64,000 nucleotides of DNA from a virus, in the IMG/VR virus record IMGVR_UViG_3300017917_004503, positions 62,001 through 126,000 of that record; one strand, given 5' to 3'. The translations under genes were made by a program, and so were the position numbers. Below, piece after piece: positions 1 to 64,000 of the stretch (positions within the stretch are counted from its first letter, which is position 1; each line of letters begins with the position of its first letter). The notes below the pieces were generated by a model. The model was given only the letters and a program-made list of their open reading frames with translations. It had not been told where the DNA came from and ran no database searches.

Positions 1-2
1 AC

Positions 3-152
3 AGAAGAGATGCTGATAGTACAAATAGAAGGATACAAGCCGATAAAATAGATTTTGCTAGCTTTAATGATTTTGATTTGAGAATAACTAACCCAAATTT
101 CACCATTAAAGATGTTTTAGAAGGCATAGATTCAGTTCATTTTGGAGTTTAA
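3..152 (+). CDS. C-terminal end of an unidentified protein (cut by window edge)
   Basis: The frame starting at base 3 is open without a start codon in the window and ends at TAA (150-152), giving the last 49 residues of a protein that begins upstream. The tail ends KDVLEGIDSVHFGV. The other two frames of this strand are closed by stops within the first 51 bases. It lies 61 bases before the 5' nuclease gene, so it may belong to the same replication gene group. I do not recognise the family from this short piece. Confidence 0.6.
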   Translation, partial: RRDADSTNRRIQADKIDFASFNDFDLRITNPNFTIKDVLEGIDSVHFGV

Positions 153-213
153 TGATAAGTATTGAATTTAGAAATTTTTTTCAATAGAAGCACTATAAAA
201 TTGAAATACGATT

Positions 214-1362
214 ATGATTAATATTTTGGTTGATGGAAATTATATTTTCCATAAAACTTTCGGGGTTTTTGCAGGATATGGAAGTGTAGATCCAGGAAAG
301 GTGTTAAAAAATAAATCAGATCAAGCAATGTTTATTAGAAAAGTTGCAACTGATCTTACATCTTCACTTCGTCTTTTACCTGGAGGCGGACGTTTAGTTT
401 TTACATCTGACAGTAAAAGCTGGAGAAAGGATATAGAAATTGAGGACGGAGGATATAAATCAGGAAGAGTTAAAGATGAGAATGTAGACTGGAGCATTTT
501 CTTCGATCTTATGCAATCATTCGGAACACATTTAGAAAAGATGGGATTTATTTTTTCTAAAGTTGAAGGTGCGGAAGGTGATGATTTGTTACTTTTTTGG
601 TCTAATAAATTTGTAAGCATGGGTGAAAGCTGTATTATTATCAGCGGTGACAAAGACCTACATCAACTAGTTAAGATGTCTGGACCTGATGCTTGGACTT
701 GTGTTTGGAATAACAATTCTAAGAAAAACACGCTCTCTGTACCTATGGGGTGGAAGGACAATTGGCTTAATGAAGCGAATCATTCTGAAGTTACTATTTT
801 CAATATGGGATCTACTATATCCCCGGAGAAAGAGAGATTAAAGGATTTCATTAAAAAGGTTGAAGTTGAGGAGTTAGATTGTTTCCCTTTTGTCTTCAAT
901 AAAATTTTGATAGGAGACAAAGGAGATTCAGTTCCAAGTGTTTGGGAGTATGAACAATCAGATAAGACTTACAGGTTTACACAATCTAAAGCAGATAAGA
1001 TTTTCGAACTTTTTAAAGAATCTGAGTTTAAATCTCTTGGGATCACTGAACTCTATGAAGATGATGATTTTCTTAATTGGATTTCTCCTTTGATATTAAA
1101 ACTTTCTAAAGGCGTAGATAGTACAGACAATCGCATCAAAGTGAAAAACAACTGGATCCGAAACCTTAAGCTGATGTGGTTAGATTCATCTATAATACCC
1201 GAAAGAGTATCTCTTTCTACAGAAATCGACATTGAAAGAGGCCTGAAGATGCCCAAAAAATCAGTAACCCTTGATAGAATTAAAATTCTGGAGGGGACAG
1301 ATTGGGTTAATAGTAATTATCAACCTAAAGGATTTGATCCTTTTGAAAATTTTTTAAAGTAA
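214..1362 (+). CDS. rnh: RNase H / 5'-3' FEN-type exonuclease, T4 Rnh-like
   Basis: Protein of 382 aa with the PIN/FEN nuclease layout. An N-terminal LVDGNYIFHK (first acidic residue D7), a TSDSKSWRK segment near residues 64-72 resembling the T4 RNase H segment, the acidic cluster EGAEGDDLL (118-126), the ISGDKDLHQLV motif (143-153) and IGDKGDSVPS further on (helix-hairpin region) are all present. These carry the metal-binding aspartates of the family. In T4 this enzyme removes RNA primers and flap DNA during lagging-strand synthesis. It is somewhat longer than T4 RNase H (305 aa). The next gene, 6 bases downstream, is a possible clamp-loader subunit, which fits a replication role. The start is the first ATG of the frame; the leader lacks a Shine-Dalgarno sequence. 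Confidence 0.85.
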   Translation: MINILVDGNYIFHKTFGVFAGYGSVDPGKVLKNKSDQAMFIRKVATDLTSSLRLLPGGGRLVFTSDSKSWRKDIEIEDGGYKSGRVKDENVDWSIFFDLMQSFGTHLEKMGFIFSKVEGAEGDDLLLFWSNKFVSMGESCIIISGDKDLHQLVKMSGPDAWTCVWNNNSKKNTLSVPMGWKDNWLNEANHSEVTIFNMGSTISPEKERLKDFIKKVEVEELDCFPFVFNKILIGDKGDSVPSVWEYEQSDKTYRFTQSKADKIFELFKESEFKSLGITELYEDDDFLNWISPLILKLSKGVDSTDNRIKVKNNWIRNLKLMWLDSSIIPERVSLSTEIDIERGLKMPKKSVTLDRIKILEGTDWVNSNYQPKGFDPFENFLK

Positions 1363-1368
1363 AAGAAA

Positions 1369-1800
1369 ATGCAACTTTTTGATATAGTCAAGCTTATTTT
1401 CACTAACAAAGAATCCGAATGGAAAACTGTTGGAAAAAACGATAAAACCCGAAATTTCTTTATGATTAATCGGATTATGTCAATAAACTTTCCAGTTCAG
1501 GCAAACCAATTTAATAAACTGAAAGTAATACCCTTTCCTGTAGTTGATTGGTGGCACGATACACTCCACACCAGATACACGAGATCACCTCAGTGGATTT
1601 ATACGCAAACTAAAAAATCTAATGATTCTTCAAAATCTGACGATAAGAAAAATTTCGAAGCAACAGAAGATTTTATTAGATCTAAGTACAATATCTCAAA
1701 AAAAGATTTACAGCAAATAAAGAAATTCTATCCAAAGAAGTATGAAAAATGGTTAAACGATGTTTCTGAACAGGTTGGACTACAAACAAAGAATATATAA
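1369..1800 (+). CDS. Possible clamp-loader small subunit (gp62-like)
   Basis: Small protein of 143 aa. It begins with MQLFDIVKLIF and contains FFMINRIMS near residues 30-38, followed by a Trp/Tyr-rich segment around 60-80 and a Lys-rich tail ending in a YEKWLNDVSEQVG helix. In T4-type phages the small clamp-loader subunit family typically has a conserved F-M-I-N-R-x-x-S block near the N-terminus, which is the basis of this call. Its partner would be the gp44 ATPase, which is not in the window. Placement directly after the RNase H-type gene supports a replication role. The family match is by eye and moderate; it could be another small replication protein. Confidence 0.5.
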   Translation: MQLFDIVKLIFTNKESEWKTVGKNDKTRNFFMINRIMSINFPVQANQFNKLKVIPFPVVDWWHDTLHTRYTRSPQWIYTQTKKSNDSSKSDDKKNFEATEDFIRSKYNISKKDLQQIKKFYPKKYEKWLNDVSEQVGLQTKNI

Positions 1801-1803
1801 AAC

Positions 1804-2367
1804 ATGAAAAAGAATTCAACAGAGAATAAGTTAGTAGATAAGATTATATCCAGCTTGGATTGGGACTCTATACTCGAAGTTAATAAGTGCTTCAAGTTAG
1901 GTGTTGGTGAGGGTAGCTCTGTGATACCTGGTATTAAAAGAAAGGTTTTTAGTCCTTCATTGAATAAAAATGACATTAAATCTGAGCTTAAAACGCTTCT
2001 TAAATACGCCATAGAAAATGATATTGCAGAACTGTTTTATGGACCTTGGATGATATTTTGGTCTAATAGCGAATGGGTAAAAGTTGAATTCGATCAGATC
2101 GAAGACGATGATGAGGATGATTCTTTTTCCGATATAAACACAGAAATTGATCTTCTTCTAGATTCAACACTGGAAGTCATATATTCACCGCAAAGAATCA
2201 TGGTTTCTGGCAATTCGCCTCACCTAGAAGTTACTCAGGAGAATTCAGATACTGTTCAGCTGGAAAATATGTTAAAAAAAGCTTTAGCCTCTGAAAACTA
2301 TGAGGTAGCAAATAAAATAAAAGAAATCTTAGATCTCCAGAATATTGGTGGATCTAAAGATAAATAG
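1804..2367 (+). CDS. Unknown protein with UVR-like C-terminal motif
   Basis: Protein of 187 aa that starts 3 bases after the preceding stop. It has a strongly acidic middle (DDDEDD near residue 100) and a C-terminal helix pair, LKKALASENYEVANKIKEIL, that resembles the UVR motif found at the ends of UvrB and UvrC and in some regulators, where it mediates protein-protein contact. I do not recognise the N-terminal 150 residues. Its position among replication and repair genes suggests a DNA-metabolism accessory role, but that is inference only. Confidence 0.6.
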   Translation: MKKNSTENKLVDKIISSLDWDSILEVNKCFKLGVGEGSSVIPGIKRKVFSPSLNKNDIKSELKTLLKYAIENDIAELFYGPWMIFWSNSEWVKVEFDQIEDDDEDDSFSDINTEIDLLLDSTLEVIYSPQRIMVSGNSPHLEVTQENSDTVQLENMLKKALASENYEVANKIKEILDLQNIGGSKDK

Positions 2368-2371
2368 CTAG

Positions 2372-2848
2372 ATGAAACATATCAAAAGCATTTATGAGTT
2401 CGATACCGCATTTGGTGATACCTATGGGTATGGTGGGGCTAACGGAATTTTAAAAATCAACTATAAACCTTTTTCAGATCTTTCAGTTTCTGTTGGACAG
2501 GATCCCAATGTTGAAACTACCGTAAAAGGTTCCGAATTTCAGATTGGAGATGTTGTTGTAGCCCAACCTTTGCATTCGAAGAAAAAACTTACCGGCATTA
2601 TAGTTAGAGCATTTAGAGACCCTGATAACAGGGAATATAGATACTTTATCCAAGTTTACAATGTTGGAAAAAAAACAGAAAAGGTGATAGAGGTTAAAAG
2701 TGACTCCATAAAGTTTGCCGAAGGTGGTGATCACGGCCACATTGAGAAAGTCTCTAAATATAAGAATAACACCGTACCTGATAGTGCATATAATTCTAAA
2801 ACTGTTTACAATGCTTCCGAATTAGGTCTAGAAACGACCGGTGGGTAA
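2372..2848 (+). CDS. Unknown small protein with SH3-like segment
   Basis: Protein of 158 aa, 4 bases after the previous gene. Residues about 50-105 (FQIGDVVVAQPL, then alternating hydrophobic strands with YRYFIQVYNVG) look like a small SH3/KOW-type beta barrel. The N-terminus MKHIKSIYEF is similar in style to the short N-termini of several probable head proteins further downstream (M..L.F..F), but no clear maturation-type cleavage site follows. Function is unknown. Confidence 0.6.
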   Translation: MKHIKSIYEFDTAFGDTYGYGGANGILKINYKPFSDLSVSVGQDPNVETTVKGSEFQIGDVVVAQPLHSKKKLTGIIVRAFRDPDNREYRYFIQVYNVGKKTEKVIEVKSDSIKFAEGGDHGHIEKVSKYKNNTVPDSAYNSKTVYNASELGLETTGG

Positions 2849-2893
2849 ACAGAAACTTAAAATAAACTTCCATGTATAATATAGAAAATTTCA

Positions 2894-3790
2894 ATGTTAT
2901 TCGGAAGTAATCCACCACAACTAACTTATATAGGACCGCATAGTGAAGATTCTTCTTGCACCAGAAATATTAATTCATATAGCGATTTACTAAAATTGGT
3001 TTACAATAATCTTTTGTTAAACCAAGAAATAGACATTGTAAACACCTGTATAGATTTTTCACTACTAACTTTTACCCAAAATTTTTTTGATGAATTTATT
3101 GATGAAGAGTCAGAAAATACGTCTCTAATTATTGATCAAATAAATTCACATGTTGCTAAAAATGGATCCAAAATATTCTTTTATTTACCTAAGGATCATT
3201 TTCTTGGAACACAGTTAGACACTGTTGAAAAAACTACAACTTCTCTTATAATAAAATTATCGGAGATACTGGAAACTATAGGAGTGAATTACCCTTCTAT
3301 TTTAATTAGAATAGGATCTGCTTATGGAAACAGAAAAAATACCATGAGTGTTTTTTGTGAAAGAGCTAATCTTTTAGGTAAATCTACACTATCTAGATTG
3401 TGTGTAATGAATGACGATAAACCTAGTTTATTTTCAGTAACAGATTTACTTTCTGGCGTTCACTATAAAACCGGGATTCCTATTTGTTTTAGGATACTAC
3501 CGCACCAATTTAATGATGGTGGGCTATCTATCAGAGAAGCAATGTTTCTTTCATGTTCTACGTGGAAATCTGAACATAAGCCTGTTTATATCCATTCCGA
3601 ATCCGTCTCTGTTGATGATTTTGGGTTTCCTACCGATCCCAAATGCTCAGATTATCTCAAACACAGAATACCTACTTTTGGCCTAGATCTCGATGTTATT
3701 GTAGATTCACCAGCTAAAGAAGATTCTTGTTTAAAATATAGAATGGATTGTAAATCACTTCCTCCTATAGTTATTAGCAAAAAACCATAA
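2894..3790 (+). CDS. UV-damage endonuclease UvdE/UvsE-like
   Basis: Protein of 298 aa. Family-typical blocks are visible in the second half: ILIRIGSAYGNRKNTMSVF (beta strand plus Gly-rich turn), LCVMNDDKPSLFSVTDLL (matching the family's E/x-N-D-D-K block), GIPICFRILPHQFN (matching the 'giPvvfD..HH' block, though the aspartate and one histidine differ), and a late TWKSEHKPVYIHSES block. UvdE enzymes are TIM-barrel, metal-dependent nucleases that nick 5' of UV photoproducts. Substitutions at the metal-ligand blocks (VMNDDK for x-ENDDK, RILPHQ for D.LHH) mean activity should be tested rather than assumed. It sits between unknown replication-region genes and a DEDDy exonuclease, consistent with repair. 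Confidence 0.7.
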   Translation: MLFGSNPPQLTYIGPHSEDSSCTRNINSYSDLLKLVYNNLLLNQEIDIVNTCIDFSLLTFTQNFFDEFIDEESENTSLIIDQINSHVAKNGSKIFFYLPKDHFLGTQLDTVEKTTTSLIIKLSEILETIGVNYPSILIRIGSAYGNRKNTMSVFCERANLLGKSTLSRLCVMNDDKPSLFSVTDLLSGVHYKTGIPICFRILPHQFNDGGLSIREAMFLSCSTWKSEHKPVYIHSESVSVDDFGFPTDPKCSDYLKHRIPTFGLDLDVIVDSPAKEDSCLKYRMDCKSLPPIVISKKP

Positions 3791-3810
3791 TTTATCTCGA
3801 ATAAAGTATT

Positions 3811-3818
3811 TATATTTG
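3811..3818 (+). promoter_or_regulatory. Candidate Bacteroidota-type -7 element (TATATTTG)
   Basis: TATATTTG matches the TAnnTTTG -7 consensus of Bacteroidota primary sigma factors and lies 9 bases before the ATG of the DEDDy exonuclease gene. I see no convincing TTG element at the expected -33 distance. The leader would be very short. The call is tentative. Confidence 0.35.
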
Positions 3819-3827
3819 TGAAAAATT

Positions 3828-4535
3828 ATGTTTACTAAAGATCTAATAAAAAAGTTTCTATATTTTGATGTGGAAACTGCTGGAATGTATCCAGATTTGG
3901 CTTCTCTTCACGATCAAGATCATCGGAGGTGGGAGCTTTGGCTTAAAAGAGAAAAATATTACAGAGGTTCTTATCCTGAATTAAGTGATGCTGACTCGGA
4001 AGAGATCTATAAGCAGAAGGCAGGACTGGAACCGGAATTCTCAAGAGTTGTATGTGTTTCGTTTGGGTCTTTTACCGAAGATGGTGAAATGAGATTCGCT
4101 TCCTTTTATGGACCAGATGAGAATGATAACCTTCAAAAAGCAGCCAAGGTTTTAAATAATGCAGCAGTCAAGGGGTGGAAATTATGTGGTCATAACATAA
4201 AAGGATTTGATGTTCCTTGCCTGGGTAAAAGGATGATTTATAATAATATAAACCCACCAATTAATATCAGAATCTGGGATAAAAAACCTTGGGAACTTCC
4301 TTATATAGATACGTCTGAGGTTTTTTCTTTTGGAAGCTGGGTTCAACAAAAATATCTGAGTTTGGATCTCCTCTCTTGCTCTTTGGGAATAGAATCTCCA
4401 AAAGAACTTATGGACGGGTCGATGGTTCATGCTAGATTTTGGTCAGATGTTGATTTAGAAACAGTTAAGAACTACTGCGAACTTGATGTTAAAACAGTTA
4501 TGCAAGTAATGGATAAGATCTGCTTTGAAAATTAA
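3828..4535 (+). CDS. DEDDy-type 3'-5' exonuclease
   Basis: Protein of 235 aa with the three exonuclease motifs in order: FDVETAG (D14 and E16, Exo I), GHNIKGFDVPCL (about 121-132, Exo II aspartate) and YCELDVKTV (about 217-225, Exo III with Y-x3-D), which defines the DEDDy class shared by proofreading domains and stand-alone PolB-exonuclease-like proteins. It probably trims 3' ends during phage replication, repair or recombination. No polymerase domain is attached. The gene is closed by a strong hairpin at 4560-4599, and a possible host-type -7 element lies just upstream. Confidence 0.85.
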   Translation: MFTKDLIKKFLYFDVETAGMYPDLASLHDQDHRRWELWLKREKYYRGSYPELSDADSEEIYKQKAGLEPEFSRVVCVSFGSFTEDGEMRFASFYGPDENDNLQKAAKVLNNAAVKGWKLCGHNIKGFDVPCLGKRMIYNNINPPINIRIWDKKPWELPYIDTSEVFSFGSWVQQKYLSLDLLSCSLGIESPKELMDGSMVHARFWSDVDLETVKNYCELDVKTVMQVMDKICFEN

Positions 4536-4559
4536 CTAGAAACAAAATACGTCATAGAT

Positions 4560-4599
4560 AAAAGCTTTTTCTTGATATATAAGAGAAAAAGCTTTTTTT
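4560..4599 (+). terminator. Rho-independent terminator with a promoter in its loop
   Basis: AAAAGCTTTTTCT (4560-4572) pairs perfectly with AGAAAAAGCTTTT (4584-4596), a 13-bp stem with an 11-nt loop, followed by a T run to 4599. It ends the exonuclease transcript. The loop contains the late-promoter motif GATATATA (4574-4581). Confidence 0.75.
4574..4581 (+). promoter_or_regulatory. Putative late promoter P1 (GATATATA)
   Basis: GATATATA followed by AG, 19 nt from the last motif base to the GTG start at 4600. One of nine copies in the window found just upstream of gene blocks. It is located in the loop of the preceding terminator hairpin. Confidence 0.6.
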
Positions 4600-5409
4600 G
4601 TGGGCAAAGTTTTACCTTATTCAATCTTCCGTTCATCTGAGAGAATTTTTGAAAAAAAAATTAGCAGCTTCTATAACGATCAGCTAAATCCTGTTTTTTG
4701 GTCTAAGAAAGAATCTAAGAATGGAGAAATAGAGTGGATCTTTGATGAGAGAATAAGGAAAAAGCTGTTGAGAATATCGTATGACTTCTTCAAAGAGTTT
4801 GAAGAAATTCTTAAAAAGAAGGATATTATAGACATTCAACTTTCAGGATCTCTAGCAAATTATAACTACACTAATCTATCAGATATTGATGTGCAGATAA
4901 TCGTTAGCACTAAAAACGTATCTGACGATTCTCCTGAAGTTGTTAAAGAAGCCTTAAATGGTATAAGATTTAAGTGGAATCTATCACATGACATTTCTAT
5001 AAGGGGTTACGATTTAGAAATGTATATACAAGAACCTGAAACCCCACATTTAGGATCAGGACTCTTCTCACTTCTCAATAATAAATGGATAAAAAATCCT
5101 CCGATTAATCCTCCGGAAGTAGATGAACTAGATGTTGAACAAAAGTATCAATCTATAGCTTACGAAGTTGACCAGCTTGAATCCAGATTGGTTTCTTTGT
5201 CTTCCGTTCCTAATAATGCAAAAGCTCTTTACAATAGAGCTAATATGCTAAAGAAAAGAATCACAAAGATGAGGAAAGAAGGATTATCTAAAAACGGAGA
5301 GTTTTCTGTTGGTAATCTAACCTATAAAAAGCTAAGGAATGAAGGATATATAGAAAAATTAATTCATTTGATTTCCAAATCATATGATAAGATCTACACA
5401 GAAAAATAA
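4600..5409 (+). CDS. Nucleotidyltransferase-fold protein (Pol beta superfamily)
   Basis: Protein of 269 aa starting with GTG directly after the terminator T run; there is no ATG in frame for a long stretch, so GTG is the likely start. LSGSLANYNYTNLSDIDVQI (about 81-100) is the G-S-x(n)-D-x-D signature of Pol beta-type nucleotidyltransferases, with the two metal-binding aspartates in SDIDV. A third carboxylate may lie in the YDLEMYIQ segment. The C-terminal 90 residues are helical and charged. Substrate unknown; such proteins modify nucleotides, RNAs or small molecules. A putative late promoter and the following structural-looking gene suggest expression late in infection. Confidence 0.7.
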   Translation: MGKVLPYSIFRSSERIFEKKISSFYNDQLNPVFWSKKESKNGEIEWIFDERIRKKLLRISYDFFKEFEEILKKKDIIDIQLSGSLANYNYTNLSDIDVQIIVSTKNVSDDSPEVVKEALNGIRFKWNLSHDISIRGYDLEMYIQEPETPHLGSGLFSLLNNKWIKNPPINPPEVDELDVEQKYQSIAYEVDQLESRLVSLSSVPNNAKALYNRANMLKKRITKMRKEGLSKNGEFSVGNLTYKKLRNEGYIEKLIHLISKSYDKIYTEK

Positions 5410-5415
5410 TCTATC

Positions 5416-7956
5416 ATGATAATATTTTTAGGAAAAAATTCAGTTTATAAAATCAACGACGATTTCCCTATTTTCAGAATACCTGTTGAAATGGAAGGTG
5501 CCGTTACCCAATCTTTATCGGATTTTCAATGGTGGGCATATTCTTCAGATTTTGAGAAGTGGCTGAAAGAAAATCCTAGAGAGTGGACAGCAGATTCGGA
5601 GGACATGAGCAAATATGGATCTCCACTAGACTTCATAAAAGAAAGTCTTAGATCCGAATTTATTTCTAATGATATAAAAGAGGGAGTTTTAGGTTTTGAT
5701 GATTATCACAATGATCTTTTACTTGAGCAAGATGAACAGAACGATGCCGGTCAGGCCATAAAATTTCATTATGCTTATAATAAATTATTAAGCGAGAATA
5801 AAATAGAAAAAGAATTTATTGTAGCTAATCAGAAACAGGGTGTAGAGAGAGCCGTATTTTTAACTCTCGATGATCCTGAAACCAAATCAGAGGTTTTTGA
5901 AACATTAACTGCTTATAAATTAACAGCCTTGCCAGTTTCTAGTAATTCTAAAATGGCTTTGTTTAAACTTTCTGAAACCTTACCAGGTGGACCTGTTCCT
6001 GACGATGAGACTAACGATGGATTGTTAAAAAGAGCTGCAGAAACAACATTTAAAGTAGCAGCTATTTCTGGTATAGGATTGGGAATTTATCAGATATTAT
6101 CTGTTGCTGGTAGTGTTTTTGTCGCTAGAAGAGCATATAAATATTTAGATAAGCTTTTGCCTTCTTCTAGAGTTACTCAACAAACTCAGCAAGCCTCTAA
6201 TGCTATCAGCTGGCTAACTAAGAGTAAAAACGCTGCTAAAGGATTCATAGGAAAAAGACTCAATCCTTTAAGATATGGTAAAGGAGTAAAACAAGCTGGT
6301 CAATTCTGGAAGGGTGTTGGCAAATCTTTGGAGAGAGGAGCTAGTGGTGCATATAAGACTGTAACTAAAGGTAAAGGTGGTGCAAGTGCTGCTGTAAAAG
6401 CTTTCGGTAAGGGAGCAGGGAGAGGTCTTTCAAAATTGACTGCAAAGGGAGCTGTTGATTGGATCCCTGTAATAGGATGGACACTAGCTGCAATTGATGT
6501 TGTTGGTTCTACTTGGAATTGGTTTAGTGACAAACAAGCTCCTAGATTTTCTGAAGTTGAATCTTTTGCAAAAGATCAGTTCTCTCCTAAATCTATTCCG
6601 ATTGGGATACCTATAACAATCTGCTGGTCTCAAGAAGCAGGTGGAGCCTGGGGTACTATAGTAAACTTTATTGCAAATAACGATACCAGAACAACAATGG
6701 AATTGGTAAAGGTGTCGGATATCAACGGAAAATCTATTTTCATCGTTACTCAAATAAATTCAAAAGAACTTGGTAAACAACTAGCTGAGCATGAATTGAC
6801 TCTTATTTCATTTGACAGTTCTGCTAATGTTAAAACCGGAGTACTTGATAATGACGATCTTGATTTTGAAATGGTTGCTATAGATGGTTTAAATAAAATA
6901 GCAAGTGTTTATAATTTTAAAGGCGTTTGTGACTGGACAGAAACGTACACTACATACGAGGCTTCATCAACCCAACTTTTCATAGCTGATCCAGGTGCTC
7001 CTAAGAAATATGAGTTTTATTTTGAAGATTCAGAAGGTGAGGTTATAAATGTTTCGGGAGATTTAATAGACGATGACCAATTGGAGAAATTATCTGATTC
7101 GGATTTGTTAAAACACTTCGGTACAACAGCATCCGCTCAAAACGAAAGCGAAACCGTATCATGGAACAGAGACATACTTGAATCTGAAAAGATTCTAAAT
7201 TTCGAAAACTTTGTTTCATCCACATCTCTAGTTAAGGAGGAAGATGAAGCTGCTAAAGATTCTGATGTTGATTATGATTTAAAGCCTTCACAAAAAACTG
7301 CACCGGTTAAGGTTGCAATTTATAAAGTAACAGAGAGAGAATATGCTAATCCTGAACTAAGAGGAAAGTATGAAACTGGGGATTTCCAAAGTTTTGTTGT
7401 TGATCAAGAATATTGGGATGCAAGTGAAGGTAGTAAAATTGAAGTTGAAATAAATACCCCAGAAATACTAGAAGATACAATTAGAGGTATTTATACGTAT
7501 AAATCTGAGGGAAAGAGAAAAGAAGTTAAAGACGAAGAACCTACTGAGGTGAAGACCGCCACCAAGAAAGAGGGAGCAGAAAGAGATGATGATAGTGAAA
7601 AGGGTAAGAAGTTACCTGATGATTATTACATCGTTGCAAACCCAGATGATATATCAATTAAACAAAGAGAAAGATCTACAACCATAAGAGATACTAATTA
7701 TAGTGGTGGATTGAATCTTTTTGATAAGTTCCTAACTCCTAGACAAAAAGAAATATTGGGAGTCGATAAATGGAAGACGATAACATTTGCAAAAGAATTT
7801 TATGATAAAAGAGGTGATATTATAGAGGTTAAGCTCAAGAATAAATATGCTCCTTTTGGAGAGAAGAGTAGAAAGTATAGAGTTACTGATGGTGAATCTT
7901 TTGAAATAGCTAAAAAGTTCGTTGAAGAGACCAAAGACAGAATTAAATATGAATAA
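5416..7956 (+). CDS. Large unknown virion-type protein with two hydrophobic segments
   Basis: Protein of 846 aa, 6 bases after the nucleotidyltransferase gene. Residues 1-210 are mixed alpha/beta. Two hydrophobic stretches stand out: about 212-236 (AAISGIGLGIYQILSVAGSV) and about 346-370 (WIPVIGWTLAAIDVVGSTW). Between them is a Lys/Gly/Ala-rich basic region (about 260-345). The C-terminal half is charged, with acidic low-complexity segments. Glycine-rich helices like the second hydrophobic one occur in tape-measure and DNA-ejection proteins, so a role in membrane passage of DNA, or as an internal head protein, is possible. It lies immediately before the prohead protease gene. I do not recognise a named family. 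Confidence 0.55.
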   Translation: MIIFLGKNSVYKINDDFPIFRIPVEMEGAVTQSLSDFQWWAYSSDFEKWLKENPREWTADSEDMSKYGSPLDFIKESLRSEFISNDIKEGVLGFDDYHNDLLLEQDEQNDAGQAIKFHYAYNKLLSENKIEKEFIVANQKQGVERAVFLTLDDPETKSEVFETLTAYKLTALPVSSNSKMALFKLSETLPGGPVPDDETNDGLLKRAAETTFKVAAISGIGLGIYQILSVAGSVFVARRAYKYLDKLLPSSRVTQQTQQASNAISWLTKSKNAAKGFIGKRLNPLRYGKGVKQAGQFWKGVGKSLERGASGAYKTVTKGKGGASAAVKAFGKGAGRGLSKLTAKGAVDWIPVIGWTLAAIDVVGSTWNWFSDKQAPRFSEVESFAKDQFSPKSIPIGIPITICWSQEAGGAWGTIVNFIANNDTRTTMELVKVSDINGKSIFIVTQINSKELGKQLAEHELTLISFDSSANVKTGVLDNDDLDFEMVAIDGLNKIASVYNFKGVCDWTETYTTYEASSTQLFIADPGAPKKYEFYFEDSEGEVINVSGDLIDDDQLEKLSDSDLLKHFGTTASAQNESETVSWNRDILESEKILNFENFVSSTSLVKEEDEAAKDSDVDYDLKPSQKTAPVKVAIYKVTEREYANPELRGKYETGDFQSFVVDQEYWDASEGSKIEVEINTPEILEDTIRGIYTYKSEGKRKEVKDEEPTEVKTATKKEGAERDDDSEKGKKLPDDYYIVANPDDISIKQRERSTTIRDTNYSGGLNLFDKFLTPRQKEILGVDKWKTITFAKEFYDKRGDIIEVKLKNKYAPFGEKSRKYRVTDGESFEIAKKFVEETKDRIKYE

Positions 7957-7979
7957 TCAAAAAAATTCAAATTTTAATT

Positions 7980-7987
7980 GATATATA
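7980..7987 (+). promoter_or_regulatory. Putative late promoter P2 (GATATATA)
   Basis: GATATATA followed by AG, 26 nt from the last motif base to the ATG of the protease-scaffold gene (8013). It would drive the protease-scaffold and major capsid genes up to the terminator at 11739-11770. Confidence 0.7.
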
Positions 7988-8012
7988 AGAAATAATAAAA
8001 AGTAGTATAAAA

Positions 8013-9977
8013 ATGTCACAACTACAATCGTTAAAAGAAGATCTCGTTTTGAATGTTTTCATTCTTGAAAAACAAAATTCAATTCTAGAGTCTAAGAAAT
8101 CTGAATCTGATGACTATGTCCTAGAGGGTATAGCTGCTGTGTTCGGTCAAGAGAACAACAACAATAGGATTTACGAAGAGAAAGAATATCTTCCACACCT
8201 TGAGTACTTAAAAGAAAAAATCTCTCAAAACAGATTGGTTGGAGAATTAGATCATCCTGAAAAGTTCGATGTATCTCTTAAGAATATCTCTCACATTATC
8301 ACAGACCTTAATCATGATAAGGATGGTAGAGTCCTTAAAATCAAAGTAAAACTTCTTGATACCCCAGCTGGTAATATAGCAAAAAATTTAGTTGAAGCAG
8401 GAGTTCCACTTTCAATTTCGTCGAGAGCAGCAGGATCAGTAGGCCCTGATAAAAAGGTTCAGATTAAAAAAATCTTTACTTATGATCTAGTAGCCGATCC
8501 TGGATTCAAAGATGCACAACTTGAAAGAGTATATGAAAGCCAAGGATTTACCCCACAAATAGAAGAAATGAAAAAAAATAGCATTTTAAATCATTTAGAA
8601 TGTGTGAATGAGTCTTTAGGTCTAGAAAATGAATCATCGTTAAAGATATATAAAGTCGAAAACGATCAGGAGTTTGAAAAAATCGTAAATAAATCAGACA
8701 ATAAAAATAAATCAGTCCTTATGGAGAATAATGAGTTTGTTACTGAACAGGAGCTTAATAAGTATTCTATTTTCATTAAAAAAGAAATGGATGCTTTAAG
8801 ATCCGCTATCGCAGAGGTTAAAGATCAGAAAGTAACCTTAACAGAATCCGAAGAAGCTAACAAAATGAATAAAGCTCTCGAGGAAAGAGTTGCTAAATTA
8901 GAAAAATATTCAGAGTATTTAGCAGAGAACCTTGAAAGTGCAATTAAGTATGGCGAATATCTAGCTGAAAATTTAGATAATTCTATCAACTATAGTAAAT
9001 ATCTAGCTGAAAATTTAGATAAGAACATTTCTTACTCTAAGTATTTAGCTGAAAATGTTGATAAGTCTATTTCTTATTCAGAATACGTAGCAGAAAGCGT
9101 AGATAGAAACATTGAATATTCTAAATACTTGGCTGAAAAGTTAGATCAGAATATCCAATACTCTGAGTACCTTGCAGAAAACGTTGATCACTCTATTAAC
9201 TATTCTGAATATCTAGCAGAAAACTTAGATAAGGGTATTGCTTATACTGAGTATGTGGCTGAAAAATTAAATGACGGTATTGAATATACAGAATATCTTG
9301 CAGAAAATCTTAATAAAGGAATTCAATATTCTGATTATTTAGCAGAGAATATTAACAAAAGCGTAGACTTTACTGAAAATCTTTCAGAAAAGCTTAATAA
9401 ATCAATATCATATGCTGAGTATATTGCTGAGTCAATTTCTACTAAATTGCCAGCTGACCCTAGCGTAATTTTAAAAGAAAGTGTAAATACATCTGCTGCT
9501 GCAGGCCTAAATGAATCCGGATTTGCTGGTAATTATGAAGGTCTAACATCTCAGATAGATTCACTAATCGAATCGGTTAAAACACAAAAAACCGAGACTA
9601 ATATAAACGAAGCTGCTAAAATGGCAGCACCAGCCGAAACCCAGAAGGCAGAAGAGGTTCTCAATGAAACAGAGAACACCAACAAAACAGGAATTAAATT
9701 TATTGATGATATGCCTGAAGAATACGTTCAGGTTTGGGAATCACTTAATGAAGGACACAAGCAATCAATTATTGCTCAATCTAACTTCTATAAATTGAAC
9801 ACTCCTTACCAGATTAAAAATTTCTGGCAAACACGTCAGTTAGGATCTAAACCTGTTGGTGTACAAAAACTCAACGAGAATGAAAACGTTGCTGAAACCG
9901 CAAAAAATCAAGCTTATAGTACAGATTACATGAATTATATAGCTAGTGCGTTAGAGCAAAAGTTTGGAAAAAGATAA
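8013..9977 (+). CDS. Prohead core protease fused to scaffold (gp21-gp22-like)
   Basis: Protein of 654 aa. The N-terminal ~200 residues match T4 gp21-type prohead proteases: NRLVGELDHPE holds the catalytic-type histidine and PLSISSRAAGS the catalytic-type serine, followed by a VADPGF block. The remainder is helical and charged: thirteen 14-residue repeats at 298-479, then a tail with many potential self-cleavage sites (LNES, INEA, LNET, LNEG, LNEN) and an amphipathic end. In T4 the protease (gp21) and the main scaffold (gp22) are separate genes; here one reading frame appears to hold both. The major capsid gene follows after 23 bases. An internal in-frame ATG (8569 or 8721) could produce scaffold alone. 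The protease call is firm; the scaffold call is inferred from position, composition and cleavage sites. Confidence 0.85.
   Translation: MSQLQSLKEDLVLNVFILEKQNSILESKKSESDDYVLEGIAAVFGQENNNNRIYEEKEYLPHLEYLKEKISQNRLVGELDHPEKFDVSLKNISHIITDLNHDKDGRVLKIKVKLLDTPAGNIAKNLVEAGVPLSISSRAAGSVGPDKKVQIKKIFTYDLVADPGFKDAQLERVYESQGFTPQIEEMKKNSILNHLECVNESLGLENESSLKIYKVENDQEFEKIVNKSDNKNKSVLMENNEFVTEQELNKYSIFIKKEMDALRSAIAEVKDQKVTLTESEEANKMNKALEERVAKLEKYSEYLAENLESAIKYGEYLAENLDNSINYSKYLAENLDKNISYSKYLAENVDKSISYSEYVAESVDRNIEYSKYLAEKLDQNIQYSEYLAENVDHSINYSEYLAENLDKGIAYTEYVAEKLNDGIEYTEYLAENLNKGIQYSDYLAENINKSVDFTENLSEKLNKSISYAEYIAESISTKLPADPSVILKESVNTSAAAGLNESGFAGNYEGLTSQIDSLIESVKTQKTETNINEAAKMAAPAETQKAEEVLNETENTNKTGIKFIDDMPEEYVQVWESLNEGHKQSIIAQSNFYKLNTPYQIKNFWQTRQLGSKPVGVQKLNENENVAETAKNQAYSTDYMNYIASALEQKFGKR
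8904..9449 (+). repeat. Thirteen tandem 14-codon repeats in the scaffold domain
   Basis: Residues 298-479 are an uninterrupted run of 14-residue units with consensus xYSEYLAENLDKSI. Conservation is stronger at protein level than at DNA level (synonymous codons vary between units), which implies selection for the helical protein pattern. The unit length equals two heptads. The last two units are the most degenerate. Confidence 0.9.
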
Positions 9978-10000
9978 AACAAAAAAAATAACCACAAATC

Positions 10001-11719
10001 ATGAAATTGATTAACGAAAATGAAATCTATGAAACCTGGTCTCCGATTATCGAGAGCAAAGCAGGTATCACAGACGAAAGCAAAAAAGGGTGGTTGACTA
10101 AATACTGTCACTACCACTCATTAAACGAATCTGCCGGTGCATACAACTCTTTAGGTGTTGTTAACGGTATGGGTACTGTAGCTCCTCCAGCTTTCCCTGG
10201 TGCTGCTTATCCTGGTGGTTCGTATTCAACTGGCGCAAACGCTGGTTTCTATAACAACACTTGGCAAGGTTCAGGTGACAAATTCCCTTCACTTCTTCCT
10301 TTAGCTATTCAGGTAGCTGCGAAGACTATAGGTTTTGATATTGTCCCTGTTATTCCTTTATCAGGTCCAACCGGTATCTTATCTTATTTAGATTATGTGT
10401 ATGCTGGTGGTAAAATCAGTGCTGCTGCTGCATCTTCTGCTGCTGATCAGTTAGCTACTGCTCCTTCAATGATTAAATTCCCAGTTTATCAAACTGCTTC
10501 AGGCGCTGCTGGTACTACCGGTGCTACTGCTGGAACTTTCACTGTTGGTGCTACTGCATCTATTAGCTCAACTCTTCTTTTAACCTTCGTAGGTTTATCA
10601 AGAATTGACGGATTCCCTATCTTCGAAATTACTGGTCTTGCTTCAGGATCTAACGTTGCTTCTTATTTCAACGGAACTCCTGCTCAAATCGTAACTGGTT
10701 CTGGCGGATCTGGATTCTACACAGCTAACACTTCTGGTACAGCTCAGTTAGTAAAAGCTTTAGAAGATCACATCCAAGGTTTCTCTGGTGCTGGTTTCAA
10801 CGATACAAACGATTGGCAAGGTCCTTATGTTGATGGTACTAAGACTTACAATCCAATGTTAAGAGGAGTAGCTGAATCTACCTACTACAACTCAATGGGT
10901 CTTTCGACTTTCACTAAGTTCGTAGAAGCTGAAACTTTCCAAGTTGCTGCTTCAGTTACAACTGAGCAAATCCAAGACTTAAACAAGCAGTTCGGTATCG
11001 ATGTTATCTCAATGATCGAGAACGCACTTGTTAACGAGGTTTCTCAAGCTATCAATAAGCACATTCTTTCAAGAGCTTTTGCTTTAGGATGGTCTAACCA
11101 CACTCAATTCTTCGCAGTTGAAAATCAAAACCTTAACCTTAACTTAGTTATTGGTGGTGGTTCTGGAACTACTGCTGCTTACGTGAAGAAGGACGACACA
11201 ACTGGAACAATGCCTATCCCTACAGGTCCTGCATCAGGAGGATATGAGAACTTATCAACTTTACAAAGAAGATTATTCTCAAGAATTCTTGCAGCTGCTA
11301 ACGTGGTAGCTAACAGAGGTAGAAGAGGTCCTGCTAACTTCATCGTTACAAACGCTGCGGTTGCAAGTGCACTTCAAGACATCTCTCAGTTCACTTTCGC
11401 TCCATTCTCTAATACTTTAACTCAAAACAACGGTACTTTATACCCTGTAGGTTCACTTGCTGGTATGACAGTTTACGTAGATCAGAATATGAGATACGAT
11501 GATACCAGAGTTTGCGTTGGTAGAAAAGGTGGAGATGATGAGCCAGGATTAAAATTCATGCCTTACATGATGGCTGAATCAATCCAGACCATCTCAGAAG
11601 GTACTATGTCACCTAAGATCGCAGTTAAGTCTAGATACGCTCTAGTAGAAGCTGGTTTCTTACCAGAAACTATGTACTTAACATTCTATGTGAACGTGCC
11701 AGTTGGCGGATTAGCTTAA
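10001..11719 (+). CDS. Major capsid protein, T4 gp23-like
   Basis: Protein of 572 aa directly after the protease-scaffold gene, as in the T4 order 21-22-23. Residues 36-47 contain CHYHSLNESAGA, so cleavage after E43 would remove a 43-residue N-terminal peptide, as T4 gp23 loses its first 65 residues. The body has HK97-type features: a long helix around VTTEQIQDLNKQFGIDVISM, an NxxRRGPANFIVTN segment and a late PKIAVKSRYALVEAGF block. The middle part (about 60-270) is Gly/Ala/Thr-rich and could be an inserted surface domain. Codon choice is visibly different from neighbours (more AAC, TTC, TAC, GGT, GCT), as expected for the most highly expressed gene. A terminator follows. Confidence 0.88.
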   Translation: MKLINENEIYETWSPIIESKAGITDESKKGWLTKYCHYHSLNESAGAYNSLGVVNGMGTVAPPAFPGAAYPGGSYSTGANAGFYNNTWQGSGDKFPSLLPLAIQVAAKTIGFDIVPVIPLSGPTGILSYLDYVYAGGKISAAAASSAADQLATAPSMIKFPVYQTASGAAGTTGATAGTFTVGATASISSTLLLTFVGLSRIDGFPIFEITGLASGSNVASYFNGTPAQIVTGSGGSGFYTANTSGTAQLVKALEDHIQGFSGAGFNDTNDWQGPYVDGTKTYNPMLRGVAESTYYNSMGLSTFTKFVEAETFQVAASVTTEQIQDLNKQFGIDVISMIENALVNEVSQAINKHILSRAFALGWSNHTQFFAVENQNLNLNLVIGGGSGTTAAYVKKDDTTGTMPIPTGPASGGYENLSTLQRRLFSRILAAANVVANRGRRGPANFIVTNAAVASALQDISQFTFAPFSNTLTQNNGTLYPVGSLAGMTVYVDQNMRYDDTRVCVGRKGGDDEPGLKFMPYMMAESIQTISEGTMSPKIAVKSRYALVEAGFLPETMYLTFYVNVPVGGLA

Positions 11720-11738
11720 TCGCTTTTCTTCATAATAT

Positions 11739-11770
11739 AAAACCCCAGGCCTTAAAACCTGGGGTTTTTT
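11739..11770 (+). terminator. Rho-independent terminator after the capsid gene
   Basis: AAAACCCCAGG (11739-11749) pairs with CCTGGGGTTTT (11758-11768) around an 8-nt loop, followed by a short T run. It is the most GC-rich hairpin in the window and ends the capsid transcript 20 bases after the stop codon. Confidence 0.9.
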
Positions 11771-11812
11771 GTTTCTTGTCACCTAGGCTCTTTGGGAACT
11801 AATAATAATTGG

Positions 11813-11820
11813 GATATATA
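11813..11820 (+). promoter_or_regulatory. Putative late promoter P3 (GATATATA)
   Basis: GATATATA located 25 nt before the preferred ATG at 11845. The longer reading frame that opens with TTG at 11809 would translate through the motif, which is a reason to prefer the downstream ATG. Confidence 0.65.
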
Positions 11821-11844
11821 GATAACAAAAATGAATTGTTTCCG

Positions 11845-12990
11845 ATGAAAAATTTACCATCATTTAAAGACTTTAGTAATTACTCCTCCCTTCTTGAAAC
11901 TGCATCAGCAGAGGAAATTAGACTACTTAATGAGTTAGAAACCTCTGATCCTAATCATACACTCAATGAAGGAAAAATTTTAGATACCGTAAAGAATGAA
12001 TTGTCTAAATTTTTTCTTGGTAAATATTCTAAACTAAGCGTAATAGATAAAGCTAGAAAAGTTTTAGTCGATCTGGAAATTGATCTTATTGAGAAAAAAT
12101 ATGAATTTGAAGAATCTATTTCTAATATAGATTCTCAAATAGATTCGATTGGTAGCTCTGGTGATAAACAGAGATTGATTGCACTCAGAAAAGATAGAGA
12201 TAATAAGATTAAGGAATTTGAAAAATATGAGGAGTCTTCTAAACTAAAGATGAAAAAAGCCATCGAAGTAATTAGAGAAATGATCGAAGGTGATTCAAGA
12301 AAAAGAAAGTATTATGAAGCCGGAAGATCCGAAGATGAAATTGGATTAGCTGAATTGAAGTACAAATTCGCAAAAGAAAAATCTGATGATAAGGAAATCA
12401 AAAAATACGAAGAAGCAATTAGAAAGGCTAAAGAAGAAGCTGAAGCTAAAGCAGATGTCCTGAAATCTGAGATCGAAACTAAAGAAAAAGATAGCGAGCC
12501 TGAAGCATCTAATCAGGTTCAAGTTGTTAAAATTGATCCTGAAAAAGAAAAGAAAAAAATATCTAGCAGAAGAGGTAAGGACATCATTGAAAGAAAAAGA
12601 CAACTTGAAAATTCCATAGTAGATTTAAAAGCTGATATGGAAAGAATTCTGACCCAAATGGAGAAACATATAAAGTCAGGTAAGAAAATTTCTAGATCGT
12701 ATATCAACAACAAGAAGATTCAACTTCTTTCTATGGCATCTTCAATCGATTCTCAGACCAATTTACTTAAAATCCTTAGAGACTTAGGAAAAAGTGAAAA
12801 TGAGATAACGAAGAAACTTTCTAAAGAACAGGAATTTACCAAATTGGCTAATCTTATAAATCAAGGCATTGCCGAGGGCGAAGATGCCAAATCTGGTTTA
12901 AAGAAAGTCGTTTCTTCCATCTTTGTTGGTCCAGAGGGAACGATAAACACTGAAAAGGTTAAACAAGCTAAAGAAAAATTGAATAAATAA
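11845..12990 (+). CDS. Probable internal head protein, coiled-coil, with maturation site
   Basis: Protein of 381 aa from ATG 11845 (a TTG at 11809 would add 12 residues, but that leader contains the promoter motif). After a short N-terminal part (MKNLPSFKDF...) comes HTLNE|GKILDTVKNELSKFF, with a gp21-type cleavage site after E42. The rest is almost entirely charged helix (Lys/Glu-rich, coiled coil from about 60 to 300). The segment after the cleavage site is similar to the same segment in the next gene (LNEASVLDKLKNFLSGAF), so the two look like paralogues. By analogy with T4 internal and core proteins, the N-terminal piece would target the protein into the prohead and be removed. Exact function unknown. 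Confidence 0.65.
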   Translation: MKNLPSFKDFSNYSSLLETASAEEIRLLNELETSDPNHTLNEGKILDTVKNELSKFFLGKYSKLSVIDKARKVLVDLEIDLIEKKYEFEESISNIDSQIDSIGSSGDKQRLIALRKDRDNKIKEFEKYEESSKLKMKKAIEVIREMIEGDSRKRKYYEAGRSEDEIGLAELKYKFAKEKSDDKEIKKYEEAIRKAKEEAEAKADVLKSEIETKEKDSEPEASNQVQVVKIDPEKEKKKISSRRGKDIIERKRQLENSIVDLKADMERILTQMEKHIKSGKKISRSYINNKKIQLLSMASSIDSQTNLLKILRDLGKSENEITKKLSKEQEFTKLANLINQGIAEGEDAKSGLKKVVSSIFVGPEGTINTEKVKQAKEKLNK

Positions 12991-12991
12991 T

Positions 12992-13909
12992 ATGACTCTG
13001 AATTTTACAGAATGGGAAAGGCTTAATGAAGCTAGTGTTTTAGATAAACTCAAAAATTTCTTGAGTGGAGCTTTTGGTGGTTCGATTTCTAAATTGGATA
13101 ACCTTGGCGAGGAATATAGATCTGCAGAAATGGATTATGTTGATGAGTGGGAGAAAATCCAAGAGGAAATTGATAAACTAGAATTACAAAGATCCCAAAC
13201 CAAAGCTGATCCTGCAGAACTCAAAAAGATCGATAGATTAATCGTTAGAAACAATCAACTTCTTAGTTCTCAGTCAAAGGCACACGAAAAGAAGACTGAT
13301 GAAATCTTTTTAAAAGTTAAAAAGATAATCACTGAAAACAAAAGACTTAGAACTTATTGGGAAAGAATAAAGACTAAAATAGATTCTGAGGTTAGCCAAG
13401 ACATGTATGAGAAAGCCAAAAAGCTATCTGATTCTTCTTTAGCTGATTCATTGTATACCAAATATAAAGATGCTGTACTAAAGGCTAAACAAAAGGATGA
13501 AGAATTTAGAGAGAAGTATGGCAATTTGATGACTCGAGAAATTCAGGCTGGTCCAAAGTCATCAAAGTTTAAAGATGATGAAATTGATTCCGAAATTGAT
13601 GGCGAGTCTTCAGAAACTTCCTTTTCATATCTTTCCAAATTACCTGTTTCAGATTTTTCTAAAGCTGTTAAAAATCTTGAGCAAAAGGATGCTAAAAGCT
13701 TATTGTCTTATTTAATTAAGCAAAGGAATGAAAGATATGTCGCAATGGATTTAGAAAGAGATGCACTTAACAAATTTGTTTCTAGTGCTTCTAATAAGGA
13801 TAAGGCTAGAGATTTAGCTTCAGATAAAATTAAGGACATCAGATCTAGATATATGTCAGAAATTCGTGATTTAAGATCTAAAATAACTTTAACTAGAAAA
13901 TATGCTTAA
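12992..13909 (+). CDS. Probable internal head protein, paralogue of the preceding gene
   Basis: Protein of 305 aa starting 1 base after the previous stop. It opens MTLNFTEWERLNE|ASVLDKL, a 13-residue leader ending in a consensus gp21-type cleavage site, very like the capsid-targeting peptides of T4 internal proteins in length and style. The rest is charged and helical, with a Ser-rich acidic patch near 200 (DGESSETSF). The post-cleavage segment aligns by eye with that of the preceding protein. Ends overlapping the next gene by 8 bases. Not homologous to anything I can name. Confidence 0.65.
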   Translation: MTLNFTEWERLNEASVLDKLKNFLSGAFGGSISKLDNLGEEYRSAEMDYVDEWEKIQEEIDKLELQRSQTKADPAELKKIDRLIVRNNQLLSSQSKAHEKKTDEIFLKVKKIITENKRLRTYWERIKTKIDSEVSQDMYEKAKKLSDSSLADSLYTKYKDAVLKAKQKDEEFREKYGNLMTREIQAGPKSSKFKDDEIDSEIDGESSETSFSYLSKLPVSDFSKAVKNLEQKDAKSLLSYLIKQRNERYVAMDLERDALNKFVSSASNKDKARDLASDKIKDIRSRYMSEIRDLRSKITLTRKYA

Positions 13910-14153
13910 TTTCGAAGAATTTAGGTTAAGTGAGGCAGAAACCAAATTAACCACTATACAGAAAATCAAGACTCAGATTTCAGAGAAGTTTGATGCGATC
14001 AACAACGCTAAAAAAACTAAAAAACCGGGAGATATGAATTCCGAGGTTAATAGTATAATTGCTCAATCTACTTTATACTCAGAGATTTCTGCAATGATGA
14101 AAACTTTGGCGGCGGAGATTAAAGCCAGTGGTAAAAGTGAAAATATATATTAA
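13902..14153 (+). CDS. Small probable internal head protein with maturation site
   Basis: Protein of 83 aa whose ATG overlaps the end of the preceding gene by 8 bases (translational coupling likely). It begins MLNFEEFRLSE|AETKLTTIQ: an 11-residue leader with LSE|A, again a gp21-type site, followed by a short basic helix-rich body. Size and layout resemble the small internal proteins (IPs) of T4, which are packaged in the head and injected with DNA. This is inference from the leader and context. Confidence 0.6.
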   Translation: MLNFEEFRLSEAETKLTTIQKIKTQISEKFDAINNAKKTKKPGDMNSEVNSIIAQSTLYSEISAMMKTLAAEIKASGKSENIY

Positions 14154-14155
14154 GT

Positions 14156-16636
14156 ATGAATAAGAACCCTTATATCAATAATCCTGTAGCTAATAGTTTT
14201 CTACAGGAATATTATGACAAGATTTTCGAAAACGAGAATGTCGATGAACTTTTGGTTAAAATTGCAGATAATTCTTTAAACGCTTTTAAAATTATAACTT
14301 TCGATTTAGCTCCTAAGAGAGATAGAAATCCTGATGTTATTAGAGTAAAATTATCTGATGTTGCTAATTCTAAAAATGTAAAGGAACTTACTTCTAAACT
14401 TTTAGATTATGCTGACGATAATGATTTGGTTAATTCTAAATTCTACGAGTCTAAAAAGCTCTATTTGGATGCTCTGAAGAAATTCTGTGAAGCTTTAAAT
14501 AGAACATCAGAAATATCTAAATCTAAAGACGAGGTTTCAATAAAGCAATTTAAGTTAGCTGCAAGCAAACTTATGAACTCTATCGATAACATCGCTAAGC
14601 AAGCAGCAGAGGAAGAGAAAAAAGCTAATGAAAATCTGGATCTTTATTATTTCGAAGATCATTTAAATGAATCTATTTTTACTGGATATAAAGATAGACT
14701 CAAGGATTTAAAGAAGCTTCTCACCAATCTCAAAACTTCTGCAGAAGGAAAGGATCAGAAAAATGGATATGGTAAAGACTGGAAGATGGTTTTTGTCGAA
14801 TTGGATGAAAAAAGAAAAACCCTGGATGTAAATGAGGGCGGTGAAAAAAATCGTAAGCTTTTAGAGGAATTAGAAAAACAGGTTGCTAAATTCCAAGCGG
14901 AATTCAACGATTCTTTAATTAAAGCTGCTAACAGATCTTTACAGAAACTTGAAGCCGATGAGGAAATATACACAACATATTCGGATGTTACTGATCTTGT
15001 TGGTCAGGCCATTGAATTGTTAACTAGAGCAAAGACTCAATATTTAATGGCGGTGAAAGATATCAAAGATGAGAATGAGGTTAAGGAAATAGAGATTTCT
15101 AAAACTCTTTTTCCTTTGAAAAGAGGTGATACAGATTCTGACAAAAAGATGAAAAATAGTGGATTGATATTCGCTATTCAAAAATCTTTTGTCGATGGCA
15201 TACCATCAGCAGGAAAGCTTTTAAAATCTAAAGGTGGACCTAATGGTAAATATGGTCCGGCTACAACGTCTATCGTGGCAACAATCCAGAAGATAACAGG
15301 AAATAAAAACCAGAACGGTGAACTTGATAGAACCCTTTTAGGCGATATAATTTCTTCTGATTGGGTTTCTGGTGAAAACAAAAAGAAAATTCAAACTGCA
15401 TTAGAGATCATAAAATCTAAGACGAATGAAAACTATAATTATTTGTCATATGAGAAAATTTTCGAAGGGAAGATCCAAATTAATCAATCTGAATTTGAAT
15501 CTGAGTTAGCGAAAAAATTCGATGAAGTGAAAAGCATGTCTGTTGATAGAGCAAAGGGTGAAGATGTCAGTCATAAACCTGGATCCGCATCGGGTGTAGG
15601 TAAATTGGCAAAAAAACTTAGGGAACTCTATAGTATTAAAATAGAGGAAGATGCTTTTGTGAAATCCGATGGAACTTTAAAATCCTCTTATTCAACACAA
15701 TTTATAAAAGATTGGAATTCAGCTTTAGAAAAAGTTGAAAACGAAGAACCTAAGAATTTCGCATATTTCTTTGCTGATGGTGGAGTTTATAACATAAATC
15801 TAGCATCAACTTCTCTTAAAAATGCTTGCAACTGGTCTAAGTGGACAGATTTCAGAAAGATAAAGGATTTAAATGACGAGGATGCGATCGACTTCTTAAC
15901 CAACTATCTTAAAGGTTGGACTACTTTCGGTATGGTAAGACCTGGCTACAGATACGATGGTATTAAAACTCTTACTAAACAAAATTCAGATAACGATTCT
16001 TTAGATCTTTCTGGTCCTTATGAGATGATGGAAACATCGATTAAAAACAAAGAGATTCCTTTCATTGATTATGAAACCCTCAAAGGAGACATTGCTAAAG
16101 CTTTTAAAATTGTTTTACAAAAGGAAGAAAAATCTCCAGACTTGGGTAAGGAAGAATTTGTTGCTTTGAATAACTTTTTAATCATGATTGCTAATTGCGT
16201 TAGCTTTAACGGTGAAAAATTCATAAGCTGTGTGAAATGGATTGATGAAAACGTGATCGGAGAATCTACAGCCAAAAGGATAATCAAAGATCAAATAATC
16301 GGAATCGATAGAGACGATTCTGATACGGGACGTTTATTAGGTTACGAGTCTTCTAGAATTATAGTTGGCAAGTTTTCTGAAATAGCTAAAAAGCAAACCT
16401 CAACCAAAAGGAAGAAACAAATGTCTCAATCACTTACTTCACTTAATACTCTAGCTGGAATGAAAGTTGGTGATAGAGAAGCTATAGGAATAAGGGACGT
16501 TTTAGCCGATACCTGCTATTATATAGCTGCAGACATCTATCCCAGCATAGAAACCCATATAAAACGTATGAATTCTAAGTCTTTTGATCAAATACCCCAA
16601 CAAACACCTAATAAATGTGTTAATGTTTCTAAATAA
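14156..16636 (+). CDS. Large probable head-internal polyprotein with PG-binding-like segment
   Basis: Protein of 826 aa, 2 bases after the previous gene. It has three similar junctions: YYDKIFE|NE (about residue 25), YYFEDHLNE|SIF (after 172) and LSYEKIFE|GKI (after 437), each a possible gp21-type site, which would split it into modules. The middle module is charged helix plus a segment at about 336-400 (NGKYGPATTSIVATIQKITG followed by NGELDRTLLGDI) that resembles peptidoglycan-binding_1 domains (x-G-x-Y/F-G-P-x-T...). The last module (about 440-826) is globular and unrecognised. The gene ends at a terminator whose stem begins in the stop codon. A cargo injected with DNA or acting at the cell wall is possible, but not shown. 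Confidence 0.6.
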   Translation: MNKNPYINNPVANSFLQEYYDKIFENENVDELLVKIADNSLNAFKIITFDLAPKRDRNPDVIRVKLSDVANSKNVKELTSKLLDYADDNDLVNSKFYESKKLYLDALKKFCEALNRTSEISKSKDEVSIKQFKLAASKLMNSIDNIAKQAAEEEKKANENLDLYYFEDHLNESIFTGYKDRLKDLKKLLTNLKTSAEGKDQKNGYGKDWKMVFVELDEKRKTLDVNEGGEKNRKLLEELEKQVAKFQAEFNDSLIKAANRSLQKLEADEEIYTTYSDVTDLVGQAIELLTRAKTQYLMAVKDIKDENEVKEIEISKTLFPLKRGDTDSDKKMKNSGLIFAIQKSFVDGIPSAGKLLKSKGGPNGKYGPATTSIVATIQKITGNKNQNGELDRTLLGDIISSDWVSGENKKKIQTALEIIKSKTNENYNYLSYEKIFEGKIQINQSEFESELAKKFDEVKSMSVDRAKGEDVSHKPGSASGVGKLAKKLRELYSIKIEEDAFVKSDGTLKSSYSTQFIKDWNSALEKVENEEPKNFAYFFADGGVYNINLASTSLKNACNWSKWTDFRKIKDLNDEDAIDFLTNYLKGWTTFGMVRPGYRYDGIKTLTKQNSDNDSLDLSGPYEMMETSIKNKEIPFIDYETLKGDIAKAFKIVLQKEEKSPDLGKEEFVALNNFLIMIANCVSFNGEKFISCVKWIDENVIGESTAKRIIKDQIIGIDRDDSDTGRLLGYESSRIIVGKFSEIAKKQTSTKRKKQMSQSLTSLNTLAGMKVGDREAIGIRDVLADTCYYIAADIYPSIETHIKRMNSKSFDQIPQQTPNKCVNVSK

Positions 16637-16667
16637 GGAATGATTTTAAAATCATTCCTTTTTTTTT
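16635..16667 (+). terminator. Rho-independent terminator overlapping the stop codon
   Basis: AAGGAATGA (16635-16643) pairs with TCATTCCTT (16652-16660), with TTTTAAAA between them that can extend the stem; a T run follows. It closes the probable internal-protein block. The T run continues into a TATATTTG element. Confidence 0.85.
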
Positions 16668-16674
16668 ATATTTG
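16667..16674 (+). promoter_or_regulatory. Candidate Bacteroidota-type -7 element (TATATTTG)
   Basis: TATATTTG (TAnnTTTG consensus) begins in the last T of the terminator tract and lies 38 nt upstream of the kinase ATG at 16713. No clear -33 TTG is visible. With the matching element at 3811 it suggests that metabolic genes are read by host polymerase rather than by the late system. Confidence 0.4.
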
Positions 16675-16712
16675 ACCCTGGAAACAATCTAATTTGATTC
16701 CATATAAAAAAT

Positions 16713-17282
16713 ATGGTTTACGTTTTTGAGGGTCCACGAAATAGTGGTAAAACCTTTTTATCCAATTACATTTCTCAAAAAACCCATATTGAGAGGTTTC
16801 AATTTGCTTTTGTTGACTATTTTAAAAGATTGGGTTTGGAGAGTCAAGACAGTAAAGAGGCCCACGCTTTTTCTATGGGAAAGGAATTAATGCTTATGCA
16901 ACTTTTCAAGGATGTGCAGTTTAAGAAGGATCTAATCCATGATCGGGGAATACTTACTGTTTTATCATGGGGTATTATGGAAAATAGGATAACCGAGCAG
17001 GAAATGGAACGCCAGGTAAAAATGCTAAGTGATCTGGATCTCATGAAAAACATCAAAGTTTTTTTCGTTACAGGAGAAAATCCCAATAAAGAAAATAGAA
17101 ATAAAGACGATTGGGATAGAATCGATGGTGATTCCAGAGAATTGGAATGTTATGAGAAAGTTATAAAAAAATTCGAGGAATATGATATTTGTAAAATCTA
17201 TCGTTTTACCAATAATTACGACGATCAGACGTTAGTCTCTTCCTTTGAATTTTTCGAAAAATTAACTCAAGACTTAATTTAA
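16713..17282 (+). CDS. P-loop nucleoside/nucleotide kinase-like protein
   Basis: Protein of 189 aa with an N-terminal Walker A motif, FEGPRNSGKTFLSN (residues 5-18), a DRG motif in LIHDRGILTVL (about 73-83), and a C-terminal region rich in R/K/D (lid-like NKENRNKDDWDRIDG). This is the layout of deoxynucleoside and thymidylate kinases. It probably phosphorylates a (deoxy)nucleoside or nucleotide for phage DNA synthesis; the substrate cannot be read from the sequence. It is 5 bases before the asparagine synthetase gene, and the two form a metabolic pair between structural blocks. Confidence 0.7.
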   Translation: MVYVFEGPRNSGKTFLSNYISQKTHIERFQFAFVDYFKRLGLESQDSKEAHAFSMGKELMLMQLFKDVQFKKDLIHDRGILTVLSWGIMENRITEQEMERQVKMLSDLDLMKNIKVFFVTGENPNKENRNKDDWDRIDGDSRELECYEKVIKKFEEYDICKIYRFTNNYDDQTLVSSFEFFEKLTQDLI

Positions 17283-17287
17283 ATAAT

Positions 17288-18697
17288 ATGTGCGGAATAT
17301 TACTGACGACAAGGGCGCAAAAGAATAAAAATATACTCGATTCCATAAAGCACAGAGGAATTGAAAGAAGTGATCTTGAATTAGATCAGGTTACATTATG
17401 TCATCATAGACTTCCTATCCAAACCTTAGATGGAGATGAATGGGCACAGCCTCGAGAACTGAGTCCTGGAATTTATATGATGTTTAACGGTGAGATCTTC
17501 AATTACGATAAAAATAGATTTAGTTCAGATACCGAATATCTTTGTAGCTTGTTTTCTAACCTTAATGGAATTAACATTGAGTTTTTCGCTGCTATTTATC
17601 AATCACACATCCAGACATGGGATGGGTTTTGGGCTATAGTTTTCTATGATTCTAGAAACGGTGACATACTTGCCTTTACTGATCCTTTAGGTAAAAAATG
17701 TTTGTATAAAAATGATCTTGGTGAGATCTGTTCCGAAATTAAAGGATTGAGAGGTCCACTAGATGAAATTGATGAAATTTATATTAGCTCTGTTAGAAAA
17801 TGGGGATACAATAAAGATAACAGAACTCCCTTTAAAAACATCAAAAGGCTCCTACCTAATACCTTTCATTTTTATAATATAGCATCACCACACTTTATAA
17901 AAAATTATGGTCCATATTACAGGACTTGGGAATCCCCTATTAGAGAATTACAGGGTGCTTCATACGAAGACCATATGAATTGGTTATGGGATAAAATGTT
18001 CGAAAGTGTAGGGAATAGACTAGTTTCTAAAAATTATCCAATTTCTCTTCTTGTGTCTGGAGGCTTGGATTCTTCGATTATAGCTGCTATACTTAAACAA
18101 ATGGAAGCACAGGTCACCTGGTTTTCTATTGAGAATGGTGAAACCCCATTTGTTACCGATTTAGGAGCTCATTTAGACACCCAAATAAATTTTCTAGAGT
18201 ATGATATGGATTCTAGTAAAAATGCTCTTATATACACACTATGGAACGAAACACCGGTTGATCTTGGCTCCGTTGTACCTCAGTATCATTTATTCGAGGC
18301 AGTAAAAAAGAAATCTGGATATAGAATAGTCCTCAGTGGGGACGGATCTGATGAATTGTTTGGTGGATACTCGAGGATACATGAATATGATTCTCAGCAA
18401 TCTGATATATTCGAAGAACTTACATTTTACCATTTACCCAGACTTGACAAGATGTCTATGGCTCACACCTTGGAATTGAGAAACCCTTTCTTGAATCTAG
18501 AAATTGTTAGATTTTCCATGCACCTCCCTCTTGAATGGAGAACAGACAAAAAAATTCTTAAAGATACGTTTGGTCCTCTTTTGCCGGATTCTATAATTAA
18601 TAGAAAAAAAGAAGCCCTTAAAAATCCAGAGATAAAGGATGACAAGTTAAAATATAGACAAAAAGCTGTTGATCTTTTTCTTTCATCACTATCTTGA
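17288..18697 (+). CDS. asnB: Asparagine synthetase (glutamine-hydrolysing), AsnB-like
   Basis: Protein of 469 aa, shorter than typical AsnB (about 550). Starts MCGILLTT, so after Met removal Cys becomes the N-terminal nucleophile of a class II glutamine amidotransferase. Further glutaminase features: CHHRLPIQ, FNGEIFNY and SDTEYL. The synthetase half has the PP-loop LLVSGGLDSSIIAAIL, the LSGDGSDELFGGYSR motif and the MSMAHTLELRNPFL block. All key motifs look intact, so the protein should be active. It would transfer glutamine nitrogen to aspartate using ATP, although relatives make other amide bonds (beta-lactam synthetase, lasso-peptide cyclase). The usual HRGPD is HRGIERSD here. It may raise asparagine supply or deplete glutamine during infection. 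Confidence 0.88.
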   Translation: MCGILLTTRAQKNKNILDSIKHRGIERSDLELDQVTLCHHRLPIQTLDGDEWAQPRELSPGIYMMFNGEIFNYDKNRFSSDTEYLCSLFSNLNGINIEFFAAIYQSHIQTWDGFWAIVFYDSRNGDILAFTDPLGKKCLYKNDLGEICSEIKGLRGPLDEIDEIYISSVRKWGYNKDNRTPFKNIKRLLPNTFHFYNIASPHFIKNYGPYYRTWESPIRELQGASYEDHMNWLWDKMFESVGNRLVSKNYPISLLVSGGLDSSIIAAILKQMEAQVTWFSIENGETPFVTDLGAHLDTQINFLEYDMDSSKNALIYTLWNETPVDLGSVVPQYHLFEAVKKKSGYRIVLSGDGSDELFGGYSRIHEYDSQQSDIFEELTFYHLPRLDKMSMAHTLELRNPFLNLEIVRFSMHLPLEWRTDKKILKDTFGPLLPDSIINRKKEALKNPEIKDDKLKYRQKAVDLFLSSLS

Positions 18698-18721
18698 TAA
18701 TAAGATGTAAACTAGGATTTG

Positions 18722-18729
18722 GATATATA
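18722..18729 (+). promoter_or_regulatory. Putative late promoter P4 (GATATATA)
   Basis: GGATATATAAAAG, with the last motif base 18 nt before the ATG at 18747, just after the asparagine synthetase gene. Confidence 0.65.
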
Positions 18730-18746
18730 AAAGAAAAATTTATTCG

Positions 18747-19415
18747 ATGACTAGAATTATAAAAGATCTGGGTTCATTTACAGAAAGTGAAAAAATTAAC
18801 GAAGATTTTAGTTGGGGTAATCTAATATCAGGTGCATTGGATTTAGGTGGTGAAGGACTGAGAAAAACCATTAAAGAGAAAATAGCTGCTTCGATAATGG
18901 AAAAGTTTGGAATTTTAGATAATTCGATCTTTTCTGGATTGATCCAAGAAGTCGTAGATGCTATACCCGTTAAAGATTATCCTGGTATCATCATGGGTGA
19001 AAAAGCAAACGTAGACTATCTTGCACCTTTTATGGTTCAGGCAATAGGAGAATTTGTCGAAAGAAAAGGCTTAGACACTTTTGCAGAATCACTTGGATTA
19101 GATCCTAGAGGATGGCTTTATAGCACGATAGCTAACAGTCTTCAAACTGAAAGAGGGAAAGAAACTCTAAAAAATCTTTTTGTCGAAGCTTTCGGTGGTA
19201 AAGGAGCCCAAGGATCTGTAGCTAGAGATGCTATATCAGGTTTACCACAAAGAGATAAAGTTAAAATTTCTGATAGTGTCAAGAAAAAACTTTCCACATT
19301 ATACGGCAAACCCGTTGACATGGAGCCTAAAAAAGATGATAAAGGTGTAGGTGACTATATTTCAGACTTTTGGCATTCTTTATTAGGTGACAAAGAACCT
19401 AAAAAAACATTTTAA
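18747..19415 (+). CDS. Unknown late protein with possible maturation site
   Basis: Protein of 222 aa behind a putative late promoter. The N-terminus reads MTRIIKDLGSFTESEKINE|DFS, where INE|D at residue 19 fits the cleavage pattern seen in the capsid and internal head proteins. The mature part begins with a Gly-rich amphipathic segment (LISGALDLGGEGLRKTI) and is mostly helical, with a WLYSTIANSLQTERGKETL helix in the middle and a charged C-terminal tail. It could be another packaged head protein. No known family is recognised. Confidence 0.5.
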   Translation: MTRIIKDLGSFTESEKINEDFSWGNLISGALDLGGEGLRKTIKEKIAASIMEKFGILDNSIFSGLIQEVVDAIPVKDYPGIIMGEKANVDYLAPFMVQAIGEFVERKGLDTFAESLGLDPRGWLYSTIANSLQTERGKETLKNLFVEAFGGKGAQGSVARDAISGLPQRDKVKISDSVKKKLSTLYGKPVDMEPKKDDKGVGDYISDFWHSLLGDKEPKKTF

Positions 19416-19418
19416 ATT

Positions 19419-19763
19419 ATGAACATAAATAACGTTGCTCAAAGAGAAATCTTAGATTTCAATAATTTCAGAAAGAAGGTACATGACGATACCTATAAGC
19501 CATTATCACCTTCGAACCAATCAGAGGGAGGATTGGAAAAATCTGGATTGCATGATATAAAAAGAGAACCTGCTTATGATTATGCAGGGTATGCTGATTC
19601 TGTTTTTGCTGGTAAATCTAAGATTGATGTACCAGGAGTTAGAATTAAAATGGGAGAAGAATCTGGTTTGTCTGATTCAACCGGATTTGGAACGTCTTTT
19701 AACATGAATACTAGTGAATCTGATCAGAGTTCTTCTGTTCTAAAAAGACTATCAGATTTTTAA
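19419..19763 (+). CDS. Unknown small late protein
   Basis: Protein of 114 aa, 3 bases after the previous gene and ended by a bidirectional terminator. It is polar, Ser/Gly/Asp-rich and has little predicted core, so it is probably an extended or disordered peptide. The opening IL-D-F-N-N-F is similar in style to the short leaders of the probable head proteins (x-F-x-x-F). No cleavage site is convincing. Function unknown. Confidence 0.5.
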   Translation: MNINNVAQREILDFNNFRKKVHDDTYKPLSPSNQSEGGLEKSGLHDIKREPAYDYAGYADSVFAGKSKIDVPGVRIKMGEESGLSDSTGFGTSFNMNTSESDQSSSVLKRLSDF

Positions 19764-19780
19764 ACGTTTCATGAAATATT

Positions 19781-19814
19781 AAAAAAAAAGCCAATTCTAG
19801 AATTGGCTTTTTTT
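19781..19814. terminator. Bidirectional terminator between convergent genes
   Basis: A(n)-GCCAATTCTAGAATTGGC-T(n) is a perfect palindrome flanked by A and T runs, so it can stop transcription from both sides. It separates the forward gene ending at 19763 from the reverse gene whose stop codon begins at 19815. Confidence 0.9.
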
Positions 19815-20544
19815 ATGGACAGATTTGTTCTATGAATTTCTCTTTTGCTAATTTATAAATTTCAGATTCTTCATCGAAATTTTCATAAATTTCAACCACG
19901 TAAAAACTAGGAGAGTAATTTACCTCTTTAGGCTGTATTTCTTCAATTATCTCGTGATAGATGTATTCGTAATTTAGAGAGAAAAAAGTGTTTTTGAGGT
20001 AGATCTTTTTCATTATTGAAACTAATTTTTCTCCCTCTGGTGTCTCTATTTTCACATTAATTTTAAAGAAAAAATTGGACAACTTATCAGTTATCATATT
20101 TCTGATTATAACAATCCCTGAATTTTCTTTAGAATTTGGGTCGTTGAATTTAGATTGGATCTTGAATATCTTGATTTTAGATTCTTCCTCTTTTATTATT
20201 TCTAAGCAAATCTCCGAATATTCATACAGAGTTTGTAAAGAATCTTCTACTATCTCCATCAGCCTCATTTTTTCTTCTTCTGAAAGCTTTGAATATTCAA
20301 AACTTTCTAAAAATGATTTTTCCGATTTAGTCAATGATTTAATTAAAGATTGATCTATTATCCTTTGACTCTTAAATGAATTTAAGAATCTAACAATTTT
20401 TGATATCTCTTTCATGACCGAATAGCAATTTTTGCTATCTAAATTTTTACTGAGATTTTTCAAATAGTCCAATAAAACGTATTCCTTGTATTCCTGATCT
20501 AATGGTTCTCTTAGAAACCAGATTGCACTTAACTTCTTTTTCAT
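19813..20544 (-). CDS. Unknown reverse-strand helical protein
   Basis: Protein of 243 aa, one of only three reverse-strand genes supported here. It starts MKKKLSAIWFLREPLDQEYK, is mainly alpha-helical and rich in Lys/Glu/Ile, with a beta-strand-rich stretch around 140-200 and a final FYVVEIYENFDEESEIY block. No motif identifies it. It lacks a GATATATA element and is isolated between a bidirectional terminator and the late promoter of the next forward block, so it is probably expressed earlier than its neighbours. Confidence 0.6.
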   Translation of the reverse strand: MKKKLSAIWFLREPLDQEYKEYVLLDYLKNLSKNLDSKNCYSVMKEISKIVRFLNSFKSQRIIDQSLIKSLTKSEKSFLESFEYSKLSEEEKMRLMEIVEDSLQTLYEYSEICLEIIKEEESKIKIFKIQSKFNDPNSKENSGIVIIRNMITDKLSNFFFKINVKIETPEGEKLVSIMKKIYLKNTFFSLNYEYIYHEIIEEIQPKEVNYSPSFYVVEIYENFDEESEIYKLAKEKFIEQICP

Positions 20545-20583
20545 AATAAGGTATTATCCCGTTCGATTGTATATATTTTTAGT

Positions 20584-20591
20584 GATATATA
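20584..20591 (+). promoter_or_regulatory. Putative late promoter P5 (GATATATA)
   Basis: TGATATATAAAT, with the last motif base 20 nt before the ATG at 20611. It heads the longest uninterrupted gene run (20611-32889). Confidence 0.7.
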
Positions 20592-20610
20592 AATCAAAAA
20601 ATTCTCTATA

Positions 20611-21051
20611 ATGAGCCGAATTTACGATTATAATCAATTTTCATCTAAAAAAAACAGAATAGGGGGAGATTTTACCTTCGGACAAGAGATGAGATATGTT
20701 GATATCGATCTTTTCGATAGACCCGAAGAATGGGCTGATCTTGATGACTGTAAAGCTTTTATCGAGTATTCTATTGATATTAATGTAAAAAAATCTGGTA
20801 TAGAAGGACTTACTTTCAGAATTAATTCGGTGGAACTAGAGTTTACCGTAGATGACTATCCAAATTCTTCAAAAGAATTTGATTTTGATCTAATTCCTGG
20901 TAAAACTATAGATTACAGCCAGCTTAATGAAAATCCATTGGATTATGTCATACCTTCATATCCTTCCAATTTAGAAATTAATATGAACAAAAGTCAAGAA
21001 CCTTCTAAATGGAAAATAAAAGTAAATTTTGGTACTGATGTCAACTCATAA
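20611..21051 (+). CDS. Unknown small protein, first of the long late block
   Basis: Protein of 146 aa. Starts MSRIYDYNQF and is predicted beta-rich (alternating hydrophobic residues around 45-75 and 105-140). The next gene starts inside its last 14 bases. Position at the head of a late block suggests a virion or assembly role, but I see no motif. Unknown function. Confidence 0.55.
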   Translation: MSRIYDYNQFSSKKNRIGGDFTFGQEMRYVDIDLFDRPEEWADLDDCKAFIEYSIDINVKKSGIEGLTFRINSVELEFTVDDYPNSSKEFDFDLIPGKTIDYSQLNENPLDYVIPSYPSNLEINMNKSQEPSKWKIKVNFGTDVNS

Positions 21052-21937
21052 ATCTAGATTGTTAAGTTTTTCTGATTTTTCCAGAGGTGTTTTCGAGTCA
21101 AGTTCTTATGAAATCCCTGGAATAGTAGATCTTCATGATGGTGGGTATGAAATTCACATAGCCCCTTTAGATTCAAGCCACGAAGAAAGATTTGACAAAA
21201 TTTTCATAAGCAAACAAAACGATAAGTCAATAGGATTAAGTTTCTTGGATAAAAATGGTAGGGAAGCTGAAATTTTTTGGATTCCTAAAGAAGCTACAGA
21301 ATCTACGGAAAATTCAATTAGAATTAAATCTATAAATCGATGGGCATCCAACCCCGATAATAAATCTAAGCTCGAAGATTTTTTCGAAGACTTTGCAGAT
21401 TCCGTCGAGAATTACAAGTTGACCGGATCATCCAGAAACGAGCAAAATGCAAAAGATGATGTTGAAATGATCATTGATTTGTTCGAGATTCCATCTAGAA
21501 TAAGCTCTTTTAAAAAATCTGGTGAGAATCAATGGGACGCTGAACTGGAAAACGGTAAAATCGTTGAGATAACAAAAAGAAATTCCGATGATCTTGTTTC
21601 CACTTTTAAGGTCTATCCTGATATAAATAGTTCCACACCATCCTTAATAATACAAAATACATCTACTCCTAAAACAACTTTTAATTCGGAGGAAATAGGA
21701 AAGATTGAGATCGATGACGTTTTCTTGGGCCTCAAAAAATGTAATCCTTATATCAAATTCCTGTTTAAAAAGTCTCTCGGTATAGTAACACACAGTGACG
21801 ATGCTGAACTTTACGCTTATTTTAGAGATAATTCTAAAAAAAGTGATATGGATCTACGCGACCTTAGAAATATTGCAACACTGCTTAAAGATACAGTAGA
21901 TCAATCCGAGATAAGACACATTTTAGATAAACGCTAA
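21038..21937 (+). CDS. Unknown late protein with possible maturation site
   Basis: Protein of 299 aa from ATG 21038; a TTG at 21029 is also in frame, but ATG is preferred. The gene overlaps the preceding one by 14 bases. The N-terminus MSTHKSRLLSFSDFSRGVFE|SSS has the F-x-x-F leader style and a VFE|S site after residue 20, weaker than the LNE sites elsewhere. The body is beta-rich up to about residue 100 and helical near the end (a DMDLRDLRNIATLLKDTVDQ helix). No family recognised. Confidence 0.5.
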   Translation: MSTHKSRLLSFSDFSRGVFESSSYEIPGIVDLHDGGYEIHIAPLDSSHEERFDKIFISKQNDKSIGLSFLDKNGREAEIFWIPKEATESTENSIRIKSINRWASNPDNKSKLEDFFEDFADSVENYKLTGSSRNEQNAKDDVEMIIDLFEIPSRISSFKKSGENQWDAELENGKIVEITKRNSDDLVSTFKVYPDINSSTPSLIIQNTSTPKTTFNSEEIGKIEIDDVFLGLKKCNPYIKFLFKKSLGIVTHSDDAELYAYFRDNSKKSDMDLRDLRNIATLLKDTVDQSEIRHILDKR

Positions 21938-21980
21938 TAATCAAGCGAAACATCTTCAACTATTGGTAGTACAATTTTTT

Positions 21981-22250
21981 ATGGAATTACCTGAAGATTT
22001 TGTTCCCGATTATAATCAGATACTCAAACTTAGTAAGTCTAAAGGATTTAGTGTTCTTGAGTTTTCTAGACATCCTGATATGGACTTGGATAATATCATA
22101 GAATTTTGGAGGTATGATAAAAGAAAATCGTCTAAAGGTGAATCCTCTTGGTTAACCGAGAGTGATTTTAAATCACATCTTCCAAAATATTTAGAATCTT
22201 TTCCCTTGGTGGAAATAGAAACAAAAAACCAAAAAACAAATAAAAAGTAA
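21981..22250 (+). CDS. Unknown small protein
   Basis: Protein of 89 aa from ATG 21981 (the frame extends to a TTG at 21963, but ATG is preferred). It has an LPEDFVPDYNQILKLSKSKG opening, a WRYDKRKSSKGESSW middle and a Lys-rich tail. It is followed after 4 bases by the next gene. Unknown function. Confidence 0.45.
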   Translation: MELPEDFVPDYNQILKLSKSKGFSVLEFSRHPDMDLDNIIEFWRYDKRKSSKGESSWLTESDFKSHLPKYLESFPLVEIETKNQKTNKK

Positions 22251-22254
22251 AACT

Positions 22255-22911
22255 GTGGGAAATTGGTCTAATTTTTCTTGGTTAAAGTGGCCGACTAAAA
22301 AAAAACAAAAGATGGAAATTACAGAAAAAAGTATACATGAAGCTCGTGTATTTTACTCAGCTTTTGATTTCGAATGGATAAAGGGTGAAAATTCCTCTAT
22401 GATCGAAAAATATAGAGACATTGTACAAAATGGAGATATGATGTTTATAGAATTCCAAAGTGGAAAAAGAATAAACATGGATCTTCTTAATGAATACATG
22501 ATAACATATCCAGCTCAACCCGTTCAAGTTATACAGCAGCCCACACCAATTCAAGTACAACCCACACCTACACCTAATAGTAATTTCTCCGTTACTTCAA
22601 TCCAATACGAGGATAATAAGAACGTGAACGTAGATTCTCCGATATATAAGCTGCTTCGAAAGCAGAAAAAAAACATGGTAGAAATATCCATTAAGCTAAA
22701 GATAAATCTTCCTCCTAAAGACCTATATACAGTTCTGTCTGGATCTTTTGATGATGCTGAGAAGGAGATAATTGATTTTGTTCTGGATGGTGTGGATATC
22801 GAGGGTATAAAATTATCATTGGCTGATTCAATCAGAAAAAATTATTATTCAGAAACTGCTAAAGTTAACGAAGGACAAAAAAAGAATTCAAAAAGAGAAA
22901 CAAATGAATAA
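22255..22911 (+). CDS. Unknown protein with Pro/Thr/Gln-rich linker
   Basis: Protein of 218 aa from GTG 22255, only 4 bases after the previous stop; an in-frame ATG at 22312 would remove 19 residues. Two parts are joined by a proline/glutamine-rich linker (about 88-110, PVQVIQQPTPIQVQPTPTP): an N-terminal alpha/beta domain and a C-terminal helical domain with a Lys-rich tail. No motif recognised. Ends overlapping the Nudix gene by 8 bases. Confidence 0.5.
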   Translation: MGNWSNFSWLKWPTKKKQKMEITEKSIHEARVFYSAFDFEWIKGENSSMIEKYRDIVQNGDMMFIEFQSGKRINMDLLNEYMITYPAQPVQVIQQPTPIQVQPTPTPNSNFSVTSIQYEDNKNVNVDSPIYKLLRKQKKNMVEISIKLKINLPPKDLYTVLSGSFDDAEKEIIDFVLDGVDIEGIKLSLADSIRKNYYSETAKVNEGQKKNSKRETNE

Positions 22912-23494
22912 TCAATCACCAGAAAAACTAATACATTCGACCCAAAGATTTGATGTTGTTGAAAGAGAAGGGTGCGTTGGAATAAAATCAACAGTTGAAC
23001 CTGTTGTTATTTTGCCCTACATATCGGACGACCAAGGATTACCCCTTATGCTCGGTGTTCTTAAGGAAAGAAATCCCTTTAGAGACGGAGGATACTCTAT
23101 AGCTCCTATATCTGGAACTACCGAAGAAGAGGATCCTGATTACCTATCAACTGCTAAAAGAGAGCTTAAAGAAGAATCAGGCTATGACGTTGAAGATAAT
23201 TCTAAATGGTTTTTCTTGGGTACTGTGACTGCAACTAAAATGGTTGACTGTGAACATCCTTGTTTTGCTGTTGATGTGACTGGTATACAAAAAGGAGAAG
23301 CTACTACAGATGGATCCGAACATGAAAAATTATCTAAATTTGTTTTCATTCCAGCAAACGATGTTGTTAAATCTAAAGATGTTTTTATTCCAGCTTTATT
23401 TTTAAAACTTTTCAAATTTGTAGTTGGTATGGATTTATATAACAGAGAGGATTCGGTTTTTGGTAAATCTCAAGGATTCACAACAGAAATTTAA
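22904..23494 (+). CDS. Nudix hydrolase
   Basis: Protein of 196 aa. A Nudix box is visible at about residues 71-96: it begins at G71, has an acidic EEED run, and ends in the core AKRELKEESGYDV with the R-E-x-x-E-E metal-binding pattern (one residue out of register with the strict consensus spacing). Upstream are the typical strands (VEPVVILPYI, LMLGVLKERNP). Such enzymes hydrolyse nucleoside diphosphates linked to another moiety (NADH, ADP-ribose, nucleotide sugars, capped RNA or damaged nucleotides); the substrate is unknown. It sits inside a late structural block, which is unusual for a metabolic enzyme. Its start overlaps the preceding gene. Confidence 0.82.
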   Translation: MNNQSPEKLIHSTQRFDVVEREGCVGIKSTVEPVVILPYISDDQGLPLMLGVLKERNPFRDGGYSIAPISGTTEEEDPDYLSTAKRELKEESGYDVEDNSKWFFLGTVTATKMVDCEHPCFAVDVTGIQKGEATTDGSEHEKLSKFVFIPANDVVKSKDVFIPALFLKLFKFVVGMDLYNREDSVFGKSQGFTTEI

Positions 23495-23499
23495 TAGCA

Positions 23500-23775
23500 A
23501 TGCAAAATAGAAAAGAAAGAAGAAAGCTTTTAAAAAACTACGGCTTACTCAAATTAGAGAAAAAAAGAAGCGTATCTGATAAAATCAACGAGGGTAAGGA
23601 AAAACATCGATTGAATTTGCAAGAAATGAAAAATTCTGAGATTAAAAGAAAAATAGAAAAGGGTCAGGAAAACGAAGAGTCTGATTTTTTTATGTACCGT
23701 AACCTTGAAAGCAGCTATGACAATCTACAATCATTCTTCTTAAATAAAGATTGGAATAAACTAGAAAATGAGTAA
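23500..23775 (+). CDS. Unknown small highly charged protein
   Basis: Protein of 91 aa starting MQNRKERRKLLKNYGLLK, almost entirely charged helix in the first 65 residues, then a short aromatic-containing tail (NLQSFFLNKDWNKLE). Its location just before the baseplate/tail genes could fit a tail-assembly chaperone or nucleic-acid-binding peptide, but nothing in the sequence proves this. Confidence 0.5.
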   Translation: MQNRKERRKLLKNYGLLKLEKKRSVSDKINEGKEKHRLNLQEMKNSEIKRKIEKGQENEESDFFMYRNLESSYDNLQSFFLNKDWNKLENE

Positions 23776-23783
23776 ATCTCATC

Positions 23784-24113
23784 ATGACCCAGAAATTTAT
23801 TGTGAATTTTTACATATCTAAGCACTCGCCGAAAGAAGTCAAAAAAAGGGCCAATATTGATTGTGATTATTATATTATCGATATCACAAAAATAATACGT
23901 GATATGGGATATGAATTGGAAAATCTCAGCCCCGAATCAGAATTCGTTATTAACCACTCAATTCGGAGTAAAATCACACAAGGAATATATAGTACGAAGT
24001 GTGATAGTATACTCGTCTGTTACCGGAATATGTCCCCTGATTTTATTAAAAATCTTGAGGATTTCCTAGATGAATTTCCAGAAACCATTGAATATACTAT
24101 CCACAGACTTTAA
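23784..24113 (+). CDS. Unknown small protein
   Basis: Protein of 109 aa with mixed alpha/beta character (MTQKFIVNFYISKHSPKEVK opening, three likely strands, a final PDFIKNLEDFLDEFPETIEY helix). Located between the small charged protein and the first recognisable baseplate gene. No motif recognised. Confidence 0.5.
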   Translation: MTQKFIVNFYISKHSPKEVKKRANIDCDYYIIDITKIIRDMGYELENLSPESEFVINHSIRSKITQGIYSTKCDSILVCYRNMSPDFIKNLEDFLDEFPETIEYTIHRL

Positions 24114-24128
24114 AAAGTGGAAGTATAA

Positions 24129-25976
24129 ATGTTTGATAAAGCAGCATTAGGTTTACAAGAAGAAGCCAGGTTACAAGGTAATGTAAATGGAATTATTTCA
24201 TCCTATAGCAACATAGGATCTAGTAATCCTGCTAAAGGACCAACCGCAAGAAGTCTTTTTTATGAAGCTGGAAAAAGAGTACCAGGTAAATATGGAAACT
24301 TTCTTTTTTACGCACTAGGTAATAGCGAAAATAGTTTTATTGATGCCTATTATCGATCTGAATCTTCAGAATATAACATTAAAACATCTTCTGTAAAATC
24401 TAAAAATCCGACTGCTGCTTTTCTTGTTTCTGAAACAACTAAATTACAAGCCAGAGCTTCATCAACTGGTGTATTAAATGGTCTTTTTGCTAGATTTGAA
24501 GGTGATGTAATCGGAGGTCTTTCCGCACCATATTACTGGAAGGATTTTCTTTATTGTAAGTATTATGGAACTATCCCTAATAATTACATGATTACTCTAA
24601 GAAGATTTCCGAGTCCTGTTTTAGATAATCTAAGTAGTCCAAAGAAGCTGGATAAAAATTCAGATGGATTTTACACCGAAGGGGTAATGAGACCTGTAGC
24701 ACAAGCAGTTACATGGTTCGGAGGAAATACCGGTAATGCTTTGAATGACATCATTTCATTTTCGACAGGTATCCAATGGAACAGTAAACCTCAGGATTTA
24801 ATTAAAGAACAAGAAGCTTTCAGTAAAGGGTTTTTACAAGATGGAATTGTCAATCAAATTCGTCAAGGTTTAGGTGCATTAAGTGATACTGCGACTAACA
24901 TTTTTGATGCTGGAGAAATACTCACTACAAATACAGTCGCTGCAACAGATCCAAATGAAACACTTACAAGAGGAATTAGAACGGCAAAACTTAGAGATAG
25001 AGCGAAAGATCAAGGTGGATTGATGAGTGAGTATATTTGGACATCTGTTGATGTTGTTCAAAACACTTATGTTAGAGGCGTTGGCTTAACTTTCGATTGG
25101 AAGTCCATAACTGTTGTTTTTGATTATGAATTAACTTCTGTCGGTGAGGTTAACACTAAAGCTGCTATGTTAGATATTCTAGGTAATATTCTATCGATCG
25201 GAACCAATTATGGAGTTTTCTTGACTCCTGATTTTAGATATAATGCAGCATTCTCAGCAGTTAGATTCCCTGGTGGGGACGCTGGACTAGAATTATATTA
25301 TAGTGATCCTTTAGCATGGCTGACCAGATATGGCGATAAAATTAATAAAATTATAGAAGAAGCTGCTGTCGGATCAAACGACGAAGGCAACGGAACACAG
25401 GGGCAAGCAGAGGTTCAGCAAGTTAAAAAAGCTGTGGATCAGATTTCTAAAGATGGAAGTAAACCTAATGCTGAAACCGGTGATCTAATTAAAAAACTTT
25501 TGGGCAGTGACGAGTTTAGAAGGCTTCTAAAATTCCAACAATCTTCTAGTTTTCTTGAAAATTATCAAATGCCATTGAGCTTTCTGACTGGTGCCCCTAT
25601 AGGTGAATGGCATTTAACAATAGGAAATCCTTGCAACCCAATTGCCATGATAGGTAATTTGGTGTGTACTGACGTTAAAATAGACTTTACAGAGGTTTTA
25701 GGACCTGATGATTTCCCAACCGGAATAAAGGCTACCTTTACATTAGAACACGGAAGAGATCGAGAAAGAGGCGAGATAGAAAGCATCTTTAACCGAGGCG
25801 ACGGTCGTCTATATCACTCTGCACAGGAAACCTCTGCAAATCAGCAAAGTTTCACTGCATTTGCAGATACTGCAGGCAATGTTTTAACATACGATTCTCC
25901 TGGATCTTTAATGGATGGTTTCTGGAACTCTCAATTAAATACTATCCCAGATCAATTGGGACCAAATAACCCTTAA
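24129..25976 (+). CDS. Baseplate / tail-tube initiator-like protein (gp48/gp54 type)
   Basis: Protein of 615 aa. The C-terminal part (about 465-560) reads like a tube-baseplate protein: LTGAPIGEWHLTIGNPCNPI, then MIGNLVCTDVKIDFTEVLGP, then DDFPTGIKATFTLEHGRDRE, a pattern resembling the end of T4 gp48/gp54 (P-x-x-[IV]-x-x-[IV]-x-F ... F-P-x-x-[IL]-x-x-x-F-T-L-E). The gene heads a run of baseplate genes (gp53-, gp27- and gp5-like), consistent with a tube-cap role. The N-terminal 400 residues are not recognised. It could also be another inner-baseplate component. Confidence 0.5.
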   Translation: MFDKAALGLQEEARLQGNVNGIISSYSNIGSSNPAKGPTARSLFYEAGKRVPGKYGNFLFYALGNSENSFIDAYYRSESSEYNIKTSSVKSKNPTAAFLVSETTKLQARASSTGVLNGLFARFEGDVIGGLSAPYYWKDFLYCKYYGTIPNNYMITLRRFPSPVLDNLSSPKKLDKNSDGFYTEGVMRPVAQAVTWFGGNTGNALNDIISFSTGIQWNSKPQDLIKEQEAFSKGFLQDGIVNQIRQGLGALSDTATNIFDAGEILTTNTVAATDPNETLTRGIRTAKLRDRAKDQGGLMSEYIWTSVDVVQNTYVRGVGLTFDWKSITVVFDYELTSVGEVNTKAAMLDILGNILSIGTNYGVFLTPDFRYNAAFSAVRFPGGDAGLELYYSDPLAWLTRYGDKINKIIEEAAVGSNDEGNGTQGQAEVQQVKKAVDQISKDGSKPNAETGDLIKKLLGSDEFRRLLKFQQSSSFLENYQMPLSFLTGAPIGEWHLTIGNPCNPIAMIGNLVCTDVKIDFTEVLGPDDFPTGIKATFTLEHGRDRERGEIESIFNRGDGRLYHSAQETSANQQSFTAFADTAGNVLTYDSPGSLMDGFWNSQLNTIPDQLGPNNP

Positions 25977-25979
25977 TTT

Positions 25980-26570
25980 ATGGCATTAATGATTGATACT
26001 ATATCTACTAATAAAAAAGTTTTTAACCCGAATCCGGAATTGAATAGTACAGGAAATTATGGGGTTTGGGATTTGACACAAGGTTCTATAACTTATTCTG
26101 GGGTTGGTGTTCAAATACAATCTTTGTTCACTGTTACTGAATATCTACAAATGAGACCCGACTTAATTTCACAAATTAAATTATCAGATCAGGGTAAGAT
26201 GGGATCGCTTTTAAAGTTTAATTCAATCAGTAATCCCTTTTCTCTTAACGAAGGACAAATTTTGGCAATACCCTCAACTAGAACTATTGATGAAAGTTTC
26301 AGAGTTAAAAAAATAGAACAGCAATCAGGTACTTCTAACACTAATACAAATCCAGCAAACACTTTTAAGAAAAATCAAGAGCAGAAGAAGTTTAAGGTAA
26401 GTGAAGGCAGAAAGAAATTCTTGGATGAGAAAGTAAAAAATCCTCCCGGATTAAATTTACCTCCTAATATGTTACAACCAGGAGAATCTACAATTCAAAG
26501 GGAGAATGGATTTATAATCTTCGCACCAAATGCTGGAGGTGGTGGGAGTAACACGCCTCAAACCAATTAA
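25980..26570 (+). CDS. Baseplate wedge protein with LysM-like segment (gp53-like)
   Basis: Protein of 196 aa starting 3 bases after the previous gene. Around residues 70-100, MGSLLKFNSISNPFSLNEGQ followed by ILAIPS, it matches the end of LysM-type modules (N-x-I-x-x-P-F-x-L-x-x-G-x-x-L-x-I-P), which is also how T4 gp53-family wedge proteins look. The C-terminus is a Pro/Gly/Asn-rich extended tail. In T4, gp53 clamps the wedges around the hub. The call depends on one motif plus neighbours, so moderate confidence. Confidence 0.55.
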   Translation: MALMIDTISTNKKVFNPNPELNSTGNYGVWDLTQGSITYSGVGVQIQSLFTVTEYLQMRPDLISQIKLSDQGKMGSLLKFNSISNPFSLNEGQILAIPSTRTIDESFRVKKIEQQSGTSNTNTNPANTFKKNQEQKKFKVSEGRKKFLDEKVKNPPGLNLPPNMLQPGESTIQRENGFIIFAPNAGGGGSNTPQTN

Positions 26571-26590
26571 TAACATCTAATTCTGAATAA

Positions 26591-28150
26591 ATGGAAAGAG
26601 ATTCTATTATTATTTCTGTGATTGCCAATAATAACGTTAAGCTGGATGAACAAAATCAGGTTGATCGAGCTAATGGCTCTGTTGATCAGGAAACCCTGAG
26701 GAATGCGAATGAAATATCTGCCCAAATAACGGGTTTAAATGTTCCCTTTATTACTATTAATGGTTATTCTGTGACCAATTATTTAACTAGGTTTTCTCTA
26801 GATCTTTCAGGTTTTTTACCTGTGATGAAATTTTCTTTTATTGCCGCACAAAACGTTTTCATTTCAGTTAACTATCCAAAAGATGGAGATCTGGCTTCTC
26901 TTTATATGAGATCGCCGGGAGAAATTTATAAACCGATAAGGATGGATTTTAACATCTTGAGTGTTCATAGTGAAGTTTCCAGTAAGTATTCAGAAACTGG
27001 ATCTGATCCTGATGGAAAGGGGATTAATTTAAGATTCAATATAGTAGCAGAATGCAGAGTCCCAGGACTTTATTCGAATAGAATCAAATCTTATCCAGTT
27101 ACCAGTTCTTTCGATACCCTTCTACAGGCAGCACAAGAGATAAATTTGGGGTTTGCTTCTAACGAGAAGACACTAGAAGATAACATGACTTGGATTTGCC
27201 CTAATTATTCTTTTTTTGACTTTTTTCAAGAGGTCTCAATTAGAGCTTTTAAAGACGATCAAACCAGTTTTTTTGATTGCTGGATTGATCCGTATTATAA
27301 TTTGAATTTTGTGAATCTGGGTAATCAATTTGCCTATGAAACAGATCCTCAACAAGAAGTAATGTTTCTTCCTGGATATACCAATAAAGGGTTGAAAGTT
27401 GATTCAGGATACCCCGGTTCTAATACACCAGATTTAATTCAAACCAAATTAGTTTTAACAAACTTTTTCGGATCAGCAGAGCTTCCTTTTTATATTAACG
27501 GATACACTCTAACCTCTAGAGCAGGAAGTAATGTTAATAGCATGGGGTATATTACTGAAATATCTTTTTATGATGAAAATATACTTAAAGAAGATCCTAG
27601 TCAAAAGTACATTAAATATGACATCGAATCATTTACAACCGAAAATGTTGGAAGTGGAGCAGTCTTACAAAAAGGAAGAGCCAGAGATAACGAATACAAA
27701 GAAGAAAAAAGAAGAGAGTGGTTAGGCGTTTTAAATTCACAAGTCACACCAGACGATGGGGTTCATCCAAACTATCTTCATGCAAAGTTTCAAAATCTTG
27801 TAAATATAAACGATTGTACAAAACTAACACTGGAAGTTGAACTTGATAATTATTTTCCTGGTATTTATAGAGGAATGGTAGTTCCCGTCGCAATTTATAT
27901 TTTTGACGATGGCACTAGAAAACAAAATGCAGGTAACATTTCAAATTCACAAGATAATACTGGTTCTGGTCCAACTAAGGATATTTTTTTATCCGGTAAC
28001 TATGTTGTTATGGGTATGACAGTAAACTGGTCGTTTAGTTCTGGTGGGATGAGACAATATCTTACTTTGGCCAAAAGAACTTGGTATCTAAATACATCAG
28101 GATCTATACCTAAAGCATTTCCTATTTCTGTCAAAAATAACAAATTTTGA
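26591..28150 (+). CDS. Baseplate hub protein (gp27-like)
   Basis: Protein of 519 aa. The layout fits T4 gp27/P2 gpD hub proteins: an N-terminal beta domain (VPFITINGYSVTNYLTRFSL), a helical FDTLLQAAQEINLGF segment near 175-190, then WICPNYSFFDFFQEVSIRAF with FFDCWIDPYYNLNFVNLG following, and a C-terminal beta domain (YFPGIYRGMVVPVAIYIFDD). Hub proteins form the trimeric collar that connects spike and tube. The next genes are a repeat-containing tail protein and a spike, in keeping with this role. Longer than T4 gp27 (391 aa). Confidence 0.6.
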   Translation: MERDSIIISVIANNNVKLDEQNQVDRANGSVDQETLRNANEISAQITGLNVPFITINGYSVTNYLTRFSLDLSGFLPVMKFSFIAAQNVFISVNYPKDGDLASLYMRSPGEIYKPIRMDFNILSVHSEVSSKYSETGSDPDGKGINLRFNIVAECRVPGLYSNRIKSYPVTSSFDTLLQAAQEINLGFASNEKTLEDNMTWICPNYSFFDFFQEVSIRAFKDDQTSFFDCWIDPYYNLNFVNLGNQFAYETDPQQEVMFLPGYTNKGLKVDSGYPGSNTPDLIQTKLVLTNFFGSAELPFYINGYTLTSRAGSNVNSMGYITEISFYDENILKEDPSQKYIKYDIESFTTENVGSGAVLQKGRARDNEYKEEKRREWLGVLNSQVTPDDGVHPNYLHAKFQNLVNINDCTKLTLEVELDNYFPGIYRGMVVPVAIYIFDDGTRKQNAGNISNSQDNTGSGPTKDIFLSGNYVVMGMTVNWSFSSGGMRQYLTLAKRTWYLNTSGSIPKAFPISVKNNKF

Positions 28151-28185
28151 TTTCAGGATAAATATTAAAAATAATCACCAAGAAA

Positions 28186-30477
28186 TTGCTTGCAACAGAT
28201 CAACAAAGAAGTTTATTCCTCAAGGGATTTAAACTTTCAAACCAAGGAAAATATGAAGATCCAACTTATCTAGGATTTAAGATAGTTTTCGATTTCGGAG
28301 TTTTACCTGTGAGAGCTGACGATGGGTTAGCTCCAAGTCCTCTTTTTAGGATAGGAAGTTATGAGGATCAACAATTTTTTCCTTTAAATCCATTTGCTCA
28401 ACCACAGTATTCGTATAAGACTGGTCCTAATATAGCTTATTATTCCGCTGCTGAATACCTCAGACAAAGAGAGCAAAACTTTCCCCGTGGTGGAAAGAGG
28501 GCAGATATGTTGATTCAGTTTCGTAATTTATTAAACGATCTTGTTTCAAATTCACCATGGTTTTTACAATCTATCGATGGTTTGGACCAATTGGAAAAAG
28601 TAGAGCGTCCAGGATTTCCCACATTGGATATCGGTGGTTTTGATCCACAGAGAACAGGTAATAAGGTATTAACTTTCAACACTTTAGAGTCTCTGAATTT
28701 AAGAATGACTGCTTTAGCTGATCTTTATAATCAGGCTACTTTTGATTATGATAATATGAGGGAACTAGTCCCTAGGAATCTCCGAAGATTTACGATGTTT
28801 ATCTTCGTTCAAGAAATTAGAAATTTCTTTAAAACTTCTAGATTGATTGGTTCTTCTGCAGCTTTAACTTCACTCAACAATCTATCTGATCTACTGGGAG
28901 CAGGTAATAATCCTGGCAGTAATCTCGGAGCAGCTACTAACATAGCGAATCAGTTTGGACAGGAATTTGGTCAAGCTAATTCTGGTGGTGGAGGACCATT
29001 ATCTTCTTTTGTAGGTAACGTATTTAATAATTCTGGTGTTGATAATGACTATGCTATATTCACAAATCAGCAGGATCAAAGCGGGATTAAGCCAATGCTA
29101 ATCTATGAATGCAGAAATTGTGAATTTGATTTTAGCGACAGTACACCAATACCTAGCTCTATAAACGTTGGTGTTGATACAGCTACACCTGTTGGACAGA
29201 GCTTTAGAATTTTGGTTGGAAAGGTTAGAAAGAAGAGTCAATATCCAAATATCAGGCAAGATGGAAAGCCCTTAATTCTTGCTGATAGCTGGGATTCTTC
29301 TCGCTCGTCTGTTCAAAAAAATCCACAAGACACGAATGACATCTTATCTATTGGCGAAGAGCTTTTAACTAACTTTGTAAGTAATTCACTAAACGATCTT
29401 ATTAACGAAGGTATAAATAATTATGTTCTACCTGCGATTGCAGGAGCAGATAGATTAGCCTTAGGTAATGTTTATAGTTTAGATCCTGGACAGATCTTAT
29501 CAGATCTATCCTTTAACAATGCACAGAATTTTCTAAATCAATTGGGTAACGTCTCTGAAATTTCACTTCCTAATCCACAGACTTTAGGACAAGGTGGACC
29601 TCCAGAGAGGGTTTATATTAAACCAACTGGTGACGTTTATGCACAGGTTCCAGGAAGAGATCTTGGTGTTCCTGAAAGAGTTTACGTTAAGCCTAGTGGA
29701 GATTCCTATCCTGATGTACCAGGAAGGGATTTAGGGGTTCCTGGAAGAGTTTATAATACTCCATCTGGTGATGCCTATCCTGATGTTCCTGGTAAGGATC
29801 TCGGTGTTCCAGATAGAGTTTACACTCCACCTTCAGGTGATGCCTATCCTGATGTTCCAGGAAGAGATCTTGGTGTTCCTGATAGAGTTTATCCTTTACC
29901 AACTGGTGATGTCTATCCTGATGTTCCAGGAAGAGACCTCGGTGTTCCAGATAGAGTATATCCACCATCAACCGGAGATGTTTACACCGACGTACCTGGT
30001 AGAGATTTAGGTGTTCCTGATAGGGTTTACGGTAAGCCAGGAGGAGATGTTTATTCGAATGTTCCTGGTACAGATTTAGGTGTTCCTGATAGAAATTACA
30101 ATAAACCTCAGGGAAAGGTTTATCCTGATTCCCAGCCTTCTCCTAAATTAGGTGAATCGCAGGTTTATCCTGATTTTATTCCATCATCTCCTATCGATAT
30201 TTCGTCTCAAAGAGTTTATACAGATACTCCAAAAGTTAGTTACAACGGAGAACTGAGAGATGAATCTAATACTTTCTCGAGTAATCCTGGAAGAGTCTAT
30301 CCTGTCAACAAACCTTTTTCTGGTCAGAGTAGAGGAGATATCGGAAAGGCTTATCCTGAGACTACAGGAGATTTCATAATCGAAAAACCTTTAAATCTAG
30401 GAAATCTTAAACCAGAAGACAAATATAATATTAGTCTGGGACAAAACAATCCAGATCCTAATCAATTTGAAGATTAA
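28186..30477 (+). CDS. Baseplate/tail protein with seven 23-residue repeats
   Basis: Protein of 763 aa. There is no ATG between the upstream in-frame stop (28159) and the conserved-looking LATDQQRSLFLKGFKLSNQG opening, so TTG at 28186 is the likely start. The N-terminal ~400 residues contain RNLRRFTMFIFVQEIRNFF and a CRNCEFDFSDSTPIPSSINV block that resemble tube-initiator-type baseplate proteins. Residues 474-634 are seven tandem 23-residue repeats (RVYxxPxGDxYPDVPGRDLG core), decaying into degenerate RVY/Y-P motifs toward the C-terminus. Lies between the hub-like and spike-like genes. The repeat region is probably an extended proline-rich rod or flexible tether. Confidence 0.6.
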   Translation: MLATDQQRSLFLKGFKLSNQGKYEDPTYLGFKIVFDFGVLPVRADDGLAPSPLFRIGSYEDQQFFPLNPFAQPQYSYKTGPNIAYYSAAEYLRQREQNFPRGGKRADMLIQFRNLLNDLVSNSPWFLQSIDGLDQLEKVERPGFPTLDIGGFDPQRTGNKVLTFNTLESLNLRMTALADLYNQATFDYDNMRELVPRNLRRFTMFIFVQEIRNFFKTSRLIGSSAALTSLNNLSDLLGAGNNPGSNLGAATNIANQFGQEFGQANSGGGGPLSSFVGNVFNNSGVDNDYAIFTNQQDQSGIKPMLIYECRNCEFDFSDSTPIPSSINVGVDTATPVGQSFRILVGKVRKKSQYPNIRQDGKPLILADSWDSSRSSVQKNPQDTNDILSIGEELLTNFVSNSLNDLINEGINNYVLPAIAGADRLALGNVYSLDPGQILSDLSFNNAQNFLNQLGNVSEISLPNPQTLGQGGPPERVYIKPTGDVYAQVPGRDLGVPERVYVKPSGDSYPDVPGRDLGVPGRVYNTPSGDAYPDVPGKDLGVPDRVYTPPSGDAYPDVPGRDLGVPDRVYPLPTGDVYPDVPGRDLGVPDRVYPPSTGDVYTDVPGRDLGVPDRVYGKPGGDVYSNVPGTDLGVPDRNYNKPQGKVYPDSQPSPKLGESQVYPDFIPSSPIDISSQRVYTDTPKVSYNGELRDESNTFSSNPGRVYPVNKPFSGQSRGDIGKAYPETTGDFIIEKPLNLGNLKPEDKYNISLGQNNPDPNQFED
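29605..30087 (+). repeat. Seven tandem 69-bp repeats (23 residues each)
   Basis: Seven uninterrupted units starting at residues 474, 497, 520, 543, 566, 589 and 612 with consensus [DE]RVYxxPxGDxYPDVPGRDL then GVP. Units 2-6 are the most alike; the first and seventh differ more and an eighth copy is clearly decayed (30088 onward). The DNA copies differ mostly at synonymous sites. Confidence 0.92.
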
Positions 30478-30479
30478 TT

Positions 30480-31181
30480 ATGCCGAGTGAAAGAGTCTAT
30501 TTGGGTCAAATCGTAGATAATAAAGATCCCTTATACCAGGGAAGAGCAAGGGTAAATGTTTTTGGTTTTTTCGATGGAATACCGACTGAAGATCTACCTT
30601 GGGCAGAGCAGATAGCTGGACTTTCCTTTGATGGAGGATTCGGAGGCGGAAATATCTCTATTCCTAGAATAGGTACTGTTGTTGCTGTTCATTTTGAGGA
30701 GAATAATTACTATAAAATGAATTATCACTACATTAAAGAGATCTCTCCTTCGTTATTAGAAGAGCTTAAACAAGAAAATTCATACGAGGGTACTCAATCA
30801 ATAGTCTATGACACCGAAGCTCAGCCAGGCACACTTAAAATGATTTATACGAGGAAAAATGGTTTGGTCTTTCAATTAGGTGATGCAACAATTCAACTTG
30901 ATACACAGAATGCTGGAACTGATAAAGAAAAACTCAGAATCAAGATAAAGATGAATGATGATGAGATTAGAATGGAGAAGAATGCGGGTAAGCAAAAAGT
31001 AATTATCAAGTCTGGAAACATAGAGCTAGGTGAAGAAGCTGTTGAAAAAATTATTTTAGGTAGCACCTTTTTGGATTTCTTTAATAAGCATACACACCCA
31101 ACCGGGGTTGGACCATCTGGTGTTCCCGTGATACCTATGATAGATCAAGTTCATTTAAGTCAAGTTTCAAAAACTAAATAA
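30480..31181 (+). CDS. Baseplate central spike, OB-fold, without lysozyme domain (gp5/gpV-like)
   Basis: Protein of 233 aa. N-terminal OB-fold: YLGQIVDNKDPLYQGRARVN, then GFFDGIPTEDLPWAEQI and PRIGTVVAVHFEENNYYK, as in gp5/gpV/VgrG-type spikes. The middle is a beta-strand series (IQLDTQNAG, IRMEKNAGKQKVIIKSGNIE) suited to a triple-stranded beta-helix. Near the end is KHTHPTGVGPSG; an H-x-H pair at the tip of P2 gpV-type spikes binds iron. Unlike T4 gp5 there is no lysozyme domain, so wall penetration must rely on the spike itself or on another protein. The overlapping-start neighbours are the repeat protein and a 568-aa structural protein. Confidence 0.8.
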   Translation: MPSERVYLGQIVDNKDPLYQGRARVNVFGFFDGIPTEDLPWAEQIAGLSFDGGFGGGNISIPRIGTVVAVHFEENNYYKMNYHYIKEISPSLLEELKQENSYEGTQSIVYDTEAQPGTLKMIYTRKNGLVFQLGDATIQLDTQNAGTDKEKLRIKIKMNDDEIRMEKNAGKQKVIIKSGNIELGEEAVEKIILGSTFLDFFNKHTHPTGVGPSGVPVIPMIDQVHLSQVSKTK

Positions 31182-31182
31182 C

Positions 31183-32889
31183 ATGCCAGCTGATTGGGTA
31201 TCTTTTATAACAAATGTTTCTAATAAACTTGACGGTCAATCCATTCAAGCTTCTTATGATTCTGCGGGTTCAGATGTTGATGATTTTGCAACTTATCTGG
31301 CACAACAGTATACAAATGCTACAGTCGGTAAAGCACAATCCCCTTACGGCAATACACATGTGAAGGGTAACGAATCCATTTTGATAGCAGGATTTTCCGA
31401 GGCTTTTAAGAAACTAGAATCCGAAAGATCCCCTACCTTTGAAGAAAAATCCAAAGATCCTAACTATAAAGATTTAAAGGAAGAACCAACTGAGCAACAA
31501 CTTGAATCGGCTAGATCGAAATTTGATCTAGATTTTTTAGCTTGGGCTGAAGAAAATGGTTCAAACATACCGGATTTCATATATTCTCAATTTTTTAGTC
31601 AATATCCTGGATTTCCCAATACAGAGGAGCAAAGGGTTCTTGAATTAGCTAGAAGAATTATTAATCAATTTGACGGAACTTCAGATTATTTACAATGGAT
31701 ATACACTTTAAAGATACAGAATGATGAGTATAAAACTATATCTAGCAAAGTTTATGATAAAATTTTAGAATTAACCAAGGGACTAGGGTCTTCTGAGATA
31801 AAAGTCGGGGATGAAGTTCAAGGACTTTCTCTTTATCCTTTGAATCCAAACGGAACTGAAAATAGAAATTCTCCAAATAAGGGCGGTGAATTGATAAGAG
31901 GTAAGGTTTCATCTATTAATAAAATTAAAATACCTCTCTTATCAGGATCTAATATTTATTCAGTGACAGTAAATTCAAATGGTAAAAACATAGAAAGAAT
32001 TTTAGTTCCTGATACTATTCAAAAGAAAATTAATGTCTCTGATTTTCGTAATGTTAGAAACGTGAATTTATCTAAAAAAATCTTACAAGAAGACCATGTA
32101 TCTGATCCTAGCAGAATACCTAATTATTTGACATCTAAATTCATTACCCGTTTCACATACGATCCAAACAATGATAAAAATCTTTTTTATAGGATAATTA
32201 GAGCTACGCTAAATTTAGTTAATTATGATGGGGTTCAAAATTCCATAAACCAAAATCTATCTCCGAATAATGTACTTTATAGTGGATCTATTACTAAATT
32301 TTTAGACGGAGATTTTACTAATGCACAAATACAAGGCGCTAATATTCTAAGTACTCAGTTCCTTAACAATTCTAGAAATTATAAAGATTCTCTTAGCGTA
32401 AATAATTTTCTAGTATCACTTTCCTCTAAAAAATCCACGTCATATTCAGTTGAAGCCTCGAGATTTCTCCAGCTTAAAAGATCTTACATTGATTATTTAG
32501 TTCAAGAATCTAAAATACAGGATGAATCTGTCAATACTGAAGATCCATATTACAAAATGGCTGATAGTGTTATAAAATACTGGATTAGTTGTTTACAACA
32601 ACCTCTTTCTTCGTCTCCTCCTGTACCACCTTGTACAATATTACCGCCATCAAACGGTGTTTATGTTGGTGTATATTATGGATCTATAAAAAAACTAGGA
32701 GACAGTTTACGCCGTGCATTTAACGATGGCAAAAGTTTCAAGACTGGTAAAACTGGAAAAATAGTTGCAAGTTCTTTGGCTTCATCTTTCCAAAAGCATT
32801 TACTAGAACTAAAATTTATTTATAATGGTGGTATCCCTACAACAGGTGGACCTGTACCAATGTCAGGATTTGTTTCGTTAGTTTTTTAA
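31183..32889 (+). CDS. Unknown baseplate-region structural protein
   Basis: Protein of 568 aa starting 1 base after the spike gene. Helical N-terminal ~190 residues, a beta-rich middle (about 200-280: VGDEVQGLSLYPLNP, then strands ending RILVPDTIQ), and a helical C-terminal part with a proline/cysteine segment (SSSPPVPPCTILPPS near 480). The final GGIPTTGGPVPMSGFVSL is Gly/Pro-rich. No family recognised; location between spike and wedge genes suggests a baseplate or tail component. Confidence 0.55.
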   Translation: MPADWVSFITNVSNKLDGQSIQASYDSAGSDVDDFATYLAQQYTNATVGKAQSPYGNTHVKGNESILIAGFSEAFKKLESERSPTFEEKSKDPNYKDLKEEPTEQQLESARSKFDLDFLAWAEENGSNIPDFIYSQFFSQYPGFPNTEEQRVLELARRIINQFDGTSDYLQWIYTLKIQNDEYKTISSKVYDKILELTKGLGSSEIKVGDEVQGLSLYPLNPNGTENRNSPNKGGELIRGKVSSINKIKIPLLSGSNIYSVTVNSNGKNIERILVPDTIQKKINVSDFRNVRNVNLSKKILQEDHVSDPSRIPNYLTSKFITRFTYDPNNDKNLFYRIIRATLNLVNYDGVQNSINQNLSPNNVLYSGSITKFLDGDFTNAQIQGANILSTQFLNNSRNYKDSLSVNNFLVSLSSKKSTSYSVEASRFLQLKRSYIDYLVQESKIQDESVNTEDPYYKMADSVIKYWISCLQQPLSSSPPVPPCTILPPSNGVYVGVYYGSIKKLGDSLRRAFNDGKSFKTGKTGKIVASSLASSFQKHLLELKFIYNGGIPTTGGPVPMSGFVSLVF

Positions 32890-32908
32890 AAACCGGAACT
32901 TATTGGTG

Positions 32909-32916
32909 GATATATA
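32909..32916 (+). promoter_or_regulatory. Putative late promoter P6 (GATATATA)
   Basis: GGATATATACT, 33 nt from the last motif base to the ATG at 32949. Together with P9 it has the longest spacing of the nine copies. Confidence 0.55.
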
Positions 32917-32948
32917 CTAAGATTGTTTAACTTCTTAATAAAAAAAAT

Positions 32949-34136
32949 ATGACTGATTTTCTCAAAGAAAACGAACCAAAAACAAACGACTTTAACTGGG
33001 ACATTCAAAATGGGATCAAACCCAACAAGAAATTGAAGAGAGTTCCTGCAGGATTCAAGGTGTTCTGTCATGAACCTTATGCACAGGCTATGCTAGATTC
33101 CTACAACCAATTTTTTTCAGGATCCTCCCAAGTTGATGAATATGCTAAGGATTTATCCGAAGGTATGGTTTATTCTTGTAGGATTGTAGTTCTGAAAGAA
33201 GACGAGGCACTAGCACAAACTTCGACAGGACAAACTATCTACATTGATCTAAAGAAAGAGAAAAAAGACGCGGAAAAGCTCAATATTAGCGGCTTAACAT
33301 TTAACATCGGAGATACAGTTCAGGCTAGGATTAGAGTTTCTAATTCTAACTATTATGGTTCTGTTATTGAATATTATATCCACAGCTTGAGACTGGAACT
33401 TTTTGAACAAATCAAAAAAGAAAACAGTGCTTATAGAGTAAAAATCGAAAGCATAAATAAGGGCGGATACATCGTAGATCTTTCTGGTATTAAGTGCTTC
33501 TTACCAGGTTCGTTAGCTGCGGCAAACAGAATTACCGATTTTGAATCATATTTAGGTAAAGAAATCCATGTTATGATCGAGGGATATGTTGAGTCTAAGG
33601 ACATTTTTATAGTTTCTTACAAGAAGTATCTTAGTAAAATTATGGAATCTAAGATACAAGAGCTTGATTTAACTAAAAAATATAAAGGATTCGTTACTGG
33701 AACTAGTGAGTTTGGAGTTTTTGTTGAATGGGAGGAAGTTTACACTGGTCTTATTCATAAAACAGAATTCTTAGAGGATTCTGAGCTTACTTCAATCCAT
33801 CCTGGAGACGAGATTGAATTTTACGTTAAAGAGATCAAGGATAACAATCGTCTTACTTTAACTCTAGAGAAACCTTTAGAAAGAAATGTAATTATCCAAG
33901 ATTTAGATAATCAAATTAAAGAAGGATCTATTGAACCACAAGAAGCGCGTATTAAGCACAGAAGAAAAAATGGAATTCTCGTTGACTTAATTAATCTTGG
34001 ATTAATGGCCTTAGTCCCTCAGGAAAAGATTGGAAAGAAATCTAAGAATCTTAAACCTGGGGATGATCTGCTAGTTTTAGTTTATGAAGTTGAACCTTCT
34101 AGCGGAAAAATTTACGCTAGAACATTCAATGACTGA
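32949..34136 (+). CDS. S1-domain RNA-binding protein (ribosomal protein S1-like)
   Basis: Protein of 395 aa built from consecutive OB-type S1 domains: about 70-145 (weak), 160-227 (YRVKIESINKGGYIVDLSGI, then CFLPGSLA), 243-308 (KYKGFVTGTSEFGVFVEWEE, then GLIHKTE and HPGDEIEFYVKEI) and 330-393 (IKHRRKNGILVDLINLGLMA). The second domain's internal 'xFLPGS' and the third's 'TGLIHKTE' are classic S1 signatures. Ribosomal S1 has up to six such domains and helps mRNA binding by the 30S subunit. A phage-encoded S1 relative in late phase could steer ribosomes toward phage mRNA or protect RNA. The last 8 bases overlap the next gene. Confidence 0.85.
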   Translation: MTDFLKENEPKTNDFNWDIQNGIKPNKKLKRVPAGFKVFCHEPYAQAMLDSYNQFFSGSSQVDEYAKDLSEGMVYSCRIVVLKEDEALAQTSTGQTIYIDLKKEKKDAEKLNISGLTFNIGDTVQARIRVSNSNYYGSVIEYYIHSLRLELFEQIKKENSAYRVKIESINKGGYIVDLSGIKCFLPGSLAAANRITDFESYLGKEIHVMIEGYVESKDIFIVSYKKYLSKIMESKIQELDLTKKYKGFVTGTSEFGVFVEWEEVYTGLIHKTEFLEDSELTSIHPGDEIEFYVKEIKDNNRLTLTLEKPLERNVIIQDLDNQIKEGSIEPQEARIKHRRKNGILVDLINLGLMALVPQEKIGKKSKNLKPGDDLLVLVYEVEPSSGKIYARTFND

Positions 34137-35535
34137 TAATAGAAATCATTTTGATAAACTCAATGCACTAAGCTCTTCTTTAATAGGATTCGAGTTTGAA
34201 TTCTATACAAATATGATGAAGGGCAAAGTTGCTGATTCTTTGTCAAAACTTCTAAACAAAAAAGTTCAGGTATCGGAGAAATATCACTCAAAATTACCTG
34301 TAGACGCTAATACTTTTAAACTGGAGCCTGATTATTCGGGAGGTAGCAACATGATGGAATTCATTACTGGACCTCTCCCGTATAATGAGGCTATTCCTGT
34401 TTTAATAAAGTCACTTAATTGGATCGATGAAAACGGATGGACCAATGACAGATGTGCGTTTCAATTTTCTGTGAGCTTTGATAAATTCAGAAGGGACGTT
34501 AAAGACAGAATAGAAAATCTAGATAAATTAAAATTTATTCTAGGCCTGGATGAGGGATTAATTTATTCGAAGTTTGGTAACAGAAATAAAAATGTTTATG
34601 CTAAATCTATTAAAAGGGTAGTACCTAGAAATAGATTTTCTGTAGTTGAAAATATAACTACTATTGACCCCAAGATGTTTAAAATTCCTGAGGATAAGTA
34701 TTATGGCGTCAATTTTACGAAAGCACCCAAAGGATATCTGGAGTTTCGCTACTTAGGTAATAGAGACTACCAGAAAAAAACTAAAGATATAAGGGAAATA
34801 ATAGATTATGTTATTCTTTATCTCTATGATCTCCTTAGCCACAGAATTTCTGGATATACGAAGGAAGATTTAAAGAAATTGCAAGAACTTATGAACCAAT
34901 ACACAAAGGTTGTAAGATCGTTTAGCAATCCAGATTTCTTTTTCAGAAACTACCCAGATTTTCATGTCTTTGTTGATTTAAAGGGCTGGGATGAGAATAT
35001 TAAAACATATTTTCCTGTCATAAGGGATAAGATCTTTGATATAATAGTGGAGGGAAACGTTAAATCTTGTTATTTTAACTATGACACTACAACAGGTAGA
35101 TACCAGTTAAAAGAAGCTAGAAGTAGAGAAGCTTTTATATTAGAAGACTTGGATCTCATTTCATGTGACATAAAAAATGGAATTGTTAAGAATTGTAACA
35201 TATACGGTTCGAACATTAAAAAATCTTCTTTAGAAGATTGTAATGTTGTTTCCGATAACACTATCAAATCTTCAAAAATTAAAAATACTATATTAGGTTT
35301 TAAAAATGAAGTAGAGGATAGCTTTATCGATTGTGAAGGTAAGAATATCAACTGTAAAATAATAGGCGGTGTTTTTAGAGCTGGTAATGTTGGAGATCTA
35401 GCCGAAATTAGTAAAGAAACACTTAAAGTTAAGGGCTGGGAAGATTTTAGAAAACAGAGATTTGTTACAGATAGCAGATTAAAGAATTCTAATGATAAAT
35501 ACAATGTTTCCAAATTCGGAAACATGAATTTCTAA
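34129..35535 (+). CDS. Amidoligase-like protein with repetitive C-terminal domain
   Basis: Protein of 468 aa from ATG 34129, which overlaps the S1 gene by 8 bases; a longer frame to 34084 is less likely. The N-terminus has SLIGFEFEFYTN (first-strand G-x-E-x-E-x motif of amidoligase/glutamate-cysteine-ligase-like enzymes), followed by FKLEPDYSGGSNMMEFITGP (D-x-S ... E motif) and a YLEFRYLGN block (about 200). C-terminal residues 335-440 are short repeats rich in D, C, N and I (LDLISCDIKNGIVKNCNIYG, repeated in degenerate form), suggesting a right-handed beta-helix. Predicted amidoligases form amide bonds using ATP; the substrate is unknown. The strict H-x-H motif of the family is not obvious (CAFQFSVSFD instead), so activity is uncertain. 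Confidence 0.6.
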   Translation: MTDNRNHFDKLNALSSSLIGFEFEFYTNMMKGKVADSLSKLLNKKVQVSEKYHSKLPVDANTFKLEPDYSGGSNMMEFITGPLPYNEAIPVLIKSLNWIDENGWTNDRCAFQFSVSFDKFRRDVKDRIENLDKLKFILGLDEGLIYSKFGNRNKNVYAKSIKRVVPRNRFSVVENITTIDPKMFKIPEDKYYGVNFTKAPKGYLEFRYLGNRDYQKKTKDIREIIDYVILYLYDLLSHRISGYTKEDLKKLQELMNQYTKVVRSFSNPDFFFRNYPDFHVFVDLKGWDENIKTYFPVIRDKIFDIIVEGNVKSCYFNYDTTTGRYQLKEARSREAFILEDLDLISCDIKNGIVKNCNIYGSNIKKSSLEDCNVVSDNTIKSSKIKNTILGFKNEVEDSFIDCEGKNINCKIIGGVFRAGNVGDLAEISKETLKVKGWEDFRKQRFVTDSRLKNSNDKYNVSKFGNMNF

Positions 35536-35551
35536 AATTAAACATCTAAAA

Positions 35552-36334
35552 ATGACAGAACAAGAGCTTATCCAAGAAATAGAAGATGCTTTATCGTTTA
35601 GCTGTGCTTTACCCTATAATTTAAATCAGGATGAGGTAAAAAGAATAATCAAAAGGGCCAGAGCTTGGTTTTTGGATAATTATCAATACGCTGTAGAAGA
35701 TAGAGTTTTTATTTTAGCTAATCAGATATTTCAACATCCAGAGTTTAGACAAACCCGACAAATTAAACTTCCTGAATCCATAGTTACTGTTTACGAAGTG
35801 AGAGAAGTCGGTGGTTATGGAATTTCAGGTAATCCTGATCGTGATTTTAGTGATTCCAAATTGCTTGGTTCTGAACTTTTACTTTCACCTTTTGTAGGTG
35901 ACAATCTCGTTTATCGAACTGTAATGTACTCTTATTTTGATCTTGCTAAAGCATATCTTTTAAACACATTTGCTTTCAAGTGGAATAAAAATAGTAAAAA
36001 ATTAACAATATTGGGTAGAGATCCGGGAAGATCTGGAAAGGGACAAGCTCAGCTAGCCCAAGGTTTTGGTGTTGGTGGAACTGATGTTTATATCAGATGC
36101 TTCGTATCCCTCAATGACGATGATCTTTTTGCAGATGAACTTTTTATAAGATATTGTATAGCAAAGTCCAAAATTGCTTTGGCCAATATGCTTTCTGTTT
36201 TTACCTACAATCTTCCAGGAGGTGTTCAGATAAATTCTAGCGACATCAGATCAACAGGAGAAGCTGAATTACAGGAGGTCATGGATATGATTAATGGTGA
36301 AAACACACCTTCTTATTTCTTACAGTGGAATTAA
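35552..36334 (+). CDS. Unknown structural (neck/baseplate) protein
   Basis: Protein of 260 aa. It opens with a helical MTEQELIQEIEDALSFSCAL segment and has a beta-rich centre (RQIKLPESIVTVYEVREVGG) and an LFADELFIRYCIAKSKIALA helix followed by a short DIRSTGEAELQEVMDMI helix. This layout is common in small virion connector-type proteins, and the gene lies just before the gp25/gp6 wedge genes. No specific family can be named. Confidence 0.5.
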   Translation: MTEQELIQEIEDALSFSCALPYNLNQDEVKRIIKRARAWFLDNYQYAVEDRVFILANQIFQHPEFRQTRQIKLPESIVTVYEVREVGGYGISGNPDRDFSDSKLLGSELLLSPFVGDNLVYRTVMYSYFDLAKAYLLNTFAFKWNKNSKKLTILGRDPGRSGKGQAQLAQGFGVGGTDVYIRCFVSLNDDDLFADELFIRYCIAKSKIALANMLSVFTYNLPGGVQINSSDIRSTGEAELQEVMDMINGENTPSYFLQWN

Positions 36335-36399
36335 AATGCTAATATGCTGTGAATATGTGATATTCGCACTATATTAAATTTTACCTCGTTTTGGTTTCT

Positions 36400-36407
36400 G
36401 ATATATA
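36400..36407 (+). promoter_or_regulatory. Putative late promoter P7 (GATATATA)
   Basis: TGATATATAATAT, 12 nt from the last motif base to the ATG at 36419, the closest of the nine copies. It heads the wedge block. Confidence 0.65.
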
Positions 36408-36418
36408 ATATCAAAGGT

Positions 36419-36790
36419 ATGAGAGAGATTTATAACAGGGACCCACTAGATCCAAATTACAACCCGTTCCAGATTGAAACCACAGATCCGGTTGAGATCT
36501 GTGTTGGCCAGCTTAAAATGATGCTTTTATCCAATAAGGGTGAGGTTTTAGGTGATCCCCGATTTGGTCTCAATCTTGAGGATCTTATCTTCAATCTAGA
36601 ACTTTCCGAGACAAGCATTAGAAATGAATTGGATTTATTTCTAAAAACTTATATACCACTCTTTCAGAAACTTGGTGGTACATACACTTTAAAATTTTTC
36701 GCCGGAACCCAAAGAGATATAGCTACATTAGATTTTTCTATACCAGCTAACGGTGGATTGAGCCCGGTTGTTACTTTACGAATAACTTAA
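36419..36790 (+). CDS. Baseplate wedge protein gp25-like
   Basis: Protein of 123 aa, close to T4 gp25 (132 aa) and the related GPW/gp25 family. Features: VEICVGQLKMMLLSNKGEVL, then GDPRFGLNLEDLIFNLE (the usual 'GE...P.FG..L..L.F' block), and a C-terminal strand set ending SPVVTLRI. In contractile tails gp25 lies in the inner wedge next to gp6 and helps nucleate the sheath. The next gene is gp6-like, the usual T4 neighbour in the wedge, which supports the call. Confidence 0.85.
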   Translation: MREIYNRDPLDPNYNPFQIETTDPVEICVGQLKMMLLSNKGEVLGDPRFGLNLEDLIFNLELSETSIRNELDLFLKTYIPLFQKLGGTYTLKFFAGTQRDIATLDFSIPANGGLSPVVTLRIT

Positions 36791-36799
36791 TTGACTATA

Positions 36800-38530
36800 A
36801 TGAATATTTTTAAAAAGAACAACATATTAATTAATGGTTTACTAAACGATACTTTCGTTTTTCTTCAAGACACTTATAATCAGACTGCTGCCATGTTTAC
36901 TGTAGCTTCGGCTTGGGGTCAGATTCTTTTTGTTCTTCAAAACCTTTCTCAGATGATCCTGTATTTCATAGAGGATTCTATAACAGAACTTAATATAGAA
37001 CAGGCATCAAGAGACTCTTCAATTAGAAGCTTAGCCAGAATAGCTGGATATGATCCTGGAAGAGCATCAACTGCTCAGGGAGAAGTTATTTTATCCTGGA
37101 ATAGAAGAGAATCTGATGTCGGTGGAGGTGCAGTTATCATTAACAATAAATCTCAGATAAGATGTGATCAAAATGGAAAGGTTTATTCTATGATATTCGG
37201 CTCAACCCGTGTTACTCTTCCATTAGCTTCAAGCTCAAGTCCTCTGAGAGTTAAAATAGCACAGGGTGATTTCCAAACTGCAATTGTAACTGGAACCGGT
37301 TTAGCTCTCCAGAGTTTTAACCTACCTTCTGCTAGCGCTGCTTTTCTGGATCAATTTTACGTAGATGTCTATGTGAACGAAGAAAAATGGAAGATGTTTG
37401 ATTCTTTATATGATATTCCACTCAACGGTAAAGGATTTATAGTAAGAACCGGTATTCAAGAGGGACTGGACGTCTATTTCGGAAATTCTAATTTTGGGAT
37501 GGTTCCTCAGAGAGGAGCCAGAATTAGAATAGAATATCTTCAAACGTCAGGTGTATCTGGAAATGCCGCATCAACCAAAGATACTCCGTTGACGTATCGA
37601 TTTGTATCAACTGGTACCGATTTATTTGGTAGTGAGGTTGACCTTAATAACTATTTGGTGATAGCTAATTCCATTGATCCTTCATTTGGATCTAATCCTG
37701 AGCCATTAAACCTTGTTAGATTAGTAGCTCCTAAAACATCTAGATCTTTCGTTTTTGCTAATTCTACTAACTATGAGATATTCCTTAATAAGCTTGGAAT
37801 TTTTTCTCAAGTTCAAGCCTTTACGACTTTTGATGATGAGTATTTGGATGATGATAATGTCATTTACATTTATCTTGTTCCGGACGTTACCCTAAATATA
37901 AGTTCGAATGAAGATTATTTTAGTATTCCAGTATCAAACTTTCTTTTAACCCAACAACAGAGATTAAGTGTCTTAAACTTAATAGAAGATTCTGGATCTA
38001 TGATTGCTACGACGGTAGTTAAAATAGTTGAACCTGTTATAACTAGATACGTAGCTAATGTTGTTATTACGATGTTTGAAGGATTTGATCCTGAAACCAT
38101 TAGACAAGAAATCAGAAATAAAATATCCGATTATATGTTAAATCTCAAAAGAAGAGATTTTATACCAAAATCCGATATGATTGCTATAATAGAGTCAGTT
38201 GAGGGAGTTGATTCAGTTTCTTTCTTCTTCGTTGGACAAAAAAATGAAGCTAATCAGATATTAATGAGATCTTTAACTAATGTTACACCAGCTCAGATGG
38301 AACAACAAATAGGACTGAATTCATTCGGTGATATTATAATTGGAAGAAATGAATTGGTTGTTTTAAGAGGTGGATGGACAGATAGAAATGGAATAAATTA
38401 CGAGGAATCTATTACCGCAGGTAAACCTGGACCTTTAAATATTAGTATTTCTAACATAGTTCAGAGAGGATATAACTCAGGACTAAATACTGATTTAAAA
38501 AGACAAATCATAGCATCATCTACAGTATAA
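36800..38530 (+). CDS. Baseplate wedge protein gp6/J-like
   Basis: Protein of 576 aa (ATG 36800; a TTG at 36791 is also possible). N-terminal helices (MILYFIEDSITELNIEQASR), an IRSLARIAGYDPGRASTAQG block, LDVYFGNSNFGMVPQRGARI followed by a GVSGN turn (the signature-like core shared by gp6 and P2 gpJ), and a C-terminal helix with SDYMLNLKRRDFIPKSDMIA and SVEGVDSV. In T4, gp6 dimers form the ring that links wedges. The stop codon overlaps the next start by one base (TAATG). Confidence 0.85.
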   Translation: MNIFKKNNILINGLLNDTFVFLQDTYNQTAAMFTVASAWGQILFVLQNLSQMILYFIEDSITELNIEQASRDSSIRSLARIAGYDPGRASTAQGEVILSWNRRESDVGGGAVIINNKSQIRCDQNGKVYSMIFGSTRVTLPLASSSSPLRVKIAQGDFQTAIVTGTGLALQSFNLPSASAAFLDQFYVDVYVNEEKWKMFDSLYDIPLNGKGFIVRTGIQEGLDVYFGNSNFGMVPQRGARIRIEYLQTSGVSGNAASTKDTPLTYRFVSTGTDLFGSEVDLNNYLVIANSIDPSFGSNPEPLNLVRLVAPKTSRSFVFANSTNYEIFLNKLGIFSQVQAFTTFDDEYLDDDNVIYIYLVPDVTLNISSNEDYFSIPVSNFLLTQQQRLSVLNLIEDSGSMIATTVVKIVEPVITRYVANVVITMFEGFDPETIRQEIRNKISDYMLNLKRRDFIPKSDMIAIIESVEGVDSVSFFFVGQKNEANQILMRSLTNVTPAQMEQQIGLNSFGDIIIGRNELVVLRGGWTDRNGINYEESITAGKPGPLNISISNIVQRGYNSGLNTDLKRQIIASSTV

Positions 38531-39060
38531 TGGAAAACTTTTCACCTTTTTTTCCAGATTCCGAAAGTGGAATAAGTTACACGGTTTCTGGTATAAAACC
38601 TAAGACGAATAACACTACTTTTTATAAAAGTAATGATGTTTATGATACCGAAGCTCAGGCTTTGGATAGAGCCTATAATATAGGTTGTTCTGGGTATAGA
38701 AGGGTACTAGTAAGTTCACAAGGCCAATATAAATATTCTCCATGTTCCGATGTTGATGTTTATAAAAGCTCTATGAAACTGATGCCAAAAATGCCTGTCG
38801 ATAGAAGATATTATGATTACGATCCAACAGAAAATCCTTATGATGTGAGAGATAGTTTGAATGATAATTTATATAATGGATTCGATTACAAAAATGAGAT
38901 ACTAAAAAGAAGTTTATCGAATATAATTTTTAAGGATCCAATAAAAGCTGGGATACTCCACTATTTTAATAGAGTAGTATTTGGATTGGTTGAAACGACC
39001 AAGCAGATAAAGAATTATGTGAACTATACAGTTAAAAACAATAATAGAAGAGTATTTTAA
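38530..39060 (+). CDS. Unknown small wedge-region protein
   Basis: Protein of 176 aa whose ATG overlaps the gp6-like stop by one base. It is Tyr/Asp/Asn-rich in the first half (CSGYRRVLVSSQGQYKYSPC) and has a helical end (GILHYFNRVVFGLVETTKQI). A likely baseplate component by position only. Confidence 0.5.
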   Translation: MENFSPFFPDSESGISYTVSGIKPKTNNTTFYKSNDVYDTEAQALDRAYNIGCSGYRRVLVSSQGQYKYSPCSDVDVYKSSMKLMPKMPVDRRYYDYDPTENPYDVRDSLNDNLYNGFDYKNEILKRSLSNIIFKDPIKAGILHYFNRVVFGLVETTKQIKNYVNYTVKNNNRRVF

Positions 39061-39063
39061 GCT

Positions 39064-42000
39064 ATGTCCAATTTTTTCTATAGAAGACTAGAATTTTTCG
39101 ATAAAACAGGAAGTCCTTTAAATCTTGATTATGTAGGACCGACCGGACCGACTCCTTTAGATTCGAGATTCACTTTCGTGACCGGAGCAACTGCTTCATC
39201 TTTGGGGTATTGTTCTGTTAGTCAATTTGATTCTGATCCCGGTTCAATAAGTTTCAACTACACCGATTTTAACAATTTCAGTTTAGCTTCTTGGGTTTCA
39301 GAAGTTAATGATTTTCTATTGAATGGTGCAGAGGTTTTTTTAAACGGTAGGGTTGCAGGCCAAAATCAGTTTTCTGGAAAAATCCAGTCTGTGACTGATA
39401 ATACCACTTTCTTTACAGTTAATTTTTTTCCTGACAGCATACAGGGTCAAAGATTAATAAGTTTAGATAATCAAATCTTTTTTAATAGCACATATAAATA
39501 CAGACCTGGCGGTTATTGGAGAGGTAACATTTATTTCGATCCAGTTTCGTCTGGACTTTATGAAAACCAACAAATTTTCGTAATCCAGAATTTTGACGTG
39601 GTTGGATCAAAATTTTATGGCCACCCGCATACTGGAGTTACAGGTGCAACTGCAGCCAAATGGAGAACCCGCTGGTATAATGATAGTTACGGCAATACTG
39701 ATGTTTCTGAAATTATTTTTACCTATAAGATACAAGAAGATCTTTCCGGTGGAGATGGTTATCCCCTTATAGTTTCGTATCCTAATGTGGTTTACCCTAT
39801 AGATGTTTATCCAACAGACACTTTAATTTCTGGTGGTTATGTAGAAACTCTTTCTGTAGACTCGTCTGCTTTGTCAATAAACGTCGCACTTAATGCCAGC
39901 GATTTAGCTGCAAACATATATGAGAGAAAATTAATCATAGAAGACATAAGTGCTGGACCGACAGGTCCTATTAAAGTAGCTGAAATAGATTTTTACGGTG
40001 AAGTTGTAGGTGAAGATGAAAGATTCAAAGTCATGTTACAAAACATAGGAAGGGCTTTTTATCCAAGTGACTCTCTAATTCTAAGAGACCATGATCCATC
40101 CGAGCCCTTACCAAATTTTATAGAAATTAATGAAAAGAGAAAAGAACTTCTTTTATCAGGAGAAGAGATTTTTCCTTATGCTGGAAGTTATAAAGGTCTT
40201 ATAAGTGCTATCAAATTTTTTGGTTATCAAGATTTGAGAATTAAAGAATATTGGTTAAATCTGGAGTATCAAAGTTTAAAGCTTGAATCGCCTCTTCAGC
40301 AGAATGCACAATTTCTAAATCAAATAAAAAGACAGCAATCAAACGGATATTCTCAATCCTACCAGATTGGTGATGTTCTAGATAATCCTAATTCTGGAAA
40401 GTATAGAATGGTTCAAACTTATGGACCAGATCAGGATGGGAATTATATTTTAGATGTCTCTAGTGAGGACACATTAGTTCCAAGCAGAACTTATAAAAAG
40501 ACATCTTTGTTTGGTCTTTTTTATGATATTACCAAAACAACTGGTATTGAAGGAGAATTCGGATATCCTGAAGTTGTTGACGCTTTCCAATTTACACAGG
40601 AAGAAGTTTTAATAAAACTTTTTGCACTTAAGGAAAGATTGAAAAGAGACTATCTACCGATTAATGCTAGAATAGTTGATATAACAGGAGAAGGAGTTTA
40701 TTTTAATGTCTATAACACTAAAGCTTGGAGCGACGTTATGGAAAGACCTGATATTGAATCGGGTATTTATGCAGAGGTCAGGTCAAATCCAGATTTTGGG
40801 TTTCTTGAAGATTTAAGAAATTTTGAGATAAGACCCTCAAGCTTAGCAATACAAACTCCAAGCAACTATTATGATACTTTTACTATAGACGCTGCTGTTG
40901 CAGGTGGAACTGGATCTGCCTTTTTCTTTTCTGGTATTCCTGCTACTGGACCAAACCCAACCTTATCTGTAACTGCAGGAAAAACGTATAATTTTAATTT
41001 TTTAACCGAAGATTTTGATTTGTTTTTAACAACCAACCAAAATTTAACGCAGTCAGATCCTGTTGGTGTTACTAATAACGGAGCTACTTCAGGAGGACCA
41101 AATCTAACTTGGTATGTTAATCCTCTACAGAGCTCACCTGTCTATTACTATTCTTCGAAGAATAAGTCTTTGTTGACCGGTTCTATAATCGTTTTACCTT
41201 CTGAATTATCTGATCTTGGTAACATCGTTAATCCTCTATCAAATCAACAAATATTTACACCACAGCAGAACGAATCGCTTCTTTCTGCCATAGGTAACTT
41301 TTATGAACTTAAACAACAAGGACAAATTGTTGAGCTTGGTGATGGTAAATATGATCCACCGTCTTTTATTAATCCTACAACGGGAGAACCGTACGAGGTT
41401 CCTGTTGGTATGCCTATAATATTAGAACTCATCACTGATGTTTGGACTTGGGACGAGTTGAATATTAATTGGTCTGCCCTATTAATACCTGTTTTTAGAA
41501 TAGGAAATAGAGTTCAAAGAAAATCTGACGGAGAATTTGGAAGTGTAACTGCAGTTAATTATTCAACCGGAATTTATACAGTACTCCTTGACGATTTAAC
41601 TGTGATTACTGTGGATGAATCTGAGCTTTTTTCGACCATCCAGAATTATGCTCTTTTAACATGGAAGAATATTGATTTTTCAAATTTGGTTGAGATTGAA
41701 TGGATAATAAACAAACCTTCTACCCAATCAGGATCACCTTATAATTTCCAATTTAGAGGATCTATAGTGGACTTTTATAAGTTAGCCCACTTTGTACCAT
41801 ATACAGGAATTTATCAAGTCACATGTAACATTTATGACGCTTTTAACGCAAAAACCGTTGTTATAAAAAACCAAGCCATTGTCGTTAATCCTAAAATTGT
41901 AGATATCGATGCCTGGACTAGATATAGAGAGGTTGAAGACTACAGATGGACGAACGTTCAAAAATCTTGGTCTGATTATGATTCCATTTGGGAGTATCCA

Positions 42001-44265
42001 GCAGAAGGTGAAACTATCGAACAGCTAGAAAAAAGTATACCTAGTGAGATTCTCGATTTTGCAACATATGGTAATAAATCAGAAGAGGGTCAGGATGTTT
42101 ATGTAAGAGTTCAGGTAGATCCAGTCGGCGCTACTGGTTTTATTAACTTTACTCAATCTGAATTTACTATAACCGAGATATCTTCAAATTTAATTATTCC
42201 TGGTCAATATGCTTTTGCCAAAGTCTACACGTCGACTCCTCATGGCCTAGTCAATGATCAAGAAGTTAGTATTTTTAACACAATACCTCAGATAAACGGT
42301 AGATGGAATGTAACAGTACCTGACGGAGCAACCTCTGAATTTATCATACCAATTACGATTGATCCTTCATGGAATAATGTGTTAATATTATCAACACCAA
42401 CTAGATTAGCCGTAGATGGAAGCTTTTTCACTAATCAGTATTTAACCCCTTCGGGATCTATCGAGGTTTTTGTTAATGGTAGATTGATTGGATCCGCAGA
42501 GGCAGGAGATAATTTGTACACCACTGTTAATTCTATAGTTTCCTCTATAAATTCACTACGAACATTCCCTGATTATTTTGCTTCTTGTACTGTTCCAAGT
42601 GAGGATCCAGTAACACTTTTGATTAGTGCTCCAAATGAACTTGGTGCTGATCAAAATGGAGTCGAGTTAACGTATAATGTCTCCGGATCTCTATCGGTTT
42701 CGTCATATTCTACTGGACTTTCAGGAGGATCTAGCATTACTGAATCCTATGTTTATTGGAGTGAATCTAGTGAAGAATATCCAAACGCTAACCTAAAATA
42801 TTGGGGAACTAAAAATCTGGATTGGAATATTTTTACAGAAAATTCATGGGATGACGCTTATGCCCATTCTTGGTTTGACTTTGAGTTTAATAATGATTGG
42901 TTGGGTGGATTTGAACTTCATAATTTGTCTCCTGGAGATTTTGTAAAAGTTAGTACAGCTAATGAATTTTTCCCCTTTCCTATTGGGATAACAGTTCAGC
43001 CGGGTGTTTCTAGCTTAAGTGTTCAAGAATTGGCAGATCAGCTCAATAATTCATCGGACCCAAATATAACTAATTTCTACTATAGACCAATACCAAATGA
43101 AAATGGAGATTCTGATGTTGATAGTCCACCTATTAATTTAGAAATACAAAACACATTAATACCAGCTTCAGCATATTCTCCTGCACTCTCATTGATTGGG
43201 GGAAGTGGAGTATTGATAGCTAATTTCACATACACTGGAGGCACAGTTTTATTACCGACAACAACAACCACTACTAGTACATCGACTAGTACAACAACGA
43301 CAACAACTGCACCTCCAACCAGTACGACAACATCGACTTCGACAACATCGACAACATCGACAACAACTGCACCTCCGACTAGTACGACAACATCGACTTC
43401 GACAACATCGACAACGACTATTGCTCCAACGTCTACAACGACATCGACAACATCGACTAGTACGACTACGACATTGCCACCAGGAACTTTTACTTTGAGT
43501 ACTTCTGGAATTTCTAACATCCTTACATCGTATGGATTTGCACAGACTTCTCCTTTCAGTATTTCTTATCTTTCTGGAACGAACCTTACACCAGGATCAC
43601 CTGTAACATTTACCCCTACTTTTGGTAACAGTGGTGTTATATTAGCTTCGAGCTCATCGACCACACCATCAACACAACTTGTTTTCCAAACTGCTCCAAC
43701 GACAGTTAGCGCATCAATGATAACATATCCTGGAGGGGCAATTTACATAGGAACTGTCACAGGTACTGGAACTACTAGAAACGTTGTATGGTCTTCTGTT
43801 AATTTGGTTGGTATAACTTCTATGGCTGTAAATATTACTGCTTCGACTTTAACAACCACAACTAGTACAAGTACCACAACAACAAGTACAAGTACTTCAA
43901 CCACGACAACTACGACAACGTTAGCCCCAGGAACAGGTAAATTTAAGAACAGTGGATCAATAGTTATGACATCATATAGCTTAAATCAGACTGCACCATT
44001 TAGCACATCTCTTACATCTGGATCTAATCTAACACCAACTAGTTCTGCAACTTTTAGTGCTTACTTTAACTCTGGAACCTCTTTACAGTCTTCTGTGACG
44101 TTCAATAGTTCTCCTACAACAGTTACCGCTACTTTAACGAGATATCCTTCAGGAACAACAACTAATGGATCTATAACAGGAAGCGGAAGTAGTAGAACAA
44201 TAAGCTGGAGCGCAGTAGATCTTTCAACCTCTACATCTTACCAGATACAGATTGGTGGATCTTAA
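39064..44265 (+). CDS. Giant baseplate protein (gp7/gpI-like core) with Ser/Thr-rich tail
   Basis: Protein of 1733 aa, the largest complete gene here. Around residues 370-400 GSYKGLISAIKFFGYQDLRI resembles the core of P2 gpI/T4 gp7-type wedge proteins. About 812-850 looks SH3-like (GNRVQRKSDGEFGSVTAVNY) and 868-942 like a PKD/Ig-type domain (GIYQVTCNIYDAFNAKTVVI). From about 1397 to 1471 is an almost pure Thr/Ser/Pro linker, then a ~120-residue domain, a second Thr/Ser linker (about 1597-1620), and a second copy of a similar domain ending the protein. Collagen-like motifs (GPTGPT, GATA) occur throughout. It lies between the wedge genes and a glycosyltransferase. The wedge call is moderate; the linker/domain architecture is directly visible. 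Confidence 0.65.
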   Translation: MSNFFYRRLEFFDKTGSPLNLDYVGPTGPTPLDSRFTFVTGATASSLGYCSVSQFDSDPGSISFNYTDFNNFSLASWVSEVNDFLLNGAEVFLNGRVAGQNQFSGKIQSVTDNTTFFTVNFFPDSIQGQRLISLDNQIFFNSTYKYRPGGYWRGNIYFDPVSSGLYENQQIFVIQNFDVVGSKFYGHPHTGVTGATAAKWRTRWYNDSYGNTDVSEIIFTYKIQEDLSGGDGYPLIVSYPNVVYPIDVYPTDTLISGGYVETLSVDSSALSINVALNASDLAANIYERKLIIEDISAGPTGPIKVAEIDFYGEVVGEDERFKVMLQNIGRAFYPSDSLILRDHDPSEPLPNFIEINEKRKELLLSGEEIFPYAGSYKGLISAIKFFGYQDLRIKEYWLNLEYQSLKLESPLQQNAQFLNQIKRQQSNGYSQSYQIGDVLDNPNSGKYRMVQTYGPDQDGNYILDVSSEDTLVPSRTYKKTSLFGLFYDITKTTGIEGEFGYPEVVDAFQFTQEEVLIKLFALKERLKRDYLPINARIVDITGEGVYFNVYNTKAWSDVMERPDIESGIYAEVRSNPDFGFLEDLRNFEIRPSSLAIQTPSNYYDTFTIDAAVAGGTGSAFFFSGIPATGPNPTLSVTAGKTYNFNFLTEDFDLFLTTNQNLTQSDPVGVTNNGATSGGPNLTWYVNPLQSSPVYYYSSKNKSLLTGSIIVLPSELSDLGNIVNPLSNQQIFTPQQNESLLSAIGNFYELKQQGQIVELGDGKYDPPSFINPTTGEPYEVPVGMPIILELITDVWTWDELNINWSALLIPVFRIGNRVQRKSDGEFGSVTAVNYSTGIYTVLLDDLTVITVDESELFSTIQNYALLTWKNIDFSNLVEIEWIINKPSTQSGSPYNFQFRGSIVDFYKLAHFVPYTGIYQVTCNIYDAFNAKTVVIKNQAIVVNPKIVDIDAWTRYREVEDYRWTNVQKSWSDYDSIWEYPAEGETIEQLEKSIPSEILDFATYGNKSEEGQDVYVRVQVDPVGATGFINFTQSEFTITEISSNLIIPGQYAFAKVYTSTPHGLVNDQEVSIFNTIPQINGRWNVTVPDGATSEFIIPITIDPSWNNVLILSTPTRLAVDGSFFTNQYLTPSGSIEVFVNGRLIGSAEAGDNLYTTVNSIVSSINSLRTFPDYFASCTVPSEDPVTLLISAPNELGADQNGVELTYNVSGSLSVSSYSTGLSGGSSITESYVYWSESSEEYPNANLKYWGTKNLDWNIFTENSWDDAYAHSWFDFEFNNDWLGGFELHNLSPGDFVKVSTANEFFPFPIGITVQPGVSSLSVQELADQLNNSSDPNITNFYYRPIPNENGDSDVDSPPINLEIQNTLIPASAYSPALSLIGGSGVLIANFTYTGGTVLLPTTTTTTSTSTSTTTTTTAPPTSTTTSTSTTSTTSTTTAPPTSTTTSTSTTSTTTIAPTSTTTSTTSTSTTTTLPPGTFTLSTSGISNILTSYGFAQTSPFSISYLSGTNLTPGSPVTFTPTFGNSGVILASSSSTTPSTQLVFQTAPTTVSASMITYPGGAIYIGTVTGTGTTRNVVWSSVNLVGITSMAVNITASTLTTTTSTSTTTTSTSTSTTTTTTTLAPGTGKFKNSGSIVMTSYSLNQTAPFSTSLTSGSNLTPTSSATFSAYFNSGTSLQSSVTFNSSPTTVTATLTRYPSGTTTNGSITGSGSSRTISWSAVDLSTSTSYQIQIGGS
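43255..43480 (+). repeat. Thr/Ser-coding low-complexity repeat with ~66-bp direct repeats
   Basis: The coding DNA is a run of ACA/ACG/ACT and TCG/AGT codons with TGCACCTCC-type Ala-Pro-Pro interruptions. An imperfect unit of about 66 bp recurs (copies near 43307 and 43367). Such DNA is prone to slippage and recombination, which would change linker length in frame when whole units are gained or lost. Confidence 0.9.
43850..43925 (+). repeat. Second Thr/Ser-coding low-complexity repeat
   Basis: A shorter ACA/ACT/AGT/TCA codon run encoding a Thr/Ser linker between the two C-terminal domains of the giant baseplate protein, ending in LAPG. It resembles the first linker but lacks the larger unit structure. 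Confidence 0.8.
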
Positions 44266-44301
44266 TCGGAACTTTAACTTGCTTTTCTGATAAAATTTTT
44301 T

Positions 44302-45267
44302 ATGATTAATAAAAAGATTACTTTTATATGCGCACAGCCAGATGTGCCATATTTTCACTGGCAAGTTGAGGTTTTTTTACATAATGCAATGAAAAACGGT
44401 ATTAATCCAAATTGGATTGAAATACTTTTTGCTTATGATACAAGCCCTTCGAATGCTGGTGTTTCTTTAGCCTCTAGATACCCTTATGTTAGGTTCTTTT
44501 TTTATAAAAAAACCCCATGCGAGAACTATGGGTATATTCCAATATTAAGACCAGATATTCTTGAGCAACACTTCGAGAGATTTCCACAGCTTTCTCAAGA
44601 ACCAATTTTCTATCATGACTCTGATATAATTTTTAGAGAATTACCTGATTTTGAAAGTCTTCTATCTGATGATAAATGGTATTTCAGTGACACAGTTTCT
44701 TATATTGGATCGAACTATATAAGGAGTAAATCAGAAGAGCTATTTGAGAATATGTGCGAAATAGCAGAGGTTCCCAAAGAATTAGTGATGGAAAATGAAT
44801 TAAACTCCGGTGGTGCTCAATATCTAATGAAGGGAATAGATCATTTATTTTGGAGAGATGTGAAGAATGTTTCTTTAGACCTTTATAAATATATGCTTAA
44901 AAGGGAGGAAGACGAAAGAATCACCTTATCTTCGGATCAGCTTCTTCATTATAATCCTATCCAAAAGTGGTGTGCTGATATGTGGGCCGTTTTTTGGTGT
45001 GGTCTTAAAAGAGGGGCACAGATAAGAATATCTAATGAGTTAAGCTTTAGTTGGGGGTCAACTTACGGACAGGATGAATGGAATAAGCATAAGATTTATC
45101 ACAATGCTGGAGTTGTGAATAATCAGGACGGTAAGGTTTTTTACAAAGGAGAATTTATAGATAAATCCCCTTTCGATCACGATTTTTCACAAATAGATCC
45201 ACAACATAACACGTACAATTATGTTCAAGCTATTTTATATGCTAAAGAAAAACGTTCTTTAGTATAG
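44302..45267 (+). CDS. Glycosyltransferase-like protein with DxD motif
   Basis: Protein of 321 aa. GT-A-type features: an N-terminal strand (KKITFICAQPDVPYFHWQVE) followed by FLHNAMKNG, EILFAYDTSPSNAG, and PIFYHDSDIIFRE around residues 101-113, where D-S-D (106-108) is the expected metal/nucleotide-sugar-binding motif. A later NSGGAQYLMKGIDHLFW block resembles acceptor-side regions. The opening W-Q-x-x-x-x-x-x-N and DSD are reminiscent of the hydroxyproline O-arabinosyltransferase-type group, but this is by eye. It directly follows the giant Ser/Thr-rich tail protein (36 bases downstream), making that protein or other tail proteins its likely target. Alternatively it could modify DNA or host glycans. 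Confidence 0.65.
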   Translation: MINKKITFICAQPDVPYFHWQVEVFLHNAMKNGINPNWIEILFAYDTSPSNAGVSLASRYPYVRFFFYKKTPCENYGYIPILRPDILEQHFERFPQLSQEPIFYHDSDIIFRELPDFESLLSDDKWYFSDTVSYIGSNYIRSKSEELFENMCEIAEVPKELVMENELNSGGAQYLMKGIDHLFWRDVKNVSLDLYKYMLKREEDERITLSSDQLLHYNPIQKWCADMWAVFWCGLKRGAQIRISNELSFSWGSTYGQDEWNKHKIYHNAGVVNNQDGKVFYKGEFIDKSPFDHDFSQIDPQHNTYNYVQAILYAKEKRSLV

Positions 45268-45280
45268 GTTAATTTATCCG

Positions 45281-45288
45281 GATATATA
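45281..45288 (+). promoter_or_regulatory. Putative late promoter P8 (GATATATA)
   Basis: CGGATATATAAAAT, 22 nt from the last motif base to the ATG at 45310. It heads the fibre block. Confidence 0.65.
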
Positions 45289-45309
45289 AAATTAAACATA
45301 AATTCCTGA

Positions 45310-47025
45310 ATGGCCCAACAAATAGAACAAGGAGATTACATATTTTACCAAGATGCAACTGTGGGCGGACCACCAGTTCTTTGGAACTGGCTTTTTCCTG
45401 GTGGAACCCCCACCGGAAGTTCAAATCAAAATCCAATTGTTAGATATCTGGCACCAAACTCTTTAGGGTATAATGTTACCCTTTACGTGGAAGACACATA
45501 TTCAATATATTCGAGTAAAACTGAAAATAATGCCATAGTTGTTGTTCCTGAGAATCTTTCTTCTATATCGTTATCTGCTTCGACAGCCAACGCTACACTC
45601 AGTGAAACTGTTTTATATACTGTTGCGGGTCCAACAGGAAAGTTGTCTTATTATGATTGGGATTTACCAGGAACAGGAGGATTTACTGGACCGACCTCTC
45701 AAACGCAATCACTAACAGTCAATAGTTGGTTGGATTTGACTGGTTCTGATGCAGGGTCTTTCTTTTCCATAGCATCTTTAGATGCTTCTGTTACTTATTT
45801 TTCAGTTACTGGAAATAGTCTTACTGTTACAACACCCATAAATTTTATAAAATCTGGATATTTTGAATCTTTTAACCTATTAAGTGCAACTGGAGCTTTT
45901 CCTTCTCCTACAACTCAGTACACCCAAGCTATTAATACCGTTACGCAAACCAGTTCAATTGGTCTTGGAGGAGGAGGATATGTCTGGCTTTTTGGACAGC
46001 CTTACTATCCTAATGCTATAGAAAATTTGTCATCTCGGGTACAGGGAGAAACTGTAGATTTTTGGTCTTGTAGTAAAGATTTTGCATTTCCTTTTGGTTC
46101 TATAGATGCAGGAAAACTTGAAAATTTACAATTTGTAGCTTCTAAACAGGCATTTGATGTTTTAGGAGTTTCACCTACTGGATGGGAGTCTTTAAGCAGA
46201 TATACTGTGGGTAACTATATGTTTCCGTATGATCTTTCTACATATTTTAATTCTAGTTTTTATTTAGCTGATGTGAATAGTTTGGTTGCAGGGACACCTA
46301 TTTCAAATAATGGATATTCATCTTTTAATTCTCTCTTTCTGAATGATGCTTATTATGCCTCACAAAGTTCGGCTAGCATGTCTGCTAGGTACCCTTCTGT
46401 TCAACCAGCAGCATTTCTCCTTAATTTAGATGGTGCAGCAGGGGCAAGTGGATCTCCTGGATTGCAATGTATACCCTCACCAACTCTTGTTGGCGGAACT
46501 GTAACATTAACACTCACTGTTCAATATAGTACTAATGGAAAAATAAGCGGATATAATCCTGCGTCTGATAATGTTATAAATATTAATTTTTCACCGCCGG
46601 GAAACAGCCCTGATGCTTCTTTATTTTTTGCACAGGATACCATAGGAGGCAGCGGATTTGTAAGCTTGATAAATGCAGCTTTAACAAGTGCTGGTCTTGC
46701 TTCTAATATAGAAGCTATTGCAAGTCCGAGTTTTTGTTGGTCCCCAGCTTTATATGAATTAACAACGGGCCAATATTTCCAAGGATGTAAAATAGTCATC
46801 AAAGATGTAGTTGATCCGGGCAACCCACATTTGAAGATAATAAGAGTCAGGGTCCAAGGAAACTCAGGCAGCTGGAACCCACCATACAATTTATATACGG
46901 TAACAGGAAATGCTGGATCCGGAAGTTGGCTTTGTTTTGCTGACGAGTACATTTCTAATCCTTATCAAGAATATGACACTCAATCTTTGCCTTTTAGAGG
47001 TTTTAAGTTTAGAGGTAACACCTAA
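45310..47025 (+). CDS. Tail fibre/adhesin with N-terminal PKD-like domain
   Basis: Protein of 571 aa. Residues about 20-85 fit a PKD domain: LWNWLFPGGTPTGSSNQNPI, then a V-R-Y...Y-x-V-T-L-x-V-x-D series (YNVTLYVEDTYSIYSSK). A second Ig/PKD-like segment follows (LSYYDWDLPGTGGFTGPTSQ). The remaining C-terminal part is Gly/Ser/Asn-rich beta structure with aromatic residues, typical of receptor-binding fibres, and unrecognised. PKD-type folds are common in surface and sugar-binding proteins of Bacteroidota, which is consistent with an adhesion role. It is 17 bases before the next fibre gene. Confidence 0.6.
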   Translation: MAQQIEQGDYIFYQDATVGGPPVLWNWLFPGGTPTGSSNQNPIVRYLAPNSLGYNVTLYVEDTYSIYSSKTENNAIVVVPENLSSISLSASTANATLSETVLYTVAGPTGKLSYYDWDLPGTGGFTGPTSQTQSLTVNSWLDLTGSDAGSFFSIASLDASVTYFSVTGNSLTVTTPINFIKSGYFESFNLLSATGAFPSPTTQYTQAINTVTQTSSIGLGGGGYVWLFGQPYYPNAIENLSSRVQGETVDFWSCSKDFAFPFGSIDAGKLENLQFVASKQAFDVLGVSPTGWESLSRYTVGNYMFPYDLSTYFNSSFYLADVNSLVAGTPISNNGYSSFNSLFLNDAYYASQSSASMSARYPSVQPAAFLLNLDGAAGASGSPGLQCIPSPTLVGGTVTLTLTVQYSTNGKISGYNPASDNVININFSPPGNSPDASLFFAQDTIGGSGFVSLINAALTSAGLASNIEAIASPSFCWSPALYELTTGQYFQGCKIVIKDVVDPGNPHLKIIRVRVQGNSGSWNPPYNLYTVTGNAGSGSWLCFADEYISNPYQEYDTQSLPFRGFKFRGNT

Positions 47026-47042
47026 TTAAAAAACAAATTAAA

Positions 47043-50000
47043 ATGCCCAATAGTACATTATACATAAACGACATAGCATTAGACAAAGAACTATTTGTTT
47101 GGGCCAGTGGACAAGATATTCGAAAATACACTGGAACGTCCTGGGAATATTATAATAGTTCCAATTCGGCAGTTCCCCAAGCTTCCCCATATTATTTAGA
47201 TACCCGAAGCATTTCTATAGATCCCGAAAATAAAGCTTGGGTTGGAGTTGCCCAAGGACCAACATCTGGATTTAATGAAGTTGCCGTATTTTGGATAAAC
47301 GCTTCAAATGTAACTGAAGGTGATTTTTGGAATTTCAGTGATCTTGGATCTTTTTCAGAGACCCAAGAAATTTCTTTAGTTTATGCTTGTCCTTTTGGTG
47401 ATGACATCTTAGCATTCTCTACTCCTTTGAACGGTGTTGGTGGTACAGGAGCTACAGCTTATACTAGAATATTTGGTGCCACTGGAGGCAGATTGTTTCA
47501 TTATCTGAAAGAAACTGACCAATGGAAAGAAACAGCACCTGGATATATTTGGCCTCACATATATTCTATATCGACTAAGGGCAATAAAGGAACTGGATAT
47601 TATTATTATCTAGGAACCAGCGAAGGTCTAATGGTTATACCCCAAGGGGTTTTGAGTACTATAGAGCTATCAAACGGATTAAAGTATATTCAACAGGCCA
47701 CAGTTTATAATTCTCATACCTCTGGAATAATATCCGATAACATCTATTGTTTATCCTTTGATGAGAATGAAAATTTGTGGATCGGTACTGATTTAGGTCT
47801 TTCTTTTTTTAACGGAGAAAAATTTTGGAATTATCCTCTGAGCGGTCCTGTAACTGCCATACAGAGTAGAGATAATGGCCACGTGTTTTATGCGATGGGT
47901 GACGGTGAGATGTTTCAAGGAACTGGTATTTGGCATTTCAACGGTACAACCCACACACAGATAAATTCTTCTAATTCAGAATTACAAAACAATCAGGTAC
48001 TAGACTTTAATATTCTGGAGCATAACGTGGTTCAGGGATCTAGGATTTTACATGAAAATTCTTTCTGGGTTCTCGAATACAATTACCTGTCGTCTCTAGA
48101 TTATGATTTACCCCATGTTTATGCTTCTTCAAAATATGCTGGAGCAACCGGGTGGAATTTTACGTACTATACCCCTACTGGTGGTGGACCCGATATACCA
48201 AAAGTAAATAAGTACACCTGGACGTATCCTGAATGGCTTGTCTATGATAACGAATATCTTAAAGAAAAACATCCAGGATTGGATCCAAGAAACCTTTTTC
48301 TGACCACTAAGTTACAGGATATTGCAGACGGTAAAGCAGGGGAACAACCATACTGGAATAACTGGCCTTTACCTTCGTATGAAGAATCAGTAAAGATTGA
48401 CCAGTTTGCTTCTCCAGCATGGGATGGCCAGATTATGATTTACAATGGGACACAATCCAACGTAAATATAACTTCTTCAACCGTACAGGAATTTCAAGGA
48501 TATAAGAAATATTATGTTTCTGGTACAATTCTTCCACCAGCTCAGAATGTTGAAACAGTCGTACAGTTCGGATATTACTCAGACTCTACACCTGCAACTT
48601 TGACTGCAACTAATCCATCAATAAACGCTGATTTAAATTCAGTTAACGACACTTTCAGTCAGGGCAAGACCTCTTTTATAGTTTGTTACTCTGAGTCCGG
48701 TACGGTTGATGCTATACTGCCATTTAAAGGGAATAGCACAGAGATCCAATCCCTATGCTCTAGTCCTGATGGTAATTACATTTACGCAGGAGGAACTTTT
48801 AACAAATTTATCGAGGTTGGTGATTTCGTCTGGGGTTCTTCAGCTAATATTTTAGGTGCTTCTGGTCCAACTGGTGCACCTGTAGGTATCACTAATAATC
48901 AATTTTCATCATATGGAGCTACTTCCGACCTTGGTTGGATATACCCTATAACCGATCCTGGAATAACTACGAATATTTATTGGACGATGACTGCTTTCCC
49001 TGGAGAATTTGAAAATGTTTCTTCCGGATTTGCTGATTTTAAGTTTGGTGGATATCCGTCCGGTACAATAGGAACTTGGGAAACGATAGAAAACATCTAT
49101 CTTAATTACTTGGACAATTTTACAGCAGATCAATCTGCTTTTTTGAATAGTGTTTTAATTGGATCTACTATTAAAATAACTCTAACAGGTGGTGTAACAC
49201 AAACTGCCTATTATAGAATTGATGCTTCATCCAATAATTCAGGTAACAGTATAACATATTGGATCACATATCAAACCGGAGCAAGTGGTCCAGTTGAAGA
49301 TTATAGCATTGCTCTCGTATCGTTAGATGCTGAGTTTTTCTCTTATAATTCGAATACCTTTCCTTATACTAAATTTCAGGACACATTATTAAGTGATTCG
49401 TCAGCATTTTTCGTTGCTAAAATAGGTAGAGATTTAGGAAATATTTCAAGTTTTTCTGGTGTTACTGGCGATTTCAACACCTCTGTTAGAAAGTCATATA
49501 GAATAAATGAGTTTAGGCATTTCCCTGTTATTGGGACTTACAATTCAGCAATACAAAACATTACAATCGACGCATCTAAATACTATTTGAATATAGGATT
49601 TTCCAATAATTCTGCAGTCAACAGATATTCAACACTAAAAAATCTCTGGACTAGAAGCGGTGATTTCATCGATGCACCTAGTGAGTTTGGTAGTTCTACA
49701 TCATCATATTTTATTTCGTATATGAGATTAACCACAGAAAACTTTGATTTGATTGATGTTGAGACCACAACTTCATCAAGTTTCATTTATCTGAAAGAAA
49801 TCCAATCATCAAATAGCGAAAATAGTGTTTTGTTAACAGGAGTCTCTAATAACAGCTTCTCTATGTTGGATATTGACCTGAATAACCCAATACCTTCTTC
49901 ATCTTATCCTTTTTATATTATCACCGGACAAGGATCAACCGGATCAACCGGAGCTTTTGTTGATATCGGCGGAACCTCTTCTTATTCTAATTTAAAGAAG

Positions 50001-51053
50001 ATCTCTTGTGACAAGGACAGCAAATCACACTATTATGTCAGTACAGTAACTGGAGACTATGGCCAAGGATTAACTGGAAGTTTTTTTGGACAGCAATACG
50101 TTTTAGGATCAACCGGTCAGAATTTCTTTGTCTCCGCCAAGATTACTGAACAAGGACAAGTTTTAGATTTGTTTACTAATTCTACAGGGATCCTTGATAG
50201 GAATATGCAAATACTTTCATTTGAAAATCTAAATCAAGATCAGAATTTCATAACATACCAAACAGGAGCTACTGGAATAACTGGATTTAACATAGGTTTT
50301 ATTAAAACTAACATGGATGGTAAAAATCTAGATTCTAATAATTTAGGTTTATTTTATGGACCTGTTACTACTATAACCGATTCTTCATCTAACATTTTTT
50401 CTTCTGGTGCTAATTGGGGTGGACTCACAGGTGGAACTGCTTATGTGAATGTCGGTGCAACATCAGGATTTAATTTTCTGAGTAAACAATTTGTTCCTGA
50501 ACTTGGTATTAATTTAGGAAATGTTATTTCTAGACCTGGCTCAGGAGCTTGGACATGGTGTGACGTACATTCGACTGATAATTTTTTGCAGATACCAATA
50601 TTATCTACAGTAGTTTTCAGTAACTATGCTTCAAATATTTACGGAAAACAAAATAACACATGGGTTCTAAGTAATTCCCAAACCGGTGTTGAAATATTAA
50701 ATGTTAAATCAACACCTTATTTTATTTTCACTTTTACAGAGTCTGGATATTTTACTATTTATAACAAAGTTGAGGATTCTGCAGGAAATGTGTACGAAAT
50801 AACAAAACCAGGATTTATCCAGATAGTCGATCATAAGAACGAAAAAAGAGCTGATGATAGAAGACCAGACTTTGTGGATTCTAACGATTATGGTTATCCT
50901 AACGTTCCTTTTTCTGCCAGAGATTACCAAGTAAATAGGCTGAATAAAGATTTAATTATAGAAGAAGCCCAAATTCTAGAGTCTAATAAAACACAGTTTG
51001 GATCTGGAATAGTTATACCAGGTAATCCTGATTCTACATTTGACTCTGAATAA
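47043..51053 (+). CDS. Giant tail fibre/adhesin with beta-propeller-type N-terminal repeats
   Basis: Protein of 1336 aa. The first ~330 residues have blade-like repeats, including ISDNIYCLSFDENENLWIGT followed by DLGLSFFNG, which is the 'iWiGT..Gls' pattern of two-component-regulator propeller (Reg_prop) repeats of Bacteroidota sensor proteins, and a YYYYLGTSEGLMVIPQG blade. A later segment near 570 (SSPDGNYIYAGGTFNKFIEV) is another blade-like motif. The C-terminal ~180 residues include a PKD-like strand set (PYFIFTFTESGYFTIYNKVE). G-x-T-G motifs occur in the middle. It is probably a receptor-binding fibre. It ends at a bidirectional terminator. Confidence 0.65.
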   Translation: MPNSTLYINDIALDKELFVWASGQDIRKYTGTSWEYYNSSNSAVPQASPYYLDTRSISIDPENKAWVGVAQGPTSGFNEVAVFWINASNVTEGDFWNFSDLGSFSETQEISLVYACPFGDDILAFSTPLNGVGGTGATAYTRIFGATGGRLFHYLKETDQWKETAPGYIWPHIYSISTKGNKGTGYYYYLGTSEGLMVIPQGVLSTIELSNGLKYIQQATVYNSHTSGIISDNIYCLSFDENENLWIGTDLGLSFFNGEKFWNYPLSGPVTAIQSRDNGHVFYAMGDGEMFQGTGIWHFNGTTHTQINSSNSELQNNQVLDFNILEHNVVQGSRILHENSFWVLEYNYLSSLDYDLPHVYASSKYAGATGWNFTYYTPTGGGPDIPKVNKYTWTYPEWLVYDNEYLKEKHPGLDPRNLFLTTKLQDIADGKAGEQPYWNNWPLPSYEESVKIDQFASPAWDGQIMIYNGTQSNVNITSSTVQEFQGYKKYYVSGTILPPAQNVETVVQFGYYSDSTPATLTATNPSINADLNSVNDTFSQGKTSFIVCYSESGTVDAILPFKGNSTEIQSLCSSPDGNYIYAGGTFNKFIEVGDFVWGSSANILGASGPTGAPVGITNNQFSSYGATSDLGWIYPITDPGITTNIYWTMTAFPGEFENVSSGFADFKFGGYPSGTIGTWETIENIYLNYLDNFTADQSAFLNSVLIGSTIKITLTGGVTQTAYYRIDASSNNSGNSITYWITYQTGASGPVEDYSIALVSLDAEFFSYNSNTFPYTKFQDTLLSDSSAFFVAKIGRDLGNISSFSGVTGDFNTSVRKSYRINEFRHFPVIGTYNSAIQNITIDASKYYLNIGFSNNSAVNRYSTLKNLWTRSGDFIDAPSEFGSSTSSYFISYMRLTTENFDLIDVETTTSSSFIYLKEIQSSNSENSVLLTGVSNNSFSMLDIDLNNPIPSSSYPFYIITGQGSTGSTGAFVDIGGTSSYSNLKKISCDKDSKSHYYVSTVTGDYGQGLTGSFFGQQYVLGSTGQNFFVSAKITEQGQVLDLFTNSTGILDRNMQILSFENLNQDQNFITYQTGATGITGFNIGFIKTNMDGKNLDSNNLGLFYGPVTTITDSSSNIFSSGANWGGLTGGTAYVNVGATSGFNFLSKQFVPELGINLGNVISRPGSGAWTWCDVHSTDNFLQIPILSTVVFSNYASNIYGKQNNTWVLSNSQTGVEILNVKSTPYFIFTFTESGYFTIYNKVEDSAGNVYEITKPGFIQIVDHKNEKRADDRRPDFVDSNDYGYPNVPFSARDYQVNRLNKDLIIEEAQILESNKTQFGSGIVIPGNPDSTFDSE

Positions 51054-51054
51054 T

Positions 51055-51087
51055 AAAAAAAGGCTAAATTTAAATTTAGCCTTTTTT
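51055..51087. terminator. Bidirectional terminator between convergent fibre and phoH genes
   Basis: AAAAAA-AGGCTAAATTTAAATTTAGCCT-TTTTT is a perfect palindrome with A and T flanks. It separates the forward fibre gene (stop at 51051-51053) from the reverse phoH gene (stop at 51092-51094). Confidence 0.9.
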
Positions 51088-51091
51088 ATTT

Positions 51092-51859
51092 TTAATCCTT
51101 TCCTAATTTTGGGTTTTTTTGTTCCCAATCATCAAAAGTTTCCTCTATGATTTTTACTATAGGATCCCTCACTATATCAGAAACCGAAAAATTCATAGTA
51201 CCTATATCTTCTTTGTCGTCAAATAACTTAATTACAAGATCCAGTGCTGACATTCTAGAGTTTTTAATGTCTATTTGTTTGGTGTCTCCTGTTATGATCA
51301 TTTTAGTATCCGTCCCAATTCTAGTCATAGTGGATCTCATGTTTTTCTGAGTTATGTTTTGGGCTTCATCCACTATGATTATTGCATTGTCTATCGATCT
51401 ACCCCTTATATAAGCTAAGGGTAAAACCTCTATGTATCCTTGGTCTAACATTAATTGTGTTAAAGACTCTCCTATTAATTTATGAAAATTATCTAGGAAA
51501 GAAATAGTAAAAGGGTACATTTTCTCTTTTAGATCTCCTTTTAAAAATCCAACTTCTTCACCCTCTAAAACTGTTACACTTTTAACTAAGATTATTTTTT
51601 TAAATCTTTGATCCGTTTTGAGCAATTTTAGTGCTTGAGCACATGCAAGGTAAGTTTTACCCGTTCCTGCTGGTCCTGCTGCAATAGTGATTTTGTTTTC
51701 ATTTATTAGATTTATGAGTTTTTTCTGGTTTTCATTCTTAAACTTGTAATCTAACTTAAGTTTTTGAAGATCGAATCTAGATCCATGCTGGTTTGGGTTT
51801 CCTGAATGAAACGTTTCGTAATACTCTTCATCTGTAATTTTCTTTTTTCTACTTGCCAT
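51092..51859 (-). CDS. phoH: PhoH-like P-loop ATPase
   Basis: Protein of 255 aa with the PhoH layout: Walker A in TIAAGPAGTGKTYLACAQAL (residues 58-77), the GFLKGDLKEKMYPF block, Walker B in IIVDEAQNIT and an ITGDTKQID sensor segment, followed by a VSDIVRDPIVK segment near the C-terminus. PhoH proteins are common in phages and are thought to act on RNA or in stress-related nucleotide metabolism; their phage function is not settled. The N-terminal 45 residues (Lys-rich, with YYETFHSGNPNQHGSRFDLQ) are phage-like extras. Reverse strand, isolated from late promoters, so probably early or middle expressed. Confidence 0.9.
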   Translation of the reverse strand: MASRKKKITDEEYYETFHSGNPNQHGSRFDLQKLKLDYKFKNENQKKLINLINENKITIAAGPAGTGKTYLACAQALKLLKTDQRFKKIILVKSVTVLEGEEVGFLKGDLKEKMYPFTISFLDNFHKLIGESLTQLMLDQGYIEVLPLAYIRGRSIDNAIIIVDEAQNITQKNMRSTMTRIGTDTKMIITGDTKQIDIKNSRMSALDLVIKLFDDKEDIGTMNFSVSDIVRDPIVKIIEETFDDWEQKNPKLGKD

Positions 51860-51883
51860 AGAGGTTTCTTTTTATTGTTTTTT

Positions 51884-52048
51884 TTATTTCATACCAAAAC
51901 ACCACAACTCCTGATGTTTGGTAGTTTCTTTGGTTAATAAAGGGGAATGTAATTTTTTCTGGATTTTCTTGGAATAAAATCCACCTTTTTGACTTAAATG
52001 AGTGACTCCGATGTAGATATTACTCAGTTTAATTTTTTTATCTGTCAT
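51884..52048 (-). CDS. Small reverse-strand gene upstream of phoH
   Basis: A 54-residue reading frame on the reverse strand, ATG at 52048 and stop at 51884-51886, ending 24 bases before the phoH start. The predicted protein starts MTDKKIKLSNIYIGVTHLSQ and has a basic middle and a WCFGMK end. Length, position in tandem with phoH and codon composition make a real gene plausible, but there is no motif. Probably co-transcribed with phoH. Confidence 0.45.
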   Translation of the reverse strand: MTDKKIKLSNIYIGVTHLSQKGGFYSKKIQKKLHSPLLTKETTKHQELWCFGMK

Positions 52049-52071
52049 ATTTAAGTGTTGTCGGAGACATT

Positions 52072-52079
52072 GATATATA
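52072..52079 (+). promoter_or_regulatory. Putative late promoter P9 (GATATATA)
   Basis: TGATATATATTT, 32 nt from the last motif base to the ATG at 52111; it heads the final fibre/structural block. Confidence 0.6.
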
Positions 52080-52110
52080 TTTTACTTAAAAAAGAAATAA
52101 AAGATATAAA

Positions 52111-53019
52111 ATGGCAACAGTAAACATTTCAGAAATTTTAGGCTCCGATTCTATTTCTGGATCTAGAACAACTATCAATTCCAATTTTTTAATATTACAA
52201 AACTGGATCAACGGTTATGTAACTGTATTTGGTGTAGATAGTGTAAATGGCATCCTGGATTTAACAGGGGCTTCAACCGGAAAAGTAGCAGCAAAAATTG
52301 GATCTTTCGATGCTATATCTGTACCAACAACAGGAACAGCAAAAGCAAGCGTTAGTAGTGCTGGTGTGGCTTCTTTTGTAACGGTGCAAACAACAACACT
52401 AACTGCATCTGGAACAGTCACATTCAATGGAAACGTAACATTCGGGAGTTCTTCCATATTTACGGTAGGTGGAACTGCTAGTTTCAACGGCTCAACTAGT
52501 TTAAACGGAGGCTTAACTTTCGGACCTCTTGGACACGTAGTTAGTACTAACACTACTGCTGCAGGTGGAACTGGAACTGCATTCCCTGTAAATACGTCTG
52601 GAATAGGGGGAGGCGGATATTTAACATCTGTAAATTCTCCTTATGCAATTACAGGATTGGAAGATGTAATTTATGCCAATTGCGGACCTACTGGTTTCTA
52701 TATGAAGGTTGTTGATGGAACTTCTCCGGTTGGTGGTACTTTACCTAACATTCCTCAAGGTACAAGAATTACTATAGTAAATACTTCTGCTGCTACAGGT
52801 TATATTTATACCGGTGTTACTGGAACATCTAGTTCATATTACACTGGATTTAACACCAGTTCAAGCTATGGAGGATATTCACCTTCAGGTATAGTGGTAA
52901 GTGCAAGCAAATCTTACAGATCATCGATTACCTTGCAATGGGAACCTAGAGTTGGACAGGGTCAAGCAACCCAGAATGGATCTTGGATAGTCCTCGGAGC
53001 AGCTAATGTTACTGTTTAA
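52111..53019 (+). CDS. Short tail-fibre-like virion protein
   Basis: Protein of 302 aa. It has a short helical opening (NISEILGSDSISGSRTTINS) and a long stretch (about 60-160) with Thr/Ser/Gly-rich short repeats (TLTASGTVTFNGNVTFGSSS), typical of a beta-helical trimeric fibre shaft, then a Gly-rich globular tip (PTGFYMKVVDGTSPVGGTLP). G-x-T-G motifs are frequent (CGPTG, ATGYIYTGVTGT). Probably a fibre or baseplate-associated adhesin. No specific family recognised. Confidence 0.5.
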   Translation: MATVNISEILGSDSISGSRTTINSNFLILQNWINGYVTVFGVDSVNGILDLTGASTGKVAAKIGSFDAISVPTTGTAKASVSSAGVASFVTVQTTTLTASGTVTFNGNVTFGSSSIFTVGGTASFNGSTSLNGGLTFGPLGHVVSTNTTAAGGTGTAFPVNTSGIGGGGYLTSVNSPYAITGLEDVIYANCGPTGFYMKVVDGTSPVGGTLPNIPQGTRITIVNTSAATGYIYTGVTGTSSSYYTGFNTSSSYGGYSPSGIVVSASKSYRSSITLQWEPRVGQGQATQNGSWIVLGAANVTV

Positions 53020-53042
53020 CATAGAAAATAAATCATAATAAA

Positions 53043-55244
53043 ATGGCTAAAACCCCATTTATAAGACCTTTACAAGTACAGGGTGGAACTTTTTACACAT
53101 TTTCGTCCTCTGCTGAAGATCTATCTTTTACATTCAATAATTCTGTCGACAAATTCAGATTTTCGAAGTTTGCACTTTTGAACATACCCAATATAGACAA
53201 CAGTGCTTCAACAGACACTAACCTCATTAGATTAAATGGACCAGATAGTGCTTTTTTGGATTGGGCTAATTCTACAGGCCAAATTATTACCGGCGATGCA
53301 AACGTAGATTTTTCACAGAGTTTCCAAAGTTATTGTCTCAATATAGAATCCACAATTACAGGAGCAGATGAGTATGATTCATCCTTAAAACAAAACATTT
53401 CAGAGAGAATCTTCTTTAAGTGGCTTAAGGAAATTGGAGCCATTAGATGGAGAGCTGCTAATTCATCTGAGGTTTCTCCTGCTTTAGATCAAAATACCGT
53501 TACTGTTGTTAACGATCTTCCTTTGACCCAGAAAAGATACGTAGAAGGAGATGCAACCGCAGGAACAACGGGATCTTATGGTATGACAGGAGCTACCTAT
53601 AATAGAGTTGTTCAATATATTGGAAATTTAGATATCGTTAATTCGGTGAAAAATTCGAATAACTCTTATTCTGAAGTTTATGTTTACATCCCAACCAAAG
53701 ATGGAAATACCCCATATGTTTTATTCAAAAACATTGTTGATGTAAATTATTATCCTGACTACCAATGGACAAATAATCCAACTAATCCACTGAATGATGA
53801 ATATCTTTTCGGCAGGGATTATACTGAAATTAATCCTAGCGGACTGACAACTCTAGCAATCTTTGATGATGACGTTTTGGGACAGCCAGTTGCTAGTTAT
53901 TATGACACTGGAGTTCTAGGAGCAACTGCTGCAGGAAATTGGTATTCTCCAAGGGATACAGCTAATACTTATTTTAGTGAGGATATTTTTACTGATCCGT
54001 CAAACTATATTTTAACTAAAACAGCTAATTCCAATACTTTAAGATATGTTAGAAGTAAATTAGATTCGATAGGTATAGACTTTAATCCAAACTCATATGA
54101 AGGTATAATTTCAAATCCAAACATAAGTACATTAGAAGAATTTAATTCGACTGGAGATGCAGCGGATTTTTCTTTCAATTGTGTTTTGATCTATTATGAT
54201 GTTTACGATCCAGCTGAACCTAGTAATTCTGCTACTAATCTTTATGGAGTACTCTTTTTAGATGATGTGAATAGCACTGGTGGTGAAATTTACATCCCGA
54301 GATTTAATAAATATCGTCCTAACCCCGTAACTAAGCTTAACGGTAATTCTTATGGATTGAAGCTAAATCTGAAATTTGATACGGACATCGATCAAACAGG
54401 TGTCGAACAGGCAATCAATGATTATTCGCCTTTTTCTCTGTCAATGTTCATGGATGCTCTTAATGTCTTACAAGATGCAAGCTCAACACTTAATAACGCA
54501 TCTTCAGACTTCATAGAACTGAGTAACAGAGTTACTGCCATAGAAAACATTACCTTGTCTTCTTCGACCGCTTTAAACTTAGATAAAAGGATCTTAGCTT
54601 TAGAGAAAAGCCTAGCAGCAAATCAAGCATTATTTAATAACACCCAATCTATTATGCAGCTGATTGGACAAAATTACGATCTTGTTAGGGCAATATTAAA
54701 TAATCAAACGAGTGTTCAGATCTCATATGACCTAGATCTGATAAAGCAAGGGCCTGGTATAACTGTTGATAGATCTATACCTAATCAGGTTGGGATCATA
54801 AATGACAATCAGGACTTTAACGTTGGATCAAATGGAGGTTACGGAATACTTACTCAAAACGGAAGTAACGAAATTTCCCTTCTTAGATTTTCTAATTACT
54901 TTAAGCATGTGAATAATGGTATTCCTCTGACTTTAACCGGAGATTTAACCATAAGATTAAACGATACTGACATCCAATGGAAAAGAGGACAAAGATTTAG
55001 ATTTTCTTTTGGTGATCAAATTTATCCTGGTGATTTCATCATTACATTCTTAACTAACGCTGTTGGATTATATCCTTTGACTAATCCATCAGGAGCAAAT
55101 TATTCTACTGTCATAGTTTCATTAGACGAATCAAACTTTGTTGATTATGATTACCAACCAGTTTTTGATATAGTTTGTGTCGATGAGATAGCACTTAAAT
55201 TCCAAGTAGACGCAGTAGGAAAAAGTATAACTAATAATCAATAA
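53043..55244 (+). CDS. Large virion structural protein, unknown
   Basis: Protein of 733 aa starting MAKTPFIRPLQVQGGTFYTF, followed by mixed beta and helical segments. It contains YGMTGATYNRVVQYIGNLDI (a G-x-T-G motif), a helical stretch around residues 470-560 (ALNVLQDASSTLNNASSDFI and RILALEKSLAANQALFNNTQ) that could trimerise, and a beta-rich end. The next gene starts 17 bases downstream. It lies in the block behind P9 with other giant virion proteins; I cannot name a family. Confidence 0.5.
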   Translation: MAKTPFIRPLQVQGGTFYTFSSSAEDLSFTFNNSVDKFRFSKFALLNIPNIDNSASTDTNLIRLNGPDSAFLDWANSTGQIITGDANVDFSQSFQSYCLNIESTITGADEYDSSLKQNISERIFFKWLKEIGAIRWRAANSSEVSPALDQNTVTVVNDLPLTQKRYVEGDATAGTTGSYGMTGATYNRVVQYIGNLDIVNSVKNSNNSYSEVYVYIPTKDGNTPYVLFKNIVDVNYYPDYQWTNNPTNPLNDEYLFGRDYTEINPSGLTTLAIFDDDVLGQPVASYYDTGVLGATAAGNWYSPRDTANTYFSEDIFTDPSNYILTKTANSNTLRYVRSKLDSIGIDFNPNSYEGIISNPNISTLEEFNSTGDAADFSFNCVLIYYDVYDPAEPSNSATNLYGVLFLDDVNSTGGEIYIPRFNKYRPNPVTKLNGNSYGLKLNLKFDTDIDQTGVEQAINDYSPFSLSMFMDALNVLQDASSTLNNASSDFIELSNRVTAIENITLSSSTALNLDKRILALEKSLAANQALFNNTQSIMQLIGQNYDLVRAILNNQTSVQISYDLDLIKQGPGITVDRSIPNQVGIINDNQDFNVGSNGGYGILTQNGSNEISLLRFSNYFKHVNNGIPLTLTGDLTIRLNDTDIQWKRGQRFRFSFGDQIYPGDFIITFLTNAVGLYPLTNPSGANYSTVIVSLDESNFVDYDYQPVFDIVCVDEIALKFQVDAVGKSITNNQ

Positions 55245-55261
55245 TAATAACATAAAAGGAA

Positions 55262-58200
55262 ATGGCAGGAACGCAAAATTCGATTAGTTCATTAGTAGCA
55301 CAGTTTCTAAGGCTACAGAAAAATTCCTTGGAAATTACAAACGGCTTGAATGAGGTAGCAGTTTCAACTAACGAAACTGTTTCTATTGAAGTTTTGGATG
55401 AGCAAGGATTACCCAAGACAGTAAATATTCCTTCTTATGGGTACATAAGAGGAGAAATCCAAAGAATAGACAACAACATAAGATCTTTAGCTGGAATAGG
55501 CGAAACCTATTCGACTGTAAGAAATGCCGATGGTACATATTCTCAAGTTTTTAAAGCCGAACCTCTTAAAGAGCCAGTAAGAATAACAAATCTGGTTGTA
55601 CCTAGTACATTTGATGTTAAGGATAATTGGTTTTTTGAAAGCTTTCTGAGTCCTCTGCTTTATGTGAATGTTGATGTGACTGGTCAAATACCAGAGGCAT
55701 CTGACAGAATAGTAGTTAAAAGAATTATTGCAAATACTACTACCGATCAACAAAAGTTTTATTTTGATCAAAATTTAAAAGGCAGAAACGATCTATCTTA
55801 TGATGAATTCATTAATATTCTAAATGATCAAGGCATAGGATATTTTACAGATGAAGATATCGAACAACTTCCTCTCAGAACTATCAGGTATGTAGGTTCT
55901 TTTAGCGTTCTTTCATACTACGACGATGTCGTAAATTTAATAGATGCAAACGGTAATCCTTATCAGGAGACAAGAAGAAACTATAAACTTGATAAATTAA
56001 CATATACTGATACCCTAAGCAATATTATAGATGGTAGATCCTTGAATGTTGGTGATAAAATATCAACACAAGATGGTTCACAATATCAAGTTACTAAAGT
56101 TGATAACGATCAAGCTTCAATTCAGGCTAAACTCGTTTCTGGATTCCAACCAATTTTGCTCGGAGCAGATACTTTACAAATTTCTTCTACTGACTTTGGA
56201 CCAAGATACGTTCAGGTTAATGTTGGGTATGATGAAAGACAAGGTGTGTTTTTTAAACCTATAGATGACAATTTTAACATCGTAGCTGCAATATGGTCTA
56301 CTGGTATTATATTTTGGAGTAGTGAACTTAGAACCAAAAATCAAAACGGAGAAGTAGTAACTCTAGAAAATTATTATCTAACAGAGGTAGCTGATCTTGG
56401 TAAAATATTTTTAGGAGCAGCAAAAGAAAAGAAAGTTCCTGCAATAGAAGGGATAAAGCCGGAAGCTCCGGTTGTGACACAAGATAGTTTTAAGGTAGTA
56501 CAGATAAACAAACAGGTTACAGATTCTGTTCCTATATCCGTTATAACGGACAAACTTTCTGCTAAAACAGCTTTACAAAGCGAAATACAATCATTAGATA
56601 ATGCAATCAATCAATCTAGATTGCAGTTAAATACTGGCTTGGCTATAACAAATCAAGGAGCAGTAACTCTCACAAACGTTAGCGATAGTCCAATACTAGG
56701 TGCTAATCTAACACCGAATTCGGTAGTTTCTCAGAGAAATACTCCTATTGGTGTTAATACCGAATCAGTTAAAGCCAACTTAAATAATCTAATAGATCAA
56801 AGGATAAAAAAGGTTGAACTCTATGGATCTCTTGTATCTGAAGTTAAAACCCTAACTCAAGACGTACCTCAAATAGTAACTCCGCCTAAATATAGAGTAA
56901 GAGGATTTTGGCCATTCCCAACCCCTAAAATTAGTCCTTCTACTGGACTACAGCAAGTGATCCAATTTTCGGTTCGATATAGATACCTTAGCGATAGTGG
57001 AGCAGCTCAACCTTCTGAACAGATTGATTTTACTGATAATAACGGATCTAGAAAAAACGCAGCCTTTTCAAACTGGACTGAGTATAAAACTGACATTAGA
57101 AAAAAGGTTTACGATTCTAACACCGGAACTTATGTTTGGGCTCCTGAAGATACCTCTGATGCAAATGTTCAAAATATAAATCAGCTTGATATTGCTATCA
57201 CTAAAGGTGAAAGATTAGAAATTCAAATAGCATCGATTTCTGAAGCTGGATGGCCAGACAATCCTATCATGTCTGATTATTCCCCTTCTGTTATAGTTTC
57301 TTTCCCTGATAGCTTAAGTGTGAATGGAATATCTCCTGCTTTGCAGACTAACCTTGAAGATTCTGCAGTAGTAAAAGTTCAAAGTAATTTGAATGCACAA
57401 GGATTACCTATCCATTTATCACAACAGTTCGTTTCTGGAGATAAAACATATTTTCACGATTCTAACGGTATAGCCAGTGGATTCTACACCAATACTGGAT
57501 CAGTGATAAATTTATTCGACAAGCTTATAGATTTACAGAATCAAATTACACAGCTAAGATCTCAAATCGAGCAGGCTAAAGGTATCCTCGAAGTTTATAT
57601 TATCGATTCTAATAACAATAAAATCAAGGTTTCGAGAGGTTCTACGATTAAACTGAATGCTGGATTTTATAATGAAATCTTTACCAATCCTTTAACATCG
57701 GATGCTGGTAAGATTGCTTCTATTACATATAGTATTCAACTTTACAATCCTCAGGCTTCTCCTGTTGAATTAGCATCCACAGTTCCTGGAGGACTTGAGA
57801 CTAGAGTCCCAACAGATCTGACAACAATAAGCGGATATAGCACTAATTTAAGGTATGGAGATGGACCTATTTCATTAACCTCAATAGTTCCAACTGATGT
57901 TACAGCTTCAACAAGCTTCATACAGGCCCCACCTTATGCTTCTTGTTCTGCTTTTTCACAGTTCATCTATCCTCGATACAGAAATGTTGGATTCAATCAA
58001 GTTTTATATAATAACAATCAGACTGATCTGTCTCAATATTTCACGAACACTTATAGTAATTCCTATACATACAATGGTCAATCAGCATCACAGCAAATTA
58101 ATTTTGGTGTAGCTGGAACATACCCTCAGAATGGACAGATATTCACTCCTTATGATCCTACACTGTACAGTGACTATCTAACAGTAACAGGCGGAACTGC

Positions 58201-58906
58201 AGCTGCTGTTTGGAACGGAACGTTTACCTCAGGTACAGGAGGAACTGCTAATGGTAGCGGATATCTTTCTGAATTCTGTATCCATACGAGCCATCCTTAT
58301 TTAGTTTCTATTGGATCTAGTTATTCTTTTACTAACTATCCTGATTTGGTAAAACCTTATAATGCAAGTGGAGTAACTTATGCACCATTCAGACATACCC
58401 AAACATTCTGGGGTGATACAAGTTTATCTGTTTACTGGGTTCAACAATCTTTTAGGGAGGTAACTCAAACTTTCCCTACTGGAGCAACTGCATCAAGAAA
58501 TGATAGAATGTATCCAGATAAATTAGGGTTTTCTTCAAATGATGAATATCTAATTGGTAAATTCTCTTGTGGTGCATATTTATATTTAGGACCAGTAACT
58601 TTAAGTGCTGTTCAAGTTCCTGGTACAACTGCGATGAGTATTAGATTCCTCGGTGACGGAGATAGCAATGCGATAAACGTCCCTCTTATTTACCAATTTA
58701 GAGCCGTTGATAAATTAGGGTATATTGGTGGTTGGAGAAAGGCAGGAAACCTTTCTAACATCACGTATACAAAGAAGATTGGAATTGACATCCAGGTTAA
58801 GGGCGAAGATATATTCTCATTCGATGTTCAGGTAACAGGAGCATACCAAAATGATACGTTAGTTGCACCTAATTTCGATAGTGGAGTAAAGGCGCTAAAT
58901 TTTTAA
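55262..58906 (+). CDS. Giant virion structural protein with FN3-like segment
   Basis: Protein of 1214 aa. It opens with a helical MAGTQNSISSLVAQFLRLQK segment and a VPSTFDVKDNWFFESFLSPL block. Residues about 540-690 look like an FN3-type domain (PPKYRVRGFWPFPTPK, then QQVIQFSVRYRYLSDSG and WTEYKTDIRKKVYDSNTGTY). A short coiled coil (LQNQITQLRSQIEQAKGILE) lies near 757-777, followed by a C-terminal beta-rich region with G-x-T-G/GGT motifs. Likely a baseplate or fibre component. Preceded by AAAGGAAATGG, one of the few start sites here with a purine-rich leader. Confidence 0.55.
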   Translation: MAGTQNSISSLVAQFLRLQKNSLEITNGLNEVAVSTNETVSIEVLDEQGLPKTVNIPSYGYIRGEIQRIDNNIRSLAGIGETYSTVRNADGTYSQVFKAEPLKEPVRITNLVVPSTFDVKDNWFFESFLSPLLYVNVDVTGQIPEASDRIVVKRIIANTTTDQQKFYFDQNLKGRNDLSYDEFINILNDQGIGYFTDEDIEQLPLRTIRYVGSFSVLSYYDDVVNLIDANGNPYQETRRNYKLDKLTYTDTLSNIIDGRSLNVGDKISTQDGSQYQVTKVDNDQASIQAKLVSGFQPILLGADTLQISSTDFGPRYVQVNVGYDERQGVFFKPIDDNFNIVAAIWSTGIIFWSSELRTKNQNGEVVTLENYYLTEVADLGKIFLGAAKEKKVPAIEGIKPEAPVVTQDSFKVVQINKQVTDSVPISVITDKLSAKTALQSEIQSLDNAINQSRLQLNTGLAITNQGAVTLTNVSDSPILGANLTPNSVVSQRNTPIGVNTESVKANLNNLIDQRIKKVELYGSLVSEVKTLTQDVPQIVTPPKYRVRGFWPFPTPKISPSTGLQQVIQFSVRYRYLSDSGAAQPSEQIDFTDNNGSRKNAAFSNWTEYKTDIRKKVYDSNTGTYVWAPEDTSDANVQNINQLDIAITKGERLEIQIASISEAGWPDNPIMSDYSPSVIVSFPDSLSVNGISPALQTNLEDSAVVKVQSNLNAQGLPIHLSQQFVSGDKTYFHDSNGIASGFYTNTGSVINLFDKLIDLQNQITQLRSQIEQAKGILEVYIIDSNNNKIKVSRGSTIKLNAGFYNEIFTNPLTSDAGKIASITYSIQLYNPQASPVELASTVPGGLETRVPTDLTTISGYSTNLRYGDGPISLTSIVPTDVTASTSFIQAPPYASCSAFSQFIYPRYRNVGFNQVLYNNNQTDLSQYFTNTYSNSYTYNGQSASQQINFGVAGTYPQNGQIFTPYDPTLYSDYLTVTGGTAAAVWNGTFTSGTGGTANGSGYLSEFCIHTSHPYLVSIGSSYSFTNYPDLVKPYNASGVTYAPFRHTQTFWGDTSLSVYWVQQSFREVTQTFPTGATASRNDRMYPDKLGFSSNDEYLIGKFSCGAYLYLGPVTLSAVQVPGTTAMSIRFLGDGDSNAINVPLIYQFRAVDKLGYIGGWRKAGNLSNITYTKKIGIDIQVKGEDIFSFDVQVTGAYQNDTLVAPNFDSGVKALNF

Positions 58907-58929
58907 TAAAATAAACTTGAGCTTCAAAT

Positions 58930-61900
58930 ATGTCTCAATCAAAGCTTTTCGATTATAATTCTTCTTTTTCTGTAATCAGAACGAATCCTAAACTTGCCGG
59001 TAATTTTAAAATAACGGTCGATTCTGATGGCGGGGTTTGGTTTAATTCAATGAATGTTAATCCTATTCTCTCACAGGATAAGTACAAAAAATTCAATATC
59101 TCTGGTGACAATACTTATGCTTCAGATATTAACAAGTTTTTCGATGAAGGTAAGTTATCATCAGATATAATCTTTCAGGTTGGTAAATTTACTGATGGTG
59201 AAAATCAATCGGCTCAGCAGTTTGCCGAACAGTATGATTTTTTTTATGCTAGTGGTGCTCAGGCCTTAATAGATAAAAATTACGGGGAAGATTTTAGTTA
59301 TTTTGCACCTTTGTGGGTTAAGAATGAAATCCCAGATTTCTTTGTAATCTTTAAAGTCTCTGATCCTTTAGATTATCCTTATTCTCAAAATGTAACCGAT
59401 ATCCAAGAAAATCTTAATTACATAGTTATCCAAGATTATACTTCTACTGAAAACTTTGTAGTTTCATACGGAAAAGATTCTGCAGGTAATGATTTATTTT
59501 TTGGCAATGGAGAGGTTTTTCAAGGAAAGATTAATCTTTCATCATATCAAATAATTAGTGGAACCGGTAAGGTTGCAGTTTATGATGAGTTATATTACCT
59601 ACCGGACGTCAATGACATTTCTTCTACTTTTACACAAAAGATTCTTAATAAAGCAACTGTTATAAAAACATTCGATCTGAGAGAAAATACAAAAATTGGT
59701 AATTATATCAGATCTATTTTCAATAACCCTGGTTTTTCTAAATCTCCTCTTGAGGTTAGTTGGGGATATGATTCTTATACTTATTTTAAAGGTGCCAGCA
59801 TTACTGAAGGAGTATACACAAAAAAAGGTGAGCTTCTAAATGACTACTTTTCAACATCTGCATCAGATGGTATGATAGATTTTGAGGATTACTTAACTTC
59901 TGGATTTTCTAGAAATAATATAGTCTGTCCTAATTTATTAAATTTAGAATTTCTTTTTAATGACGATGAATCTGAACTGTATACGATTAATAGATACCTT
60001 GGATTTTATGTTTCTCGAAACGATGTTGCTCAATTTAGAATGAATGGTCAATTCTTCTACGAATTTAGAAACCTTGAAGGGAATGATAATCTACCTAAAC
60101 CAACAAGAAATGATTTTGGATACTATTACAACAACTATTCTAAAATTTTCGGTGCAACTTCTGGAATTAGATTGTTTTATGAAAACGCAACAGGATTTTT
60201 GCCTGGATCAAATAACGTCAATTTGTTAGATTCAGATAAACTCTTTTATGTTACTGATAAAAATGACAACTTCTACAGTCTTAAAAGATCTGAAAGTTAT
60301 GTCGTATCTGGTGTTACTGGTCCTGAATATTCTTATGGACCTTATGACTACTCATTAGGTTCATTCTCAGCTACAGGATCAACTGGTGCAACTTCTGGAT
60401 CAATTGTAATTCAGAATACAACAGCTAACATAAATTGGTTTACTGGTACAGATGATAAGGTAGCAACAATACTTGGTTCTAGGCCAGATTCTGCTGGTAG
60501 ATCTTATATAGAGATTAAATTTTTAGAAAACTATAACGAGACCCAGCCTTTAACCCTAAAATTGTATTGGCCAAACGGATCCCAAAAAGAAGGACCTAGA
60601 AAGTTTGATATTATTAGAAGCGGTGATTTTTCTTCAATTTTAATCTGGACAGCTGGATCGTATTATTCAACTGGAAATTCTTATTATTTCAACGCTTCTA
60701 CCGGAACAACATTCGAAGTAGCTGATGCTTTAGCTTCTGTTATAAAAGATTTAGATCAAGTAACAATAGATAGCGGACAAAATGAAAATTCTTCGATAAT
60801 AAGGGTTAAAAATCCCGGGACATTCGGTAACGAATCTTATTCTCTATCGGTTTTTGATGATTATGATTCTTTTAAGAGTAAATTCAAAGGGACATGGAAC
60901 AATACAACATCATATTTATTAGGCGATATTGTAAATTATTTAGGTAATTATTATGAAGCTTTATCTTCTGTTGTTCCACCTACTGGAGGTACGACAACGT
61001 CTCCTGATTCTAATGCTTCTTGGTCTACATATTATACTTTCTCGACATCTGGATTAATAGAGATTAATGGTATAGATGCTTCTTTACTTAATCAGGACGT
61101 CAACTTTATAGGTGGCACACAAACAAGTAATACCAGGATAATATTTTCAGCAGAAAGAAAAGATCAGGTTCAGATCGGTAATTATATAAAAACAAACTCA
61201 GGCTATTCTAGAATCGATAGCGTAACCAAATATGTTGATGATGCTATATTAGATGCAAATAATCAAGTTGTTGGATTTGATAATTTTTCGTATTGGTTAG
61301 TTGCTAATGTAGAGGATAATAATAGTATTATTGAATTAGGTTCGAATCAATCTTTTAACGTTTATCAATATGCACAATCATCGTTGGGTGTATTCACATT
61401 CTTTGATGTAAAAGAATTTGATTTTGATTTCTGGAGTTCTAATTATAACTACACTCCAAACCCTGAAACCTATAAATATTTTCAAATCCAGGCTAATACG
61501 GAGGGAGTTATTGAACCAAATATACCTTATTTTGTAAAGCGTGGACAAATAAGTTATGGTGGAAATATCTATAATCAAGGTAATTTATTTTACGGTGTAA
61601 CAGGATACACATCCTTTGAAGTTTCAGATCCTAGCTTAAATACTCCTTTCGATCAAATTCTTTCTGCCCAATCTAATTTTGCGACATCTCAGCAAATCTC
61701 AGTTTCTTCTAATGTTGTAGTTTTTCCAGCTCAGTATTCTGATGTTATTTATAATTCTTCCACTACTTCATACGATAACATTGGTTATCAGACTGATATG
61801 AATTCATTTAATGGATTCATTGGAATACAGGGTATTTTATTGGATCCACAAAATATAGACCCAACTAAGGAAGAAATTTTTGCTTATGGTAAGTTGAAAA

Positions 61901-64000
61901 CTGAATACGAATACTTAAAAGAGAACTTCACAGTACAAAGATCGAATATATCAAGAATTGTACCTTATATTAACAAATGGGGTTCTTCTATAGGGACTGA
62001 TTCGAGAGGAAATAGATATAGACTGAACATTAGTCCAGCTTTTTCACCTACCAATTTTTCTCCAAGTTTTGAAAAGATAACACCAGATCCCAAATATCTA
62101 ACACACGAATGGTTTTTACTTGAAACACCTCCTAGATATTTTCCTCTGGATTATATGAATGAACAAAACAGCTATCTATCGGGTCCCATAGATCTGGATA
62201 GAGCAAGAAGTGTAGATCCGAATGATAATCTTTACCTTTCTTCTTATTTTACAGTCGAACCCGAAGACTATGAAGCTGCCTTTAGAGATACCAGTAATTA
62301 CACCAAAGAGTTCTTTACTAATTTTCAGTTTAATCAAGCTTCAGGTTATTATGAAACTATATTTAGAGGATGTAAGATAGTTTTAAAGAAAAGATCTGAT
62401 GTTGTTACGGAGGGATTGGAAGAATCAGACCGATATATCAGAGGATATAGAGGATATGAGGATTATAAATTTGCTGCACTATTGAGAGCAGTGGAAGAAG
62501 ATGACACAACTATACAATCACCTGTCAAATACCAAGTGATAGAAAACACTGAACAAAAATTTGTTTTATTCGTTTGTGATATAGTTATCAGAGAGCAGAG
62601 GGCTTTTGATTTAGGTGTTACTGGTCCTACCGGATTAACGGGTCCAAACCCAACCATAGATTACACGTTCTTATACTCTGTAGATTCTAAATTGAAAGCT
62701 GTAAATCCTCCGCAAAACGGACAGGCTTTCACCAGTGTTGATGATATCAAATTGAGTTGCTCTTTAGATCTTTCTTTAGGCTCTTCTAGCTTTGTTAATG
62801 AAACTAGCAGTCCTGGTATAATAAACATATACAGAAATCCTGAATATGAAACAGATCTAAGAGAAGAAATTCATGTTTTTTATGTTGAAAATTCATCAGG
62901 ATCAACCGGAGGTCCTAGCTCAACTGGTAAAGCAAGTTTTACTGTACCTTCTATTTCAAGCACATATCCTTGGCCTACTGGAGTTGGCCCAAGTTATGTT
63001 GAGTTTGGAAAGGTTGCAACGGCTTCAAATTATGTGTTCTCTATTCCTTTTTCTCTAGTGACCCCTAATATAGTTCCTATTGGTCCTTCTTCTGTATATA
63101 GAAATAAACCAGTTTTCCAGAAAGAGGGTGGGGATTCTTATTATAAATCTTTATTAGGAAGAATTTCGGTAGCTTACATTTCGGATAAATTTAATAGAAG
63201 CTCTCCGTATATTTCTTATACAACTTACGATTTAGACAACCAAACTGGACAAGAAGTTATAACATCAAATAACTTTGAACTGTATTTTGAAAAACCTACT
63301 AAGATTACTAAAATTACTGGAAGTACTCCCGTTGTATCCTTTAATGGACCTCAGATATTAAGAGGTTCTAGAAGTATAACTGGATATAACATTATCCAAA
63401 ATAACAGATCTATTCCTTCTATTATGATTAGATATTCTGGAGACTATGAACCTTTGACCAGAAAGATAATCTACTTTGATAAGGATAAATCCGATACTTT
63501 AATTGGGTCTAATAATGTTGATTTGTCTTTTAGAAATTGCAACTTTGCACCTAATAAAAAATATTTTGGAGTATCTAGAAATTTAAATTACACCAAGGTT
63601 TCTTTGGGTAATAATATATTATCTTCTGCTACTAAATTTCCAGAAGGTGCTAGATACCCTTACATAGGTATAACACCAATCTCTTATAAAGACTTTAATT
63701 TATTTTCTTCATCTTGGGATCCTGGATATTATAATAGATATGATTCTGCAACTAGAATGAGAAAAGTGGCAGGAACAAGAAGCATGAAAGAATTTAAAAC
63801 TTTCTTTGGTTCTAAGATAATGCAAACTCCTGATCCTGTTTCTGTAAATAATTATATTACACTTCAAGTTTCTAGAACTTCTGGTGATAGTAGGGTAAGC
63901 GTTTTAAATGATCAGATACTTTCTTCTGTTAAGACCATTCAAGAGATAAATAAAAACAATTCAGGAACCGGTATTGGATCTTTTGGACCATATCTTTCAA
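58930..64000 (+). CDS. Giant virion structural protein, truncated by the window end
   Basis: An open frame from ATG 58930 to the last base of the window without a stop, at least 1690 codons. It begins MSQSKLFDYNSSFSVIRTNP and continues with a LAGNFKITVDSDGGVWFNSM block. The sequence is beta-rich and Asn/Ser/Tyr-rich with frequent G-x-T-G motifs (TGPTGLTGPNPT near 62630, SATGSTGATSGS near 60370). Because the stop lies outside the window, this gene may be missed by simple ORF listing. Probably a large tail or baseplate protein; no family recognised. Confidence 0.7.
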   Translation, partial: MSQSKLFDYNSSFSVIRTNPKLAGNFKITVDSDGGVWFNSMNVNPILSQDKYKKFNISGDNTYASDINKFFDEGKLSSDIIFQVGKFTDGENQSAQQFAEQYDFFYASGAQALIDKNYGEDFSYFAPLWVKNEIPDFFVIFKVSDPLDYPYSQNVTDIQENLNYIVIQDYTSTENFVVSYGKDSAGNDLFFGNGEVFQGKINLSSYQIISGTGKVAVYDELYYLPDVNDISSTFTQKILNKATVIKTFDLRENTKIGNYIRSIFNNPGFSKSPLEVSWGYDSYTYFKGASITEGVYTKKGELLNDYFSTSASDGMIDFEDYLTSGFSRNNIVCPNLLNLEFLFNDDESELYTINRYLGFYVSRNDVAQFRMNGQFFYEFRNLEGNDNLPKPTRNDFGYYYNNYSKIFGATSGIRLFYENATGFLPGSNNVNLLDSDKLFYVTDKNDNFYSLKRSESYVVSGVTGPEYSYGPYDYSLGSFSATGSTGATSGSIVIQNTTANINWFTGTDDKVATILGSRPDSAGRSYIEIKFLENYNETQPLTLKLYWPNGSQKEGPRKFDIIRSGDFSSILIWTAGSYYSTGNSYYFNASTGTTFEVADALASVIKDLDQVTIDSGQNENSSIIRVKNPGTFGNESYSLSVFDDYDSFKSKFKGTWNNTTSYLLGDIVNYLGNYYEALSSVVPPTGGTTTSPDSNASWSTYYTFSTSGLIEINGIDASLLNQDVNFIGGTQTSNTRIIFSAERKDQVQIGNYIKTNSGYSRIDSVTKYVDDAILDANNQVVGFDNFSYWLVANVEDNNSIIELGSNQSFNVYQYAQSSLGVFTFFDVKEFDFDFWSSNYNYTPNPETYKYFQIQANTEGVIEPNIPYFVKRGQISYGGNIYNQGNLFYGVTGYTSFEVSDPSLNTPFDQILSAQSNFATSQQISVSSNVVVFPAQYSDVIYNSSTTSYDNIGYQTDMNSFNGFIGIQGILLDPQNIDPTKEEIFAYGKLKTEYEYLKENFTVQRSNISRIVPYINKWGSSIGTDSRGNRYRLNISPAFSPTNFSPSFEKITPDPKYLTHEWFLLETPPRYFPLDYMNEQNSYLSGPIDLDRARSVDPNDNLYLSSYFTVEPEDYEAAFRDTSNYTKEFFTNFQFNQASGYYETIFRGCKIVLKKRSDVVTEGLEESDRYIRGYRGYEDYKFAALLRAVEEDDTTIQSPVKYQVIENTEQKFVLFVCDIVIREQRAFDLGVTGPTGLTGPNPTIDYTFLYSVDSKLKAVNPPQNGQAFTSVDDIKLSCSLDLSLGSSSFVNETSSPGIINIYRNPEYETDLREEIHVFYVENSSGSTGGPSSTGKASFTVPSISSTYPWPTGVGPSYVEFGKVATASNYVFSIPFSLVTPNIVPIGPSSVYRNKPVFQKEGGDSYYKSLLGRISVAYISDKFNRSSPYISYTTYDLDNQTGQEVITSNNFELYFEKPTKITKITGSTPVVSFNGPQILRGSRSITGYNIIQNNRSIPSIMIRYSGDYEPLTRKIIYFDKDKSDTLIGSNNVDLSFRNCNFAPNKKYFGVSRNLNYTKVSLGNNILSSATKFPEGARYPYIGITPISYKDFNLFSSSWDPGYYNRYDSATRMRKVAGTRSMKEFKTFFGSKIMQTPDPVSVNNYITLQVSRTSGDSRVSVLNDQILSSVKTIQEINKNNSGTGIGSFGPYLS

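Follow-up and report, generated by a model that had tools for sequence, protein, structure and literature searches.

The genes around the major capsid gene of this virus very probably encode the head-maturation machinery of a T4-like phage together with cargo of the head interior, with cuts after a glutamate predicted in the scaffold, the capsid protein and the cargo. The stretch analysed (the window, 64,000 nt) comprises bases 62001–126000 of a virus record of 151,373 bases; features are collected in Table 1, where a vertical bar within a motif marks a predicted cut. The original prediction, that one maturation motif is common to the capsid protein, the protease-scaffold and five neighbouring genes, is borne out by both the positions of the sites and their conservation. 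As far as was found, a T4-like prohead-protease and capsid-targeting system is apparently undescribed for this clade; literature searches on such leaders in jumbo phages or phages of Bacteroidota gave, on this point, only work on T4, SPN3US, P1 and P22.

Among annotated phages, relatives of the capsid protein occur in Lak, Tenacibaculum PTm1, Flavobacterium MaF61, Chryseobacterium MA9V-1, PAU and uncultured huge phages, so that, judging by this kinship, the host is likely to belong to the Bacteroidota. The comparison set consisted of 80 IMG/VR loci with capsid identities of 73–99% (best segment), and gene order was identical in those that were inspected. The head gene block also includes an asparagine-synthase-like gene (window nt 17288–18697; Pfam Asn_synthase, 1e-39), the position of which is unchanged in the inspected relatives. 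Elsewhere in the window are an ORF with tandem GVPDRVYxxPSGDxYPDVPGRDL-type repeats near its C-terminus (nt 28186–30477) and an ORF of 1733 aa with repeated domains separated by long Thr/Ser-rich low-complexity stretches (nt 39064–44265).

Table 1. Protease-scaffold, capsid and putative cargo features, with coordinates in the window (in the last row, in the named loci of a 348-kb relative).
Feature	Position (nt)	Strand	Basis or remark
Prohead protease (S77-like) fused to scaffold	8013–9977	+	Pfam Peptidase_S77, PHROG
Predicted N-terminal processing site of protease, LKE9|D	8031–8042	+	conservation
Scaffold repeats, 12 YxxY[LVI]AE units	8907–9431	+	residues 299–473
Major capsid protein (gp23 family)	10001–11719	+	Pfam Gp23
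Predicted capsid maturation site LNE43|S	10121–10132	+	aligned with PAU LME64|N
Putative tagged cargo 1, 381 aa	11845–12990	+	orthologs, paralogy with 12992 product
Predicted cargo 1 site LNE42|G	11962–11973	+	conservation
Putative tagged cargo 2, 305 aa, leader MTLNFTEWERLNE	12992–13909	+	leader
Predicted cargo 2 site LNE13|A	13022–13033	+	conservation
Putative tagged cargo 3, 83 aa, leader MLNFEEFRLSE	13902–14153	+	leader
Predicted cargo 3 site LSE11|A	13926–13937	+	conservation
Putative polyprotein cargo, 826 aa	14156–16636	+	three conserved sites, linkers, split in L085
Predicted polyprotein site IFE25|N	14222–14233	+	conservation
Predicted polyprotein site LNE172|S	14663–14674	+	conservation
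Predicted polyprotein site IFE437|G	15458–15469	+	conservation; gene boundary in L085
Predicted mature fragment B	14672–15466	+	peptidoglycan-binding-like domain near C-terminus
Putative tagged cargo 4, 222 aa, leader MTRIIKDLGSFTESEKINE	18747–19415	+	leader
Predicted cargo 4 site INE19|D	18795–18806	+	conservation
Possible further tagged cargo, leader ...LLSFSDFSRGVFE|S	21038–21937	+	pattern match
Leader-bearing genes of the relative: RimK ATP-grasp, GDPD, PG_binding_1, OmpA-like, weak phosphotransferase-like	L151:2580–4034 (-), L147:17226–18308, L143:18551–19900, L148:18513–19748, L146:2561–3397		

The 8013 product matches Pfam Peptidase_S77 (PF03420, E = 1.2e-8, above the cut-off) and the PHROG family of head maturation proteases (1.1e-36), and would be expected to cut after [LIV]xE. 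Its own predicted N-terminal site at residue 9 reads LKE9|D in the phage under study and LNE| or INE| in relatives, with the motif kept at 0.87 against a flank identity of 0.35 (n = 54); T4 gp21 has an N-terminal site of its own, LIE-9 (PMC9026906). The repeat units of the scaffold part, spaced mostly by 14 residues, are kept at 0.98–1.0 across 56 relatives (for the units listed) and resemble YQEFIAE of the T4 tag. Sites of the [LIV]NE type had also been said to recur in the scaffold tail, and five were located there: LNE501|S, INE533|A, LNE552|T, LNE580|G and LNE622|N. Outside the window, nt 51700–54255 of the record encode a protein of 851 aa, possibly a further processed head protein, in which several [LIV]NE-type sites occur together with a weak MutS2-type SH3 domain and, C-terminally, AEAPG-like repeats.

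The capsid protein is assigned by Pfam Gp23 (PF07068, E = 9.9e-41) and by a match to the T4-type capsid in the PDB (1.7e-8). Conservation of its LNE|S was set aside as evidence because the entire protein is conserved (79% mean identity), and support comes instead from its homolog in phage PAU, which is listed with 585 residues and has a mature form of 520 as determined by N-terminal sequencing (PMC5646251). LME64|NYQISGTGDILGMG of PAU aligns with LNE43|SAGAYNSLGVVNGMG of the protein under study. A cut after E64 would leave 521 residues, a discrepancy of one from the published 520, so the mature end of the PAU protein fits the aligned LME|N and is consistent with processing after glutamate. A comparable [LI]xE| site is present in the capsid proteins of PTm1, MA9V-1, Lak, MaF61 and LR756500, and the T4 capsid protein itself contains FGSFLTE|AE. 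A separate observation concerns a protein of 135 aa encoded outside the window (record nt 148370–148777; L008:4371–4778). Behind a VNE|D in this protein, the N-arm of the mature capsid protein is copied (GLATLGTVSGMGNPAPP...GSGDKFPSL), a copy kept in orthologs of about 14 of 24 relatives, and there is a C-terminal [YF]x[DE]F; by sequence likeness the protein would be a capsid-arm mimic.

All six sites listed originally were recovered at residues 43 (capsid protein) and 42, 13, 11, 172 and 19 (the 11845, 12992, 13902, 14156 and 18747 genes). The accompanying description of leaders of 11–19 residues stands for the three genes with 11, 13 and 19; the leader of the 11845 gene is 42 residues long, and the site at residue 172 in the 14156 product is internal. 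A short leader with an aromatic core and a terminal [LI]xE| before a small residue is present in the 12992, 13902 and 18747 families and in that of a gene at record nt 8532. The one nearest to the T4 tag belongs to the 13902 gene, whose orthologs start MLKFKEFLIKE|A, MLNFKDFKLQE|A or MLSFNEFRLSE|A; set beside T4 MKTYQEFIAE|A, the first of these upholds the proposed likeness to T4 capsid-targeting sequences. The start of the 11845 gene is the conserved ATG at nt 11845 and not the TTG at nt 11809, orthologs beginning MKN[LI]PSF. Its product and that of the 12992 gene are paralogous (E = 0.001), and their similarity starts at the site although the leaders before it differ in length (42 and 13 residues). 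In the AlphaFold model of the 18747 product, which is poor overall (pLDDT 62), residues 1–34 are of low confidence. The 21038 gene has only two orthologs in the locus set, and a similarly placed gene in the 348-kb relative starts MVLGFKDFQKNKINE|S. Two leader-like genes, at nt 19419 and 20611, were excluded from the tagged set as they lack a conserved site; the former (nt 19419–19763) belongs to a conserved family of 114 aa starting MN..DVxKREILDFxxF, a leader-like core with no conserved cut site behind it.

Because the [LIV]xE motif alone is common, the sites were assessed by conservation and by N-terminal pattern, of which conservation is the stronger test, the predicted sites being far better conserved than the residues around them. 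In alignments of 26–65 orthologs, the listed site is the best-kept [LIV]xE in each of the five variable families, with the motif retained in 96–100% in four of them and the glutamate in 95% in the 18747 gene, against about 37–50% for the average glutamate. The motif is kept at 1.00 for LNE42 (50 orthologs; mean Glu column 0.38), at 1.00 for LNE13 (65 orthologs and paralogs) and at 0.96 for LSE11 (26 orthologs), while for INE19 the values are 0.95 for the glutamate and 0.75 for the full motif (n = 40). When 66 candidate sites from 16 families were ranked by conservation minus flank identity, the top 14 all lay in protease-scaffold or cargo proteins, and nine neighbouring control families contributed none of them. 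Over 12 aligned sites, P2 is asparagine in 390 aligned cells, though this position was unselected, and P1' is mostly S, G, N or A.

The 14156 product has the layout of a polyprotein with sites at residues 25, 172 and 437, rather than that of a single protein with a leader of 172 residues, and the predicted fragments are 26–172, 173–437 and 438–826. IFE25 is kept at 0.88 (48 orthologs), LNE172 at 1.00 and IFE437 at 0.96 (flank 0.29). In the AlphaFold model (mean pLDDT 80), linkers of low confidence span residues 20–24, 160–173 and 424–438 and coincide with or adjoin the three sites. A fold search with this model gave nothing at E<=0.001 in the PDB or BFVD, and weak coiled-coil and tape-measure matches, none of them reaching that threshold, were disregarded; tblastn of the 12992 and 14156 products against annotated phages found no relatives. 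In the fragment B family, 28 of 38 full-length members match PG_binding_1 at E<=1, the best with 7e-7; the fragment in this record alone gives 0.024, under the curated cut-off.

Domains of this kind recur on tagged genes of the 348-kb relative, in which 37 of 419 genes match the leader pattern against 7.6 in shuffled sequences and 11.2 from internal windows, with about 25–30 tagged genes above chance expectation. The similar leader stands on otherwise unrelated proteins, with differing Pfam domains behind it: a RimK-type ATP-grasp enzyme (2e-32) whose domain begins directly after the leader, a glycerophosphodiester phosphodiesterase (GDPD, 2e-16), PG_binding_1 (6e-12) and an OmpA-like domain (2e-7). 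The peptidoglycan- or wall-binding domains hint at an action on the cell wall at entry.

These features bear on the view that the sites are genuine and the proteins are parts of the core or scaffold, like T4 gp67, gp68 and gp22, which are cut up and leave the head. The genes do adjoin those for capsid and scaffold, the 11845 and 12992 products and the N-terminal 14156 product seem to be mostly helical, and gp21 fragments of T4 core proteins mostly exit the head (PMC9026906). Such a role is nonetheless judged unlikely, if well short of negligible, as each variable cargo protein has one conserved N-terminal or inter-domain site and long site-free mature parts while the scaffold has many sites, and as the peptidoglycan-binding-like domain in one fragment and the RimK ATP-grasp, GDPD and OmpA-like domains on the relative's tagged genes speak against it. 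A head-interior location of the tagged proteins is well supported, and the proposal that they are injected effectors is plausible, the peptidoglycan-binding-like domain and the domains on the relative's tagged genes being the only hints at function; cleavage, scaffold docking, virion location and host delivery are predictions.

Gene fission provides a further line of evidence. In locus L085 (nt 12399–14865) the 826-aa ORF is represented by two genes, the first with a stop and the second beginning immediately after it with a leader of its own, MSKIYNIAEYNSLILE|NKISLN, which aligns with LSYEKIFE|GKIQIN at site IFE437. Similarly, a tagged ORF of 567 aa at record nt 9809 is split near VVFE263|G in other relatives (L108/L113, L114, L115), where the downstream genes begin MDIISINE|GF or MSN..INE|SF. 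That genes of two families should be fused or split at predicted cuts would be difficult to account for if no cutting took place there, and this would be a clear case of evolution from polyprotein to separate genes at protease sites. The same gene pairs weigh against reading the N-terminal aromatic motif as a targeting or assembly signal with no link to the head, beside which the LxE is incidental: split genes rebuild leader and site together where an internal site had stood, LxE is the most conserved element in the tagged families, and [LIV]NE|S/G recurs in capsid and scaffold. Occurrence of the aromatic core with no site, as in the conserved 19419 family, is what such a signal would predict, but overall this account is very improbable.

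The original prediction had called for a genome-wide search for leader plus site. Of the 129 called genes of the record, 7 have in their first 45 residues a pair of aromatics with [LIVF]xE plus a small residue no more than 12 residues behind it (F..[FW]...[LIVF]xE[GASD]); shuffles gave 0.82 (maximum 5, of 2000), and 0.87 would be expected from internal windows. A slightly wider pattern matched 10 genes against 2.2, and 0 of 1000 shuffles reached 10. The aromatic-x-x-aromatic element alone was not enriched in this record (41 vs 34) and was not used as evidence. Tagged genes thereby appeared well outside the interval of nt 10121–19000 to which the family had been assigned, namely at record nt 8532 (MKIGKVVDFRTFHKLNE|A), 9809, 141945 and 144916; for the first two, orthologs turned up in just 5 of 24 relatives, fragments among them. 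The gene at record nt 46316 also matches, probably by chance, its product being a relative of dCMP deaminase. The leader core is degenerate, and matches in single genes or genomes outside the conserved families may be due to chance. That the motif as a whole merely reflects a Glu-, Leu- and Asn-rich composition is hardly credible: [LIV]xE[GASD] is indeed frequent (17.7 of 129 N-termini expected from shuffles), but leader and site are jointly enriched, the predicted sites are near-invariant, and for the main sites conservation refutes the idea.

On the favoured reading of maturation machinery and head cargo, the serine protease fused to scaffold would form the prohead core. Cargo would bear a leader of typically about 11–20 residues, an aromatic-x-x-aromatic core and then [LIV]-(mostly N)-E, and by analogy with T4 this core would dock it on the scaffold, which displays a dozen similar YxxYLAE copies; leader and scaffold repeat would then be versions of one recognition peptide. 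Once active, the protease would cut cargo, capsid protein and scaffold after glutamate, so that the scaffold is destroyed and mature cargo is set free within the head; the polyprotein would yield three mature products. A bolder proposal, to which somewhat less than an even chance is given, is that the leader is a genome-wide packing label and the YxxYLAE repeats its multivalent copies, so that loading, assembly and destruction all use one peptide. If so, leaders would list the head-packed protein set of a jumbo phage from sequence alone. Most jumbo-phage genes are without known function, and label plus cut site would place dozens of them inside the head, with predicted mature ends, and single out candidates for delivery at infection by Bacteroidota phages; the varied natural leaders would also be a resource for protein packaging studies.

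Comparison with other phages sets bounds to the distribution of the tag. In crAss001 there was no leader excess, and an S77 protease was looked for and not found; Tenacibaculum phage PTm1 showed no N-terminal leader excess even though its protease is of the same family, and in MA9V-1 the excess was modest and confined to one pattern. Given these last two, not all related phages use the tag. Phage PAU shares a homologous gp23-type capsid protein, the one with the sequenced mature N-terminus, and 17 of its approximately 288 ORFs start with a leader MK[ST][LI]xxL[YF]E (MKxLxxLYE-like). A short leader is found on 4 of 5 PAU proteins annotated plainly as 'internal capsid protein' (about 4e-5 by chance, the basis of the annotation being unstated), while two 'internal capsid vertex' proteins have none; this overlap counts as support and not as proof. 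The leader sequence differs from that of the phage under study, and the 12992 and 14156 cargo have no detectable PAU homologs. The jumbo (bS21) phages of lake Bacteroidetes are described as having a 'prohead core scaffolding and protease' gene (PMC9723584). By that description, on which the likeness rests, they share a protease-scaffold gene near the capsid gene, a freshwater metagenomic origin and predicted Bacteroidetes hosts; leaders and cleavage sites are not discussed in the passages of that paper that were consulted.

In phiKZ, 201phi2-1 and SPN3US a gp21-like protease likewise processes many head proteins after glutamate, and there is a large head-interior set (PMC9026906), but in the phage under study capsid and protease are T4-like in sequence and short leaders are common to unrelated genes. 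With T4 it has in common an S77-family protease, a gp23-type capsid, an L/I-x-E cleavage motif and an N-terminal site on the protease. In T4 itself, gp21 cleaves behind L/I-x-E, and ten N-terminal residues are enough to direct an internal protein to the head; within this tag, residues 4 and 7 matter for targeting, and processing depends on 8 and 10 (PMC9026906). A short-leader pattern gave 14 matches in T4 against 3.9 shuffled, MKTYQEFIAEA included, and the tag of T4 IPI-III, MKTYQEFIAE|A, has the same design of a short leader with aromatic-x-x-aromatic and then [LI]xE| before a small residue. New relative to T4 are the polyprotein cargo, the repeat scaffold fused to the protease and the breadth of tagging: T4 has a separate gp21 protease and gp22 scaffold, while here protease and scaffold are one protein with twelve leader-like repeats, one cargo is a three-part polyprotein, P2 is strongly Asn, and the tested cargo has no detected relatives outside the clade.
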